Below, piece after piece: positions 1 through 64,000 of a stretch of 64,000 nt of DNA (position 1 is the first letter of the stretch; each line of letters begins with the position of its first letter). The position numbers and the translations under genes are program-made. The stretch comes from Aphrocallistes beatrix (lineage: Eukaryota; Porifera; Hexactinellida; Sceptrulophora; Aphrocallistidae). The notes under the pieces were generated by a model. It was not told the origin of the DNA. It worked only from the letters and a program-made list of their open reading frames with translations, and ran no database searches. The DNA is taken from contig OY725498.1 in assembly GCA_963281255.1 (NCBI GenBank), positions 310,001 to 374,000 on the forward strand, read 5' to 3'.

Positions 1-1
1 G

Positions 2-253
2 ATGTATTTTGATAAATACATCGGGAGTATGCAGTCGAAACGAGAAGAGATGAAAGGAATTTTTAATTCTTTCGACATCGACAGAGATGGCTATGTTACA
101 TTCGATGAATTGCAGACAGTATTTAAAATGATGGGAGAAAACCTCAGTGGAGAACAGGTCAAGGATTTGATCAAAAGTGTTGATCTAAACAAAGACGGAA
201 AATTAGATTTCAATGAATTCACGAAACTCTGGAAGAGTCTTAACACCAGTTAA
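2..253 (+). CDS. EF-hand (calmodulin-like) protein, C-terminal exon, 5' end cut by window edge
   Basis: The 83 visible residues hold two EF-hands. The loops are DIDRDGYVTFDE and DLNKDGKLDFNE, both with Asp/Asn at positions 1, 3 and 5, Gly at 6 and Glu at 12, so both should bind calcium. The linker MMGENLSGEQVKDLI resembles the helix pair before the last loop of calmodulin. The first ATG is at base 2, so the true start and the N-terminal EF-hands are probably upstream of the window. The stop is TAA at 251-253. It is the first of three EF-hand genes on this strand in 12.5 kb. The exact member (calmodulin, troponin C-like or other) cannot be decided from this piece. Confidence 0.85.
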   Translation: MYFDKYIGSMQSKREEMKGIFNSFDIDRDGYVTFDELQTVFKMMGENLSGEQVKDLIKSVDLNKDGKLDFNEFTKLWKSLNTS

Positions 254-595
254 ATAGATGATGATTGGTTGATAGAGTTGAATAGGTTGTATATTCAGAA
301 TCTATTCTGTACTGTAGTGCTAGGTCATATGTATTCTCTAAAAAAGTAATGAATGCTATTATTGATATCTCCCCCTTTTAGAGAAATTGAACCGTCCTAA
401 AAGATTTAGAAACGTCCCCTCACATACTAAATCCCCTTCCCTGCTCATAATCCATCCAAGTCGAAACAAAAATACCGAAAAAAATCCTCGAAAAATCGCC
501 CCCCTAAAGAAGGTGCAATTTTTTTTGATACCTCAGAATAAATTTCACAGCAAATCAACTTTCTTTCCATTCATCCAATCATTCGCATAGTTATA

Positions 596-760
596 CAGTA
601 GAACTCGGATAATACGTACCCTCCTGGAAGCAGAAAGAAGCACACTAACCGAGTTATTCTTACATCAGAATCTCTATATTAAATGCATTTTGGTTCAGAG
701 AAATGAGCAAGTGCTAAGCCGAAGTATGTCGTATCCCGAGTACTAAGCGAGTTCTATTGC
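596..760. mobile_element. pogo/Tc1-like MITE
   Basis: The ends read CAGTAGAACTCG and, inverted, CGAGTTCTATTGCA, giving imperfect terminal inverted repeats next to a TA. The element is about 165 bp and non-coding. Assignment to a TA-inserting DNA transposon family is inferred from the ends only. Confidence 0.5.
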
Positions 761-1049
761 ATTTAATGAATTGTTTGCGGCAGGTGATAAATGGCGTTAG
801 AATTAATAACCGCACTGGCTACAGTTCGAGGAAATACGGTGTCTGTATTTCAGTGGCGTAGCTAGGATCTTCTGATGGGACACAATACCCAGCTGGGATC
901 AGAGTCGCTGTTAGCCCCCTAATGGGGTCCATGTGAACCCCTGGAAATCACATTTCCTTCATAATATGTCCAGAAGTTGTAGACACATCAAAATAAATAA
1001 TTGAAACATCTCTCACAAAAATTAGTACGTATATCCTGACGAGGAGCGC

Positions 1050-1255
1050 ATGCCCTGTGGCCCTGTGTCCCCTATGTCCCTATGTCCCTGTGTCCCCGTG
1101 TCCCCGTGTCCCCTATGTCCCCTTTGTCCCCTGTGCCCTTGTGTCCCCTGTGTCCCTGTGTCCCCTATGTCCCTGTGTCCCATGTGTCCCTTGTGTCCCC
1201 TGTATCCTTGTGTCCCTGTGCCCTTGTGTCCCCTGTGTTCCTGTGTCCCTTGGAT
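1050..1255. repeat. minisatellite of GTCCC-type units
   Basis: About 200 bp of degenerate short units such as TGTCCCTGTGTCCCC and TATGTCCC, strongly strand-asymmetric (C/T on plus, G/A on minus). Open frames on both strands here are by-products of the repeat. Confidence 0.9.
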
Positions 1256-3351
1256 GTGCCATTGTGTATTTAGTATGTGAGACTCAATCTTGCAAATTTG
1301 ATCTTGGTGAATATCCATGGTTAAACACACACAAAATTGCTATCCAAGATTCCCAAAAAGCAAGGTCACCATTGCCCAGTTTATCAATACAACAGTTGTT
1401 ATATGTCTATGGCATATGAGACAAAACACGGTAGGATGATAAGGATATGTACAAAGCATCTGACCAATCAAATTCTTTACAACGCATGACATTGTGATTC
1501 AGATTTAAGTCAGAATGTCTAGTAGACAATTAAACTAACCAATCAGAATTGGAATGTGTGTACTAAGTTTTCTGAAACCCAATGAGATGTAGCAGTAATC
1601 TTTGTTAGACATTCGATGCCATAGAATTTAATGAATATAGAGATAGCAATGATGAAATGGGATCAACCAATAATACTCAAGTATTTATGTTGCATCTGAT
1701 AACAATTAAAAATTGTCGAAAAATCACAGTTTGTTGCCACTGATACATCTGTGTGCGGATTTTAATTAATCATTTCGCTATTATGTGCTAAGCATATGTT
1801 TCGCACGTGCGGAAGCAACGAAATATCATCAACACTCAAAAAGTCTGAAGTTATCGCAAATGAATTGGAACTCGTTTAATAGGCCCAAATGGAACTGATA
1901 AATATGACTAAAACCGCTCGACTTTATTGATTAAAACGTGTCGCAGGGAAAGATAAAGAAAAAGAAGCTAGAATGGAATCCGTGAGTTACATTTATGAGA
2001 TGTGCATATAATTCTATTTTATTATGACAGTTGTTTTTCAGTTGTCAGCAGACAAGGTGATCTGATTGGTCATATATGAAGCTATCTATAAATGACAGCT
2101 GCATTTGAGTTATCAGCAAAATAAATTCATTGGCTGTTTGCTCAATTAAAGCATCCCAAATATTTCAAAGTATTCAAAGAGATTCGTACCCCTTTTTAAT
2201 TAAATTTTCACAATTTTATCTCAGTCTAATGTAATTAAATTGTGGATAAATCAAAGTCACTAGGTCATTCCTATGAAAATTTGAAATAAGAACCTTTCTC
2301 TGATGTTGAATAGAACCAATTAATATTAATTCCTTTGTCGTGTCACTTTCAAATACATGCACCCAGACATCAAAGGAGTTCACATCAAGAGTTCACACAA
2401 AATGTCATCACCATTATGCTCCCATTATTCAGGTGTGGATGCTAACGTGTTGATTTAATATTCAAATTTACCCCAATCATTTTTGAATATTTTGAAGCAC
2501 TACTAAGTAGAAATTAAGTGGACGAAATATTTGCATAAATTCCCAAGTGCATCCTGGTCCATCCTCTGGATGGAAGTTATACAACTATTTGAATAATAAA
2601 GACGCCCACTGAATTACCAAAAATTAAGTTTGAACCAATTATAAATGGGTCATTTTGACTCTATTGCGATATAGTCATCAGCCAGATGTTGTCCGACACT
2701 ATTCAAAAGGAATTGTGTCAATAAATAATGTATTTCCTAGAATTTGTTTGTTAATCTCAAAATTTATCTTAATTTAATTCAAAGTTAATGAGAGATGTTT
2801 TCGACTCAAGCCCAGTTGTATATATTAAAATACTCTAATTTGATTGGTTAATACATTTTACCACCTTTCTCAGGATTTTTCTTTTAATATTCAAACACGT
2901 TTGCTTGTTGACCAATTAGTGTCGACTTGTATCCCTAATCCGCATTTCTAACACCTCCACATTTCACCAATCAATTCTCACAAATAAATACAATTAGTTA
3001 TTAGCAATCGAATCTCGAGAAAATTGCTGAAGACATTTTATTCGGTTTCTAACAGAAAAAAAACATTTTCTATATACGTATAGTTCCAATTCCAGAGTCA
3101 AAATAACAAATTCCATCCTCAATGGTTGCCATGTTAATTATTGATGAAGCTGGCCAATTATCGCGTGGGGTTCAGTCTGAAATCGAATGACTGAAACTAC
3201 AATTTTTGCTGAGAGACACAAAATGAGCCACTTTGTGCAGTTGCCAGATAAACAAGCTCTGTTTACGAGATATTTCGTGAATCTATTGCAGTAATAACTT
3301 GTTTACTTAAAGTTAAAAGCAAACTTAAAACGAAATAATAATCTTAATACT
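1256..3351. other. gene desert
   Basis: About 2.1 kb of AT-rich sequence in which I see no exon, RNA gene or clear repeat family. Confidence 0.5.
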
Positions 3352-3360
3352 CTAACGCAG

Positions 3361-3539
3361 GGGATACCGACAGTCCGAGACGCGACATTTTGAGATGCGA
3401 CATTTTGAGACGCGACATTTCGATACGAAACAGTTCGATACTACATTAAATGAAATGTAAGTAAAACTGTTTCGTATCGAAATGTCGGCATCTCGAATTG
3501 TCGGTATCAAACTGTCGCGTCTCGAACTGTCGGTATCCC
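3361..3539. mobile_element. foldback MITE with 9-bp target duplication
   Basis: The ends are GGGATACCGACAGT and its complement ACTGTCGGTATCCC. The interior is near-palindromic, with repeated motifs such as GAGACGCGACATTT and GATACGAAACAGTT. Both sides carry the direct repeat CTAACGCAG (3352-3360 and 3540-3548). A 9-bp duplication is typical of Mutator-like elements; no transposase is present. Confidence 0.8.
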
Positions 3540-3615
3540 CTAACGCAGTGGAAGTTAGGTTTCTTTGCCCAAATGTGTCTATAGCCGAGAGACGATAAAA
3601 AAAGGTCGATTGTAG

Positions 3616-4273
3616 TATGGTAGAACCTCTATAAAAAGGTATGGTGAAAATAGTTAAATAGTTCGACTTTCCAAAAAAGGAAATAGTTCACATGAAAACC
3701 ACCATTAATCCTAATGATAAAAAGTCGAACTATTTCCTAAATCTGAAATTAGAACTATTTCCTTTTCCGAAAAGTCGAACCATTTCCGCATTACTCTATA
3801 AAAGGGTCTCTATACTTGGGGAACCTCTTTATTTGGGGCAAATTTAGGTAATCTTTATTCGTCCCCAACTTCCCATACAAATGAACCCTTATTAGTGGGG
3901 AATGGGGGAGAGAAAATATCAGAAATTATTTTCCCTTAAAATTAATTTGGGGAAAAGTGGTGAAAGAGCGATTTTCTGGAGACAAAATTTTCATTTCGTT
4001 ATAAGATTGGATATTAACTCGACCTGACTTGAACTAGAAATTAATTCTCAGATCATCTGGGTTGACAATATTTTGATTCAAAGTCACAAATGAACGAAAT
4101 AGATGTATTATAGACCTAAAAAGGACCAAAATGACTTGAATTTATTAGATTTAGATTTATTCAAACCAGTTTGGCTAAATATATTGTGATTATTGTCATA
4201 ATCATTAGTGGGGAATGGGGCAGAGGAACATTTTGCTATCCGGAGTTCCCTCACTTATGGAGGTTCTACTGTA
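3616..4273. mobile_element. TA-flanked MITE (outer), interrupted by another element
   Basis: The left end TATGGTAGAACCTC and the right end GAGGTTCTACTGTA form inverted repeats of the pogo-like CAGTAGAACCTC type. The interior repeats GGGGAA- and AACCTC-rich segments. A second element (3637-3794) lies inside it, flanked by a duplicated 9-mer, so this one inserted first. Confidence 0.6.
3637..3794. mobile_element. MULE-like MITE, copy 1 (nested)
   Basis: The ends are GGTATGGTGAAAATAGTT and AACCATTTCCGCATTAC (imperfect inverted repeats). The flanks are the 9-bp direct repeat TCTATAAAA (3628-3636 and 3795-3803). A second copy is at 26531-26680. The interior repeats the motif GTCGAACTATTTCC. Confidence 0.8.
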
Positions 4274-4347
4274 CAAGTTATTACCGATAATTCCCATTGA
4301 ACTAGTGTTATACCACTCTCTGGAATAAATTCACTAATCAGAACGAT

Positions 4348-4713
4348 TTTAGTGCAGCTCCTAGTATGGGAGATTTCTTATGTCAAGATCGGCGTGCGAA
4401 TTCCGTCTGCTCGCTCCTGGAAATTCTATTGGACCAAATTGCACCAAATTTGGACCATATATTCCTTATATGGTGGAGATTTGAACCTGGGTCCAAATTC
4501 TGGAAATTTTCACACATTTTCATAAAAGGTGTCAAAATGTATGGCCAATCAGAATCCAGGGATTTAACATTACAGCTGGCTTTCATTTTATTGACTAATA
4601 AGATTATACCTAACTAAATGCATATAAATGAGTTACATGACTCCCTAAACTTGAATCTGATTGGCTGAGATGGAGAACATTGTGCACTACCAGTCTGTCG
4701 ACTGACATTTTCT
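4348..4713. repeat. dispersed ~370-400 bp repeat (GTGCAGCTCC family), copy 1
   Basis: It begins AGTGCAGCTCCTA and ends with CAGTCTGTCGACTGACATTT. Further copies are at 31340-31731 and 61365-61770, and an inverted one at 60893-61327. The terminal motif contains the short palindrome CAGTCTGTCGACTG. The class is unknown; inverted ends suggest a non-autonomous DNA transposon. It holds an 83-codon open frame that is not conserved as protein. Confidence 0.7.
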
Positions 4714-5160
4714 ATCACTGGATGGTGAACTGTGCTGGAACGAGATTGAAATATGCATGATTAAGATCTGATGAATCTTACTGCTAAATCAATTATTGAG
4801 TGCGTGGGAGCACAAAATACGTACTTAATCGGTTAATTGTAAACAAGTTGTGATATTTTCTACCCATAATAAGCATTCCATTTGTCCTAATCGATCACTT
4901 GTTAAACCTCACCTTATACTAAATTAATTCTCAAAGCAATTTGCAGAGCTAATGCTCGATTAAGTTAATTTAGTAATGGAACATTGGAACGATATCTTCT
5001 CAGATATCTCTAAATACCCAAAACATCTCTGATAATATATAGATATACATATTATTAGAACACAGTTAATAAACTAGCCAATCAGACCATGTGTAAACCG
5101 AACAGATGGTGCAATTAAATGGAAGCCAATTAAAAGATTAGATATCAGCCAATGGGAATG
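4714..5160. other. intergenic, nothing recognised
   Basis: AT-rich sequence upstream of the next EF-hand gene. No gene is seen. Confidence 0.5.
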
Positions 5161-5163
5161 CAG

Positions 5164-5170
5164 TATATAA
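5164..5170 (+). promoter_or_regulatory. TATA box of EF-hand gene 2
   Basis: TATATAA lies about 140 bp upstream of a 5' splice site (AAG|GTGAGT, intron starting at 5304). The intron ends at 5428 (TTTTGTAG), just before the coding exon, so the gene has a TATA promoter and a 5'UTR intron. Confidence 0.6.
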
Positions 5171-5437
5171 GCAGGAAGATGATTGGTCATTGGCATAGCA
5201 GTATATTCACATATATATGTTAATAAGGAGCAAATTTAATTCAATTTGGATAATCATTTTCTAAAAAGGTGTTAAAAATATTCATAACTTACACGACAAA
5301 AAGGTGAGTCTAACGTTAGTTTTCGCATCCTAATATTAATGAAATAGTTTTATATTTACAACACAGATGCAAATTAAACATTATAAGAGACAATTGTGCC
5401 ACTTTAAACCACTTCTCACCTTTTGTAGTTGAAAGAA

Positions 5438-5875
5438 ATGGCGATCAGTGTTAGCGAAGCGTTTACTCAACAAGAATTGGAGATTTCTTACAAGACTTTC
5501 ACACTCTTCGATAAAGACCAAGACGGCGTTCTAACCCTACTCGAAGCCAAGACAGCCCTCGACAAATTTGGACACAAAATGAGCCAATCAGATTTCGATT
5601 CCCTACTCTCAGATCTAGGCATTGGTGACATAGAGGCAATAGAGTTTGAAACCTTTAAAGTCTTGCTCATGAAAAAGAAGGAACTTCCCATCGACAATGA
5701 TCAAGAAACCACTGAATTCTTCCTAATGCAACGAGATGAGATTAGAGAAATGTTGCAAGAGATGGGAGAGAACATTTCGGAGGAAGAATTCGATACAATG
5801 TTCAGAGATGCTGAGTTTAACGAGGAAGGAGAAATAACACTTTTGGAGTACATCAGGATATTAAATCTCTGCTAG
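5438..5875 (+). CDS. calmodulin-like protein with one good EF-hand
   Basis: A 145-residue protein, close to calmodulin in length. The start chosen is the ATG at 5438, ten bases after the 3' splice site of the 5'UTR intron (5304-5428). The first loop, DKDQDGVLTLLE, is canonical. The second region (LGIGDIEAIEFETF) has lost the metal ligands. The region around residue 100 keeps the helix MLQEMGENISEEEFDTMF, but the last loop (EFNEEGEITLLE) starts with Glu instead of Asp. It probably binds one calcium and may act as a light-chain-like or adaptor member rather than a four-site sensor. AATAAA-like signals follow near 5946. It sits between two other EF-hand genes on the same strand. Confidence 0.9.
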   Translation: MAISVSEAFTQQELEISYKTFTLFDKDQDGVLTLLEAKTALDKFGHKMSQSDFDSLLSDLGIGDIEAIEFETFKVLLMKKKELPIDNDQETTEFFLMQRDEIREMLQEMGENISEEEFDTMFRDAEFNEEGEITLLEYIRILNLC

Positions 5876-6344
5876 AATGGACGATAATTATGTGTGATGA
5901 ATTCCTCGCTCCTAATTTAAACTTTTTACAGTATGTATGAGGTTAAATAAATAACATTCTATTATTAGAACTAGTATTGTGGTTCATTAAATTGAAAGTG
6001 TTGAATGAAAACCTGAAGGACTTTTTTGATTGGTTGAAAACGGAACTACGATTTTGAGAGCTTAGACTAAATGTTGGAGATAAAATATTTTCAATTTGTT
6101 GTTGGGATCAATCTGGGATGAATAAAATGGAATAAATGCTGGTTTATTTTAGTGCCAGTGTGCCTATATTTAGCGTTTTTTTGTCGCTAGGCAACTGTGA
6201 GCATTGTTCTATTATTAGCAGTAACTCCGTTACAAAAGAGTTGTTTCTTTGTCGCTAGGCGATGAAATCAATTGAACAAAAGAAACAATTTCGACTGTAG
6301 TTATAAACTGTGATTTGTAAGAATCACAAAAAAAGACGAATATA

Positions 6345-6632
6345 CAGGTGACTCCACTTAAGCGGAGTTCCCAATTAACCAATGAAATTTAGTACAGTCG
6401 ATTCCGCTTAATAGGGTCACATCGGTCAGAAGACATTTTGCCCCGATTAAGCGGAGAACCCAATTAACCGAAATATTTTGTATTAGCTTCTATGTGTGAG
6501 AGCTATTCCGGTCCTGCCAAAAGTGGCCCGATTAAGCGGAGTCGATTATATTAGTTTCTGTGTATGGGAACCATTCCGTTCCTGGAGACTTGTCCCAAAT
6601 AAGCGGTTGTCCCGATTACGCGGAGTTGACTA
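6345..6632. mobile_element. pogo-like MITE, subfamily B, with an insertion
   Basis: It starts CAGGTGACTCCACTTAAGCG and ends CGCGGAGTTGACTA, beside TA. It matches in reverse the element at 53194-53389. Its middle is split at 6393-6550 by a subfamily A copy. Confidence 0.7.
6395..6548. mobile_element. pogo-like MITE, subfamily A, nested
   Basis: It starts CAGTCGATTCCGCTTAATAG and ends GCGGAGTCGATTA, flanked by TA on both sides, and lies inside the subfamily B element. Confidence 0.75.
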
Positions 6633-6634
6633 TA

Positions 6635-6785
6635 CAGTCGACTCCGCTTAATAGGGCCACTGTTTAATCGGAATAGCTCTCACACATAGAAGCTAATACA
6701 AAATATTTTCGGTTAATAGGGTTCTCAGCTTAATCGGGGCAAAATGTCCTCTGACCGATGTGACCCTATTAAGCGGAGTCGACTG
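6635..6785. mobile_element. pogo-like MITE, subfamily A
   Basis: The ends CAGTCGACTCCGCTTAATAG and CTATTAAGCGGAGTCGACTG are near-perfect inverted repeats with flanking TA. It directly abuts the preceding element and shares its TA. Confidence 0.85.
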
Positions 6786-7591
6786 TATTTTAATAAACTA
6801 AGATTTTCTAAGTCAGGTTTGTACTAGCAAAAACACTGATGAGAGCACGAAACATAATATTCTTAGATTATAATTTAAATTAAGAATTATTTAAAGCATA
6901 AAACACTTCATCAATTCTTTAAAACTAACATCATCATTTTAACAGAAACAACCAATCAGGACTTACATTGCAACATATTCATCTACGATATAATCTCACT
7001 GATATGAACAGTATTTGGGTAGGAGAAATTCCAAGACCCATCTGGAATGGCGTATTAATTTCGTATGTGAGAGATTAATAAGAATTCTCACCTTTATCTT
7101 AAGTAGATGACGGCTTCTAATTGGTTACATTCCTGAAAGAATTCCATGTGTTTTAGTAGATAGGCTAAATCTTCCAATTCATTAATTAAAACTGATCAAT
7201 CAGATAAAGAAATTACTCGCAATCTAATTCAGCTAACAACTCAGCTCAATTTATCTGAGACACTTAATTTACAAGAAATTTCTAATTTATAATAAATTTA
7301 TTAACATATTAGTGGTTCTTAATGAGCTTAAAGTGACACTTCACCACAGAAATGGCTGGATTGAATATTTTAAAGTCGACACATCCAACCACATGGCATA
7401 TGAAGTAACAAGCAAATCATTGAATGCTAATCTTTCCCAGTTGGTAATAAAGTATATTGCAATAAAAGTACTGAAAATATGCATGTGCTTAAATCAAGGT
7501 TGAAACCGATTGAACCGAATATCAGTATTCATGAATAGTTCTCTAACCGAATACGAATACTGACATTCGATTCTCAACCGAATATCAATAA

Positions 7592-7744
7592 CAGTCAACT
7601 CCGCTTAATAGGGTCACTGTTTAATCGGGTCAACCGCTTAATCGGGCCACTTTTGGCAGGACCGGAATAGCTCTCACACACAAAAGCTAATATAAAATAT
7701 TTTCGGTTAATAGGGGCAAAATGTCTTCTGACCGATGTGACCCG
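7592..7744. mobile_element. pogo-like MITE, subfamily A, right end worn
   Basis: It starts CAGTCAACTCCGCTTAATAG. The interior matches the other copies (TTTTGGCAGGACCGGAATAG), but the right terminal repeat is lost after GACCGATGTGACCC. The surroundings (7500-7800) repeat ACCGAATA motifs. Confidence 0.7.
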
Positions 7745-7800
7745 TATTTGCTTAATAGTATTTGGTCTAACCGAATATTGAACTATTCAGTTGCAACTTT

Positions 7801-9228
7801 GGCTTAAATGTATTGCAATCTGTTATCCCTGCTGTAGTTAAAAATAAACTATAAATTAAATATCTATTTTCAGGCACGTAATTAGACAAAGAACGTAGAA
7901 TACTTCATACTTCAATATCAATAAAGGTGTCAGAGGGTTTTTTTCATCAAAATCCTGGAATTACAGGTTTTCATTAAGAAATCAGAAACTAGTATACAAT
8001 GAAACGAGCATAAGAAAAAGTATAATCCTGGACTAAATGTTAAATCTTGAAAATAGTTACTTTAAACCTATAGACGATGCTAAGTGAATATCAAAAGGGC
8101 GTAATCTGATTGGATGATCAAATAACCTTAATTACACAATGGTAAGAAGTCAATACAATTCAATGAATATCATCGGACTCTATTTTGATTGGTTACAATA
8201 AAATGACTTTCTAGGTAGATTAAGACTCGGTATATGAAAAATGATGTTGTGAAAATTAAACTACCAGGTCCTGAACCTTATCTCTCAATAAACCATTCTT
8301 CCATCTGATCGTACCACATAAGACACAGGTACACCTTGTAATACTACCAAATACAACCACTAGCAAGGAATTTGAAACATGTTCACTCATATCAAATTTG
8401 TTTGGACCCAATTCCTTTTCCACATTAAACCTCAAACCAGAAGACCTCCAGGAGGGAAGTGTGAAAAAATCATCATCTTGTTCTGGCGAGAATAACATAT
8501 GATAGCATTTCTTTCCAACAACGTAAAATTCTTCGGCCAAGTCAACATGTTTGTCAACCATAACACAACACACAACACAAATGATCTTAGATACATTATT
8601 ACTTGAGTCCAATATTTTTGTTTATCTTCCCTTATTCGATCATTTCAAGAAACTTTTATTGGTGAGTTGTTTGAATTGTAAACAAACAATGCTTTGCATA
8701 TTGCCCTGAGATATTTATAGTATCATGTTTCTATTATTAGCGATAAAAGCTAACTGAAATAATGTCCTTATAATTAGCAAATCGCATTCTCTTTGGTTCA
8801 ACTCAAAGTTTTCAGTAATTATGGGAGCTAAATACCCCTTTTCGAGTGGCATGACAAGAAAGAAAAACTCACCCGACAACCGACATTTTTTAACCCTATT
8901 ATCCAGGGTTACCGTGGGATTGGGAATCTGTGGAATTCCCATATGGGATGGTAATGGAAATTACTTTGAGCCTATGGGAATTCCCACATGTGGGATTCTG
9001 TGAGCATCTGGATTTCAGTGCGAATTCTCATAGAAACCTGTGGGAATGGAATGGGAATTGAATTCTATTCCCATGGCAACCCTGCTATTATCCATCCAGA
9101 AAGAATAGGATCGATCGAATCGATTTTCAACGACTAATAGTATAGGGAAATTGACAATGTAAACTACGAATTTCACGATTAGAAATTCTATAAATGAATA
9201 TTTAATGGTGTAATAGCATATATGAATA
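7801..9228. other. gene desert
   Basis: No supported gene. A 118-codon minus-strand frame at 8256-8612 is not recognisable. Around 8925-9070 the motif GGGAATTCCCA and variants recur. Confidence 0.4.
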
Positions 9229-9344
9229 GAATGGCGGACAATTCGTCGCACGGATATTTCGTCATCTAAACATTCCGCTACACATTGTCTGGTAACAGTG
9301 TTCAGAGGATGGAATGTCCATGCGACGAATTGTCCGTCAACGAT
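9229..9344. mobile_element. short MITE, GAATGGCGGA...CCGTCAACGAT family, copy 1
   Basis: The left part ATGGCGGACAATTCGTCGCA pairs with the right part TGCGACGAATTGTCCGTCAA. The flanks ATGAATA and ATCAATA match at six of seven bases. A larger relative with the same ends is at 18225-18657. Confidence 0.65.
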
Positions 9345-10639
9345 ATCAATATGCGTTTTAAGTCTACACATTTCAGTTGTTTCACTTAAGCTGCACTATC
9401 AGTCTATCAATCGACACTTTTGAATATTCAATGCGGTACAGAAGCCATTTCGCATCCAAGAATTAATTATTGACGATGAGAAACAAATTCTTAACCTCAC
9501 AATCTTACAGGTCTGAATTTCTATGTCACTGTGCCACAACTATTCCATCCAGAATACAATTTCTCTTCGTTTTAGTTGCGCTTTTCTTTGATAATCATTC
9601 GAATGTTAGATCTCTCAGCTGCATTACAAGAGGAAGCATCTGTAACCATAGTTGCGTAAGCCACATCAGAAAAAGGCTAGATTACTCTGAGAGAGTCAAA
9701 TTCCATTTTTATCGTTCCCTTACGCAATAATCGAATTATAATTAGTTTAAGAAGTGGCTAGGATGGCATGTCATGAAATCGTGTATTTATTACGACACTT
9801 CACTTGACACTGAAGGAACAATGGATAAATCTATCAAATATATTTCCTAAACTAGCCAATCAAATCTATTCATCCTGGGAACAATGGATTCATTGAAGCA
9901 TAGTATCGGTTGACAGACCGATAGTGTACTCCATTCAAACTATAGGTGTCAAAATTCAATATATCATATGTACATGTTAAAAATGTAAGCTAAAAATAGC
10001 ACAATTTAAAATTAATCTCAAAATTCTTAAGTCTGATGAACATTCCAATAGCGAGTGCATGGATACGATATTTTTTAATCAGCTGATTTGTATATCTGCA
10101 CAGCTGTCACCTCACCAGCTGGTAATACCAGAAATGTGTCACAAATGGCTTCAGACAATCCTAACTGTCACGAATGGAACTAGAACGATTGTGTCGTCTA
10201 TAATGAGTAACGATATATAGGACACATTTATTAATGGTCCACTTATTCTAAGGGTCTGAATGTTCCAATCTAGGTCCAATGCCAGTGTTTGCATAGGCAT
10301 AGGACACTCTGTTCACACCTTTTATGAACTGTTTTAAAATGATCAGAAACTGTGTAGAAATTGATTGATTTGGGGGAAGCGAGAAGCAAACCGTTTAATT
10401 GGCTAAGCAAAACTCAATAATAATTAGTAGAGATGTGTTTGTGTTTACATTAATTATGTAAACCAAACAACACATGAGTTATTTATGCATTATTCTAGCA
10501 ACAAATTTCGTTTTCAAATTAATTCTGACTAATTTATTCGTGGTGTAATATATTTGGAACTTATTGATATCTAAAAGGATAATTTCCCCTAGGGGTAAAC
10601 TTTCCATAACGTCTAGTCTTCAATTCATAGTCTCTAGAA
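9345..10639. other. gene desert
   Basis: No exon is recognised. Near 9395-9420 and 9905-9935 there are inverted copies of an ACTATCAGTCTGTC-like motif, perhaps remnants of the GTGCAGCTCC repeat family. Confidence 0.4.
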
Positions 10640-10760
10640 CAGCGGTGGGCAACCTGGGGCCCGCAAGACTAAATTTGATGGCCCGCGACTCTTTTCAAAC
10701 GCTCTATTATAGAGCCCGCGTGGTAGTGATTGTAATACAAAATGGGCCCGCCTAATTTTC
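10640..10760. mobile_element. hAT-like MITE remnant
   Basis: CAGCGGTGGGCAACCTGGGG followed by GCCCGC-rich sequence resembles the 5' ends of hAT elements (CAG-GGT-CAACC). No clear right end is seen. Confidence 0.4.
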
Positions 10761-11010
10761 TAATTCTGGCGCCCTCTAAGTTAAGCGCCTTTGGCGGGGA
10801 ATGGGAGTTCCCCGCCCTATCGACGTAATAATTATTTTTAGAGCGCCTAAATAATTAGAACTGAGAACAACTAGCTACACGAACTGATTCTAAAATTAGT
10901 TTCAGAGCGCTGAAGTTATACAACAGTAATAGTTCACTCAACGATAAAGTGCAGATGGAATTCGAAATTCGTTCTTTTTGTGGTAATATGCGCAACTCTA
11001 TATTTGGATA

Positions 11011-11437
11011 CCGTATTGCTTCGAATAAGCGCCCGGGCGCTTATTTATTTCGTGCACCCTTTAGACCCGGCGCTTATTCAAACCGGCGCTTATTCAAGCC
11101 CCGGCGCTTATTTTTTTCATTCGCTATTTTGACCCGGCGCTCTTTTTTTTGTTTACTACATTGACTGGCACTTTTATTTTTGCCACAACTGAGAATGTTA
11201 GTTCTATTAAAAAAGGATAATGTAATGTTTCAAAAAGCACTTCTATCTATGCCACTACTGAGAATACTAGTTTGATATGATTTTCAGAGAACTAAAATGC
11301 TCCGGCGTCCGACGCTTATTCGAGCCCCGGCGCTTATTCAAGCCCCGGCGCTTATTTATTTCGCTCACCCTTTAGACCCGGCGCTTATTCAAACCGGCGC
11401 TTATTCAAGCCCCCGGCGCTTATTCAGGGAAATACGG
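11011..11437. mobile_element. GCGCTTATTC repeat element with TA flanks
   Basis: The ends CCGTATTGCTTCGAATAAGC and GGCGCTTATTCAGGGAAATA are inverted versions of each other next to TA. Inside, GGCGCTTATTCAAGCCC recurs several times. A similar terminal piece (CAGGGAAATACGGTA) is at 25128-25142. Confidence 0.6.
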
Positions 11438-11740
11438 TACTTTTAATTTTATTGGTTACTAAAATTAACCAGGGTCATGTTATAATCATTGAATAACGAT
11501 GGAGTAATTTCGATTGGTCAGGACAATGATATATTAATTAATGGATACATAAGCCTTTTAAGCCACTCAGCCTTATTATTAAAGGAAATATTATTGTGCC
11601 ACATAACGACAAAGGGCATATACGTGTCAAGACTAAACATTAGCTAAGATATGCAAACGTGAGAATGGAATGTTGATCATATAGCTAATTAGTCTTATTG
11701 AAAGTAAAGCCTTTTGGAAATCTGAAACTATAGAAGATCC

Positions 11741-11748
11741 TATATAAG
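11741..11748 (+). promoter_or_regulatory. TATA box of calmodulin-like gene 3
   Basis: TATATAAG lies about 90 bp before a 5' splice site (GTAAGT at 11832). The 5'UTR intron 11832-12037 ends in TTTATAG directly against the ATG. Confidence 0.65.
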
Positions 11749-12037
11749 TGGCGTAGCAAACCAATAGTCATAAATTCAACTCGTTTACCCATTCTAATCC
11801 TATTTTTTCAGAATTTTTTCAGAAGTCAAAAGTAAGTGGAAAAAACTAAATTTTGAGATGTAAAAGCGATTTATGGTAAAGATGTGAATTTATATGGTTG
11901 CGAATAATGTTCCTATAATCTTTTCAACCAATAATTTTGCAGATTATAACCATCGTATATCTGATATAAGTATTCGTACGTAAATCTATTTTTAGAATCT
12001 TAGAACGAAGTGGGATTTAAAACATTCTTGTTTATAG

Positions 12038-12508
12038 ATGGCGAAAGCTGATCATTACGCTATCGGGAAGAAACACAAGATAACTGAAGAAAAAACCGAA
12101 GAATTGAAGGAAGCTTTTGAAGTATTCGACAAGGACGGAGACGGCGAAATAACTGTCGCAGAGCTACATCAGATTTTGAATAATTTAGGCCAAAAAACTT
12201 CCTTGGCTGACGTGAAAAAAATGATTGCCGAAGTGGACAAGGACAATAACGAGAAAATCGACTTTGAAGAATTCGTGATCATGATGCTGAAGAAACAGGA
12301 GGGAAAGGACGAATTGTTCGAGGCATTTAAAGCATTTGACAAGAACGGCGATGGACAGATTAGCCACGCGGAATTGAAAGAGGTCATGAAATCGATGGGA
12401 CAAGACATGTCTGATGCTGAGATAGACCAGATGATCATAGCGGCCGACACAGACAAAGATGGCGAAATTAGTTTTGTAGAATTTAAGAAAATGATGGGCA
12501 GCTCTTAG
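12038..12508 (+). CDS. calmodulin-like calcium sensor with four EF-hands
   Basis: A 156-residue protein with the full calmodulin layout: two EF-hand pairs joined by a charged linker (MLKKQEGKDELFEAFKAF). Loops 1, 3 and 4 (DKDGDGEITVAE, DKNGDGQISHAE, DTDKDGEISFVE) are canonical. Loop 2 (DKDNNEKIDFEE) has Glu where Gly is usual at position 6 but keeps the ligands. A 14-residue basic extension (MAKADHYAIGKKHK) precedes the usual start of calmodulin, so this is a calmodulin-like paralogue or a centrin/caltractin relative, not calmodulin itself. The start is fixed by a 3' splice site that touches the ATG. The TATA box and 5'UTR intron match the arrangement of the gene at 5438, which suggests old tandem duplication. 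Confidence 0.93.
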   Translation: MAKADHYAIGKKHKITEEKTEELKEAFEVFDKDGDGEITVAELHQILNNLGQKTSLADVKKMIAEVDKDNNEKIDFEEFVIMMLKKQEGKDELFEAFKAFDKNGDGQISHAELKEVMKSMGQDMSDAEIDQMIIAADTDKDGEISFVEFKKMMGSS

Positions 12509-12864
12509 TTAGAGACTTTATGTTCTGTTCATTCATTTAGTTTACTGTGTGTTTAGCTATTTAGTGAGTGAGTATATACCTGAATAAGTTGCAAGGATTT
12601 AAATTAGTACTGTTATATTTATGTGCCCTATAAACTAACACCTTTTGATACTATTTTTAGAATTTAGGGATAAGTTGAACTGGAACTTAAGAGTATGGCA
12701 AAAATATGGAAATAATTGACATATTAATCGTGTATACCCATATATGGACATGCAAACCATAAATATCATAAATCACCTTAGTTACTTTGTAGCGAAAAGG
12801 AATGTAAGACACTTCTAATGGTAGAAATAGGTAATGGTGGTAGATTGTCTCTACAGTTGAAATA

Positions 12865-13035
12865 CAGTCGATTCCGCTTAATAGGGTCACATCGGTCAGA
12901 GGACGTTTTGTCCCTATTAAGCGGAGAACCCTATTAACCGAAAATATTTCATATTAGCTTCTATGTGTGAGAGCTATTCCGGTCCTGCCAAAAGTGTCCC
13001 GATTAAACAGTGACCTTATTAAACGGAGTCGACTG
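12865..13035. mobile_element. pogo-like MITE, subfamily A
   Basis: CAGTCGATTCCGCTTAATAG at the left and AAACGGAGTCGACTG at the right, flanked by TA. Confidence 0.85.
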
Positions 13036-13305
13036 TAATTACAAATTGAAACAAGAAATACCACGTCAGTTATCTGAACAACCAAAGTAATAAAAATTTG
13101 GAAATGATCCTACTTGATCCAAGAGAATTGAAAGCATTAAAACACCAAATTTCTAACCACTCCCGATAAGACATCATAATATGCTATAAAAGAACCCAAT
13201 AAGTTAATAAAGAATTCCATAGAAACACGTTTCATTCCTGTTCGTTTCTTCACTTGTGTTACTCAACCAAATTAAATAAATTTCGACATAAATGATACTT
13301 ACTAG

Positions 13306-13370
13306 AGTAGAAAGTCGCTTATCTGAACTCTCTTTGGTCCCACCACGTTCAGATAACTGACATTCTACTG
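13306..13370. mobile_element. very short pogo-like MITE
   Basis: AGTAGAAAGTCGCTTATCTG and CAGATAACTGACATTCTACT are inverted ends about 65 bp apart. Confidence 0.5.
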
Positions 13371-14072
13371 AATTACAGATGTTTCGTCGCCGGATGCTTC
13401 TTTGAATGAAATTATTAAATCCCCACTTTCATTCTCCCATTCATTCTACCAAATAATAAATGACAACCACCCACCCCCTCACGAAATAAAAAACCACTCT
13501 CGCGTGCCATTTTATATTATTTCAAACTCAAAATGCCCACTTTCTCTTTGCTCTGATACAAAATACTCTCCAAAATGCTCACTCTCATTCTCCTATCAAT
13601 TCTATTCAGCTTTAGAACAAATTCATTTCCCAACAGTTTGTAATTCCATTCTAAAATATCAGCGACGAAACTTCCGTTTACCCATTCTACTGTAGTTCCA
13701 ATTCAGTGGCCTGAAATTCACAATTCACAATTAACCTGTCTTCTCCCGTGGTTAAACTGAATCCAGGAATTCGAGTCTTTATCTCGTTATCTCTTTATGT
13801 AATCTTATTCAATCTCGTGATACATACTACTCGAATTTAGTTTAAAACCCAAAAATTAGACGAAGAATACTGCCAACTCATTTCCCGCTGTCATTTTGGG
13901 CGGGGAAGGAGAATAAACGCGGGGGGTCTTCACTATAAATAGAATTGACCTGTGATCCATTCGGATTTTAACCAATAATCTTGTAGCATTTAGTATCTAG
14001 GTTCTAAGATTCAGGAAAATATTCTAAAGGAATTGGCGAGTTAATTACTGATATAAAATAGTTCACACTTAC
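13371..14072. other. intergenic or intronic sequence downstream of the MED17 exons
   Basis: It holds one copy of a dispersed ~100 bp repeat (about 13866-13960, reverse orientation, CCCCGCCCAAAATGA type). I looked for further MED17 exons on the minus strand and found none. Confidence 0.4.
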
Positions 14073-15949
14073 CATTAGCAGATCTGACAGGATTGAAATC
14101 TCGAAATAGGCCTTCCTCAAACTATCTCTTGGCGCCTCAAATGCAGTTTTAGCTTCGTTTATCTCCACCACTAAGTTCTTAGTCTTATCGCTCTCCTCCT
14201 CAGCCAATAGGCCTTCGTAGCTGCCTGTGTCCAGATCCCGACTGAAATCCAGACGCTGCACATTCCTGGAGAGCTGATCTGATAATGAGAGCTTCTCTTC
14301 GTAGCTAAAAATAGAAATAGCTCAAGTAATATCACATATCTGGCGCTTAAAACTGTACTAAAATAGTTTTTAATAGTATTATATTGTAAAAAATTAAAAT
14401 TAATCTGAACGCCAACGCGAATGTGAATATATCCATGGTGAATAGGAATGTCAATATACATTATTTGAATATGGATTTATGAACCATTTCACTATTATTT
14501 GGGATAAGGGGCTCTTTACCTGTCGTCTAACAAATCCCATACTTGCCAACTGTCCCGTTTTTGGAGGGACGTCCCGATTTATCTCTCATTATGGGATGAT
14601 TTCCTGGAGTGTCCCGCTTTTACATGAAATTTCTCCAATATATCCCGCTTTTTTTGGAGTCCATATATAATACTTTTCTATTGCGTCCCGCCATGTCCCA
14701 CGGAATTCAACGCTGCGTCCCGCTTTTATCATGGCTCAAGTTGGCATTTATGAAATCGTGTGATGGCATATGGGAGATAGTGAGATATATAGAATAGTGT
14801 CACGAACAGTGTTTTTAAATACAGTCGACTCCGCTTAATAGGGTCACATCGGTCAGAGGACATTTCGTCCCGATTAAGCGGAGAGCCCTATTAACCGAAA
14901 ATATTTTGTATTAGCTTCTATGTGTGAGAGCTATTCCGGTCCTGCCAAAAGTGGCCCGATTAACCGGAGTCGACTGTAGTGATAATCGTTGTTTCATATA
15001 ACAGTGAATATCGTGAGGTACACAGATTTCTGATAGTTGAGTGGCCTGGATTATAATTGCTCAATATCCATGTCGAAATTGAAAAGGTGTGAAAATAAAT
15101 GTTAAAATACTCGATATGTTACACAAAGTTAAGTAAGGACGTCTTTCCAGATACCAGCTATGTCTTCCAGGCTTCTCAACTCTCACAATATACAGTCCCG
15201 GCAAAAAGTCTTTTAGTATTTTCCAATTTTTTTAAATTTACCCGGTAATAAACATATAATATATTTTAGTTAAATATTTCATACTTTTCGTGTTATAGAA
15301 AGAGTAGACTCTAGATTTCCATTGCAGTAAATTGATAAAAAATATTCTGCAATTTTAAAATTTTTTGTTTTTGATAAAACTAGAATATACATATTTTACA
15401 TACAAAATATTCCAGACTTTTTGCCGGGGTCTGTAGAACCACTGTCGTCACACTATTTTCCATATCTCATGATTTGTCACTTGCCATCACACGATTTAGT
15501 TAATTAGCTTGATAAGTCAGGTCTTCTATTTATAGTACTTTCTAAAGGCAGTGGGAGGATGTATCTGGTATTTGCGTAGGCGCCAATTCTCCATTATTTA
15601 TAACCCACGCCCTTTCAAAATGCTAGATCATGATTGGTTGGAATAATTATAACTACAACATTCCAAAATATTATTCCCATTATGTTAATATCCCACAACT
15701 GGGCATGCCTAATTTAAGGGACGGACAGAAAAGATGCCTAATTTACGGGACGGGATGCCGTACCGTAAATTAGGCATCTAGACTTTCCGGGACTGTCCCG
15801 TCCCGTAAATTAGGTATACGCCCCACAACTTCTTATAATGTTTCACTCAATTACATTTCTTGTCCTTCCATGGTAAATTCCTGAATCATCTTCCTCTGTA
15901 GTGGCTCTATATGAATGTGGTTACTGCGGGAACTTTGGTTCCGAGACAT
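14073..15949 (-). CDS. MED17: MED17, N-terminal two exons only (fragment)
   Basis: Mediator subunit 17 belongs to the head module that contacts RNA polymerase II. Exon 1 runs 15949-15855, from an ATG whose product begins MSRNQSSRSNHIHIEPLQRK, and ends at AT|GTAATT. Exon 2 runs 14304-14073, after TATTTTTAG, and ends at ATG|GTAAGT. The joined frame reads on without a stop for 109 codons. The resemblance to animal MED17 is in order: the early HIHIEP segment, then the YEEKLSLSDQLSRNVQRLDF segment (family pattern LxxxLARLAQRIDFS), an acidic stretch, then RDSLRKAYFEISILSDLLM (family pattern [20 protein letters not shown]). The family is about 650 residues long and no later exon is found down to the EF-hand gene at 12.5 kb. 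This is therefore either a 5' fragment, a gene with a very long following intron, or one with exons too small to see. The intron carries four MITEs. Confidence 0.65.
14541..14749. mobile_element. MITE, CATACTTGCCAACTGTCCCG family, copy 1
   Basis: The left end CTTGCCAACTGTCCCGTTTT pairs loosely with the right end CATGGCTCAAGTTGGCA. Other copies are at 20795-20986, 22740-22935 and (reversed) 30408-30592. GTCCCG/GTCCCGC motifs recur inside. Confidence 0.7.
14822..14975. mobile_element. pogo-like MITE, subfamily A
   Basis: CAGTCGACTCCGCTTAATAG to TTAACCGGAGTCGACTG with TA on both sides; inside the MED17 intron. Confidence 0.85.
15193..15433. mobile_element. Tc1/mariner-type MITE
   Basis: The inverted ends CAGTCCCGGCAAAAAGTC and GACTTTTTGCCGGGGTCTG are flanked by TA. 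It is 241 bp, very AT-rich inside and non-coding. Confidence 0.85.
15701..15821. mobile_element. palindromic MITE with 9-bp target duplication
   Basis: The interior is a near-perfect hairpin around GATGCCTAATTTACGGGACG and its complement. The flanks are the direct repeat CCCACAACT (15692-15700 and 15822-15830). It lies in the MED17 intron. Confidence 0.75.
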
Positions 15950-16153
15950 CTTGCTTGTAAACAAACATAAACAAAGTAAACAACAACATGGGATTAGAAG
16001 AGGTCAGATTAAAGGTGTGAATAATTGATACAAGTTGTGTATATTAGAATGAGAGCCCAATACTGTTTACACAAACAAAACAAAAATGATAATCCTACAA
16101 TCCAATCTAATTATAGTATCATTAAATGTCAGATTCTATTATTAGAGCGGTAA

Positions 16154-19100
16154 CTAGGAAGTTTGACAGGAATGTCCGTGAGGTCTATCATTGTCCTCGT
16201 CGTAGTGCTCCTCATCAGGATCATAGGCAGAACTCCCAGCTTCTGAGTCCATCATGTTCACGTACTCAGCTGATTGGGGGATTTTGATTGGGTAGGGAGT
16301 TGACCTAGCAAAATAATTTCTCGTTTGAAATTCTAAGAACTCCTCGAAATTAGATATGTTCATTATTTGTTTGCTTTTTTGTTTGTTTGTTTGTTTGTTT
16401 ATTTGTTTGTTGTATGCCTGTTCGTTCTTTGTTTCTTTGTTTATTTGTTCATTTGTTTACTAAACAGAGTCCAACACCTCACCTCTTAGGAAGAAACTCC
16501 TCAATCATCTTGTTTGTTTGTTTGTTTGTTTATTAGTTTATTTGTTTGTTTGTTTGTTCGTTCTTTTGTTTACTAAACAGAGTCCAACACCTCACCTCTT
16601 AGGAAGAAACTCCTCAATCATCTTAAGTGACTCATCACTAGCGAACTTATCATCTGGAAAAACGACACTAAACTTGAAATACAGATTTCCCCGCCCAGGA
16701 CTTCTGCCACGTGGCAGGCCTTCACCACTCAGCCCTCGAACACAATCTTGAGACAGAACCCGTCCAGGCGGGCTTCTGACCATCAGTTTCCTACCGTCTA
16801 GGTGTGTGAATATGAAGTTGAACCCTGTGAGCGCCTCTGTAAGTGTGATTTTCTGCTCCACTAAGAGGTCGCTTCCCTCTCTCTTGATGGTCGGATGTGG
16901 TTTCTGCTGTAGAACCACTATCACATCGCCAGAGTCCATGTCTGGGTGTTGATCTGCCTCCCCAGCGAATTGTAACTTCTGCCCATGCTTCATCCCTGGT
17001 TCTATTTCCACCTATACAGTTAGGCCGTTAGATCTGTTGCGTAGATTCGTGAGTTCTTATACTACATAACCATGGATGGTTTTGTGGCGTAGAATTCTGA
17101 GATTATCCACAATTTGGTGGTGATAGCTATCAAGTTGGGATGAAACCGATTGAACGATAAGGCGATTTGAGTAAATGAAGCAAAATCTCAGAATTCTACG
17201 CTACAAAACCATCCATGGTTATGTAGTATAAGAACTCACGGATCTACGCAACAGACCAGCGGTTTTCAACCTTTTTAGATTGTGGACCCCCTATATCAAT
17301 TTTCCTATATTCTGTGGACCCCTTCATTAACCGTAATACAATTTCGAATCCTGTGGACCCCTGATATCTTCTGTGGATCACTAAGGGGTCCATGGACCCC
17401 AGGTTGGGAACCAATGCGTTAGACAGCTCTACTTTATCCGATATAATGTGTGAAATGGTTTCTAGCGACACTTATAATAGCAGAAACTTTTTCTGGCGTT
17501 TTGGCTCAGATCAGTGCGAAAATGTGGCTTTCAGTTTCATACTATCCACTGTTAATACGAATTTAACATGAATTGGAACTAATTAGTTCCAATTCAAAGT
17601 AAGATTAGTTTAAATAACATTTATTTCAACATACCTAAGTGTATTTTCGGTAACCAACTCATAGTTTCACTTCCGTGATTAAGTAAGTATAATGAAACTA
17701 TTACTTAGTATAATGTGATTATGAAAAAATCTTTCAAATCTGCGGTTTCAATTTCATGAAAAAAAAGTTAGTTCCAGTTTCAATTGAATAAAAAGGAAAT
17801 GCTTTCAACAAAAAAATAGTTTCATAACATATTCTATGTATTATATGACCTAATATGGTCATATGGGATTATTTTAAACTACAGAGGTTAGAATGCGATT
17901 CGTTGATTGGCTGTTTCAAGTCCCCGTCATGTATAATAGTAATTTCGTTTCTTTATTGTTTCGTGCAAAGATTGCTATTATGGCGAATAAGATTAGAGGT
18001 AGAAAGTGGATAAATTAACCTGCCACTCAAACCACAGAAAACCACTTTGATTCAACTGCGGGGGGTCCCAAAATATTCAAAAATTGAGCGGGACACCCTT
18101 CAAAAGGTTTCTGTTAATATTAATAATTTGAGTTAATTCGAAGTTGATTAATGGTGCTTTGGACAAAAGTATTTGTACTGAGTTAAACTGGGAAACATTT
18201 CTAATCTTCAAGTGCAGATCTACAGAATGGCGGAAAGATGGTCGCGGGGAAATTTCGTCGCGGAAAATGGTCGCGGAAATTTCGTCGCTAGGAAAAATAG
18301 TCGCGAGGAAAATTGGTCGCGGGGAAAATTGGTCGCTAGTAAATAAAATTCACTTTCAATTTGAATCGGTTTCAAACTGAAAATGCTCACTTTCACACTG
18401 TTCTCCTAACGTTTCCGACATAAAATGCCTACTTTCACACTGTTCTCCTAACGTTTCCGACATAAAATGCTCACTTTCACACTGTTCTCCTAACGTTTCA
18501 GACATAAAATGTCTACTTTCGCGCTCATTAAAATTTCAAACATATCTGATATTTCCTCGTGACGAATTTTCCCCGCGACGAATTTTCCTCGCGACCAAAT
18601 TTCCGCGACCAAATTTCCGCGACCAAATTTCCCCGCGACCATCTTTCCGTCAACGATATCTACACCATATAAGGGGTGTATGGGCCTAATTTGGTAAATG
18701 TGTCAAGTATAATTCCTAGGAACGAGCAAACGGTAGAAAAGCAAACCTTTGTCAACCTAAGTTTTTGAATATGAAACGACACTGCTATTTTAACTCCTTG
18801 TAGCTGAAAGCTAGTTAAACAGATGAACAATTAAAAGTGGTGGTTTGTTGAAAAGATGTGTCGCCTACCATGCCACTATGCCACCATAAGCGCCAAGTGT
18901 GGGTACCTGTGGGGGCCGTGGTGCCGGGCAGTGGAGGAAGCAGTGGTATGGCAGGACTCCACACAAACGTATAGGTTACAACTAAACCCCAAAATTATGT
19001 TAATTGAGTCTAAATATATATCCCAATTACATTTTTATTCCACTATAGTCTGAGATTTTCTTTTCCCTAGGAAACAACAATAGCTGTATATCGATATTTG

Positions 19101-20443
19101 AGCATCTAAGATTTAAAAAAACATCTTACCGTCGCTCGCTCTTGGCCCCCCCCCAGGTGTTATTCTATTTTCCAAAACTTGGCGCCGATGCATGCCACTA
19201 TGCCACTATAGTTGTCAAATGTGTCACAAACCTCTAACTCAGCTGATTTCTTCAACACCTTATGTCCCTGGCAGGTTTTACACTTGTCCTTCTCATTAAT
19301 CTGTTCTCCCTGCCCGTGACAGCTGGGACAAGCCCCCTGTGTCTGCATAATCATGCCGGGACCTTGTTGCACCACTTTCATCACCATTCCTTGCCCGCGA
19401 CACTCTCGACACTTCTGCACAGCTCCTGGTTTCCCGCCTTGTCCTTTACATTTGTGACAGATCACGTCTCTGTCAAATTTCGCCACTGTATTGTCTCCAG
19501 TGTACAGCTGTTCCAGTGTAACCTAGAAACAGGAAGCAAGGAATGGAATTTGGATAGGGAGACCAGATGGTACGTTTTCCCCTTGAATAGTCCAGTTTTA
19601 GGAGAGATTTGGAGAAAATCCTTGGATTTAGAAGCGAATTCCATGGATTAAACAGAATCAATAAATTCTAACTACAGTCGACTCCGCTTAATCGGGCCAC
19701 TTTTGGCAGGACCGGAATAGCTCTCACTAGTGATCGACCGGGATAAGATTTTCTGCCGGGACGGGATTTTGCCGGGATTGTCAATTTTTTTGCCGGGATT
19801 CCCGGCTAGCCGGGATTAGTACATATTGTCAATTGTCAATAAAATGTTTTGGTTTAACACGTAACTATTGATTCAACAAGTAGTGAACGATTGATGTAAT
19901 GAATTGACCGTATTTCTGAAGTTAAATGTAGCCTTAGGTAGGGTTTCGTCCTAAAAGAATGGTCGGAATTCGGAATAGCGGGGTGTCAAAAATTCATTGA
20001 TATAAATAGAATTGTGTTAAGTGACAGGAAATAAGGAATGGAATTTGGAAAGGTTGGGTTTAGTCGTCCAATATAAAGTTATAGAAATGAGAGAAGAAAT
20101 TGATTGATAAACTCTACAAAGTATGGAGAATATGGCTCAATCTAGATTTTGATTGAAATTTGTGCCAATATATTTTTGATCAGCTGATTTGCCATTCTAA
20201 CACAACTCAGAAACTGACCAATTATCAAGAAGTATTCAAAATATTCACAACTCAACGGATGAAAGTGAACCACTACGACACAACTCACCTCTTGTGGCAC
20301 CATGAAAGTCTTCCCTTTCCTGCGTCTCTGTGCTCTGCCACCTCCTCCCAAACTCTCAAAGATGGAATGGAGTCCTCCTCCTCCTCCTCCTCCTCCTCTC
20401 CCTCCCATCATTTCGAACAGATCTTCATGAGAAAACATCCCAA
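16154..20443 (-). CDS. DNAJA: DNAJA-type (type I Hsp40) co-chaperone; J-domain exon not found
   Basis: Four exons join in frame: 20443-20289 (Gly-rich region, FSHEDLFEMMGGRGG and QRRRKGKTF), 19522-19232 (VTLEQLYTGD then four CxxC zinc motifs: CHKCKGQG, CRECRGQG, CPSCHGQG, CKTCQGHK), 17011-16596 (C-terminal substrate domain, EIEPGMKHGQKLQFAGEAD to MIEEFLPKR) and 16304-16154 (acidic tail ending HGHSCQTS). The last four residues form a CaaX farnesylation box identical to that of vertebrate DNAJA1. The family binds Hsp70 through an N-terminal J-domain with HPD. I found no HPD-encoding exon between the first exon and TBC1D20. The first exon could start the protein at its own ATG (20438, 335 residues in all), or it could splice to an exon I missed (it starts in phase 1). 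A heat-shock-type promoter lies at 21088-21175. Confidence 0.88.
16399..16624. repeat. 113-bp tandem duplication covering the exon 3 donor of the DNAJA gene
   Basis: A 60-bp block (TTTACTAAACAGAGTCCAAC ... CAATCATCTT) occurs at 16452-16511 and 16565-16624, separated by (TTTG)n. The second copy contains the real exon end and 5' splice site (minus strand, GAG|GTGAG). The first repeats it inside the intron. Confidence 0.85.
17033..17416. mobile_element. foldback element plus adjoining hAT-like piece, flanked by one direct repeat
   Basis: 17033-17104 and 17184-17255 are 72-bp inverted arms with few mismatches (TCTGTTGCGTAGATTCGTGA at the outer end). Immediately after comes CAGCGGTTTTCAACC ... 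GGTTGGGAACCAATG, a hAT-like terminal pair with repeated TGTGGACCCC. CGTTAGA occurs just outside both ends (17026-17032 and 17417-17423). It lies in the DNAJA intron. Confidence 0.65.
18225..18657. mobile_element. MITE, GAATGGCGGA...CCGTCAACGAT family, copy 2
   Basis: GAATGGCGGAAAGATGGTCG at the left pairs with CGACCATCTTTCCGTCAACG at the right. ATCTACA flanks both sides (18218-18224 and 18658-18664). The interior repeats GGTCGCGG and ATTTCGTCGC. A ~43-bp tandem unit (AAATGCTCACTTTCACACTG ...) is repeated about three times at 18377-18520. Confidence 0.75.
19675..19990. mobile_element. truncated pogo-like MITE followed by a GCCGGGATT repeat element
   Basis: CAGTCGACTCCGCTTAATCG starts a subfamily A copy that stops at about 19728 and passes into GTGATCGACCGGGATAAG with GCCGGGATT repeats, perhaps a hAT-like insertion. 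The far end is not defined. Confidence 0.45.
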
Positions 20444-20496
20444 CTCAAAGCTAAATAGTTCTACCACAGTGATACATGTAAAGGAATATACATATA

Positions 20497-20648
20497 CTAC
20501 CATATAAGGAATATACGTACGTATATGGATATACTACCAAATAAGGAATATATTACCATATAAGGAATATACTACCATATAAGGAATATATTACCATATA
20601 AGGAATATACAACCATATAAGGAATATACTACCACATAAGGATCCTAT
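20497..20648. repeat. tandem repeat, ~19-bp unit
   Basis: About seven units of ACCATATAAGGAATATACT with small variations, just upstream (minus strand) of the first recognised DNAJA exon. Confidence 0.9.
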
Positions 20649-20684
20649 GTTCCTAGCCATTAACCCTTGAAAGCATTTGGGATT

Positions 20685-20785
20685 TTTCTATTTATAGTAG
20701 TAACCCCAAACTTATATGGCTTCCCCATTGAAAATGGCTTAAACCGGAAATGACGCAACACATTCCTGTGACAAGCGTGGGTTAA
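20685..20785. repeat. dispersed ~100-bp repeat, CTATTTATAG/AAACCGGAAATG family
   Basis: The pattern TTTCTATTTATAG, then ACCCC, TTATATGGCTTCCCC, AAAATGGCTTAAACCGGAAA and ACATTCCTG recurs at about 13866-13960 (reverse), 25915-26022, 33968-34045, 36190-36250, 41878-41985 and 44980-45085. The class is unknown and no target duplication is seen. Confidence 0.7.
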
Positions 20786-20794
20786 TACAGACAG

Positions 20795-20986
20795 TGTCCT
20801 GTTTTTGGCGGGATGTCCCGATTTTTTCACTCTTCTATTGAGCTAATTTTCAAGTGTCCCGTTTCACATGAAATTTCTCCCTTACTTTTTGGGATTCAAA
20901 GTATAAAACTTTTCCATTGCGTTCCGCCATATCCCGCGCAATTCAAATAATAGGCGTCCAACTCTTATCATGGCTCAAGTTGGCAT
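20795..20986. mobile_element. MITE, CATACTTGCCAACTGTCCCG family, copy 2
   Basis: Shares GTGTCCTGTTTTTGGCGGGA, ACATGAAATTTCTCC and ATCATGGCTCAAGTTGGCAT with the other copies. Confidence 0.65.
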
Positions 20987-21087
20987 GTGTTAAATCGGTC
21001 TAAATAAATAAAACGAGTCTTCAATGTATTAAAAAATTGAATATATTAGAATTTATCAAAAACATATTTTCTCATTGGCGGGGTGAC

Positions 21088-21175
21088 TTATATAGCGAAC
21101 CGCTGTAAATTCTGTGGACAATCTCGTCCAATAGAATCGCTCAGTTAGACTAGAATCTGCTGGAACATTCTAGAA
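21088..21175 (-). promoter_or_regulatory. heat-shock-type promoter (HSE plus TATA), minus strand
   Basis: GAACATTCTAGAA at 21163-21175 is a perfect three-unit heat shock element (GAA-nn-TTC-nn-GAA). A CCAAT is at about 21128. On the minus strand CTATATAA (21088-21095) follows about 70 bp downstream. The order fits a minus-strand gene starting near 21060, that is, the DNAJA gene. Heat-shock control of Hsp40 genes is well known. Confidence 0.6.
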
Positions 21176-21363
21176 GCCATGTGCAGTCTAAAAATAGACC
21201 TGATTGCCTAAATATATAACTCCATTGGTTGGAGTAGCCAGAATTATTAGAAAGCAATTTTCAAACTGTTTCGAAGATATTTTGATTGCAAAAGGAAGAA
21301 TTTAATACATTCATATATCTATATATAGTAACAATCATCAACAATTTGCTATGAATAAACAAA

Positions 21364-22512
21364 TTAGATGAGAACAATCTCAAAATAGCTCAACACAAAT
21401 ACTGTGGCGCTAACTAGGCAACCAATCAGGGCGATTGATATGGTGAGTGTGAGCGGGAAAATCAAAGTATCTTCAGTTTTTCTGAAAATATCGAAGCGAG
21501 AAAACCTCAAAATTTTCAAAATACGCGGGCTAATTCTTCGTGAGTCGAATATTTGGATATAGCGCGTGTTGCTATGGAGATTTCTCAATGGAATGCGGTT
21601 AACTCGGGATAATCTCCCGGGTGGATGTGCTGTCATCAAATCCAATGCATGCTGCACTACATTCTCAAAGCTCACATCTGTTGCCATGCTGGATAAAAAT
21701 TGATGCACATGCGCCATTTCACATTCCACAACCAATAACTCGTCTCTACGCTGCAACACGATAGCAGCTGTGACATAAATAGGCATAAAAGGGTGTGATA
21801 CTAAAAATAGATCGAATAAACGCATCAACATTCCAATCTCACTCAACGAGTGACTGAACCAAGTTATCAACCAACTGAGACAGAATATTTCTCCCGCCCC
21901 ACTTTGTGTCAGAAAGTGGCTTAAAATAGGATCAACTTGCGACACAATTACGCGAAGGAACTTGAGAATGCTACTCGTCTTAGACATGTCTTTATACATG
22001 AAATCCACCAAAAAGTGGTGCGAGAGATACCACAAAAAAGTTGTCGCGATTGGGTTGTACCCGAAACAGAATAGGATGGTCAATGCCACATCGTGGTAAC
22101 CTTGGTAGTAGTGGAGTGCGGGACACAAGTGTAACACATTCATGATTAGCTGTATGGTGTGTCCCTGCCACTTCAAAGTGTCGCTTTCTGCCATTCTCTT
22201 CGGGAGACGACTGCCACATCGTTTCACATCCATTTTCACGATTTTATAATCGCGATGTGTGGAGTATTCATTAAAAATACGATCGAAATCTGATTGGCCA
22301 ATTACTGCGAGGTGGTTGATTGTGTCGAAAGGTGGCGTGTGGACCAAAGTGTCGGAATTTGCAGGCATTAATTTGGGCCAAACGATGGACCGCGTTCTCA
22401 CATCCAAGAGACCACCTGGAGTTCGACACAAATTACGAAGGTGTGAATGTTCATTTGTTTGTTTGAGCGCTTTGTCGATTTGTTTGTATTTTTCTTTCTG
22501 CCAACTCTGCAT
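21364..22512 (-). CDS. TBC1D20: TBC1D20, Rab1/Rab2 GTPase-activating protein
   Basis: TBC1D20 is the ER-anchored GAP for Rab1-type GTPases. The TBC core is clear: GGLLDVRTRSIVWPKL at the start, VKMDVKR carrying the arginine finger (V-xx-D-xx-R), LHYYQGYHD with the glutamine finger, then EIFCLSWLITWFSHSL, RLFDLFLVSHPFMPIY and CEMAHVHQFLSSM. A C-terminal hydrophobic segment (LTISIALIGCLVSATVFVLS) matches the family's tail anchor. The order and length (382 residues; human about 400) agree with one intronless gene. The start is set at the ATG at 22512. The frame is open to 22614, but that part looks like intron/UTR, because TTTACTTAG, a possible 3' splice site, lies two bases before the ATG. Arginine and glutamine fingers are both present, so it should be active. 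Confidence 0.93.
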   Translation of the reverse strand: MQSWQKEKYKQIDKALKQTNEHSHLRNLCRTPGGLLDVRTRSIVWPKLMPANSDTLVHTPPFDTINHLAVIGQSDFDRIFNEYSTHRDYKIVKMDVKRCGSRLPKRMAESDTLKWQGHTIQLIMNVLHLCPALHYYQGYHDVALTILFCFGYNPIATTFLWYLSHHFLVDFMYKDMSKTSSILKFLRVIVSQVDPILSHFLTQSGAGEIFCLSWLITWFSHSLSEIGMLMRLFDLFLVSHPFMPIYVTAAIVLQRRDELLVVECEMAHVHQFLSSMATDVSFENVVQHALDLMTAHPPGRLSRVNRIPLRNLHSNTRYIQIFDSRRISPRILKILRFSRFDIFRKTEDTLIFPLTLTISIALIGCLVSATVFVLSYFEIVLI

Positions 22513-22739
22513 TGCTAAGTAAACAAGATTGTAAATAAGAACTGAAAGTAGATACAAATCAACAAATTGTCCGGAATTCTTCCCATGACAACAACAATCA
22601 AGTTTGCTATTCAAATTTGGGACGTTTTTAGCTGGAAACTTTTCAGCTCACATCAACATTTACCACACACTTACATTGTCATTATTAGCATCTCATCCTA
22701 TTTCAGGTGCTGGGCATTTCTATTGGTTGTTAAACCTTC

Positions 22740-22935
22740 GCATACTTGCCAGCTGTCCCGTATTTGGCGGGACGTCCCGCTTTTTCGGACTTATGTTGAA
22801 AGTAATGTCCCGCGAAAGCGCGAAAAAGTGGAATTGTCCCGCTTTTCAGTGTATAAAACTAATAAAAATATACTATGTCCCGCCAAATACTACTCATTTC
22901 CCGCTTTTTTCCTTGCAGAAGTTGGAAAGTATGCC
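22740..22935. mobile_element. MITE, CATACTTGCCAACTGTCCCG family, copy 3
   Basis: CATACTTGCCAGCTGTCCCG at the left and AGAAGTTGGAAAGTATG at the right are inverted ends. The 119-126 codon frames across it are not genes. Confidence 0.7.
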
Positions 22936-23007
22936 TTCGGATTTTGAGATTTCAATGCGCTAATTTGATGCTTGTACTAATTATAGATCAAATCATCAAC
23001 TGGGATA

Positions 23008-23346
23008 ATGTTAAATAATGAGATGATGAGAATGAAATCTCCATCCCCAATGAAGGTTCTTTTTGGAGGTAAAAAATCAACAGTGGTTTTAATCGTTGAT
23101 TTAATCATTCTATTTTTAGTAATTCTATCAGCGTGCAAACCCCAGGTTAGGAAGTTTAATAAAATGCTTAGAGGATATATGGAGTCAGTAGAGAATAAAT
23201 TGACCCAAGGAAACATTAATATGTAAGTAAATAATTTCCCTAAAAAACATTACAAAATGCTAATAGTAAGGTATAAAGCATTCGCTGTATAATTTTTCTT
23301 CAGGAATAACCCTGATGTCAACAATTTCAGACAAAGTCTTACTTAA
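23008..23346 (+). CDS. small single-pass membrane protein, two exons
   Basis: Exon 1 (ATG at 23008) ends at 23222 (AATAT|GTAAGT). Exon 2 starts at 23304 after TTTTTCTTCAG and ends at TAA 23344-23346. The joined product is 85 residues: a basic start (MKSPSPMKVLFGGKK), one hydrophobic segment (VVLIVDLIILFLVIL), then a basic/polar tail ending NNPDVNNFRQSLT. I do not recognise the family. Upstream of exon 1, TTATAG at 22981-22986 could be another 3' splice site, and the 21 bases between it and the ATG are open in frame, so a further 5' exon is possible. The intron is only 81 bp. It lies 160 bp ahead of the seven-helix gene, same strand. Confidence 0.55.
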
Positions 23347-23506
23347 TATTACAAAAGAATATTCTTGATTAGTCAAATGATTACAGTAGAAATAAGACAT
23401 CAGTAGATTCAGTTTCATTATTTATCCTAGGGTAAAGTACCTATACAGAATACATATATATATATATATAATAGTTGTTTGTATTCAGTAAAGAAAACAA
23501 ACACAA

Positions 23507-24700
23507 ATGGAAAACATTACTATTATTGAAGATTTTAGCTACGCTTTTTCAATCCTGAATTATGCCCTGGTAGGAGGGTCGATTGGAATTATGTGCATTT
23601 GCTTATTCTGGATTTGGTACTTCATTATGAGTGTTTGCTCCGTCAATCGCGAGCTGGTAAACAAAAACAGATTTGAGATGGTAAACAATAATGAATGCCG
23701 GAAATCGAGCCTAAAAGCACAGAGAACTAAGTACAACCTCTTCATTGGAATCATGACATGCGAATTCCTGAAAAAGACCATCTCTCTTTTGGAATACTTT
23801 TACATCGTGAACGTATTTCAAGACGGTAGTGTTATCGAGCTTAGCGACAAACGTGAACAAATGGTATGTAACATCGAATATGAATTGATGGAGCACAATT
23901 TGAAAACCCCGGGCTTAATCTTCATCCAGGCGCTCAACCTCACATCAACTTTATGTCTGGCATCACTCATTGGAATGGCGCTATTCCACTTGTCCAAGAT
24001 GTTCACAGTAGGACGACACAAAACCACCAGCCTCAAAGCGATGGTTATATTTTTAGCCACAAAAGCGGTTTTCGTACTAATTTTATCCAGCACCATTTGG
24101 CTGTACATTGTCGGGTACTTCGTTTGGCTCACACTCCTGTTTATCGAGTGGCTCCTTATCTGCTTCTTCGCAGGTAGACTATACATCGCACTCTCCCACC
24201 AAAGATTCAACAAGGACCTCCCAGTTGAATTCACCGTCCCTAGCAACAGCAGGGTAACAAAGCAATTCCGTATTATGAAGATCGCGACATTTCTCGTGTG
24301 CACCTTCATTCTGATTTACGTTTTGGCGCAATTTTTCAGTATCTCGGTTGAGTTAGCGGACATTGTCTATTTTAGGCCTTGCTTCCTAAGTTTCTTCGGC
24401 ATTTTCATCGATCGCCATTCCATGGCAGACACAATCGCCTACCTAACCACTCGTGACGCTCTGATCAGTGCCATATATGGGATCGTCTTCCTATTCGACC
24501 TCATGGTTTATTTGGCCCACATCTACTTCTTCGCCTCTTTGTGGAGAAAAATCGCTGAGAGGCTTTCATGCCGCAGGAGACAAGTGACACATTTGGAAGT
24601 GGACAGTGATGACATTGAGAAACCCCTGATGGGTAACTATGAGCAACAAATTGTGGATGAGACTTTTGTCACATCTGTCCAAGGCTCTTCTAAGTATTAA
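23507..24700 (+). CDS. intronless seven-helix membrane protein, family not recognised
   Basis: 397 residues with seven hydrophobic segments at roughly 14-44, 78-104, 135-162, 174-203, 205-230, 255-283 and 319-347, a short N-terminus with a possible N-glycosylation site (MENITII), and a hydrophilic tail from about 350 (RRRQVTHLEVDSDDIEKPL) with an acidic dileucine-like EKPL motif. The layout is that of a GPCR, but I see no E/DRY, CWxP or NPxxY motif, so it could be an orphan receptor or another polytopic protein. Codon use in the GC-richer middle looks like that of a real gene. A possible 3' splice site (GTATTCAG, 23481-23488) precedes the ATG, and an (AT)n run lies at about 23455-23470. Confidence 0.8.
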   Translation: MENITIIEDFSYAFSILNYALVGGSIGIMCICLFWIWYFIMSVCSVNRELVNKNRFEMVNNNECRKSSLKAQRTKYNLFIGIMTCEFLKKTISLLEYFYIVNVFQDGSVIELSDKREQMVCNIEYELMEHNLKTPGLIFIQALNLTSTLCLASLIGMALFHLSKMFTVGRHKTTSLKAMVIFLATKAVFVLILSSTIWLYIVGYFVWLTLLFIEWLLICFFAGRLYIALSHQRFNKDLPVEFTVPSNSRVTKQFRIMKIATFLVCTFILIYVLAQFFSISVELADIVYFRPCFLSFFGIFIDRHSMADTIAYLTTRDALISAIYGIVFLFDLMVYLAHIYFFASLWRKIAERLSCRRRQVTHLEVDSDDIEKPLMGNYEQQIVDETFVTSVQGSSKY

Positions 24701-24910
24701 TTAAGTGTATACTATTTTTAACCTGCTTGTGTGTATTCAACTTATTTTCAATTAATTAAATCCCTTATTTTCTTAAAAAAGCGACACAATTGGGACATAA
24801 GCGGGATAAAAACTGAAGTAAAAATAGAAAATATTTTAGTAAATAATTTAAAATAATAAAAAGTAGCGGAATATCTATAAATAGAATGATATAAATAGAA
24901 TGTACTAATG

Positions 24911-27900
24911 TTATTCTTGGTAGATGTTGAAGTGAGAGTCTGCACCACTCTCCGTGTTGTCTCTCCTCTTACTTCGACGCCTCCAAGATCTAAAAATAGA
25001 ACTGGATTAAGATGTTTCAACATTTTAAGGCAGACTATTCGTATCTATGAATACTCTTAGTGATTAGAAATGAGATTGGAATTCGTTTATCTCTTCCAAG
25101 TGAGACTTTTTTCAAAAGATACGTTTTCAGGGAAATACGGTATTTACAAAACAAGAGTTATGGAAATGAATAATAGATAGGTCAACTGTATCTAGTAAAC
25201 AACAACAATAACAACAACAACAACAACAACAACAACAATATCTGGAAACAACTTGTTTACATAACTTACCTCCACCCATCCTTGTAGCAGAAGAATATGA
25301 TGACGATCAGGAATGCAACTGATAGGATGAAAGCGAAACTAGACCCAACAACAATGGCAGGAACGTCCAATGAGAATCGAGGGTTAGTGGCGTTGGCAGG
25401 AAAAGGGTTTAGAGGATCGACACATTTGTAGCTGCCAATAGAGTTAGAGCATACAAAGGTGTCAGGACACAATTCAGGCGACACACATTCATTTATGTCT
25501 TCGCACGCGCGCCCATTTTGTGCCAGTCTGTAACCACTCTGACAGTTACACGCAAACCCTCCGATTTGATTGGTGCACTCGTGTTCACAAATGCCACTGG
25601 GACACTCATCCAGATCCAAACAAGAAAAAGAATCCACTTCATTGGCTACGAACCCATTCTGGCAGAAACAGAACTCAGCGGTTCCAATCCTGGCACAGAC
25701 TTGGCTTAAAGTGTCACATTGTGAAGCGACACATTCCACCTGAGGAAGACAGGTGGCGCCATCTCCTGAGAGTGACATTCCTGCCACACAGCCACAGTAG
25801 TACGAGCCAGCCGTGTTGACACAGCTCTGGTGGCACAGTGGCTGTCTGCACTCGTCTGTGTCCACGCAATAGCCTATAAATAGAAATTGAGCTATAAATA
25901 GACTAACCCGGATGGCTTGGGTTTTTTCTATTTATAGTAAATACCCCGAATTTGTATGGCTTCCCCGCCCAAAATGGCTTAAACCGGAAATGACACAACA
26001 CATTCCAAGGACAACGGAGGGTAACTAGTGCCTATATTTAGTATAGGTGAGAACTTTTTGCTAAAAATAGAATTGTATCTTGAAATAAATCATGTAAACA
26101 GAGTAGTAGAGTAAACAATCCTGTCAACAAATCTCACCTTCTGTGTTTCTCTCATAGCCAGTGATACAAGTACACTCAAATCCACCAATCACATTCGTGC
26201 ATTCCTCAGTACCACTACAGTTGTGAAGGAAGCCCCTGTCTCCTATACACTCGTTATAATCCTCGCAATCTCTGCCATCACCTATCGTGCCACTAGGACA
26301 CATGGCGCAATCAGCTGTGAGACTGGGAGGTGGCAAGTCGACACATAACACCTCTGGGTAGCAGTAGTGAGTGGTACAGGCATCAAAGTCTGCAGAACAA
26401 GTGGATCCAGTGTATCCTAGAGGTGTGAAAATGTTAATAAGGCAGCTCTATGAGGAGTTTACGATTAAATTGTTTTAGAAGGCTTGAAAAACTGGTGGTT
26501 CAGTGGTTTAACCACTACATACTCACAAACGGTATGGTGGAAATAGTTCGCACCAAAACCGGAAATAGTTATAGCGACTTTCCAAAAAAGGAAATAGTTC
26601 ACATGAAAACCACCATTAATCCTAATGATAAAAAGTCGAACTATTTCCTTTTTCGAAAAGTCGAACCATTTCCGCATTACCTCACAAACCACCAAATTTG
26701 TCAATTATTGTTATTTAGACAATCCATCTAGATCTAGTGGTACTCATCAACCACTAAAATCAATAGAATAGTGGCTGAGAAGCTGATTCTATTGGTTGAA
26801 TGGAAACTAAGCTAATTAGAATGATTAGGAAGTTCAAATTCGTGGCAATATCCTTTTGTTCAACTGATTTGTCATTCTAAAACAGCTTAGAAACTGACCA
26901 ATGATCAAGAAGTATTCAAAATATTCACACCTTAAATATCACATGAGACAACTCACCAGGATTACAGGTACATGTCAGTTTTCCGTAGGACAGAGTATAG
27001 TCCTCTTGAGTCAAACTGGAAGTGGAACAAGATCCGAACTGACAATCACAAACATTCACGATGAAACTGAAACCGGAACGAAGCCCTTGTCTCCCGCGCG
27101 CCCAAACCGTGACACCAAACACCTTTCCTGGGTCCACCAATCGGAATCTTAGGACATAGAACTTCCGGAAATCAGTGAGGTTATTGGATAGGCTTATGAA
27201 GGCATCTGGCAAACTGGAACTAACACCGACACTAAATCCAGAATTAGGATCGAAGACCTCGAACAGGAAGTAGTACCACACCCCTGGGACCACCCTGACA
27301 GTTTCAGTCCCATTCCTGAGTGTGAGAATGGGCGGGGAATCCGAGCTGATGGCTTGGAACTGAGTCAGCTGATTGTGAAACGCGAGGGTTTCATTGGCTA
27401 AGCTTGAGTTACCCGAGACGACAAAATCGTAAATGCAAGACCGCAAACTGCCACAAACCTAAACGAACAAACAAATAAATACACTAAAAATAGCTACTTT
27501 AGAGTTAAAATTAGTAACATACACTGGTAGCATTAGGAAGTGCAGCAACTTGACTCTGATAAATCGGGACGAAAGAAGTGTCGGTATAAATGGCAGGATT
27601 CTGACCAAATGGATACTGGAATAAACTGCCACCACCGACATTCCATGACAACCCAAAACTATGTGTGGCATTATCTCTCTGTAAAGGTGTCAATGGATCT
27701 AAATTTAGCATCATTCCTCCACTAGTGGTGAAGTCATCGTTAGAATTTGCATTCCAATTCCCTAGCAACCCAACTAATGTGTTTCTGAAGGTGTCGGGGA
27801 GGGAAATGGCGTAGAATAAGGCGCCAGAGTTGAGCCACACCTTAGCGTTGGCACCAGACGAGAACACTACGATCAGCTGATTGGTTGATTGGAAGGACAG

Positions 27901-30900
27901 CTGGTAGCCGTTCCCTGCCCAGAATAGCGGGTACTGAGGGATATTTGTCACTTCAACTCTGCCACTTCTTAACACCTTGATAGCTGTGCCACTTATCTCC
28001 ACTTGCACCACTTCAGAAGTGTCGGATTTAAGAACCACGGCAGAGGTGAAAGTGGCATTAATTGTGCCGAGTTTAGAAGTGCGAATTTGAGCTTCGAATT
28101 GAGATCCATATTTTGTCAGAATATATTCACCTAAATGAGAATGACACATAATATTCTAATTATAGTACAACCTCGCTAATCCGAACAGCTCTGTTCCAAT
28201 GATCGAAAAAATCGTTCGGATTAGTGAATTTGTTCCGATTAGTGAAATAACACTAATTCAATGGGTATTAACTATAATAAATTTGTATTGTTAGAATATT
28301 AAGAATATTATTCTTTTTAACGAAGTTTCTCAATCTTATTGATAGATTTATATAATTATAAACGTTTATTCAAAGCATAGAGGCGAATAAGATTATATTT
28401 TGGGTGTTCGGATTGTAAGAATGAAGTGTTCGGTTTAGCGAGAGTGTACTGTAACATTATTAGAGTTCACTTAGTTTAATTCCAATGGTGAACACGTGTA
28501 ACCACGGAGAAATTACTAAACATTACAACAATAGTAATGAAAGGAGATTGTGTCACAGTGTGTCGGTATTGTGTAATCTACAAGTGGCATTATGCAATAT
28601 AGTGGTGGATTATATTAACACTCTTATGTCAGCATCGGTAATGCTAATTTGATGACTCTAGGAGTTCTACTGGATATTGTGTCATGATGAATAAATTTAA
28701 TTGTGAACTGTGTGGTCTATTTTACATAATGGATTGTAAGCCAATTAAATTTTGGAGCAACGAATGAGAATTTAGGGATATTTATCTTATCATCATCTCT
28801 TCATTTCCCTGACCAATTGTTTTAGATATTTTGCTCTAAAAATAGATTTAAAGTTCGACACAGTTTCTGAATTGAAAAGTGGAGCAGAAAATATAAATAT
28901 TAATGTTGTTCAGAATAATGTTATTCAGAAAAAATGTAAACAAATAATCAATAAACAAAATATCTTCGAGTGGAAAATTTGTGATTGGTCAAAACAATAT
29001 GGAACTGAAATTAGTTCCAGTAGATTTGAGTGCTTCTAAAACGGGATAAAATAACTTTGTTAAGTTTGGTTGTCATGGTTGCATTCTTCCATGGAATTAT
29101 GTTCAAAGAATTCCACATAATAGCTAGATAACCATGGCAACCAAAATATGGGAATACTCACCTATGCCATTGAACGTGAATTGTGTCCCATCAAAGGTGA
29201 CAAAATGTGGATCACCAAATCCACCCCCGAATCCAGTCCTGTTGAACCCATCAACACCTACTCTCGGTCTAACTGCGTAGTAATCATCACACGTTAATCT
29301 TGATGTGCAACATATATCAAATAATCCAGCTTCGTACATTCCATACTGTATCTTGGCAACGGGAGAGTATCTTAGGAATGTAGAGAGGTGTGGTAGGAAA
29401 GTGGCAGAATCGGTGGCATAGCAGCAGAGAATTGATTGGCTGTCAGAGGCAGGGTAGACAGGTGTGTAACAGGCGGGAGAATTGGAATGTAAGAAAAACC
29501 GCGAATCAATCTGCACTGACAACAGATCAGCTGGACAGCTCCTATAATTAGAACTCCAATGAATGTGTTAGTTTAAATATAGATGTCAGTGTGGCAGTTT
29601 GATACAATGGCAGGGGTGTAGTGCTAGAGAAACGGCGTTTCCTTACTAATTTTCAAAGAGATATCTGTTCAACATTTTCCTATACGGATTGGTACACTAA
29701 CTTTTTAATGATTGTAAATTCTCTCTATTTTCTTGAGTTGCCTTATTCTTTCGCGGTATTATGTAGGAATGGCGATTGCAAAAACTTTTGTGACAACATT
29801 TATAGATACAGTCGACTCTGCTTAATAGGGTCACATCGGTCAGAGAACATTTCGCCCCGATTAAGCGGAGAACCCTATTAACCGAAAATATTTTGTATTA
29901 GCTCCTATGTATGAGAACTATTCCGGTCCTGCCAAAAGTGACCCGATTAAGCAGTGACCTTATTAAGCGGGGTCGACTGTATGTTCATGTCCTACCAACA
30001 TTATTGCGTAAAATACTATTTCCCCTCACTTTAATTCTGAGCACTACAGCACTGTACAATGGATATAAGTGAATGGACTATGGGACAAGTGCTAAGTATT
30101 GATGTGGAGATAAGTGTTGAAGTGTGTCCTTCTGAGGAATGATAGGAATGAAAAGTGGTCGTTTGGTAGCTTAGTTATCAGTGCCATCACTAGTGACACT
30201 TCTAGTCTTGCTCCTACTCACTAAGTTGTGAATTCAGTGCCACTAAGAACCACTAAATACGAGGTGGTTTATGGTGGCTAATACCACTAGCAAGAACTGC
30301 TAGAGTATGACTCCACATTTAATCCGAAAACTTCAGATAATCTCTATAAATTACGATTTTTCATAGAATCTGAGTACCTATCTTGCCTAAAAAGGAGTTA
30401 CAGGTTCATGCAAACTTAAGCCATGATAAAAACGGGACGCAGCGTTAAATTTCGTGGAATATGGCGGGACACAAGAGAAAAGTATTATACATAGAATCCT
30501 AAAAAGCGGGGCATAATGGACAAATAGGGCACTCGTGAAATTAGCTCAATAGAAGATAGAAAATAGCGGGACATAAAAAGAGGATTGGCATGTACAATCA
30601 CTCCACTTAATAGGGTCATTGTTTAATCGGGTCAACCGCTTAATCGGGACACTTTTGGTAGGACCAGAATAGCTCTCACACATAGAAGCTAATACAAAAA
30701 TATTTTCGGTCAATACGGTTCTCCGCTTAATCGGAGCAAAATGTCCTCTGACCGATGTGAACCTATTAAGCGGAGTCGACTGTATATAAATATATTCGTA
30801 ACAATCCTTCCACTCCAGCAGTCATTTACCATTGAATTAACGTTACTCCGTATTACTATGGAAGATGATGGAGATCTTAGTACATATAAACAAGCAGATA

Positions 30901-32801
30901 ATGTATAGAGTTTCCTAGTATTAGCTATTGGACATTAGTAATGGACAGCACAATGGATATAAATAAACATTTGTGACAGTCAACTATAATTGTTCACTTC
31001 GTAGTAACAATGGATTGATAATGGAATGTACTACACAACTCCTTCACAACAGAACGCGATTTAAGAATGTGTGATATATATAAATAGTAACCAATCACCT
31101 GATGATGAAGTCTGGTGGGAGATTGCTCCCAGCTGGCAGAGAAGAGATGGCACGATCAGCTGCCACTCTATCGCGACACATTTCAGCGAGTGACTGGGTG
31201 GGAACCACTCCAGGGGTAGAACTGAGTTTGTAACCAATTATTGTGTTAGAATTAGAGCTAGTGCAAACTGCCTACACAAACAGATACAATCAAACACATT
31301 GTAAATCTCTATTTGGACTATGGATGTGTAATATTTTTTAGTGCAGCTCCTACTATAGGAGATGCCTTATGTTGTAATCGGCGTTGGACTAAATTGTACC
31401 AAATTTGTACCATATATTCCTTATATGGTGGAGATTTGAACCTGGGTCCAAATTCTACAAAATTTCACATCTTTTCACAAAAGGTGTCAAAATGTATAGC
31501 CAATGAGAATCCAGGGATTTAACATTACAGTTGGCTTTCATTTTATTGACTAATAAGGATTATACCTAACTCCATGAATATAAATGAACCACAATGACTC
31601 CCTAAACTTGAAATCTGACTGGTTGACATGGAGAAAATAGTTCAAAACGCGATTAAGGATGTATATTATGCAAATGTCCTACGAGTCCACTTAAAGGAGC
31701 TGCACTATCAGTCTGTCGACTGACATTTTTTACACCTCAGAAACTACCCAAACAGCCAACTCACCATTCTTACGTCATCAGTGGTACTGAGATGGTGGTT
31801 GTCGTAGAAAGTGGCGCCTGTATTGAAGCCAATAGCTGCACTGAATGGCGCTTTGAACCAATCAAAATTTATGCAATTGTAAGAGAATAACACGTGTGTG
31901 TTATTCCCGCCATCTGATAGGACAACGGCCTGGAACGTGTTGTGCTACAAGTATAAATAGAGTGGATAGGCACTAAAATCATACAACGAATAGACAATAA
32001 CTAAGCACATACAAATATGCTAGAACCAACGGAAGTGGTTGGGAGTATTACTCCAGTTGCCGTATCACTTTTTGTCCGAATAGTAAGTATCATAGTCAGG
32101 AATGGCAACACCACATTCCGCCGTAACCAATTTTCAGAATTGTATTACAAGTATAGTAGCGTCACATTTTGCCGTACCACTTTCAGTTTGTTTCTGACTA
32201 ATTCATGAATTATCAATGAATTACTCAAAATTTGAAACTAAAATAATGAAAAAAATATTTGATATTTCGCTTAGGGACTGAGCAATGTTAGAGGTATATA
32301 ACATGAGCAAACTTTTAACCACTTTTAGGCATAGAATCTGCACTAATGTTTGAGATTTTGAATAATTCATTAATTGAATAATTCATAATTCTTCATCATC
32401 TTTCAATGAATTAGTCAACTTAGGTCTTATGTCTATTTTAAAACTCTCACCTGTGTGCAACTAGGCATATATTCCTGACCAATCAGCAGACACCTGTAGA
32501 ATACCATACCATGTGCGGGATATGGCCTCACTTTGTGCCACGTGGCGACTAACGCAGATTGCGACACAAATCCACTCGCAGCTCCCGCATAAGTCTTGGC
32601 CAATGAGCTTAGAGTATTCAAAAGTGTCGCATCAGAGGTGTGAAGTTGCCATGACACCTCACCCAGGAATGTGGTGTCAACGTTAGCCCAGAAAGGAGCA
32701 ATAATGTACGCATTCTTTGTGAGATCTGAGTATCCAGGGAATATCTCAGGATAGGGAGAAGTGAATGGGTTACCAAATGAGAGGAGACCTTTGTTGCTTA
32801 C
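24911..32801 (-). CDS. mucin-4-like protein, C-terminal nine exons (NIDO, AMOP, VWD, EGF, TM)
   Basis: Exons in transcript order: 32801-32451 and 31944-31765 (NIDO: AYIIAPFWANVDTTF, ALVATWHKV, HNTFQAVVLSDGG), 31271-31099, 29541-29162 (AMOP, with paired cysteines SILCCYATD and FDICCTSRLTCDDYY, then the VWD start FGDPHFVTFDGTQFTFNG), 28130-27523 (VWD, VGLLGNWNANSNDDF), 27458-26957 (cysteine-rich), 26416-26138 (EGF, GYTGSTC, CTCITGYERN), 25873-25270 (EGF-like repeats including VDTDEC, DLDECP, EDINEC, then a TM helix AFILSVAFLIVIIFF), 24989-24911 (basic tail RRRSKRRDN ... FNIYQE). Every junction has GT/AG and matching phase. The domain order is that of mucin-4 and related surface proteins; in mucin-4 the GDPH site is cleaved. 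It is likely a large type I membrane glycoprotein for adhesion or barrier roles. It continues with the exons at 42053-45701. Confidence 0.9.
25199..25240. repeat. (AAC)n microsatellite
   Basis: About fourteen AAC/AAT units in the last intron of the mucin-4-like gene. Confidence 0.9.
25915..26022. repeat. dispersed CTATTTATAG/AAACCGGAAATG repeat
   Basis: Intronic copy of the ~100-bp family first described at 20685; it shares GGCTTCCCCGCCCAAAATGG and AACCGGAAATGACACAACAC. Confidence 0.7.
26531..26680. mobile_element. MULE-like MITE, copy 2
   Basis: GGTATGGTGGAAATAGTTCG to GTCGAACCATTTCCGCATTAC-type end, flanked by a perfect 9-bp repeat CTCACAAAC (26522-26530 and 26681-26689). Long stretches are identical to the copy at 3637-3794. 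Intronic. Confidence 0.85.
28168..28451. mobile_element. pogo-like MITE (CTCGCTAATCCGAAC type)
   Basis: CAACCTCGCTAATCCGAACA and GTTCGGTTTAGCGAGAGTGT are inverted ends next to TA. Inside, GTTCGGATTAGTGAA recurs. Intronic in the mucin-4-like gene. Confidence 0.7.
28452..29100. other. intron sequence
   Basis: AT-rich intron of the mucin-4-like gene; nothing else recognised. Confidence 0.5.
29809..29979. mobile_element. pogo-like MITE, subfamily A
   Basis: CAGTCGACTCTGCTTAATAG to GCGGGGTCGACTG with TA flanks, intronic. Confidence 0.85.
30408..30592. mobile_element. MITE, CATACTTGCCAACTGTCCCG family, copy 4 (reversed)
   Basis: Starts CATGCAAACTTAAGCCATGA and ends AGAGGATTGGCATG, with GCGGGAC motifs inside, the reverse of the other copies. 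Confidence 0.6.
30595..30782. mobile_element. pogo-like MITE, subfamily A
   Basis: CAATCACTCCACTTAATAGG to TATTAAGCGGAGTCGACTG, flanked by TA. It directly abuts the preceding element. Confidence 0.8.
31340..31731. repeat. GTGCAGCTCC repeat family, copy 2
   Basis: AGTGCAGCTCCTACTATAGG to CAGTCTGTCGACTGACATTT, about 85-90% like the copy at 4348 by eye. Intronic. Confidence 0.75.
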
Positions 32802-32883
32802 CTGAAAAAGTAAACAAATAAAACAACAAACACCAACCACTCGATAACGCAGGTTGGTGGATACCTAGTGGCTCAAAATACAG

Positions 32884-33235
32884 TCGAACCTGCTATAACG
32901 CCACTCTATATAACGGTCATCTATCTATAGCGGTCACCAATGAACAGTCCCGTCCGAAATTCCATAATATTGAACCTGTGTATAGCGGTCACCTGCTCAA
33001 CGCGGCCAGCGGCCACCCGTTTGTAGTCCCTTACTGACCCTAAAACTGTCTATAACGGCCATCACCTTTTTCACTTTTTTATGTGTTTATTACAGGACCT
33101 GTTACGAACGATAAACAAGTTTCATGTATTTACTTCAAGTAATGGATTTCTGAAAACTTATATTTATTGCACTATGTTGATACCTTTTTAAGACAAGCAC
33201 CTGTATATAACGGTCACCTGTGTATAACGGCCAAT
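32884..33235. mobile_element. pogo-like element, CGAACCTGCTATAACG type, right end lost
   Basis: It starts CAGTCGAACCTGCTATAACG and repeats TATAACGGTCACC. A right half with its terminal repeat (GGCCGTTATATACAGGTTCC) is found in the duplicated block at 35440-35572. No open frame is present. Confidence 0.6.
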
Positions 33236-34132
33236 TTTGCCTAAAGACCCAAGTTAGTATGCAGATAACAACATTTCGTTATGCACAAGTTTAGTATGCA
33301 TATTTAGTGAGTATAACAAAGGATTTAGTAACGCAGAATTGTAAAGTTTATCTGGTGATTGTGATTGGTTGATATCAGCTAACTGAGGTAGACAATATGA
33401 ACTTGCATATATATATACAGTTGTATTCAAAAATGGGTAATTATGCATAATATTTAAGTTAAATTTCAGTTACTTCTGTATATTCCGAATCGATTGAAGT
33501 AAATAGGTAATTGGTTTTCTAAGACCTTCCCGGAGAATTTGTACAATGCAGTGGAGTCTCTGAATAACGGACACATTGAGGACATGGCTTTTGTTAGTTG
33601 TAAAGAGATGTGCTTAACTTTACGTATATGGTAAATTCAATCCATTCCAAGAGGTTTATCCGTTGTAGAGGAGTTGTCCGCTTTTCGGAATGTCCATTTT
33701 GGGAGAATCCACTTTATACAATACGTACCATCCTTGGAACTATGTTGAGACATTCCTATCTCACAATTGATCACTAGAGCATCATTCTATTGCATTTTAA
33801 CATTGTACGACGTTTCAATACCTTTATTGTTATAGCACTACATTCCAATGGTTTCTATGCATATAATGAGACTTTATATACATAAATAAGTGTGAATTTA
33901 TTTCACAAATTTATCAAAATCTGGTTTAGACTAAATAACTTATAAATTCCATTAACCAACCCTCATCTGATGACTTTGACTTTCCCGCCTAATATGATTA
34001 AACCGGAAATGGATTTGCAACATTCCTGGGCTAAATCGGGAATATAATATTGTATATTTTCTAAAAATAGGTATAAACTTTAATTTACTCTTAAAATAAC
34101 TCCAAATATAATTATAACTTAGAAGTATTACA

Positions 34133-35320
34133 ATGGCATCTGAAATGGAATTTACTGAAGAAGAAAGAAATGCGCTTTTACAACTGAGAGTGTCCATACA
34201 AGATGTCATAGAGAAGCGACACAATTTCGACAATGACACCCACCTCATTAGGTGGCTACGCGCCAGGAAACTCAACGTTTCAAAAGCAGAGAACATGATT
34301 CGTCAGAGCATAATCTTCCGTGATGAACATTCCCTAGACGATATGGACAAGTGGAGAATGCCAGAGGTGTTAGAGAAATATTTGCCATATGGAATATTCG
34401 GAGAAGATATCCACGGTCAACCAATCGTCTATCTCCGAATCGGGCGGACCGATTTGAAAGGATTGGCACAATGTGCCAGTAAGGCTGAGTTGATACGGAC
34501 CATGGAGTACAAATCCCAAATCGCCGTGGAAAGATGTCAAATGCAGAGTGAAAGATACGGGCGACGCATTAGCCAGTGCGTGTTTGTGGTGGATTTAGAG
34601 GGCCTATCAATGCAGACACATTTAAGTGGTAGGACATTGTCTTATATGAAGGCGCTGATAAGATCTTCTGAAGATAACTACCCCGAATTAATGGCAGTGG
34701 CCATCATCCTAACAAACTCTCCATTATTCCATCTGTGCTGGGAACTATTGTCACACTTCATCGACGAAGGAACTAAGAATAAAATACATTTCGTGCGACC
34801 GAGTGAGTTTGAAGAGAAATTGTGTCGGTTAATCCCGAAGGATCAACTGCCTGCTTGTTACGGAGGAAATGCACTATTTCCAGATAGGAACTGTACTGAT
34901 GCAGTCAACATGGGTGGTATTGTGCCTGAGAAATACTACCTCAAGAACTGGATCGATAAATCGGAACTGGAACTAACTTTAGTTAGGGTTCGACCGCGCA
35001 CCATATCCCTGGTTCCAGTTGTAGTGAGAGAAGCTGGGTCAGTTCTGCATTGGATATTCAAGACAGAGAGTTATGACGTCAGTTTCTCTGTCCACTACCA
35101 ACCACTAACTGAAACTGAAACAGAAACTGAAACTGGACCACCCGCAGAGAGGAAGTGTGTGCTGGCCAATCAGCGCTACGACTCACACTTGGTTCCAGAT
35201 CAGAGCTACCTCGTGTGTCAGCTGAGTGGCACCTACTTCCTCCACTTCGACAACTCTTACAGCTGGGTTCACTCCAAGCAAGTGCGGTACTTCTACAATG
35301 TAGTTCAGCCTAACAGCTGA
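34133..35320 (+). CDS. SEC14L: SEC14-like protein 1 (CRAL-TRIO + GOLD)
   Basis: 395 residues, the size of vertebrate SEC14L2-type proteins, which carry hydrophobic ligands (squalene, tocopherol, phosphoinositides) in the cytosol. CRAL-TRIO-N is at about 10-65 (HLIRWLRARKLNVSKAENMI) and the CRAL-TRIO lipid pocket at about 75-245 (FVVDLEGLSMQTH, NSPLFHLCWELLSHFIDEGT, LIPKDQLPACYGG). A GOLD domain is at about 285-395 (VREAGSVLHWIFKTESYDVS to HSKQVRYFYNVVQPNS). A run of TE dipeptides lies in the GOLD domain (TETETETETG). It is intronless. The ATG at 34133 is preceded by GTATAAAC (34069), a weak TATA. The gene lies inside an intron of the mucin-4-like gene, on the opposite strand. Confidence 0.93.
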   Translation: MASEMEFTEEERNALLQLRVSIQDVIEKRHNFDNDTHLIRWLRARKLNVSKAENMIRQSIIFRDEHSLDDMDKWRMPEVLEKYLPYGIFGEDIHGQPIVYLRIGRTDLKGLAQCASKAELIRTMEYKSQIAVERCQMQSERYGRRISQCVFVVDLEGLSMQTHLSGRTLSYMKALIRSSEDNYPELMAVAIILTNSPLFHLCWELLSHFIDEGTKNKIHFVRPSEFEEKLCRLIPKDQLPACYGGNALFPDRNCTDAVNMGGIVPEKYYLKNWIDKSELELTLVRVRPRTISLVPVVVREAGSVLHWIFKTESYDVSFSVHYQPLTETETETETGPPAERKCVLANQRYDSHLVPDQSYLVCQLSGTYFLHFDNSYSWVHSKQVRYFYNVVQPNS

Positions 35321-36328
35321 GTTCAGTAATGATTTTCATTTTGAAAAGTAAATAACTTCTGTTGTTATTTGTGTTTGTTTAAGGTTTTGGAATAGTTTAG
35401 CAATATTAAAGCGTAAATTAAAGTGTCTATCGGCCAGAGAACTTATATTTATTGCACTACGTTGATTCCTTTTGGGGATTGAGACAATCACATGTATATA
35501 ACGGTCACCTGTGTATAACGGCCAATTTTGTCCAGTCCCTTGGGTGGCCGTTATATACAGGTTCCACTGTATATGAAATAGTCACCAAATAAATGGCAGA
35601 GTTCCCAAAAACCTTAGCCTAAAGACCCAAGTTAGTATGCAGATAACAACATTTCGTTATGCACAAGCTTAGTATCATATTTAGTGAGTATAACAACGGA
35701 TTTAGTAACGCAGAATTGTAAATCACGTGTTTATCTGGTGATTGTGATTGGTCGATATCAGCTAACTGAGGTAGACAATATGAACTTGCATATATATACA
35801 GTTGTATTCAAAAATAGGTTATTAATGCTTAATATTCTCGAAGTTAATTTCAGTTACTTCTGTATATTCCGAATCGATTGAAGTAAATAGGTAATTGGTT
35901 TTCTAAGACCTTCCCGGAGAATTTGTACAATGCAGTCTCCGAATAACGGACACATTGAGGACATGGCTTTTGTCAGTTGTAAAGAGATGTCCTCTTCTCG
36001 TAGAGTGCTTAACTTTACGTATATGGTAAATTCAATCCATTCCAAGAGGTTTATCCACTACATTCCAATGTTTCTATGCATATAATGAGACTTTATATAC
36101 ATAAATAAGTGTGAATTTATTTCACAAATTTATCAAAATCTGGTTTAGACTAAATAATTTATAAATTCCATTAACCAACCCTCATCTGATGACTTTACCG
36201 CCTAATATGATTAAACCGGAAATGGATAGCAACATACCTGGGCTAAATCGGGAATATAATATTGTATTTTTTCTAAAAATAGATATAAACATCACTCCAA
36301 ACTATAATTATAACTTAGAAGTATTACA

Positions 36329-37510
36329 ATGGCATCTGAAATGGAATTTACTGAAGAAGAAAGAAATGCGCTTTTACAACTGAAAGTGTCCATACAAGAT
36401 GTCATAGAGAAGCGACACAATTTCGACAATGACACCCACCTCATTAGGTGGCTACGCGCCAGGAAACTCAACGTTTCAAAAGCCGAGAACATGATTCGTC
36501 AGAGCATAATCTTCCGTGATGAACATTCCCTAGACCACATGGACAAGTGGAGAATGCCAGAGGTGTTAGAGAAATATTTGCCATATGGAATGTTCGGAGA
36601 AGATATCCACGGTCATCCAATCATCTATCTTCGAATCGGGCGGACAGATTTGAAAGGATTGGCACAATGTGCCAGTAAGGCTGAGTTGATACGGACCATG
36701 GAGTACAAATCCCAAATCGCCGTGGAGAGGTGTCAAATGCAAAGTGAAAAATACGGGCGACGCATTAACCAATGCGTGTTTGTGGTGGATTTAGAGGGTC
36801 TATCAATGCAGACACATTTAAGTAGCAGAACATTGTCTTATATGAAGGCGCTGATAAGATCTTCTGAAGATAACTACCCCGAGCTAACAGCAATGGCAAT
36901 TATCCTAACAAACTCTCCATTATTCCATCTCTGTTGGGAACTATTGTCACACTTCATCGACGAAGGAACTAAGAATAAAATACATTTCGTGCGGCCGAGT
37001 GAATTTGAAGAGAAATTGTGTCGGTTAATCCCGAAGGATCAACTGCCTGCTTGTTACGGAGGAAATGCACTATTTCCAGATAGGAACTGTACTGATGCAG
37101 TCAACATGGGTGGTATTGTGCCTGAGAAATACTATCTCAAGAACTGGATCGATAAATCAGAACTGGAACTAACTTTAGTTACGGTTCCACCGCGCACCAT
37201 ATCCCTGGTTCCAGTTGTAGTGAGAGAAGCTGGGTCAGTTCTGCATTGGATATTCAAGACAGAGAGTTATGACATCAGTTTCTCTGTCCACTACCAACCA
37301 CTAACTGAAACTGAAACTGAAACTGGGCCACCCACAGAGAGGAAGTGTGTGCTGGCCAATCAGCGCTACGACTCACACTTGGTTCCAGAACAGAGCTACC
37401 TCGTGTGTCAGCTGAGTGGCACCTACTTCCTCCACTTCGACAACTCTTACAGCTGGGTTCACTCCAAGCAAGTGCGGTACTTCTACAATGTAGTTCAGCC
37501 TAACAGCTGA
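36329..37510 (+). CDS. SEC14L: SEC14-like protein 2 (CRAL-TRIO + GOLD)
   Basis: 393 residues, about 96-97% identical to the copy at 34133 and clearly its recent tandem duplicate, flanks included. The domain layout is the same: CRAL-TRIO-N, CRAL-TRIO (FVVDLEGLSMQTH, DQLPACYGG) and GOLD. Differences include a shorter TE run (TETETG), R-to-K at residue 20, and scattered changes in the lipid pocket (ELMAVAI to ELTAMAI). It is intronless. The tyrosine and tryptophan framework of the GOLD domain is unchanged, so it is probably functional. TATA-like ATATAAAC is at 36282. Confidence 0.93.
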   Translation: MASEMEFTEEERNALLQLKVSIQDVIEKRHNFDNDTHLIRWLRARKLNVSKAENMIRQSIIFRDEHSLDHMDKWRMPEVLEKYLPYGMFGEDIHGHPIIYLRIGRTDLKGLAQCASKAELIRTMEYKSQIAVERCQMQSEKYGRRINQCVFVVDLEGLSMQTHLSSRTLSYMKALIRSSEDNYPELTAMAIILTNSPLFHLCWELLSHFIDEGTKNKIHFVRPSEFEEKLCRLIPKDQLPACYGGNALFPDRNCTDAVNMGGIVPEKYYLKNWIDKSELELTLVTVPPRTISLVPVVVREAGSVLHWIFKTESYDISFSVHYQPLTETETETGPPTERKCVLANQRYDSHLVPEQSYLVCQLSGTYFLHFDNSYSWVHSKQVRYFYNVVQPNS

Positions 37511-37599
37511 GTTCAGTAATGATTTTCATTTTGAAAAGTAAATAAGTTCTGTTGTTATTTGTGTTTGTCCAAGGTTTTGGAATAGTTTAGTAATATTAA

Positions 37600-38630
37600 A
37601 GTGTAAATTAAAGTGTCTATCGGGTCAAAAGAATTAAGCCAATGAAATGTGCTACATTTTTAAGAAGTGTTTATATATATTTTCGCTCCACAGTTTGCTA
37701 AGTGCAAAAAACGATTCAAAACATTGAAATTTGTTGCTATTGAGATCTCAGCTAATATTATTAAAGAAATAAGCTCAAACATGATTGGATAATTGAGTGT
37801 GGGTTTCTCTCATGGATATTCTGGAATAATCCAAAATAAGAACTGTATCGTCATTCGCGAAAATTATAGCGTGAGGCTTCTATTTTAAGAAATTGTAACT
37901 AAATTTAGATCTACACTCAACATGTCTGTGTTATATCCTTACTATTAAAACTCGATTAATTATATTTTTATGTACATAGATCTATCTATCTATATATATA
38001 TATGTAACGAATTAATTGAAGAAACTGCCAGGCACAGAAAGCTGATTTTTGGCATGTGGGAATCTTTTGGTTATGGCTCCACTAAGTTCAGACCTCAGAC
38101 GAAAATGTCGATTCATCATGGAATTATGACGTTATTGTTACCTTTTTATAATTAGAAATTTTAGTTTTTCGACTATAACTCAGTCATTTTAGGTGATAGA
38201 AGGCAGAAATTTTAATAGACTGTGTATATTAAGATTCTTCACATATGATACAACTATCATCAAAAAATGATGACTCATCATTCCGTTATTACGTGATCAT
38301 TACGCATCAAAAATTGACAAATTTTGTGACATTTCGAGTGATATCGATTATGACGTAGTTAGTGATGCTATATACTTTATAATTAATCAAAGTGAGCCTA
38401 GGCTCCCAAAGGGCGCCTCTGGCGGACATAAGTGTCCGTCTTCCGCGCAGCCAAGCAAGCGAATTGCGCTTATCAAACAATGAATCTCAGCTGCAATTCT
38501 TGCTATTTTAAGAGACTAGAAATACGCATAATGAAACAGTATTGGTCTAAAATGGAACAACGCGTGATGAATAAATGTTATTTGAACACGCCCATACGGA
38601 AAACTAACACTCAAAGTAAATAAACACAAA
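37600..38630. other. spacer between SEC14-like genes 2 and 3
   Basis: AT-rich with no gene. The first ~300 bp resemble the 3' flank of SEC14-like gene 3 (39893-40260), so spacer and gene were duplicated together. A short (TA)n lies at about 37990-38001. Confidence 0.5.
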
Positions 38631-38633
38631 GAG

Positions 38634-38641
38634 TATATAAA
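38634..38641 (+). promoter_or_regulatory. TATA box of SEC14-like gene 3
   Basis: TATATAAA lies 39 bp before the ATG. The same box and spacing precede gene 4 (40439-40446). If transcription starts about 30 bp downstream, the 5'UTR is only about ten bases. Confidence 0.7.
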
Positions 38642-38672
38642 CATATGTGATTCAGTCTGTGACAAGAATACA

Positions 38673-39893
38673 ATGGCTTCTCCATCGCTGCCACTTCCCT
38701 CGACACATGCGACACAATTGGAACTGACAGAAGAAGAACTATTGGCTCTCAGAGAATTGAGAGAAGCGATTCGAGACGTGATTCATGAAAAGAAGAATTT
38801 TGACAACAACGCCTATCTTCTGAAATGGCTGCGAGCGAGGAAATTGAATGTGTCCAAAGCAGAGAAAATGATTCGTCGAAATCTCGCATTTCGCAGCGAA
38901 CACTGGTTTGATTACCTTGACAACTGGACAGTACCAGAGGTATTTGAGAAGTACCTACCTTGTCGGATTTTGGGGGAGGATCATGAGGGTCGTCCAGTGT
39001 TCTACTTACTGTTTGGAAAGTTGGATTTCAAAGGAGTAGTGCAATGTGGCAGTAAAATGGACTCGCTACGTTTGCTCGATCTCCAAATGCAGAAAGTGTC
39101 CCATCAATGTCAGATCCAAAGCGAAAAACATGGCAGACTGATCGACCAGAGTGTTTTTGTGGTTGATTTAGAAGGAACCACTCTCCAGACCCATTTCAAT
39201 CCGAGAACACTCTCTTACCTGAAAACCATGATAAAGTCCTGTGAAGATAATTATCCAGAAATCACAGCTATTTCTGTCATTCTCAACAATTCGCCAATTT
39301 TCCATTTGTGTTGGGAGTTAGTTTCAAGGTTCATTGACGAAGGAAGCAAGAAAAAGATTCGACTAATCCGGCCGAACGAGTATAAAGAAAAAATGAAGCG
39401 AATAATTCCCACACAGTACCTCCCACAATGCTTTGGTGGCACATCTAGCTTCAAAGATCCATTCAGTGACAGTGCCTACATCCCTGGTCCAATCCCAGAG
39501 AAATACTACCTCAAGAATATCCTAGAGGAAGAGAGGGGATCGGAGCTGACTTTGGTTACGGTTCCACCGCGCACCACATCCCTGGTTCCAGTTGTAGTGA
39601 GAGAAGCTGGGTCAGTTCTGCATTGGATATTCAAGACAGAGAATTATGACGTCAGTTTCTCTGTCCACTACCAACCACTAACTGAAACTGGAACTGAAAC
39701 TGAAACTAGACCACCCGCAGAGAAGAAGTGTGTGCTGGCCAATCAGCGCTACGACTCACACTTGGTTCCAGAACAGAGCTACCTCGTGTGTCAGCTGAGT
39801 GGCACCTACTTCCTCCACTTCGACAACTCTTACAGCTGGGTTCACTCCAAGCAAGTGCGGTACTTCTACAATGTAGTTCAGCCTAACAGCTGA
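38673..39893 (+). CDS. SEC14L: SEC14-like protein 3 (CRAL-TRIO + GOLD)
   Basis: 406 residues. The N-terminus (MASPSLPLPSTHATQLELTE) differs from copies 1 and 2. The CRAL-TRIO part (YLLKWLRARKLNVSKAEKMI, FVVDLEGTTLQTHFNP, NSPIFHLCWELVSRFIDEGS, IPTQYLPQCFGGTS) is only moderately similar to them (about 55-60% by eye). The GOLD half from ELTLVTVPPRTTSLVPVVVR onward is nearly identical in protein and DNA. The TE run here is TGTETETRPPA. Intronless, with a TATA box at 38634. Paired with gene 4 as a second duplicate set. Confidence 0.93.
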   Translation: MASPSLPLPSTHATQLELTEEELLALRELREAIRDVIHEKKNFDNNAYLLKWLRARKLNVSKAEKMIRRNLAFRSEHWFDYLDNWTVPEVFEKYLPCRILGEDHEGRPVFYLLFGKLDFKGVVQCGSKMDSLRLLDLQMQKVSHQCQIQSEKHGRLIDQSVFVVDLEGTTLQTHFNPRTLSYLKTMIKSCEDNYPEITAISVILNNSPIFHLCWELVSRFIDEGSKKKIRLIRPNEYKEKMKRIIPTQYLPQCFGGTSSFKDPFSDSAYIPGPIPEKYYLKNILEEERGSELTLVTVPPRTTSLVPVVVREAGSVLHWIFKTENYDVSFSVHYQPLTETGTETETRPPAEKKCVLANQRYDSHLVPEQSYLVCQLSGTYFLHFDNSYSWVHSKQVRYFYNVVQPNS

Positions 39894-40438
39894 GTTCAGT
39901 AATGATTTTCATTTTGAAAAGTAAACAACTTCTGTTGTTATTTGTGTTTGTTAAGGTGTCAGAATAAGTTCGGCAATATTGAGCGTAAATTAAAGTGTCT
40001 ATTGCAGGGCCAAAGGAATTCAACCAATGAAATGTCGCACATTTTAAGAAATCTCAAATAGCATATTTTCTCCACAGTTTTCTAAGAGCAAAAATTGGAT
40101 TCAAAACAATTCATTTTAGCCAATGAGACATCAGCTATTATTGTTAAAACATACGCTCAACCAATGAATGAGTGTTTTCTCACAGGGAACTGTATCGTAA
40201 TTTCAAAATTCGAGTGAGGTTTCTATTCCAAGAAAAAGTAACTAAATTTAGATCTACACGCAACATGTTTCATCATGTCAAACAATGTTATCGGCTGCAA
40301 TTAGGAAGTTATTTCTAAGTTAGAAATAGAATGAAACAGAATTCTTGTTCTAAAAATGGAATACAAATCGCCTAAATGTTATTTAACACGCCCACACGAA
40401 AACCTAACACTTCGACAAAGTAAATAAACACAGAGGAG

Positions 40439-40446
40439 TATATAAA
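40439..40446 (+). promoter_or_regulatory. TATA box of SEC14-like gene 4
   Basis: TATATAAA lies 39 bp before the ATG. The upstream motifs AACACGCCCA and AGTAAATAAACACA are shared with gene 3. Confidence 0.7.
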
Positions 40447-40477
40447 CAGATGCTATTCAGTCTGTGATAAGAATACA

Positions 40478-41692
40478 ATGGCTTCTCCACCGCTGCCACT
40501 TCCTGTGCCACTTCCCTCGACACATGAGACACAATTGGAACTGAGAGAAGAAGAACTATTGGCTCTCAGAAAATTGAGAGAAGCGATTCGCGACGTGATT
40601 CATGAAAAGAAGAATTTTGACAACAACGCCTATCTTCTGAAATGGCTGCGAGCGAGGAAATTGAATGTGTCCAAAGCAGAGAAAATGATTCGTCGAAATC
40701 TTGCATTTCGCAGGGAACACTGGTTTGATTACCTTGACAACTGGACAGTGCCAGAGGCATTTGAGAAGTACCTACCTTACAGGATATTGGGAGAGGATCA
40801 TGGGGGACGTCCAATCGTTTACTTCCACTTTGGAATGCTGGATTTCAAAGGAGCAGTGCAGTGTGGCAGTAAAATGGATTATCAACGGTTCCTCGATCTC
40901 AAAATGCAGAAAGTGTCTCATCAATGCCAGATCCAAAGCGAAAAACATGGCAGACTGATCGACCAGTGTGTCGTTGTGATTGATTTAGAAGGAGCCAGTT
41001 TTCAGACACATTTCAATCCGAGAACACTCTCCTACATCCAAACTCTGATACGGTCTTTGGAAGATGATTATCCAGAATTTACGGCTCTTTGTGTCATTCT
41101 CAACAATATGCCAATTTTTCATTTGTGTTGGGAGTTAGTTTCAAGGTTCATTGACGAAGGAAGCAAGAAAAAGATTCGATTAATCCGTCCGAACGAGTAT
41201 AAAGAAAAAATGAGACGAATAATTCCCACACAGTACCTGCCACAATGCTTTGGTGGCACATCTAGCTTGAAAGATCCATTCAGTGACAGTGCCTACATCC
41301 CTGGTCCAATCCCAGAGAAATACTATCTCAAGAATATCCTAGAGGAAGAGAGGGGATCGGAGCTGACTTTAGTTACGGTTCCACCGCGCACCATATCCCT
41401 GGTTCCAGTTGTAGTGAGAGAAGCTGGGTCAGTTCTGCATTGGGTATTCAAGACAGAGAGTTATGACGTCAGTTTCTCTGTCCACTACCTACCACTAACT
41501 GAAACTGGACCACCCACAGAGAGGAAGTGTGTGCTGGCCAATCAGCGCTACGACTCACACTTGGTTCCAGATCAGAGCTACCTCGTGTGTCAGCTGAGTG
41601 GCACCTACTTCCTCCACTTCGACAACTCTTACAGCTGGGTTCACTCCAAGCAAGTGCGGTACTTCTACAATGTAGTTCAGCCTAACAGCTGA
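40478..41692 (+). CDS. SEC14L: SEC14-like protein 4 (CRAL-TRIO + GOLD)
   Basis: 404 residues, about 85% like gene 3 in the CRAL-TRIO part (differences such as FVVDLEGTTL to VVIDLEGASF and NSPIF to NMPIF in the pocket) and nearly identical in the GOLD part. It has a longer proline-rich start (PPLPLPVPLPSTHETQ), and the TE run has shrunk to TETGPPT. Intronless. The 3'UTR differs from that of genes 1-3 straight after the stop (TGATTTGACAAAAC instead of TGAGTTCAGTAATG). Confidence 0.93.
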   Translation: MASPPLPLPVPLPSTHETQLELREEELLALRKLREAIRDVIHEKKNFDNNAYLLKWLRARKLNVSKAEKMIRRNLAFRREHWFDYLDNWTVPEAFEKYLPYRILGEDHGGRPIVYFHFGMLDFKGAVQCGSKMDYQRFLDLKMQKVSHQCQIQSEKHGRLIDQCVVVIDLEGASFQTHFNPRTLSYIQTLIRSLEDDYPEFTALCVILNNMPIFHLCWELVSRFIDEGSKKKIRLIRPNEYKEKMRRIIPTQYLPQCFGGTSSLKDPFSDSAYIPGPIPEKYYLKNILEEERGSELTLVTVPPRTISLVPVVVREAGSVLHWVFKTESYDVSFSVHYLPLTETGPPTERKCVLANQRYDSHLVPDQSYLVCQLSGTYFLHFDNSYSWVHSKQVRYFYNVVQPNS

Positions 41693-42052
41693 TTTGACAA
41701 AACATTTCGTTTCGAATTTCGAGTCAAATAATCGAATTCGCTTTTTTATAGTTTTTAGCTATTAAAATATTGACAAAATTATTAATATTGCATTAGTGGA
41801 GAACGAATCTCATTGGATAAACCGATAAAAAACTGGAACTACAAACGTAGAATAGTTGCATTTAATTCGCTACAGGCATTTCTATTTATAGTAACAACCC
41901 TCTATTTATATAACCACCCCACTTAAATGACACAACCAGAAATGAGTAGCTACTTTCCTAGCTTGTGTGGGTTTAAACAGAAATTCGAGTGAACATTTTA
42001 TTTATCTTTTTCGGCTAAGAACATTACGATATCTAAATTTAGTATCACTTAC

Positions 42053-42240
42053 ATAAGCAGTATTGACGTAGGAAGACCCTATAAGGAAGTAATGAGGTAG
42101 GTTAATCTGTGATGACGTCACATCCTGTCCCTTCCCTAGCACTGTGTCTCCGTTAGCAGCTCCATACTCCACCAAAAGAGGCAGAGGCACGATGTTATCT
42201 ACATAAAGTAAACAACAACAATAATAATAATAACAACAAT

Positions 42241-42299
<59 letters not shown>

Positions 42300-42307
42300 C
42301 GACGACG

Positions 42308-42358
<51 letters not shown>

Positions 42359-45300
42359 GCTATGAAGGAAGATTGAGTACATAAATGAATGTATTAGTAG
42401 GAATTGAGAAAGGAATATTTAATAACCAATCAATCCGTCTATTGATTTAATATTATTTCAGTATCAAGCTATTTCCAGCGTGAACAAACCAAGGATGCAC
42501 ACAGTTATTATTAGTATCAAAAAGATAAAAATAGCGATATCGTATACGCAATTAATTCTATATCTTATTGACATGTTAGCTGATAGGCTAAAATATAAAT
42601 TTCTAAATAAGAACTCACCATCAACTGGGGTTATTTGGAATGTGAAATTTCTGAGAGTAATATTCTCGCTCAATCTGTGGGTGGAGATTGGAGTTATGAC
42701 ACTTCTGCCATTATAAATGCCACCAGGAGTGAGTAGCCAATTACATTGCAGAGTCAGGTTGTCTGGAACCATCCCAGTGAACTCAGCAGATGGAGTAACC
42801 TGAGAATTGGGAGTGTTTTGAAGAATGATCAGCTGAGTGAGTGAGTTGGCGGTCACTTGACAAGTGTGAGAAGTGGAAGATGTCTCATTAAATACGTCAG
42901 TAGTTACGCTAAAGGCTGTTTGGAATGCGGCTGTCAACTCGTTGACATTCGCGTTAGGTGTGAAATCGAGACTACAGATGGATACAGGGTTAATGGTGAG
43001 TGAGAGACTGTTAGTTGTCGCTATATCGCTCAAACTGTATCCAGACTGCATCACTACAAAGTAAACAATAGATTAATATCAACAACAACAACTTGGCCAT
43101 CGTATCAACATCATTATAAACAAACTCAGGCCAATCAAACTTAATATATACATATAACTGTCATATGTTCCAATCAGATCATTAGTTTTTTCAGATAAAT
43201 GGTCAGGTGATTCGAACTCACCACCAATCTGATTCGATTAACACAAACTCACTATTTTGGCACCTTGGCTATTTATAGTACAAATTGACTGTATGAACAA
43301 GTACCAATGAGTATATTATAGGGTTGAAAGGAATGACATTATAAAATATCGAACTAATATTATTATATTTATAACTACATAACTATCCTGGTTATAGGTC
43401 GTTAGGAGGAAAATAAAAACACACTGACCAACTCCTCTTGAAAATTTCCCAGGATTTTAGGAGTGAATCCTTGGATTTTAATGGTAAATACCTGGATGTT
43501 ATTATATTTTTATTTTTAATAACTAAATTATAATGAAGACGTAAATTTTGAAATTCGCAATCCTGGGAAATCTCTGGATATCCAGGGAATTTCCTGGATT
43601 TTTAATAAAGGCCAAATATATGTAAATAAATATTTCGAAATGGATGAGTAAGCGATTTAGGGAAAGATACATTGTATGTAATGTCATATAACGCGTTAAA
43701 TAATCACTTCATCAAAATTCTAGAACAATTTTCGAAATTCGTGACCCAGGAAATTTTCCTGGATTCCTGAAGACTTCCTAAATAATGAGGACCACCATAA
43801 AATTAACAATAGATTCTATAAACTATATTCCAAAAATGGAAATTATTATAGGCTAGTTAAAAGTTCAAAATCCCTGGATCCCTGGATCATAATTCATTTC
43901 CCTGGATAAACCAGGGATCCCTGGAGGGTGGGTAGGTATGACTGTGTCACACATAAATGGAACTTACAGAACAAGAACTGTACAACTTGGTTCCAGTATA
44001 AAGCCGACACATCTTCTCCTTCACATGCCACTTGTAGCAAACTGACACGAACCAGTTGACTGCTATCCCACTCAGTTAGTCCGTATGAGGTGTCTCTCAC
44101 GGTGATGCTAACAGGAACACTCACTGGCAACAGACTCTGGTAATAGGAACTCGGGGTTTCGGCGCGCAAGAACAGGAGGGAAGGGCTGGTACATGATTGG
44201 TTGATTACAGAGGTGTTGGAGAGGGTGTAGGTATAAAAGGCTGGAGTGCATGTTTGAGTCCAGCCAAGATCGTGAGTTTTCCGAGCAATAGGAACTAAAA
44301 TAATCATAGTTCCGATTCAAATAAGAACTAAAAGATTCATAATTCCAATTCAAATAGAAACTTATCAAGCCAGTGTCAATAAAAAATTTCTAAAATTAGA
44401 ATCATAGCTGAACAGTTTATTATTAAGTGGACCATGGATTACCTGAAGTGTGATTGTACCCGGAGTAGACCAGTGGGAATACTTGCACAGGGAAATTGAT
44501 ACTAATTGAGTATACCACATCTCCCACAAGAGAAGTGGCACTAGAATTGAACCCAGCCACCGTGAGGGTTCTTGTTTGTGTGTCGTAATAGTTGGCATAA
44601 CTGCCATCGAATTGTGCCATTTGTCCATTTGTGTCGGTCAATGTTATACTGGTGTTAAATAGTGGCACGTTGTTATGGAGATCAGATAGACACATAAGAA
44701 TGTTGGATACTCTCACGATCAATATATCTTGGTCTGTTGCTTGAACGCTAAAATTAGTTGAGTTGTCTGTAACTAAAAATAGATTAGATATACTAATATT
44801 ATATCCCGCTAATTTCGTACATAACAATTCCAATTCCCAAAGAAAAGGTGTGAAAATGTATTTTTATAGTTGGAAATAGGTTGAGTATCAATTTATCTGA
44901 TTCAACCAATCAATGTTAGTCCTGTTACATGATATTTCTACTCCAATGATATCCTTAGTTATAACCCCCAATGATATGGGGCCCATTCTATTTATAGCAG
45001 AGACCCCAGATTTATAAGGTTTCCCCGCCCAAAATGACTTAATCATAAATGCGTTAGCAAAATCCATAGTACATTGATGGTTTAAACAATCACCACCAAA
45101 TTGTGTCGAGTTTCACAATTCAAAGGTTTGCGACACAATTTGATGGCACGCAACATAATTTAGAATGGTAAGAACATATATAAAGTTATATCGCCAGAAA
45201 TCTTTGCATCCATGGTCCATATGGGTCTTACCAAACTAAATATGTCGGCGTGCCATCAAAATGTGACGATCGACACAATTTGGTTGAAATTGTTTAACCA

Positions 45301-45701
45301 AACTAATAGTAGTAAGAATAACATGGGTTAATAATATCCATAGTCCATCTATCGTTAGTAGAATATCAAGCAAAAGTCTCATTATAATACTCAGAACTAA
45401 CCAAACGAGAAGTCAACCAATTGACCGCTAACTGATGGGCCTACTGGATATGGCCTAACTTCATAGTTGCAATGAGTGAACCTATCAAATGCAGCGGAAA
45501 CTGTAACCACTGCCATTGGTTGTGTGACATTAATCGAAGGATTTGATTGGTTGGTTGGAGACAGAAAACAGCTGATTATCACTCCGTAGTGAGTGGGGTT
45601 GGAGTTGTCAGTGGGTGGCAACCATGAGAAAGAGAAGGTATGTGCATCAGGTCCAGTGCAAGAGTGTGAAATCTCAACATTCCGTGTTGGAAAAGATTCA
45701 A
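42053..45701 (-). CDS. mucin-4-like protein, N-terminal five recognised exons (FN3-like modules to NIDO entry)
   Basis: Exons in transcript order: 45701-45402 (FN3-type module: HTFSFSWLPPTDNSNPTHYG), 44772-44443, 43968-44294 (transcribed 44294-43968), 43053-42619 and 42198-42053. The first four are 300-435 bp and share the same phase at both ends, as in repeated extracellular modules. They carry many N-glycosylation sequons (NSTN, NTSI, NHTS, NQSC). The last one, NIVPLPLLVEYGAANGDTVL, is the typical lead-in to a NIDO domain and joins across a 9.25-kb intron to 32801. Together with the exons at 24911-32801 the open frame is 1563 codons (4692 bases after the first split codon, exactly divisible by three). 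The signal-peptide exon and any further modules upstream of 45701 were not found. Confidence 0.85.
42208..42359. repeat. (AAC)n microsatellite next to a 3' splice site
   Basis: About 150 bp of AAC units with a few GAC and AAT, only some 10 bp upstream (minus strand) of the exon starting at 42198. On the transcript it is (GUU)n. The polycysteine frame here is an artefact. Confidence 0.95.
43430..43925. repeat. CCTGGAT/CCAGGGA-rich intronic repeat
   Basis: Motifs such as ATTTCCCAGGATTT, TCCAGGGAATTTCCTGGATT and ATCCCTGGATCCCTGGATCA recur in both orientations, suggesting a degraded inverted-repeat element. Borders are not clear. Confidence 0.45.
44980..45085. repeat. dispersed CTATTTATAG/AAACCGGAAATG repeat, diverged copy
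   Basis: TTCTATTTATAGCAGAGACC ... TTTCCCCGCCCAAAATGACT; intronic in the mucin-4-like gene. Confidence 0.6.
45097..45290. mobile_element. MITE with GACACAATTTGG ends
   Basis: The left CCAAATTGTGTCG and GATGGCACGC pair with the right GCGTGCCATC and CGACACAATTTGG. About 190 bp, intronic. Confidence 0.65.
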
Positions 45702-46192
45702 CTAAAAAAATGAAACGAAATAACATCCCAATAAATTCAAAGTACTATTTCGTAGAATTTGATTTGTATAAATTGATGGTTACAGACAATTAAAATACAA
45801 TTAAAAGACACTCGTGGTTGATGCGAAAATTTTGGATTTTTCCAGGGAATGTTGCTACATTCCAGGTTGTTATGGACAAACATTTTGGTCAGTTGGGGTC
45901 ATCATCTTGAAAACTTCAATAACTAGACATTCAAATTTGATCAAATCAACTTGCACAAACAAACAAAACACCAAAACCTTTTTTTAATATATAAGATGTG
46001 CAACAATACAGTTCACTCAATATAGAGAGTTTGCAAGCAAAAGAAAAAGGATAAAATAAAAAGTAAGCGTACTTATCATGGATACCAGTCAATCAACAAG
46101 GAATGCTAAAACTACACACACATATACACACTTAGAAGTCAATCCTTGAGATGTGACAGATTTAGGGTTCTTATCAGTGAGAGTTATTTGAT

Positions 46193-46975
46193 TCATTTTG
46201 AAGCAAGATCCAGATGAGAAGCAGTTTCGTGAAAGCATACCCCTTTCTCTTCCTGGTCACTAGATGTTTTTACATTGCTATAAACCACTCCATCATCAGT
46301 ATGATCATGCTCACCTTCACTGCTTTCCAATGTGCCAGCATCAATACATTCTCTCTGGTCTGTTATAGGACTGAATACTGCCTTTTGTTGCATTAGTTTA
46401 GTGTCCGTCATTATTTGATGGTAAAACTCAATATTGGTCAAGTTCCCAAATATTTCTCTATAGGAGCGAACTTTCTGTGCCAAATCGTCTCGCTGCAAAG
46501 CTTCTAGTAATTTGCAAAATCGCCTCAATTCTCTTGTTATCACTCTTTTCCTTACTAGCAATCTGATAGCCTCATTTGCCTCGATGTTATCTGTATCAAT
46601 TTCTTCCGTTTCGGTTCGGATAAGTATCAACCAATCTTCAGAAATCATTTCAACTTTTAGTAATCGGATGAAGGATTTCACTGACAATTCTTTTGATGTC
46701 TGCTGTTTTTGATGCGAACCACTCCTCCAATCAATCTTCTTTGCGACATGATGGATAGACCCACTGATACGTAGTAGTGCTTCATCGAGGAAGTCTGTAT
46801 CCAATCCTTCCCAATCTTTCAATGCGTATATGAATCTGACTGGATCATCTCGAGTCCTTTCCATAATTCCATCTGGAATACTCAGTATAGTTTGCAACTG
46901 AATACAGATTTGAGGAGTCAATAGTTTTTTGAGTTCCTTTATTGCTATAATTTCTTGTTCTTTGTTGTCAACCAT
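46193..46975 (-). CDS. death-fold (DED-like) protein with a receptor-type tyrosine tail
   Basis: 260 residues, intronless. Two helical blocks resemble the death-domain superfamily, closest to DED: about 35-90 (DPVRFIYALKDWEGLDTDFL ... HHVAKKIDW) and about 100-185 (KSFIRLLKVEMISEDWLILI ... LRRFCKLLEALQRDDLAQKV). From about residue 195 the sequence (KAVFSPITDQRECIDAGTLE, then EGEHDHTDDGVVYSNVKTSS) matches the cytoplasmic tail of the neighbouring LRR-EGF receptors, especially receptor B, at both protein and DNA level. YSNV is a YxN motif of the kind SH2 adaptors bind. No membrane segment is present, so it should be cytosolic. A TATA box lies at 47040. The death-fold call rests on pattern only; the shared tail is seen directly. 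Confidence 0.75.
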   Translation of the reverse strand: MVDNKEQEIIAIKELKKLLTPQICIQLQTILSIPDGIMERTRDDPVRFIYALKDWEGLDTDFLDEALLRISGSIHHVAKKIDWRSGSHQKQQTSKELSVKSFIRLLKVEMISEDWLILIRTETEEIDTDNIEANEAIRLLVRKRVITRELRRFCKLLEALQRDDLAQKVRSYREIFGNLTNIEFYHQIMTDTKLMQQKAVFSPITDQRECIDAGTLESSEGEHDHTDDGVVYSNVKTSSDQEEKGVCFHETASHLDLASK

Positions 46976-47039
46976 CTTGTTTCGAGTAAATACTTCAGTT
47001 TAGTTATGACAAATTTTATTATTATTCTGAGCGTCTTCT

Positions 47040-47046
47040 TTATATA
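47040..47046 (-). promoter_or_regulatory. TATA box of the minus-strand death-fold gene
   Basis: On the minus strand TATATAAAGAAGACGCTCAG matches the promoter of the inverted paralogue (TATATAATGAAGACACTCAG at 49002), so promoter homology is kept along with the gene. Confidence 0.65.
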
Positions 47047-47103
47047 GTATTCATGAACTTTCCTGACACCTCGTAATTCCGCCTTTTTCTCACGAATCTT
47101 GCT

Positions 47104-47507
47104 CAATCATATTATAAAATCGATCATCTTACGCTCTCGTTAGGTTTAGTACATAATTCTCACAATAATTTCTCATTGTAATGCTGCGGAGGACAGTTTC
47201 TTAGTATCTATGATTTGATTGTATATTTTGTGACAATAAGGATGCAAATAGATTTATAATATTCCCACGTTCGCTTAGCGAAGTGGTTAATACATTGATA
47301 TTAGCCATTATTGCATTCTTGTCATTGCGCTAGGGCGAATGTGGGAATATTATAAATCTATTTGCATCCTTATTGTCACAAAATATACAATCAAATCATA
47401 GATACTAAGAAACTGTCCTCCGCAGCATTACAATGAGAAATTATTGTGAGAATTATGTACTCAACCTAACGAGAGCGTAAGATGATCGATTTTCTAATAT
47501 GATTGAA
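47104..47507. repeat. long inverted repeat (~175-bp arms, ~45-bp loop)
   Basis: 47104-47280 and about 47330-47507 are near-perfect reverse complements (GATTTATAATATTCCCAC against GTGGGAATATTATAAATC, and AACGAGAGCGTAAGATGATC at the outer side). A further copy of the outer end (CATATTATAAAATCGAT) follows at about 47547. It lies between the two inverted death-fold genes. No coding frame is present; it could be a foldback transposon or a palindrome left by inverted duplication. Confidence 0.85.
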
Positions 47508-47599
47508 GTTTTATGTAAAACATTTTTTACATAAAAATCATATTATAAAATCGATTTTAAATTGTTACATATATATTAATCCAGTTTTAATAGTAAGGA

Positions 47600-47890
47600 T
47601 ATAAAGAACTGTTTTATGGCAGTGTGTACTTTTTCAAACTCTATTTACTTTCGTTGTTCTTCAAGTTTCATATTAACCTTTTAGAGATGATAGGTAAGAA
47701 AGCTTTCCAATACTCGTAAATTTCGTTATTAGATTATATTCAGAATGTTGTTATTCTGATAGTCATGTGTCTTGTGTTGTATCAAATAATGTTTACTGTA
47801 CTATTAACAAATATAACTCCACTATACAAGTAATGTACTTAAAATTATCACTTTCTATTGGAAAACATTTCTCCAGATAATACAATCAGA
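47600..47890 (+). pseudogene. receptor N-terminal fragment
   Basis: Matches the 5'UTR, signal peptide and start of the ectodomain of receptor A (TACTTTTTCAAACTCTATTT, GGTAAGAAAG, GAATGTTGTTATTCTGATAG, AAATATAACTCCACTATACA) but breaks off after about 290 bp and has stops in frame. Confidence 0.75.
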
Positions 47891-47899
47891 ATAGAAAAT

Positions 47900-48990
47900 T
47901 ATTAACATGTGCATCAATACTATTAGGATAGCTAACTATAATATTTAAACTTTGTAAAGCAAATCCGTTTCGCTGACTTGATATCTGCATATGTAGAGGG
48001 TACTTCACCTGAATCGTATGGAACTGACATATTTCGCAGTTTTTGATTCGTTGAGATGATCAAGCTATGTTATTGTCTGGTGTAGTCATGAAGTGGAATG
48101 TAACATTACCTTATCTATGTTTATTTTTATGTTATGTTTATGTTAGCAGGTTAATGGCTGTATTCAATTCTATTTACTTAAGTAACAGGAGGAAAGACGC
48201 ATACTTTCTATTTTGCATTCAATTCTAACAGTGAGGTATATTTAATGGGAGTTGACTCGATCTGATAGTTCAATAAATACAAATGAAAACAAGATAATAT
48301 TAGCCACTTATATATAAATTGGAAGATTATACCAAAAATTTGAATATAGATATCAGAGTGAATCAGACTCTCACATAGAGTGCAGACATACACTGTGTAT
48401 ATTTCACTATCGGTTTTTGCTTTAGTGAGCGATAATGCATAATTGCTAGCTATGAAGGCTGTTATTCTACTCTGCTGCCAAGCACCAAAAACAAGAGTTA
48501 TTTTAGTATTTAGCTTACGACTATACTGACAGTAGGGTAACAGGATTCGGGTCCGTGTTTTATATCGTTGGATTCTGATAAGTCGAGTCAATTCCAACCA
48601 AGGAATTATCTAGGACAGCGAGACGTTCCTTTAGGCGTATTTTTTTGTCCAAAAGTGTTTAAGAGCGTGAAAATTTTAAAATTTACCCAATTTACCCTAT
48701 ACTATACCCTATTGGAATGATATTTATCGATTTGGGCATATGGAAACTAATTGGTTTAAGACTATGCAGAAGGGTAAAATACCCTGAGTTAATTTCTATA
48801 ACCAATAAAGATGATGCAAATAATCAAAAGTTGCTAACGAATAGTAACCAAATACTACCTACAATGAAAAACTAGAATAATTAATCATAAATTAAAGAAT
48901 AATATTCAAAAACTTTAAATAGACCGAACTTCACTTTGAGCAAGGTTACCCCGAATATTAAAAAGATAATTCAGACAAAACTTACTTGCG
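47900..48990. other. spacer, nothing recognised
   Basis: AT-rich sequence between the receptor fragment and the plus-strand death-fold gene. A 129-codon minus-strand frame at 48208-48597 has no recognisable domain. Confidence 0.4.
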
Positions 48991-49001
48991 TCAATGAATA
49001 G

Positions 49002-49008
49002 TATATAA
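49002..49008 (+). promoter_or_regulatory. TATA box of the plus-strand death-fold gene
   Basis: TATATAA lies 50 bp upstream of the ATG and is followed by GAAGACACTCAGAATAAT, as in the paralogue. Confidence 0.65.
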
Positions 49009-49051
49009 TGAAGACACTCAGAATAATCATGAAGATTTGCACTAAATAAGT

Positions 49052-49765
49052 ATGGACAAAATGGTTGACAACAAAGAACAGGAAACTATAGCAATAAAGG
49101 AACTCAAAAAACTATTGACTCCTCAGATCTGTAATCAGTTGCAAACTATACTGAGTATTCCAGATGGAATTATGGAAAGAACTCGAGATGATCCAGTCAG
49201 GTTCATATATGCGTTGAAAGATTGGGAAGAATTGGATACAGACTTGCTCGATGAAGCACTACTACTTATCAGCGGGTCTATCCACCATGTCGCAAAGAAG
49301 ATTGATTGGAGGAGTGGTTCGCATCAAAAACAGCAGACATCAAAAGAATTGTCAGTGAAATCCTTCATCCGATTACTAAAAGTTGAAATGATTTCTGAAG
49401 ATTGGTTGATACTTATCCGAACTGAAACGGAAGCCATCGATACAGATAACATCGAGGCAAATGAGGCTATCAGACTGCTAGTAGAGAATGGAGTGATAAC
49501 AAGAGAATTGGGACGATTTTGCAAATTGTTAGAAGCTTTAAAACGAAATGAGTTAGCTCATCGAGTTCATCTCTACACAAAAACATTTAGAAACTTGAGC
49601 AATACAGAGTTTCATTGTCAAATAAAGGAAGGAACAGAATTAAATAATGAATCTAGCAAGGCAGGTCTCATACACTACTGTAGTAAGATTTTTTTGAAAT
49701 TAACTAATATGATATTTTCCTGGGGATCTGGGGAAGGAAATAATTGGATGATTAGATACTTTTAG
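49052..49765 (+). CDS. death-fold (DED-like) protein, paralogue without the receptor tail
   Basis: 237 residues; the first ~190 are about 90% identical to the minus-strand gene (DPVRFIYALKDWEELDTDLL, IRLLVENGVITRELGRFCKL). After NTEFHCQIKEGTELNNESS the sequences part: here the end is KAGLIHYCSKIFLKL ... NNWMIRYF and the tyrosine tail is missing, although 3' flank similarity resumes at about 49870. The C-terminus may be a replaced or unspliced segment, since CTGTAGTAAGATTT at 49678-49691 could hold a 5' splice site. The start is either ATG 49052 or the in-frame ATG at 49061, which corresponds to the paralogue's start. Confidence 0.7.
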   Translation: MDKMVDNKEQETIAIKELKKLLTPQICNQLQTILSIPDGIMERTRDDPVRFIYALKDWEELDTDLLDEALLLISGSIHHVAKKIDWRSGSHQKQQTSKELSVKSFIRLLKVEMISEDWLILIRTETEAIDTDNIEANEAIRLLVENGVITRELGRFCKLLEALKRNELAHRVHLYTKTFRNLSNTEFHCQIKEGTELNNESSKAGLIHYCSKIFLKLTNMIFSWGSGEGNNWMIRYF

Positions 49766-49929
49766 ATATTTTTGAATATCTAAAAGGATCTTAAAATTGT
49801 TTGTAATCAATAAATAATTAATTCCCAAATTTGAGAAATCAACTAAACTGCTCCATCCAGATCTTTGAGGGAAGAAAGAACTCTCACTGATAGGAAACCA
49901 AAAATGAGGTGGTCTCAAGGATTAACTTT

Positions 49930-50379
49930 CAATTGTGTATATGTGTGTATCTTTAGCATTCCTGTACATTGACTGGTATCCATAATAAGTCTCATTATTT
50001 TATCCTCTCTCTTTTGCATGTACACGATGTATATAAGTGAACTGTATTGTTGCATATGTAATAATAAAATATATGCATTGCAATTTCTATGTAATAGGTA
50101 TAGCGATTATTGATATATCTTATCATATTTATGTTAAACGACTCCAGTGCAGAGTTCAGAATAAAATATTCTCAGCACAAGTCGACTAATAAGGAACTAT
50201 TTTACACAACAAGGGTTAGATTCGATTAGTGTATATGTCAGGTTATGCGAAAAGGTGAGAAATATGAACGTTTTACCCGAGGTGTTGTAGATATATAAAG
50301 CTGATGCGCACGAATTGATAGCCCCGCACAAGCTAGAAGCTCGCTTGACTGATTTCGACAGTCGAGTCAGCTACCAGCT

Positions 50380-50420
<41 letters not shown>

Positions 50421-51125
50421 GGAGATAAGTCCTGGATAAGATGGAGGTAAGGAACTACATTGATGCGCTGCACCTGACTCGATCCTACAGACCCACTCTA
50501 TCAACTCGCAGCAGCAGAACGTAGAATACTCCCCACTCATACTACAGCCTACAGATACAGCTAAGAAGCTTTGGTTTGATGAACAGCTACATGCAGATGG
50601 CTGTGGAGACTTTCACTATCCTACTCTTTTATATTTTCAAGGATGTAGAACCAATCTAAATATATACTTGTATATGCACCGAGCAGTATTTGGCTGACAG
50701 AAGCAACTGTTCGTTTAAAGTAAATTTGGATGATTTTATGTTGGCAGGCTTTGCACCTCGTTTGGATAAGATCATTTGATTGTAAAGTCTCATTTATTAG
50801 AATAATAACTGAAATGTTCTCCAAAGTATTCAGTTGGCCATGACAAAAAGCTTACACCCTTTGGTGGTATTATGTAAGGAGTGATAATGGACACCAAATA
50901 TAACTACAAATGTTCACAAGTAGACAAGTAAAGTCTCTTTGTGTACACGTGTAGTTGCAATAGTGTGTCAAGGAAATAATCAAGTTTCAATCTAGAATTA
51001 GTGCATTAGGACTAATGGTCATACCACTAGTATACGAAGGAATATATACCAAACTAAATAACTATCAAAATGTTCAATTAGTCAATTTTACCTGAATCTC
51101 AGGTATTATATTACTTTAGTATTTA
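49930..51125. other. spacer with a GC-richer promoter-like island
   Basis: No gene is supported. At 50270-50560 the base composition changes and there is GATATATAAAGCTGATGCGC (TATA-like), a (CT)n run and an ATGGAG|GTAAGG that could be an exon end. It might be a solo LTR or an orphan promoter. Confidence 0.35.
50386..50415. repeat. (CT)n microsatellite
   Basis: About fifteen CT units. Confidence 0.95.
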
Positions 51126-51228
51126 CTATGCATATAAAGAACTTTTTCATGCTAGTCTATACTTTTTCAAATTCCTCCATTTACTCACGTTGTTCTTCAA
51201 GTTTCGTAGTAACCTTTTAGAGGAGATG

Positions 51229-52995
51229 ATGGGTAAGAAAGTTTACATTTTCTTTTCAATAGTCGTGATTTCGTTATTGGATTATTCAGAATGTTGTCAT
51301 AATGATAGCTATGTGTCTTGTGCTGTACCAAATGATGTTCGCTGTACTATTAATAAATACAACTCCACTATACAAAGCAATGCGCTTAAAATTTGTATTT
51401 TTGGGAAACACTATACAGAGGTCTACATGGATTGTTACATTCCTGAACGCTCAATTGAATTGCCCCTGGAACTTGGAGATAATGTTACTTATTTTGATAT
51501 TTATAATTTTGCCGGCAGTCCTCTGTTATATATCACTATTCTACCTCTGAAGAGACATCTCAATATATACACTATGATATTCTATAGAAGTAATTAAGAA
51601 AAAGCAATTTCCCAAACTTAGATAGAATTGAATTTTCGAGGGTTGATTCAGTTGAGACACTTGACACTTTCTTACTGGATTTACGTCGCTGTCTCGTATC
51701 AAATGGTCTAGTGGTTCACTTGTGAACATTTCTGAAAATGCATTCGAGGGTCTCACTTCTCTCTCTTACATCGATTTGAGTTCTAATTCCATTTCCTATC
51801 TACCCAGCATTGCATTCCAAAACCTTCCTTCTCTGAGGATTCTTGATGTTCAAGGAAACCCATTGAATTGTAGCACATGTGGTCTACAGTGGATGTCCAT
51901 TGTAGATTCTAAATTCAATATCAGTATTGATGGCTACTGTGCTGATAGTAATACTCGAGTTAATTCCGTTTCCAGTCATTCCCATTGTAACAGTACTGAG
52001 TCGTATCAGTGTTTCAATAAGTCCATTGAGTGTGAGAACACGTGTATCAACACACCACTGAGTTACATCTGTACGTGTAATGAAGGATTCGAATTGTCAC
52101 TGAAAGAGACGGAACAAAGCATGTTACGACATAGATGAGTCTCAATGACGTAACTCTGTGTCAGGGAATGAAGTGTAGGAATACTCTAGGCTCTTACGAG
52201 TGCTACTGTGAAGAGGGATTCTATGTTGAAGATGATTTGTGTTTGGATGTTGATGAGTGTTTAGATGGTAATAGTGGGTGTGAATATCAATGTGTTAATA
52301 ATGAGGGTAGTTATGATTGTGTTTGTGCTGAAGGTTTTGGATTAACTGTGAGAGAAAACAAGAGATCGTGCGTTGATATTGATGAGTGTGTAGAGAATGT
52401 TACTCTGTGTAAGGGAATGAAGTGTAGGAATACTCTAGGCTCTTATCAGTGCAACTGTGAAGAGGGATTTAATGTTGAGGCTAATTCCTGTTTAGATGTT
52501 GATGAGTGTTCTTCCAATCCTTGTGAGTATGCATGTAACAACACAGTTGGGTCTTATCAATGTTTATCCAATTTCACTAATGCTTTTCCTGGCTTATCGA
52601 ACCTTGCAATATTGTCTTTTGCTCTTTCTTGCTTTGTAATTCTTTTGTTAATTTTATGCTCTATTTGTTTACTTATTGCATGTTGTTGTTACTTTAAGAA
52701 ATATAAACAAACACCACCAAAGGCAGTACTGAGTCCTAAAGCAGGTCAGAGAGAGTACATTGATTCTGACACATTTGAAGTCATAGGAAAGAAAAGGAGT
52801 AACAAACAACTCGAGTACGTGGAGCTTGATGATGCGGATGCTCCCAACACTCTAGAAAAGATTAGGTATCCAAGTGAGCTAGAAAGGAATGCTGTGGATA
52901 TTAGCTCAAGGCTTGATTCAGCTGAGTCAAATATTGCATCTAGGATTCTACAGATGCAATATTTACATTATCCTACCCTCGAGGATATGAAATGA
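51229..52995 (+). pseudogene. receptor A: LRR-EGF-TM receptor, frameshifted
   Basis: Reads as signal peptide (MGKKVYIFFSIVVISLLDYS), cysteine cap, LRRs, LRR C-cap, EGF repeats, TM and tail, homologous to receptor C throughout. It is broken in three places: a deletion with a stop at about 51583-51600 (only remnants of the following LRR), an extra A at about 52100 (GAACAAAGC against GAACAAGC), and loss of two bases at about 52130 (GATGAGTCTC against GATGAGTGTCTC). The last open frame (52135-52995) still encodes EGF repeats, the TM helix ILLLILCSICLLIACCC and a tail with EYVELDD, IRYPSEL and HYPTLED. It could be transcribed but cannot make the full receptor as written, unless the lesions are sequence errors. 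Confidence 0.75.
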
Positions 52996-53193
52996 TCGAA
53001 TTGAATGTCAGTTTTTGTGTGTTTTGTTTCATTATTACTAGTTCCAGTAATTGATTACTGACCATTGATATTAGTTTGCTTACTGTCTACTAAGTTTATT
53101 TTATATTTTAAACCCTAGCTAGCACATTTGGTGTTAACTGTATTACATGTGTGTATAAGAATGAAATATACTTTTATTATCGTTTATTATACA

Positions 53194-53389
53194 CAGTCAA
53201 CTTCATTTAATCGGGACACAGCTTAATCGGGACAACCGCTTAATCGGGACAAGTCTCTAGGAACAGAATGGTTCCCATACATACAAGTAGAAGCTAATAT
53301 TAAATTTCATCGGTTAATTGGGAACTTCGCTTAATCGGGACAAAATATCCGCGACCAAAATGTCTCGATTAAGCGGAGTCACCTGTACT
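53194..53389. mobile_element. pogo-like MITE, subfamily B
   Basis: It starts near CACAGTCAACTTCATTTAATC and ends TTAAGCGGAGTCACCTG next to TA. It is absent from the homologous 3' flank of receptor C. Confidence 0.75.
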
Positions 53390-53479
53390 TTCAACGTCAA
53401 TGTGTGGTGAATTTGTATACCAGCAAAATGCCTGTTGATATTTATACATTTATACCATTTTAAGTAGTTAGGGATTCAA

Positions 53480-54016
53480 ACGGGGCTTTTGAAGCTTTTT
53501 GGTAGAGAACAAAAAAATCAGCATTGTTTTGGAACAAAATATTTCAAAATTCGATCCCTACGCCGTAAACTTTATTTGAAACATAAATGAGTATCACTGA
53601 ATGGAACTGTTCAAACGTACCTAACGTTATAACGAATGCTCACACAAGTATCTGCTGAACTCGCAACTACGTACATACAAGTCTAATTAATAATACGCCC
53701 ATCATAATAAATTCACCTCACTCCGACAAAGAAAAATGTCTCCTCTATGTTGCAATAATGCACAGTCTACAACCATCACATATATAAATAAAGAAACATA
53801 ACAGTTGCTTTCAGTGGAGTACGTAAGCACTGTACAAAATCGGAAATAATTTGATCTGATAAATTAGAAATAATTTGATCTGTTGGAAGCATTTATACCC
53901 AGTTTATAGTATAGAAAATTCCTATCAAGGTATCACGTCACTATGGGAGCAGTGATCAATAAGCTATCTAGCTACATGTATATATAGCGTTTATTCTTGA
54001 ACTTCAAATAAAAATA
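53480..54016. other. 5' flank of receptor B, duplicated upstream of receptor D
   Basis: TACGCCGTAAACTTTATTTG, CCTAACGTTATAACGAATGC and CAAGGTATCACGTCACTATG recur at 61780-62290. It includes a TATATATA at 53979-53986. Confidence 0.7.
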
Positions 54017-54018
54017 TA

Positions 54019-55325
54019 CGAGGGTCAGTCCAAAAGTTTTGTCGTATACCAGTTCTACTCAGCGTACAGTCTAATAATTTATAGACTATATTCTTGGTTA
54101 TGTTTGATGACTCGACTGTGAATTTGAGCTCTATATTAGGCTTATTTCTTGACTTATGCTATTTTATCCATAAGCGCCTATACAGATTTTATAATTACTC
54201 AATGGAGCTAGAAAGAAGGGATTTTAGAGCCATGATGTTCTATGACTTTATGCGCAAGTTATCAGTGGAGCAGAGTCACAATAATTTACTGGAAGCTTTC
54301 CAAGACCAAGCTCCATCTAAGCGCACGGTGGAGCGTTGGTTTCTAGAATTCAAGAGGGATAGAACGTCATTACAAGATGAACCTAGGTCTGGGCGGCCTT
54401 CAACCGCCGTCACTCCAGAGAATATTGCCACTGTGGAGTCGTTGATCAAAGAGGATAGCCGCATTACCTATGAGCAGTTTGCTGAGACCCTAGACATCGG
54501 AAAAGCAGCCATTAACACTATCCTACATGATCATCTCGGTGTCAGTAAGCTTGCGGCCCGTTGGATCCCTCATTATCTCACAGAATTGAAGATGGAGGCA
54601 AGGGTAGAGTGGTGCAAGTTTATGCTCAAGAAATTCAACGGAGGAGGGTCCAAACGTGTTTATGATATCCTAACATGTGATGAGACATGGATTTATCAGT
54701 ACGATCCGGAAACAAAGCGGCAATCTTCAATATGGGTATTTCCTGGAGAAGATCCCCCTGTAAAAGTTCGCCGGGCTCGAAGCGTCGGGAAGAAGATGGT
54801 GGCCGCATTTTTCTGTAAGACGGGCCCAGTAGCCATAGTTCCTCTCGAGGATCGTCGTACAGTCAATGCTGATTGGTACATCGACAATTGTCTCCCCAAA
54901 GCCTTCGAAGCTTGGAGTTCTCGTCGCCCTAAGACCGGCATCCGAGGCCTACTCCTTCATAACGATAATGCATCGGCACACACTGCAGCCAAAACACTGG
55001 ACTTCCTGGCTGAATATTCGGTCCAGTTGGTATCGCATCCCCCCTACAGTCCAGATTTGGCCCCATGCGACTTTTTCCTATTCCCAACTATCAAAGAAAA
55101 GATCCGCGGAATCAGGTTTGGCAGTCCCGAAGAGGCCCGACTGGCGTTCGAAGAGGCCCTCTGGACCCTGCCAGAGGAAAAATAGTATAACTGCTTCGAT
55201 AATTGGTTTCATCGTATGCAACTTTGCATAGAATGTAGTGGTAAATACTTTGAGAAGCTGTGAAAATTTGATTACTATTGGTTAATTATTTTTTGTGTAC
55301 GACAAAACTTTTGGACTGACCCTCG
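54019..55325 (+). mobile_element. mariner transposon (~1.3 kb), nearly intact
   Basis: The inverted ends CGAGGGTCAGTCCAAAAGTT and AACTTTTGGACTGACCCTCG (about 28 bp) are flanked by TA (54017-54018, 55326-55327). Length and ends are typical of mariner. It is inserted between the TATA box and ATG of receptor B. The paralogous site near receptor D (62340-62375) is empty. Confidence 0.95.
54202..55185 (+). CDS. mariner transposase (D34D), C-terminus cut by an in-frame stop
   Basis: The start chosen is the ATG at 54202 (MELERRDFRAMMFYDFMRKL), where mariner transposases normally begin; the frame is open further back to 54094. The N-terminal half has the paired helix-turn-helix (TVERWFLEFKRDRTSLQDEP, DEPRSGRPSTA). 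WIPHYL corresponds to the family's WVPHEL. Catalytic residues are all present: TCDETW, LLLHNDNASAH, and YSPDLAPCDFF, with 34 residues between the second and third Asp. A TAG at 55183-55185 stops the frame at LPEEK. The next in-frame codons still encode a mariner-like end (NWFHRMQLCIECSGKYFEKL), so one nonsense change removed about 30 residues. Confidence 0.93.
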   Translation: MELERRDFRAMMFYDFMRKLSVEQSHNNLLEAFQDQAPSKRTVERWFLEFKRDRTSLQDEPRSGRPSTAVTPENIATVESLIKEDSRITYEQFAETLDIGKAAINTILHDHLGVSKLAARWIPHYLTELKMEARVEWCKFMLKKFNGGGSKRVYDILTCDETWIYQYDPETKRQSSIWVFPGEDPPVKVRRARSVGKKMVAAFFCKTGPVAIVPLEDRRTVNADWYIDNCLPKAFEAWSSRRPKTGIRGLLLHNDNASAHTAAKTLDFLAEYSVQLVSHPPYSPDLAPCDFFLFPTIKEKIRGIRFGSPEEARLAFEEALWTLPEEK

Positions 55326-55361
55326 TATTATTTGCAATATCTTAAGTGCCATACTGAATTG

Positions 55362-56858
55362 ATGGATAGAAAAGCATTCCAATACATTTTGTATTCAATC
55401 GTGATTGTTCTATTTTTAGACCATTCAGAATGTTGCTACAATGATAACCATGTGTCTTGTCTTACGTCACTAACAAGTCCTGACATGTTCTATTTCTGAA
55501 TATAACTCTATTAAAATTAGTAACGCACTTAAAATATGCACTTTTGGAAAAGGTTATCAGGAGGTACGTGTGAATTTAAACTACATGAAGGTTCAATTGA
55601 ATTGCCCTTGGACATAAGTGATAATGTTACTTTCATTAGCATTCGCAATGGTGGAAGCTCTCCATTATATATATCGATTCTTCCTGTGAAAAAACATTCC
55701 AATCTAACCACTCTATCCCTATACAAGACAAACTTGAACATCAGTTCTAATGATTCTTTACTGACCAATAATCTTCCGAACTTGGAAGATATTTCTTTCT
55801 TACAAGTTTATTTCGTTGAGATGCTGGATGACTTTCTTACTGGAATTAAATCGCTTTCTCGTATTGGATGGTTAGGCAGTTCACTGGTGAACATTTCTGA
55901 AAATGCATTCGAGGGTCTCACTTCTCTCTCTCACATCGACTTATCATATAATTCCATTTCCTATCTACCCAGCATTGCATTCCAAAACCTTCCTTCTCTG
56001 AGGATTCTTGATGCTCAAGGAAATCCATTGAATTGTAGTACATGTGGTTTACAGTGGATGTCCATGGTAGATTCATTCAATATCAGTATTGATGGTGAAT
56101 GTGCTGATAGTAATACTCGAGTTGATTCTGTTTCCAGTCATTCCCATTGTAACAATACTGAGTCATATCAGTGCTTCAATAAGTCCATTGAGTGTGAGAA
56201 TACGTGTATCAACACACCACTGAGTTACATCTGTACTCCTAGTAGTTACACTGTATGTGATGAAGGATTCGGATTGTCACTGAGAGAGACGGAACAAACG
56301 TGTTACGACATAGATGAGTGTCTCCATGATTTAACTCTGTGTCAAGGAATGAAGTGTAGGAATACTCTAGGCTCTTACGAGTGCTACTGTGAAAAGGGAT
56401 TCTATTTTGGGGCCAGTGGCAACACAGTTGGGTCTTATGAATGCGTACCCGATGATTTCCAGTTTACTAATGCTGATCCTACTTTATCTAGTCTGACAAT
56501 AATATTTATTGTTGTGTCTTGTTTTGAGGCTATTTTGTTAGTTTTTTGTTGTATTTTTACTATTGTTACATGTTGCTACTTCAAGAAATATACACAAACA
56601 CCCTCCAAGGCAGTACTGAGTCCAACAGCCGAGGATGGACAGTATACTGGAGTGAGCACATTGAAAAGCAGTAATGAACAAGGTGAGCATAATCATATTG
56701 ATGATCAAGTGGTTTACAGTTTTGTCAAGGAGGATAGTAACCAACAGAAACAACCGGAAAGAAAACTCTCATTGCTAGAAAAGCCGAATTACGGCCAATT
56801 CAAGGATTTATTAGAATTGTGTGTGTGTGTTAGTTTTAGCACTATACTTGTAGATTGA
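55362..56858 (+). pseudogene. receptor B: LRR-EGF-TM receptor, disrupted
   Basis: The ATG at 55362 opens a signal peptide (MDRKAFQYILYSIVIVLFLD) that ends at a TGA at 55497 after small deletions. A further one-base loss near 55580 restores the frame, so the frame from 55536 encodes LRRs, the LRR C-cap, EGF repeats, TM and tail but no signal peptide. In the EGF region an insertion (CTPSSYTVCDEG) and an in-frame deletion fusing two EGF repeats (GFYFGASGNTVGSYEC) are seen. The tail has GEHNHIDDQVVYSFVKEDSN, the closest match to the tail of the minus-strand death-fold protein. The promoter is also interrupted by the mariner. Confidence 0.75.
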
Positions 56859-57269
56859 TAGTGACTATGTAGATATTCCATTATAAGTTAGCTTACTTCA
56901 ATTGTATACTCTTTCTCTAGCAGTTATTTTTGTATATTTGATGAACTGTATATTGCATGCATGATAATAGAATGTAATTATTGTAACATTGTTTTAAGTA
57001 TTTTCCCTACCATTAGTTATAATCAGGGTTTCATACAGAGGGTGATGGGGGGTGTACTTGCCCCCTGCTCATTCAAGTGCCCCCTTAGAATTAAAATGAA
57101 TAGATGTGATTTAGTACCTTCCTCCCTTAAACAGTTAGATATCCCAAATTGCCCCCTCTTGCATGCAAATCCTGTATGAAACACTGATAATGATAAGATG
57201 TTGAGACTGATTTGGTTCCATTCTTGGAATATAGTTGTTTCTTTCAACTTTTAAGTTGTACGATTAAAT

Positions 57270-57625
57270 TAATGTTGCTATTCTGATAGTTATGTGTCTT
57301 TTGTTGTATTATGTACATTGATGCTAGCACATTGAATGTCATAGAAACTAAAAGGATTAATAAACAACTCGGCCAGTACGTGCATCTTCATGATGAGAAT
57401 ACTCAAACTAGTTATACAGCATCAAGAAGAGTATTTCGAGAAATTGCAGCATTGATATTGATTATATGACTAGTTTTTGGGAAAGTATACTATGATAACG
57501 ACACTTATTGAACGCCCGTAGTAATATTACTTAACTGAACTGAAACTGAAGTCATAGATACAGATAACATCAAGGCAAATGAGGCGATCAGACTGCTAGT
57601 AGAGAAAGGAGTTGTATAGCCACAT
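57270..57625 (+). pseudogene. chimeric remnant: receptor start, receptor tail and death-fold piece
   Basis: 57270-57315 resembles the receptor's early ectodomain DNA (AATGTTGCTATTCTGATAGT). 57316-57460 is tail-like (ACATTGATGCTAGCACATTG, AACAAACTCGG-type). 57535-57625 matches the second death-fold block (ATAGATACAGATAACATC, GACTGCTAGTAGAGAAAGGA) and then hits TAG. Large deletions separate the pieces. Confidence 0.7.
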
Positions 57626-58049
57626 AGCATATTAGAAAGTTTAAGCCATAAATAGTTTCATCATCAAGTAATGAAGAGAACCAGACTAAAGCAGGAATTT
57701 CGCGAAACAGAAAGGATACATCCGTGTAATAAGATTTGCTCGATCATAAGTCCATAACTAATAGCATTTGTAGCTGTTTTGATGGAAGTATGTTTCAACA
57801 AGAACACTGTGTGATGCTTTTACTCTTAAACTCAATGATTTGATTATACTATACGTGTATACCGTTTAATAATTGATAAACTTGAAAAATATTAAGTTTA
57901 AATCTGTTGGTCTCGTTATACTTAACACTTGATTACTTTCCAACTATATCTATGTATATAGTGTCGTAGCGTGTTTCTAAAGGGATACATATTTTAGTAG
58001 AATTAGTGATTAATAAAGTGGTGCAGCTATAAAATAAAATGCAGCGGAC

Positions 58050-58115
58050 ATGGACATCTGCACTTGTAAACATATCTGAAATGTGTTTGAAGGTCTTCAA
58101 CAGAAAAGATCAAAA
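58050..58115 (+). pseudogene. receptor LRR remnant
   Basis: CTTGTAAACATATCTGAAAT followed by TTTGAAGGTCTTCAA resembles the conserved NISENAFEGL region. It is about 65 bp long and does not continue. Confidence 0.45.
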
Positions 58116-58316
58116 CTTTCAATCTTCCTTGATGTGGTATAAGAATCGGCTGATAAGTCACTTTTAACTTTTTCAGAAAGGACACCTGATATTCGATTAC
58201 TCAATATTTACTGCTTATAAAGTACTGATATGTGTATTGTGTATATTTTATGAAACTCTACTCTACATTTCTAACTATTTTCTCTCTCAAGTTTGGTGTT
58301 AATATTTCAATATTCG

Positions 58317-60074
58317 ATGGGTAAGAAAGTCTTTCAATACATTTTGTATTCAATCGTGATAATTCTATTATTCGAGCATTCAGAATGTTGCTATAATGAT
58401 AACAATGTGACTTGTTCAATATATCAAAATTCAACAAATCAAAATTCTTATTTAGTATGTTATATTTACAAATATAACTCTACCATAATTAGTAATGCAT
58501 TGAAGAATTGTACTTTGGTGAAAGAAATTCAAGAGATATACGTGGCTTTTCTTAATCCTGAACCGCCAATTGAATTTCCTCTAGAACTAGGTGTTAGTGT
58601 CACTTTTCTACACATTGGTAGCTATGCCAGTTCCCAAATAAATATAGTGATTTTACCCGTGAAGAAGTATTCCAATCTTACTGTTCTCTTTTTCTTCAGA
58701 ATAAACTTGAACTCCAGCGCCAATGATTTACTGTTCAATAATTTCCCGAACCTAAAAGGTATGGTTATCCATTCTGAGGGTTCCATCGAGACACTGGGTA
58801 ACATTCTTACTGGAGTTAAGTCGCTATCTGATTTCATCTGGTACGGTGGTTTACTTCAAAACATATCTGAGAATGCATTCGAGGGTCTCACTTCTCTCTC
58901 TTACATCGATTTGAGTTATAATTCCATTTCCTATCTACCCAGCATTGCATTCCAAAACCTTCCTTCTCTGAGGATTCTTGATGTTCAAGGAAACCCATTG
59001 AATTGTAGTACATGTGGTTTACAGTGGATGTCCATTGTAGATTCATTCAATATCAGTATTGATGGTGAATGTGCTGATAGTAATACTCGAGTTGATTCCG
59101 TTTCCAGTCATTCCCATTGTCACAGTACTGAGTCGTATCAGTGCTTCAATAAGTCCATTGAGTGTGAGTATAAGTGCATCAACACACCACTGAGTTACAT
59201 CTGTACGTGTGATGAAGGATATGGATTGTCACTGAAAGAGACGGAACAAGCATGTTATGACATAGATGAGTGTCTCCATGACGTAACTCTGTGTCAGGGA
59301 ATGAAGTGTAGGAATACTCTAGGCTCTTACGAGTGTTACTGTGAAGAGGGATTTTACGTTGAAGATGATTCCTGTTTGGATGTTGATGAGTGTGTAGGTG
59401 GTAATGGTGGATGTGAACATCAATGTGTTAATAATGATGGCAGTTATGATTGTGTTTGTGCTGAAGGTTTTGGATTAACTGTGAGAGAAAACAAGAGATC
59501 GTGCGCTGATATTGATGAGTGTGTAGAGAATGTTACTCTGTGTCAGGGAATGAAGTGTAGGAATACTCTAGGCTCTTACGAGTGCTACTGTGAAGAAGGA
59601 TTCTATGTTGAAGCTAATTCATGTTTGGATGTTGATGAGTGTTCTTCTAATCCTTGCGAGTATGGATGTAGCAACACAGTTGGATCATATGAATGTTTAT
59701 CTCAGTTTACTAATGCTGCTCCTGCCTTATCTAATCTTGCAATATTGTTTATTGCTGTTTCTTGTTTTTTAATTCTTTTGTTAATTTTATGCTCAATTTG
59801 TTTATTTATTACATGTTGTTGTTACTTTAAGAAATATAAACAAACATCACCTAAGGCAGTACAGAGTCCTATAGCAGATCAGAGTGAGTACATTGATGCT
59901 AGCACATTGAATGTCATAGGAACTAAAATGAGCAACAAACAGCAGGGCGAGTATGTGTATCTTGATGATGAGGATACTCCCAATACTCTAGATCAGGTGA
60001 GGTACCCATCTGATCTGAATGAATCTTCACAGAAGCAATATCCTCATTACGTTAACCTCAAGGACCTTAATTGA
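58317..60074 (+). CDS. receptor C: intact LRR-EGF single-pass receptor
   Basis: 585 residues, intronless. The start is the ATG at 58317, matching the paralogues (MGKKVFQYILYSIVIILLFE). Layout: signal peptide 1-23; a cysteine-containing cap (CCYNDNNVTCS); leucine-rich region to about 235 with a clear LRR (AFEGLTSLSYIDLSYNSISY, IAFQNLPSLRILDVQGNPLN) and LRR C-cap (CSTCGLQW); five EGF-like repeats at about 265-465, several calcium-binding type (DIDECLHDVTLC, DVDECVGGNGGC, DIDECVENVTLC, DVDECSSNPC); TM helix about 470-498 (FLILLLILCSICLFITCCC); 85-residue tail with SEYIDAS, GEYVYLDD, VRYPSDL and HYVNLKDLN. Many N-glycosylation sites. Likely a cell-surface receptor signalling through tyrosine phosphorylation; the ligand is unknown. 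A TTATAAAG at 58215 may be its TATA box. Confidence 0.9.
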   Translation: MGKKVFQYILYSIVIILLFEHSECCYNDNNVTCSIYQNSTNQNSYLVCYIYKYNSTIISNALKNCTLVKEIQEIYVAFLNPEPPIEFPLELGVSVTFLHIGSYASSQINIVILPVKKYSNLTVLFFFRINLNSSANDLLFNNFPNLKGMVIHSEGSIETLGNILTGVKSLSDFIWYGGLLQNISENAFEGLTSLSYIDLSYNSISYLPSIAFQNLPSLRILDVQGNPLNCSTCGLQWMSIVDSFNISIDGECADSNTRVDSVSSHSHCHSTESYQCFNKSIECEYKCINTPLSYICTCDEGYGLSLKETEQACYDIDECLHDVTLCQGMKCRNTLGSYECYCEEGFYVEDDSCLDVDECVGGNGGCEHQCVNNDGSYDCVCAEGFGLTVRENKRSCADIDECVENVTLCQGMKCRNTLGSYECYCEEGFYVEANSCLDVDECSSNPCEYGCSNTVGSYECLSQFTNAAPALSNLAILFIAVSCFLILLLILCSICLFITCCCYFKKYKQTSPKAVQSPIADQSEYIDASTLNVIGTKMSNKQQGEYVYLDDEDTPNTLDQVRYPSDLNESSQKQYPHYVNLKDLN

Positions 60075-60236
60075 TCAAATGGAATATCAGTTTATGTGTG
60101 TTGTATTAATTACTAATTTTACTAGTTTCACTTGAGTGCTCTATTACTGACTAGATGTTAGTTTGCTTACCATCCTTAAGTTTTAGTTGTGTCTTATACT
60201 CTAGCTAGGACATTAGGTGTTAACTGTTGTGTTATA

Positions 60237-60715
60237 CACTAAGCGGACAAAAGTATTTCAACACTTGATACTTTCCCATACAAATAATATTAAATCGGAT
60301 TTTTTTATGAAAGGTAATAAGTTCAAATTCTAAGAGATACTAAAAATCTGATTTCAGATTCGAAATCTACACATTCGAATTAGTCATAGTTGAACATAAC
60401 TAATAAATTACTCAACTCAATGAACAATCTTATCAGCCTGAGCCACCATAGATAATTCATTGCCATCATGTACAGTGGTCAAAATGGGTGTATGTGGCAT
60501 AAGGTCGCACTGATTGATAGTTACAAAAAGTTATGAATGAATGATTAATTAGAAAAATTAACCTGTGACTAATTTGAATGCGTATTATTCGAATCTGGAA
60601 TCCGATTAGCTGTATCCCATACCGTTGAGAAGTAACCCTCTTCATGAATAGACCCTTTTTAGTATTATTTGTATGGGAAAGAATCGAGTGTTGAAATACT
60701 TTTGTCCGCTTAGTG
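60237..60715. mobile_element. Tc1-like MITE with ~55-bp terminal repeats
   Basis: CACTAAGCGGACAAAAGTAT at the left and ATACTTTTGTCCGCTTAGTG at the right begin inverted repeats that stay matched for about 55 bp, flanked by TA. It is 479 bp without a transposase and lies in the 3' flank of receptor C; it is absent from the flank of receptor A. Confidence 0.9.
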
Positions 60716-60892
60716 TATGTATAATAATGAAATATACTTGTATTAAAGCTCCTAATACTTTCAATGACCAAAGTGGTTTGCAGAGGTGGAGAATTTGTAT
60801 ACCATATTTGAACAAAATGTCTTCATGTTAATATTTAAACTATTTTTGGTAGTTAGGCACTCAAACGGGGCTTTGAACCGTTTTGGTACAAA

Positions 60893-61327
60893 ACTAGTCG
60901 ACATACTGATAGTGCAAGTCCATTAAGAAGCTTGACCAGTAGGGTATTTGCATAATATACATCCTTAATTGCGTTGTAAACAATTTTCTCCATGTCAACA
61001 AATCAGATTTCAAGTTTAGAGAGTCATTGTATTTCAATTATATGCATTGAGTCACGTATAATCCCTATTAGTCAATAAAATAAGCAACTGCAATGTTAAA
61101 TCTTCGGATTCTGATTGGCTATACATTTTGACACATTTTGTGAAAAAATTTCAGAATTTGAACCCAGTTTCAAATCTCTACTATAGAAGGAATATATGGT
61201 ACAAATTTAGAACAATTTAGTCCAATAGATTTTCCAGCAGCGAGCAAAAGGGCGGGCGGACGGACGGAGGTACAATCGACGCCGATCATGGCATAAATCA
61301 TCTCCTATACTATGAACTGCATTAAAA
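60893..61327. repeat. GTGCAGCTCC repeat family, inverted copy
   Basis: Begins GTCGACATACTGATAGTGCA and ends ATCTCCTATACTATGAACTGC, the reverse of the other copies. With the next copy it forms a head-to-head pair. Confidence 0.65.
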
Positions 61328-61364
61328 ATTTCAAAAAGAATTATTCACACAGAAGTTCATTACG

Positions 61365-61770
61365 ATTTCAGTGTTGCTCCTAGAATAGGAGATTCCTTGT
61401 GTCCTGATCGGCGTTGAACGTACCTACGTAGGTCAATGGGCCCATCTACTCGCTCCTGAAAATTCTATTGGGCTAAATTGTGTCAAAATTGTACCATTAA
61501 TTCCCTACATAGTAGAGATTTGAACCTGGGTCCCAAATGTTAGCCAAACAAAATCCAGGGATTTAACATTACAGTTGGTTTTGATTTTATTGACTAATAG
61601 GGATTAGGTCTAACTCAATGGATATAGATGAATCACAATGACCCCACAAACTTGAAATCTGATTGATTGACATAGAGAAATTGTTTAAAACGCAATTAAG
61701 AATGTATATTATGCAAATGCCCAATGAATCACTTAATGGAGCTGTACTATCAGTCTGTCGACTGACAATT
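61365..61770. repeat. GTGCAGCTCC repeat family, copy 4
   Basis: Starts AGTGTTGCTCCTAGAATAGG and ends TCAGTCTGTCGACTGACAAT. Absent from the matching spacer between receptors A and B. Confidence 0.7.
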
Positions 61771-61779
61771 TTAAATTTC

Positions 61780-62321
61780 GATCGCTACGCCGTAAACTTT
61801 ATCTGAAACATAAGCGAGTATCACAGGATGGAACTGTACAAACATGCCTAACGTTATAACGAATGCTTACACAAGTATCTGCTGAACTCATAACTACGTA
61901 CAGACTAGTCATTAATAATACGCCTCCTCCAACGTAATAAATTGGGGGCGTATGTATTCAATTTATTGTGTTGGAGGAGGCGTATTATTAATGACTATCA
62001 TAATAAATTGAATATATACGTCCCCATGGTAATAAATTGAATATATACTTCCCCATCATAATAAACTCACCTGCCCACTCCAACAAATAAAATGTTCTCG
62101 TGTTGAAATGTATAGCTATTACAAATCATCAAATATATTAATGAAGGAATATAAAGTTACTTTCAGTGTAGTTTGTAATCAACTGAAAGGATAAATTAGA
62201 AAGAATTTGATCTGATATGAGAATAAGAGGTATTTATACCCAGTTTCTAATATAGAAAACTCCTACCAAGGTATCACGTCACTATGAGAGTAATGATCAC
62301 TACGCTATGTCTAGCTACATG
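61780..62321. other. 5' flank of receptor D (duplicate of 53560-53975)
   Basis: It matches the receptor B flank and also contains a local inverted duplication at 61912-62010 (TATTAATAATACGCCTCC against GGAGGCGTATTATTAATG). No gene is present. Confidence 0.65.
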
Positions 62322-62329
62322 TATATATA
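62322..62329 (+). promoter_or_regulatory. TATA box of receptor D
   Basis: TATATATA lies 75 bp before the ATG. The same spacing would hold for receptor B without the mariner. Confidence 0.5.
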
Positions 62330-62396
62330 GTGTATATTTTTTAACTTCAAATAAAATAAATATTATTTACAATCTCTTAAGTGCCATACTGAATTG

Positions 62397-63929
62397 ATGG
62401 AAAGAAAAGCATTCCAATACATTTTGTATTCAATCGTGATTGTTCTATTTTTAGAGTATTCAGAATGTTGTTACAATGATAGCCATGTGTCTTGTTCGCC
62501 ACTAACAATTCCAGTTTCCCTGACATGTTATATTTCCGAATATAACTCAACTAAAATTAGTAGCGCACTCAAAATATGCACTTTTGGAAAAGGTTATCAT
62601 GAAGTAACTGTGGATTTAAATCTATCTGAAGGTTCAATTGAATTGCCCTTGGACATAAGTGATAATGTTAATTTCATTACCATTCGCAATGTTGGAAGCT
62701 CTCCATTATATATATCGATTCTTCCTGTGAAAAAACATTCCAATCTAACCACTCTATCCCTATACAAGACTAACTTGAACATCAGTTCTAATTTCCTGAC
62801 CAATTATTTTCCAAACTTGGAAGATATTTATTTCGATCAAATTTATTCCGTTGAGATGCTGGATAACTTTCTGACTGGACTTAAATCGCTGTCTCGTATA
62901 AAATGGTCTAGTGGTTCACTTGTGAACATTTCTGAGAATGCATTTGAGGGTCTCACTTCTCTCTCTCACATCGACTTATCATATAATTCCATTTCTTATT
63001 TACCCAGCATTGCATTCCAAAACCTTCCTTCTCTGAGAACTCTTGATGCTCAAGGAAATCCATTGAATTGTAGTACATGTGGTTTACAGTGGATGTCCAT
63101 GGTAGATTCTAAATTCAATATCAGTATTGATGGCTACTGTACTGATAGTAATACTCGAGTTGATTCTGTTTTCAGTCATTCCCATTGTCACAGTACTGAG
63201 TCGTATCAGTGCTTCAATAAGTCCATTGAGTGTGAGAATACGTGTATCAACACACCACTGAGTTACATCTGTACGTGTGATGAAGGATATGGATTGTCAC
63301 TGAAAGAGACGGGACAAGCATGTTATGACATAGATGAGTGTCTCCATGACGTAACTCTGTGTCAGGGAATGAAGTGTAACAATACTCTAGGCTCTTACGA
63401 GTGCTACTGTGAAGAGGGATTCCATGTTGAAGAAGGTTCCTGTTTGGATGTTGATGAGTGTTCTTCCAATCCTTGCGAGTATGCATGCAACAACACAGTT
63501 GGGTCATATGAATGTGTACCCAATAGATTCACTATCTTCACAATAGCAATTATTTCTGCTTTTAGTTTCGTAACCATTTTGTTGATTTTGAGTTCCATTT
63601 GTTTACTTATCACATGTTGTTGCTACTTCAAGAAACAGAAACAAACAACTGCAGAAGCAGGATTGAGCTCCACACCAGATGATGAACTATACTTTGATGG
63701 TAGCACTATGGAGCAAATAACACCCAAGAAAAAAGGTAAACAAAAACAGCACACGAATTCTGGTGATGAGCTCCATAATGGCACTAAACAGCCGGTTAGC
63801 AACCTAGCAACGAATGAGGAGCATTGTTATGTGAATACTGCTTGCAGTCCAGGACTTGAGTCAGTTGATTCCAAAGAATTGCAGCGAAAAGAATACGCGC
63901 ATTATGAGAACCTTGAGAACCTTGATTGA
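62397..63929 (+). CDS. receptor D: intact LRR-EGF single-pass receptor
   Basis: 510 residues from the ATG at 62397 (MERKAFQYILYSIVIVLFLE). Same plan as receptor C but with three EGF-like repeats instead of five (ending DVDECSSNPCEYACNNTVGS). The LRR region has AFEGLTSLSHIDLSYNSISY and SLRTLDAQGNPLN, and the C-cap is CSTCGLQW. TM about 390-415 (FVTILLILSSICLLITCCC). The tail is more diverged: DDELYFDGST, a lysine-rich KKKGKQKQH, EEHCYVNTAC and EYAHYENLENLD. Two YxN motifs (YVNT, YENL) occur. The EGF and LRR C-cap DNA is nearly identical to receptors B and C, while the outer LRR part follows B. Intronless. Confidence 0.9.
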   Translation: MERKAFQYILYSIVIVLFLEYSECCYNDSHVSCSPLTIPVSLTCYISEYNSTKISSALKICTFGKGYHEVTVDLNLSEGSIELPLDISDNVNFITIRNVGSSPLYISILPVKKHSNLTTLSLYKTNLNISSNFLTNYFPNLEDIYFDQIYSVEMLDNFLTGLKSLSRIKWSSGSLVNISENAFEGLTSLSHIDLSYNSISYLPSIAFQNLPSLRTLDAQGNPLNCSTCGLQWMSMVDSKFNISIDGYCTDSNTRVDSVFSHSHCHSTESYQCFNKSIECENTCINTPLSYICTCDEGYGLSLKETGQACYDIDECLHDVTLCQGMKCNNTLGSYECYCEEGFHVEEGSCLDVDECSSNPCEYACNNTVGSYECVPNRFTIFTIAIISAFSFVTILLILSSICLLITCCCYFKKQKQTTAEAGLSSTPDDELYFDGSTMEQITPKKKGKQKQHTNSGDELHNGTKQPVSNLATNEEHCYVNTACSPGLESVDSKELQRKEYAHYENLENLD

Positions 63930-63949
63930 TTGGTGAAGCGTGTTTGTGT

Positions 63950-64000
63950 GTTTGTTTATTTGTTTATTTGTTTATTTGTTTATTTGTTTATTTGTTTATT
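63950..64000. repeat. (TTTGTTTA)n microsatellite at the window end
   Basis: TTTATTTG units run to the last base, just after the stop of receptor D. Confidence 0.9.

Follow-up and report, generated by a model that had tools for sequence, protein, structure and literature searches.

The primate PYD-only protein POP2 has been traced to an NLRP2-like copy that lost its NBD and LRR; a retrogene origin is proposed in the report on this protein, where it was tested as an inhibitor (PMC3056782). Short forms of FLIP (FLIP-S/R) and the viral FLIP MC159 are described as having two DEDs in tandem, lacking an active effector domain and inhibiting DED assemblies, and the same source gives the E/D-RxDL motif of DEDs (PMC4558505). 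In Dysidea avara, 81 of 126 NACHT-LRR genes are reported to be without a recognised effector domain (PMC12909245). A fusion of a DED with the tail of a receptor was not found described in the titles and abstract openings covered by a narrow literature search. We report here a candidate for such a fusion from Aphrocallistes beatrix. The window, that is the whole stretch of 64,000 nucleotides that was analysed, corresponds to C12:310001-374000, C12 being the contig that contains it. It holds an uninterrupted frame, DT, which runs on the minus strand from an ATG at 46975 to a TGA at 46193, and a sister copy, D2:

46193..46975, minus strand: DT, predicted tandem-DED protein with a receptor-type tail, 260 aa, single open frame
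46391..46975, minus strand: putative tandem DED part of DT (residues 1-195), from family matches and from Pfam DED in relatives
46196..46384, minus strand: DT tail, its first ~44 codons homologous to the tail of receptor B, its sole Tyr in GVVYSNVK
45990..46192, minus strand: 3' flank of DT, with homology to the corresponding flanks of D2 and receptor B
49061..49765, plus strand: D2, sister tandem-DED frame of 234 aa without the receptor tail, identical to DT at 165 of 197 residues
49662..49872, plus strand: unmatched segment that replaces the tail in D2 and starts directly after the bases AAGGCAG
49872..50063, plus strand: 3' flank of D2, with homology to those of DT and receptor B

The initial annotation had called DT a death-fold (DED-like) protein, and had named the lack of any death-fold match by profile or structure as a result that would speak against this. 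Searched singly, DT and D2 matched no death-fold model of Pfam. At the level of the family such matches were found: 16 of 33 relatives matched the Pfam DED model with E values of 1 or less, the best at 2.7e-10, and one of them, L048, exceeded the gathering score. Fourteen of these 16 could be placed by single scans, the best match falling in module 1 in L033, L036, L048 and L051 and in module 2 in ten; two DEDs in tandem thus appear to be present at family level. All ten rows of a profile search against the PDB were DED proteins, each of them weak (E 0.064 to 0.83). Together with the Pfam matches, these rows uphold the death-fold assignment. The other death-fold subfamilies were rejected as candidates: among 17 Pfam families for the 33 relatives, Death occurred once (E 0.13), the bacterial death-like domain bDLD3 occurred once (0.056), and CARD and PYD never occurred. 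The structure models were of low confidence, and Foldseek returned nothing at E 0.001 or better; the structure-comparison rows were mixed across DED, DD, CARD and PYD, so the subfamilies are not separable by them. An origin of the two modules as internal repeats was also rejected, since hhalign found no likeness between module 1 and module 2 (probability 0.4%). A scan of DT for the RxDL part of the E/D-RxDL motif found RDDL in module 2, where it starts the count at residue 162, and nothing in module 1; D2 has RNEL.

Residues 1-195 of DT match at least 146 places in the A. beatrix assembly (100.5 Mb, 28 contigs), a lower bound in which 146 of 180 candidates were scored. The open frame at the scored matches reaches 1000 aa or more in 87 of the 146, 700-999 aa in 10, 301-699 aa in 9 and at most 300 aa in 40. 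The long DED-bearing frames that were examined are NACHT-LRR (NLR) genes, with NACHT matched at 2.7e-15 in P0007 (contig C7) and at 1.4e-15 in P0008 (C12). NACHT or LRR pieces occur at 11 of the 14 DED-bearing loci with flanks examined (among L017-L036). Within the stretch examined they were not found at L019 (three copies), L032 and the first copy of L027, the second copy of which extends beyond the end of that stretch. On sequence grounds, the N-terminus of DT is the module presumed to act as effector in a large family of NLRs, an identity that the initial annotation had not recognised, and the NLRs whose N-terminus Pfam leaves unnamed would here carry cryptic tandem DEDs, as judged at family level. 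A tblastn search of the window with the NACHT and C-terminal parts of the NLRs as queries gave zero matches to NACHT or LRR, so DT and D2 appear to derive from NLR-type genes yet are not NLRs themselves. Among the matches listed, the closest donor-type NLR is C7:162774 (42%); it out-scored the nearby NLRs of C12, which were therefore rejected as donors of the DT DED. A tree places DT and D2 next to L019, an array of DED-only frames, with a weak support value of 0.65. No hydrophobic segment was found when the DT protein was scanned for such segments. A TATATAAA-like box lies upstream of DT and is present in D2 too; any role it may have is presumptive.

The same part of the window carries a cluster of LRR-EGF receptor genes, here named A to D, of which only B is certain to be the receptor B of the initial annotation:

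62397..63929, plus strand: receptor A, LRR-EGF type, intact in a single open frame, tail diverged
~55362..56858, plus strand: receptor B, frameshifted near its N-terminus, the likely source type of the DT tail by tail homology
58317..60074, plus strand: receptor C, LRR-EGF type, intact in a single open frame, four Tyr motifs in its tail
~51229..52995, plus strand: receptor D, LRR-EGF type, broken and split over frames
47103..47506, no strand: palindrome upstream of DT, 404 bp, 91% self-complementary
47572..47846, plus strand: relic of a receptor 5' end, matching the 5' part of receptor D at 79%
54085..55185, plus strand: open frame between D and B with mariner/Mos1-type transposase domains
57262..57612, plus strand: mosaic of relics, with a receptor 5' piece (57262-57309), a receptor tail piece (57313-57404) and a DED piece (57528-57612)

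Receptors A and C each combine LRR and EGF domains with a single strong hydrophobic segment close to the C-terminus, and receptor B has stops and frameshifts close to its N-terminus. The receptor cluster is an unstable locus. Rfam gave zero matches in the window.

The initial annotation had also stated that neighbouring genes share a tail, the C-terminal ~65 residues of DT matching that of receptor B, and more loosely those of A and C, at the protein and DNA levels. Local alignment of the DT tail with the tail of receptor B gave a score of 104 (Gumbel p 3e-10; in 2000 shuffles the maximum score for this comparison was 53), with the homologous part confined to the first ~45 of the last ~63 residues. 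The scores were 68 for receptor C (p 1e-6) and 53 for receptor D (p 4e-5), and the score of 27 for receptor A (p 0.45) lies within chance. At the DNA level, the tail region is 72% identical to B over 113 bp, 78% to D over 76 bp and 82% to C over 57 bp. Thus DT does carry a segment derived from the tail of an adjoining receptor and the DNA match holds, but, if the labels A and C mean the same genes in both, the looser match extends to C and not to A. The homology to receptor B does not end at the stop codon: 144 of 204 positions match between the 3' flanks of DT and B (p 1e-13), and 136 of 205 between those of D2 and B (p 1e-7). The 3' flank of receptor C matches neither that of DT (p 0.41) nor that of D2 (p 0.20), indicating that DT and D2 both hold a 3' end of the receptor-B type. 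Of the four controls for this comparison, three were negative (0.16 to 0.78), and D2 against control 1 reached p 8e-4 across 27 bases. With a limit of E 10, the matches listed for the tail of DT in the A. beatrix assembly are only DT itself and receptor B. Among the matches listed, there was likewise no DED within ~0.2 Mb of the receptor clusters at 2.95 and 4.30 Mb of contig C13, and no pairing of a DED with a receptor tail was seen elsewhere in the assembly.

Since the DED part belongs to the family of NLR front ends, and since both the tail and the 3' flank are homologous to receptor B, DT is very probably a chimera, in which an NLR-type tandem DED without NACHT and LRR is followed by the captured 3' end of a receptor-B-type gene. 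A local rearrangement within the unstable receptor cluster would have joined the tandem DED in frame to receptor-B-type tail codons and their 3' flank. The 3' flank is common to DT and D2; in the best reading, which is also the simplest history, the join would therefore predate the DT/D2 duplication, and the tail codons would have been lost from D2 afterwards. Alternatively, DT and D2 may represent two separate captures of a receptor 3' end.

If DT is a product of rearrangement, is there any sign that it is maintained? Over the 195 DED codons, DT and D2 show 65 differences, counted as 28.5 synonymous and 36.5 nonsynonymous (dN 0.083, dS 0.278). In 5000 simulations of neutral change the mean synonymous fraction was 0.247, against 0.438 observed (p 0.0004), and the DED part shows what appears to be purifying selection, read from two copies with probable gene conversion and for the pair as a whole, not for one copy or the other. 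Codons 76-120 of the two copies are identical, a tract of 135 nt, and the differences increase until 17 of the 45 bases differ in codons 181-195, a pattern that would fit gene conversion. For the tail, the comparison of DT with receptor B gave a synonymous fraction of 0.30 against a neutral 0.24 (p 0.15); no constraint is apparent, and the idea of a tail under selection was set aside. Substitutions alone gave a stop within the 63 tail codons in 56% of simulations, so the open tail frame proves little.

The strongest rival explanation is that DT and D2 are functionless by-products of rearrangement, drifting towards loss in the same way as the broken receptors B and D and the relic pieces beside them. 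Two of the four receptors are broken, receptor and DED relic pieces lie nearby, the tail shows no visible constraint and D2 has already no tail, all of which this explanation accommodates. It accounts poorly for the synonymous excess in the DED part, and for the fact that both DED frames are open although a stop codon arose in 95% of the simulations that placed these 65 changes neutrally. We therefore regard it as unlikely, though worth keeping in mind. The most likely interpretation is that DT would act as a DED-only decoy of tandem-DED NLRs, with a largely vestigial tail. DT would be a cytosolic protein that joins, as decoy or modulator, the DED assemblies of this large family of tandem-DED NLRs, and the tail would be a largely passive appendage in which VVYSNV is at most a weak regulatory phosphosite. 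Taken jointly, the chimeric origin and this decoy or modulator function have about an even chance of being correct.

The initial annotation had favoured a signalling role for the tail, which it called tyrosine-rich, and proposed that the receptor and the DED protein, sharing a phosphotyrosine tail, would compete for a common SH2 adaptor or form a bridge to it. The DT tail has 1 Tyr, against 8 in receptor C and 5 in receptor A, the intact receptors of the window (counts that include juxtamembrane Tyr), and it cannot be called rich in tyrosine. Four Tyr motifs are common to receptor C and two tails at C13 2.95 Mb: EYID, YVYLDDE, VxYP and YPxYxNLKD. In DT the first has changed from EYID to ECID, the second from EYVYLDD to EHDHTDD and the third from VRYPSD to VVYSNV, and the C-terminal YPxYxNLKDL is missing; none of the four is thus kept, and the sole Tyr stands in a changed context. 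With these motifs lost and one Tyr remaining, the case for an SH2 adaptor in common is largely gone. The context of this Tyr, VVYSxVK, is otherwise found only in receptor B, itself frameshifted, and is absent from the intact receptors A and C. The receptor tail is not universally conserved either: receptor A, with its diverged tail, keeps the first Tyr site loosely and the last one, and the receptors examined at C13 4.30 Mb carry another kind of tail, short and of the RNEDVYLHEIAENAI type, without the four motifs. The ITIM pattern, (S/I/V/L)xYxx(I/V/L), is phosphorylated and bound by SH2 domains, and by eye the letters VVYSNV of DT fit it. The significant tail homology and this ITIM-like site speak for a shared adaptor. 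The broken state of receptor B, the loss of the remaining motifs, the lack of VVYSxVK in A and C and the p of 0.15 for tail selection speak against it, and we consider the proposal improbable; a shared tyrosine-signalling role of the DT tail and the receptors is poorly supported. Very doubtful too is a phosphotyrosine-gated DED adaptor or decoy, in which the main NLR arm of the animal would signal through tandem DEDs, domains of the caspase-8/FLIP type, and a freed DED with an LRR-EGF receptor endodomain would link surface signalling to NLR assemblies via VVYSNV. That the DED and tail are joined in DNA and not in protein, through transcripts that end or splice before the tail, would be in line with D2 as a DED standing without a tail and with other DED-only frames without NACHT in the stretch examined (L019 three copies, L032, L027 first copy), but the DT frame is continuous and, the NLR and intact receptor genes here being single open frames, splicing is not needed, so there is little chance of this.

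As a decoy or modulator of tandem-DED NLRs, DT would have a role modelled on that of PYD-only proteins for NLRPs and of short FLIP for caspase-8. The locus can be seen as capturing a moment in the shuffling of domains between immune-type genes of two families: the probable type of donor, a sister copy without the tail and decayed relics still lie next to one another. Like DT, POP2 as described is a stand-alone death-fold module from an NLR-type gene whose nucleotide-binding and LRR parts were lost; it differs as a single PYD assayed as an inhibitor, while DT is a putative tandem DED with a receptor-derived tail and is known from sequence alone (PMC3056782). With PYD-only and CARD-only decoys in general, DT is comparable in architecture alone. 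Short FLIP and MC159, as characterised in PMC4558505, resemble DT in having tandem DEDs and no active effector domain, but FLIP is related to caspase-8, whereas DT is related to the N-termini of NLRs and has in addition a foreign tail. NLRs with an N-terminus that standard profiles leave unnamed can hide tandem DEDs. If this is true in sponges, some of the effector domains that seem to be missing from the excess of NACHT-LRR genes reported for Dysidea avara (81 of 126, PMC12909245) may have escaped detection, and signalling through DEDs may be an ancient output of NLRs; the alignment of 33 DED members makes the idea of cryptic DEDs directly testable. The NACHT-LRR family of that report resembles P0007 in being large and in having an N-terminus unnamed by Pfam, and the difference is that the N-terminus found here reads, at family level, as a tandem DED.

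The tandem death effector domain (DED) recurs in the same assembly as the cryptic N-terminus of single-exon NACHT-LRR genes:

L017:1769-5164, single-exon NACHT-LRR gene, tandem-DED N-terminus
L018:2268-5660, single-exon NACHT-LRR gene, tandem-DED N-terminus
L033:1232-4795, single-exon NACHT-LRR gene, tandem-DED N-terminus

Together with further single-exon genes of the same build, these encode ~1130-1190 aa, and their tandem DED was mostly undetected by Pfam when the proteins were taken singly. Further frames of the DED family lie on contigs C16 and C19:

L019:1899-6480 (C16:111898-116479), DED-only array, its three frames almost identical
C19:427878-616742, numerous short frames (~185-240 aa) that match the family, in a cluster

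The L019 frames have a basic C-terminus with cysteine, one of the three continuing into a hydrophobic end; no NACHT was found near this array, which a tubulin-like frame adjoins.

The window itself contains:

34118-41689, four similar consecutive frames
57262-57612, relic mosaic, three piece types in a row
47103-47506, long imperfect palindrome (91%)
60234-60718, long imperfect palindrome (70%)
60896-61763, long imperfect palindrome (72%)

A domain scan of two of the four frames, at 34118 and 38586, identified CRAL/TRIO domains in both. The mosaic, downstream of receptor B, strings together a piece of a receptor 5' end, a piece of a receptor tail and a piece of a DED. All three palindromes sit between genes of the receptor/DED cluster.
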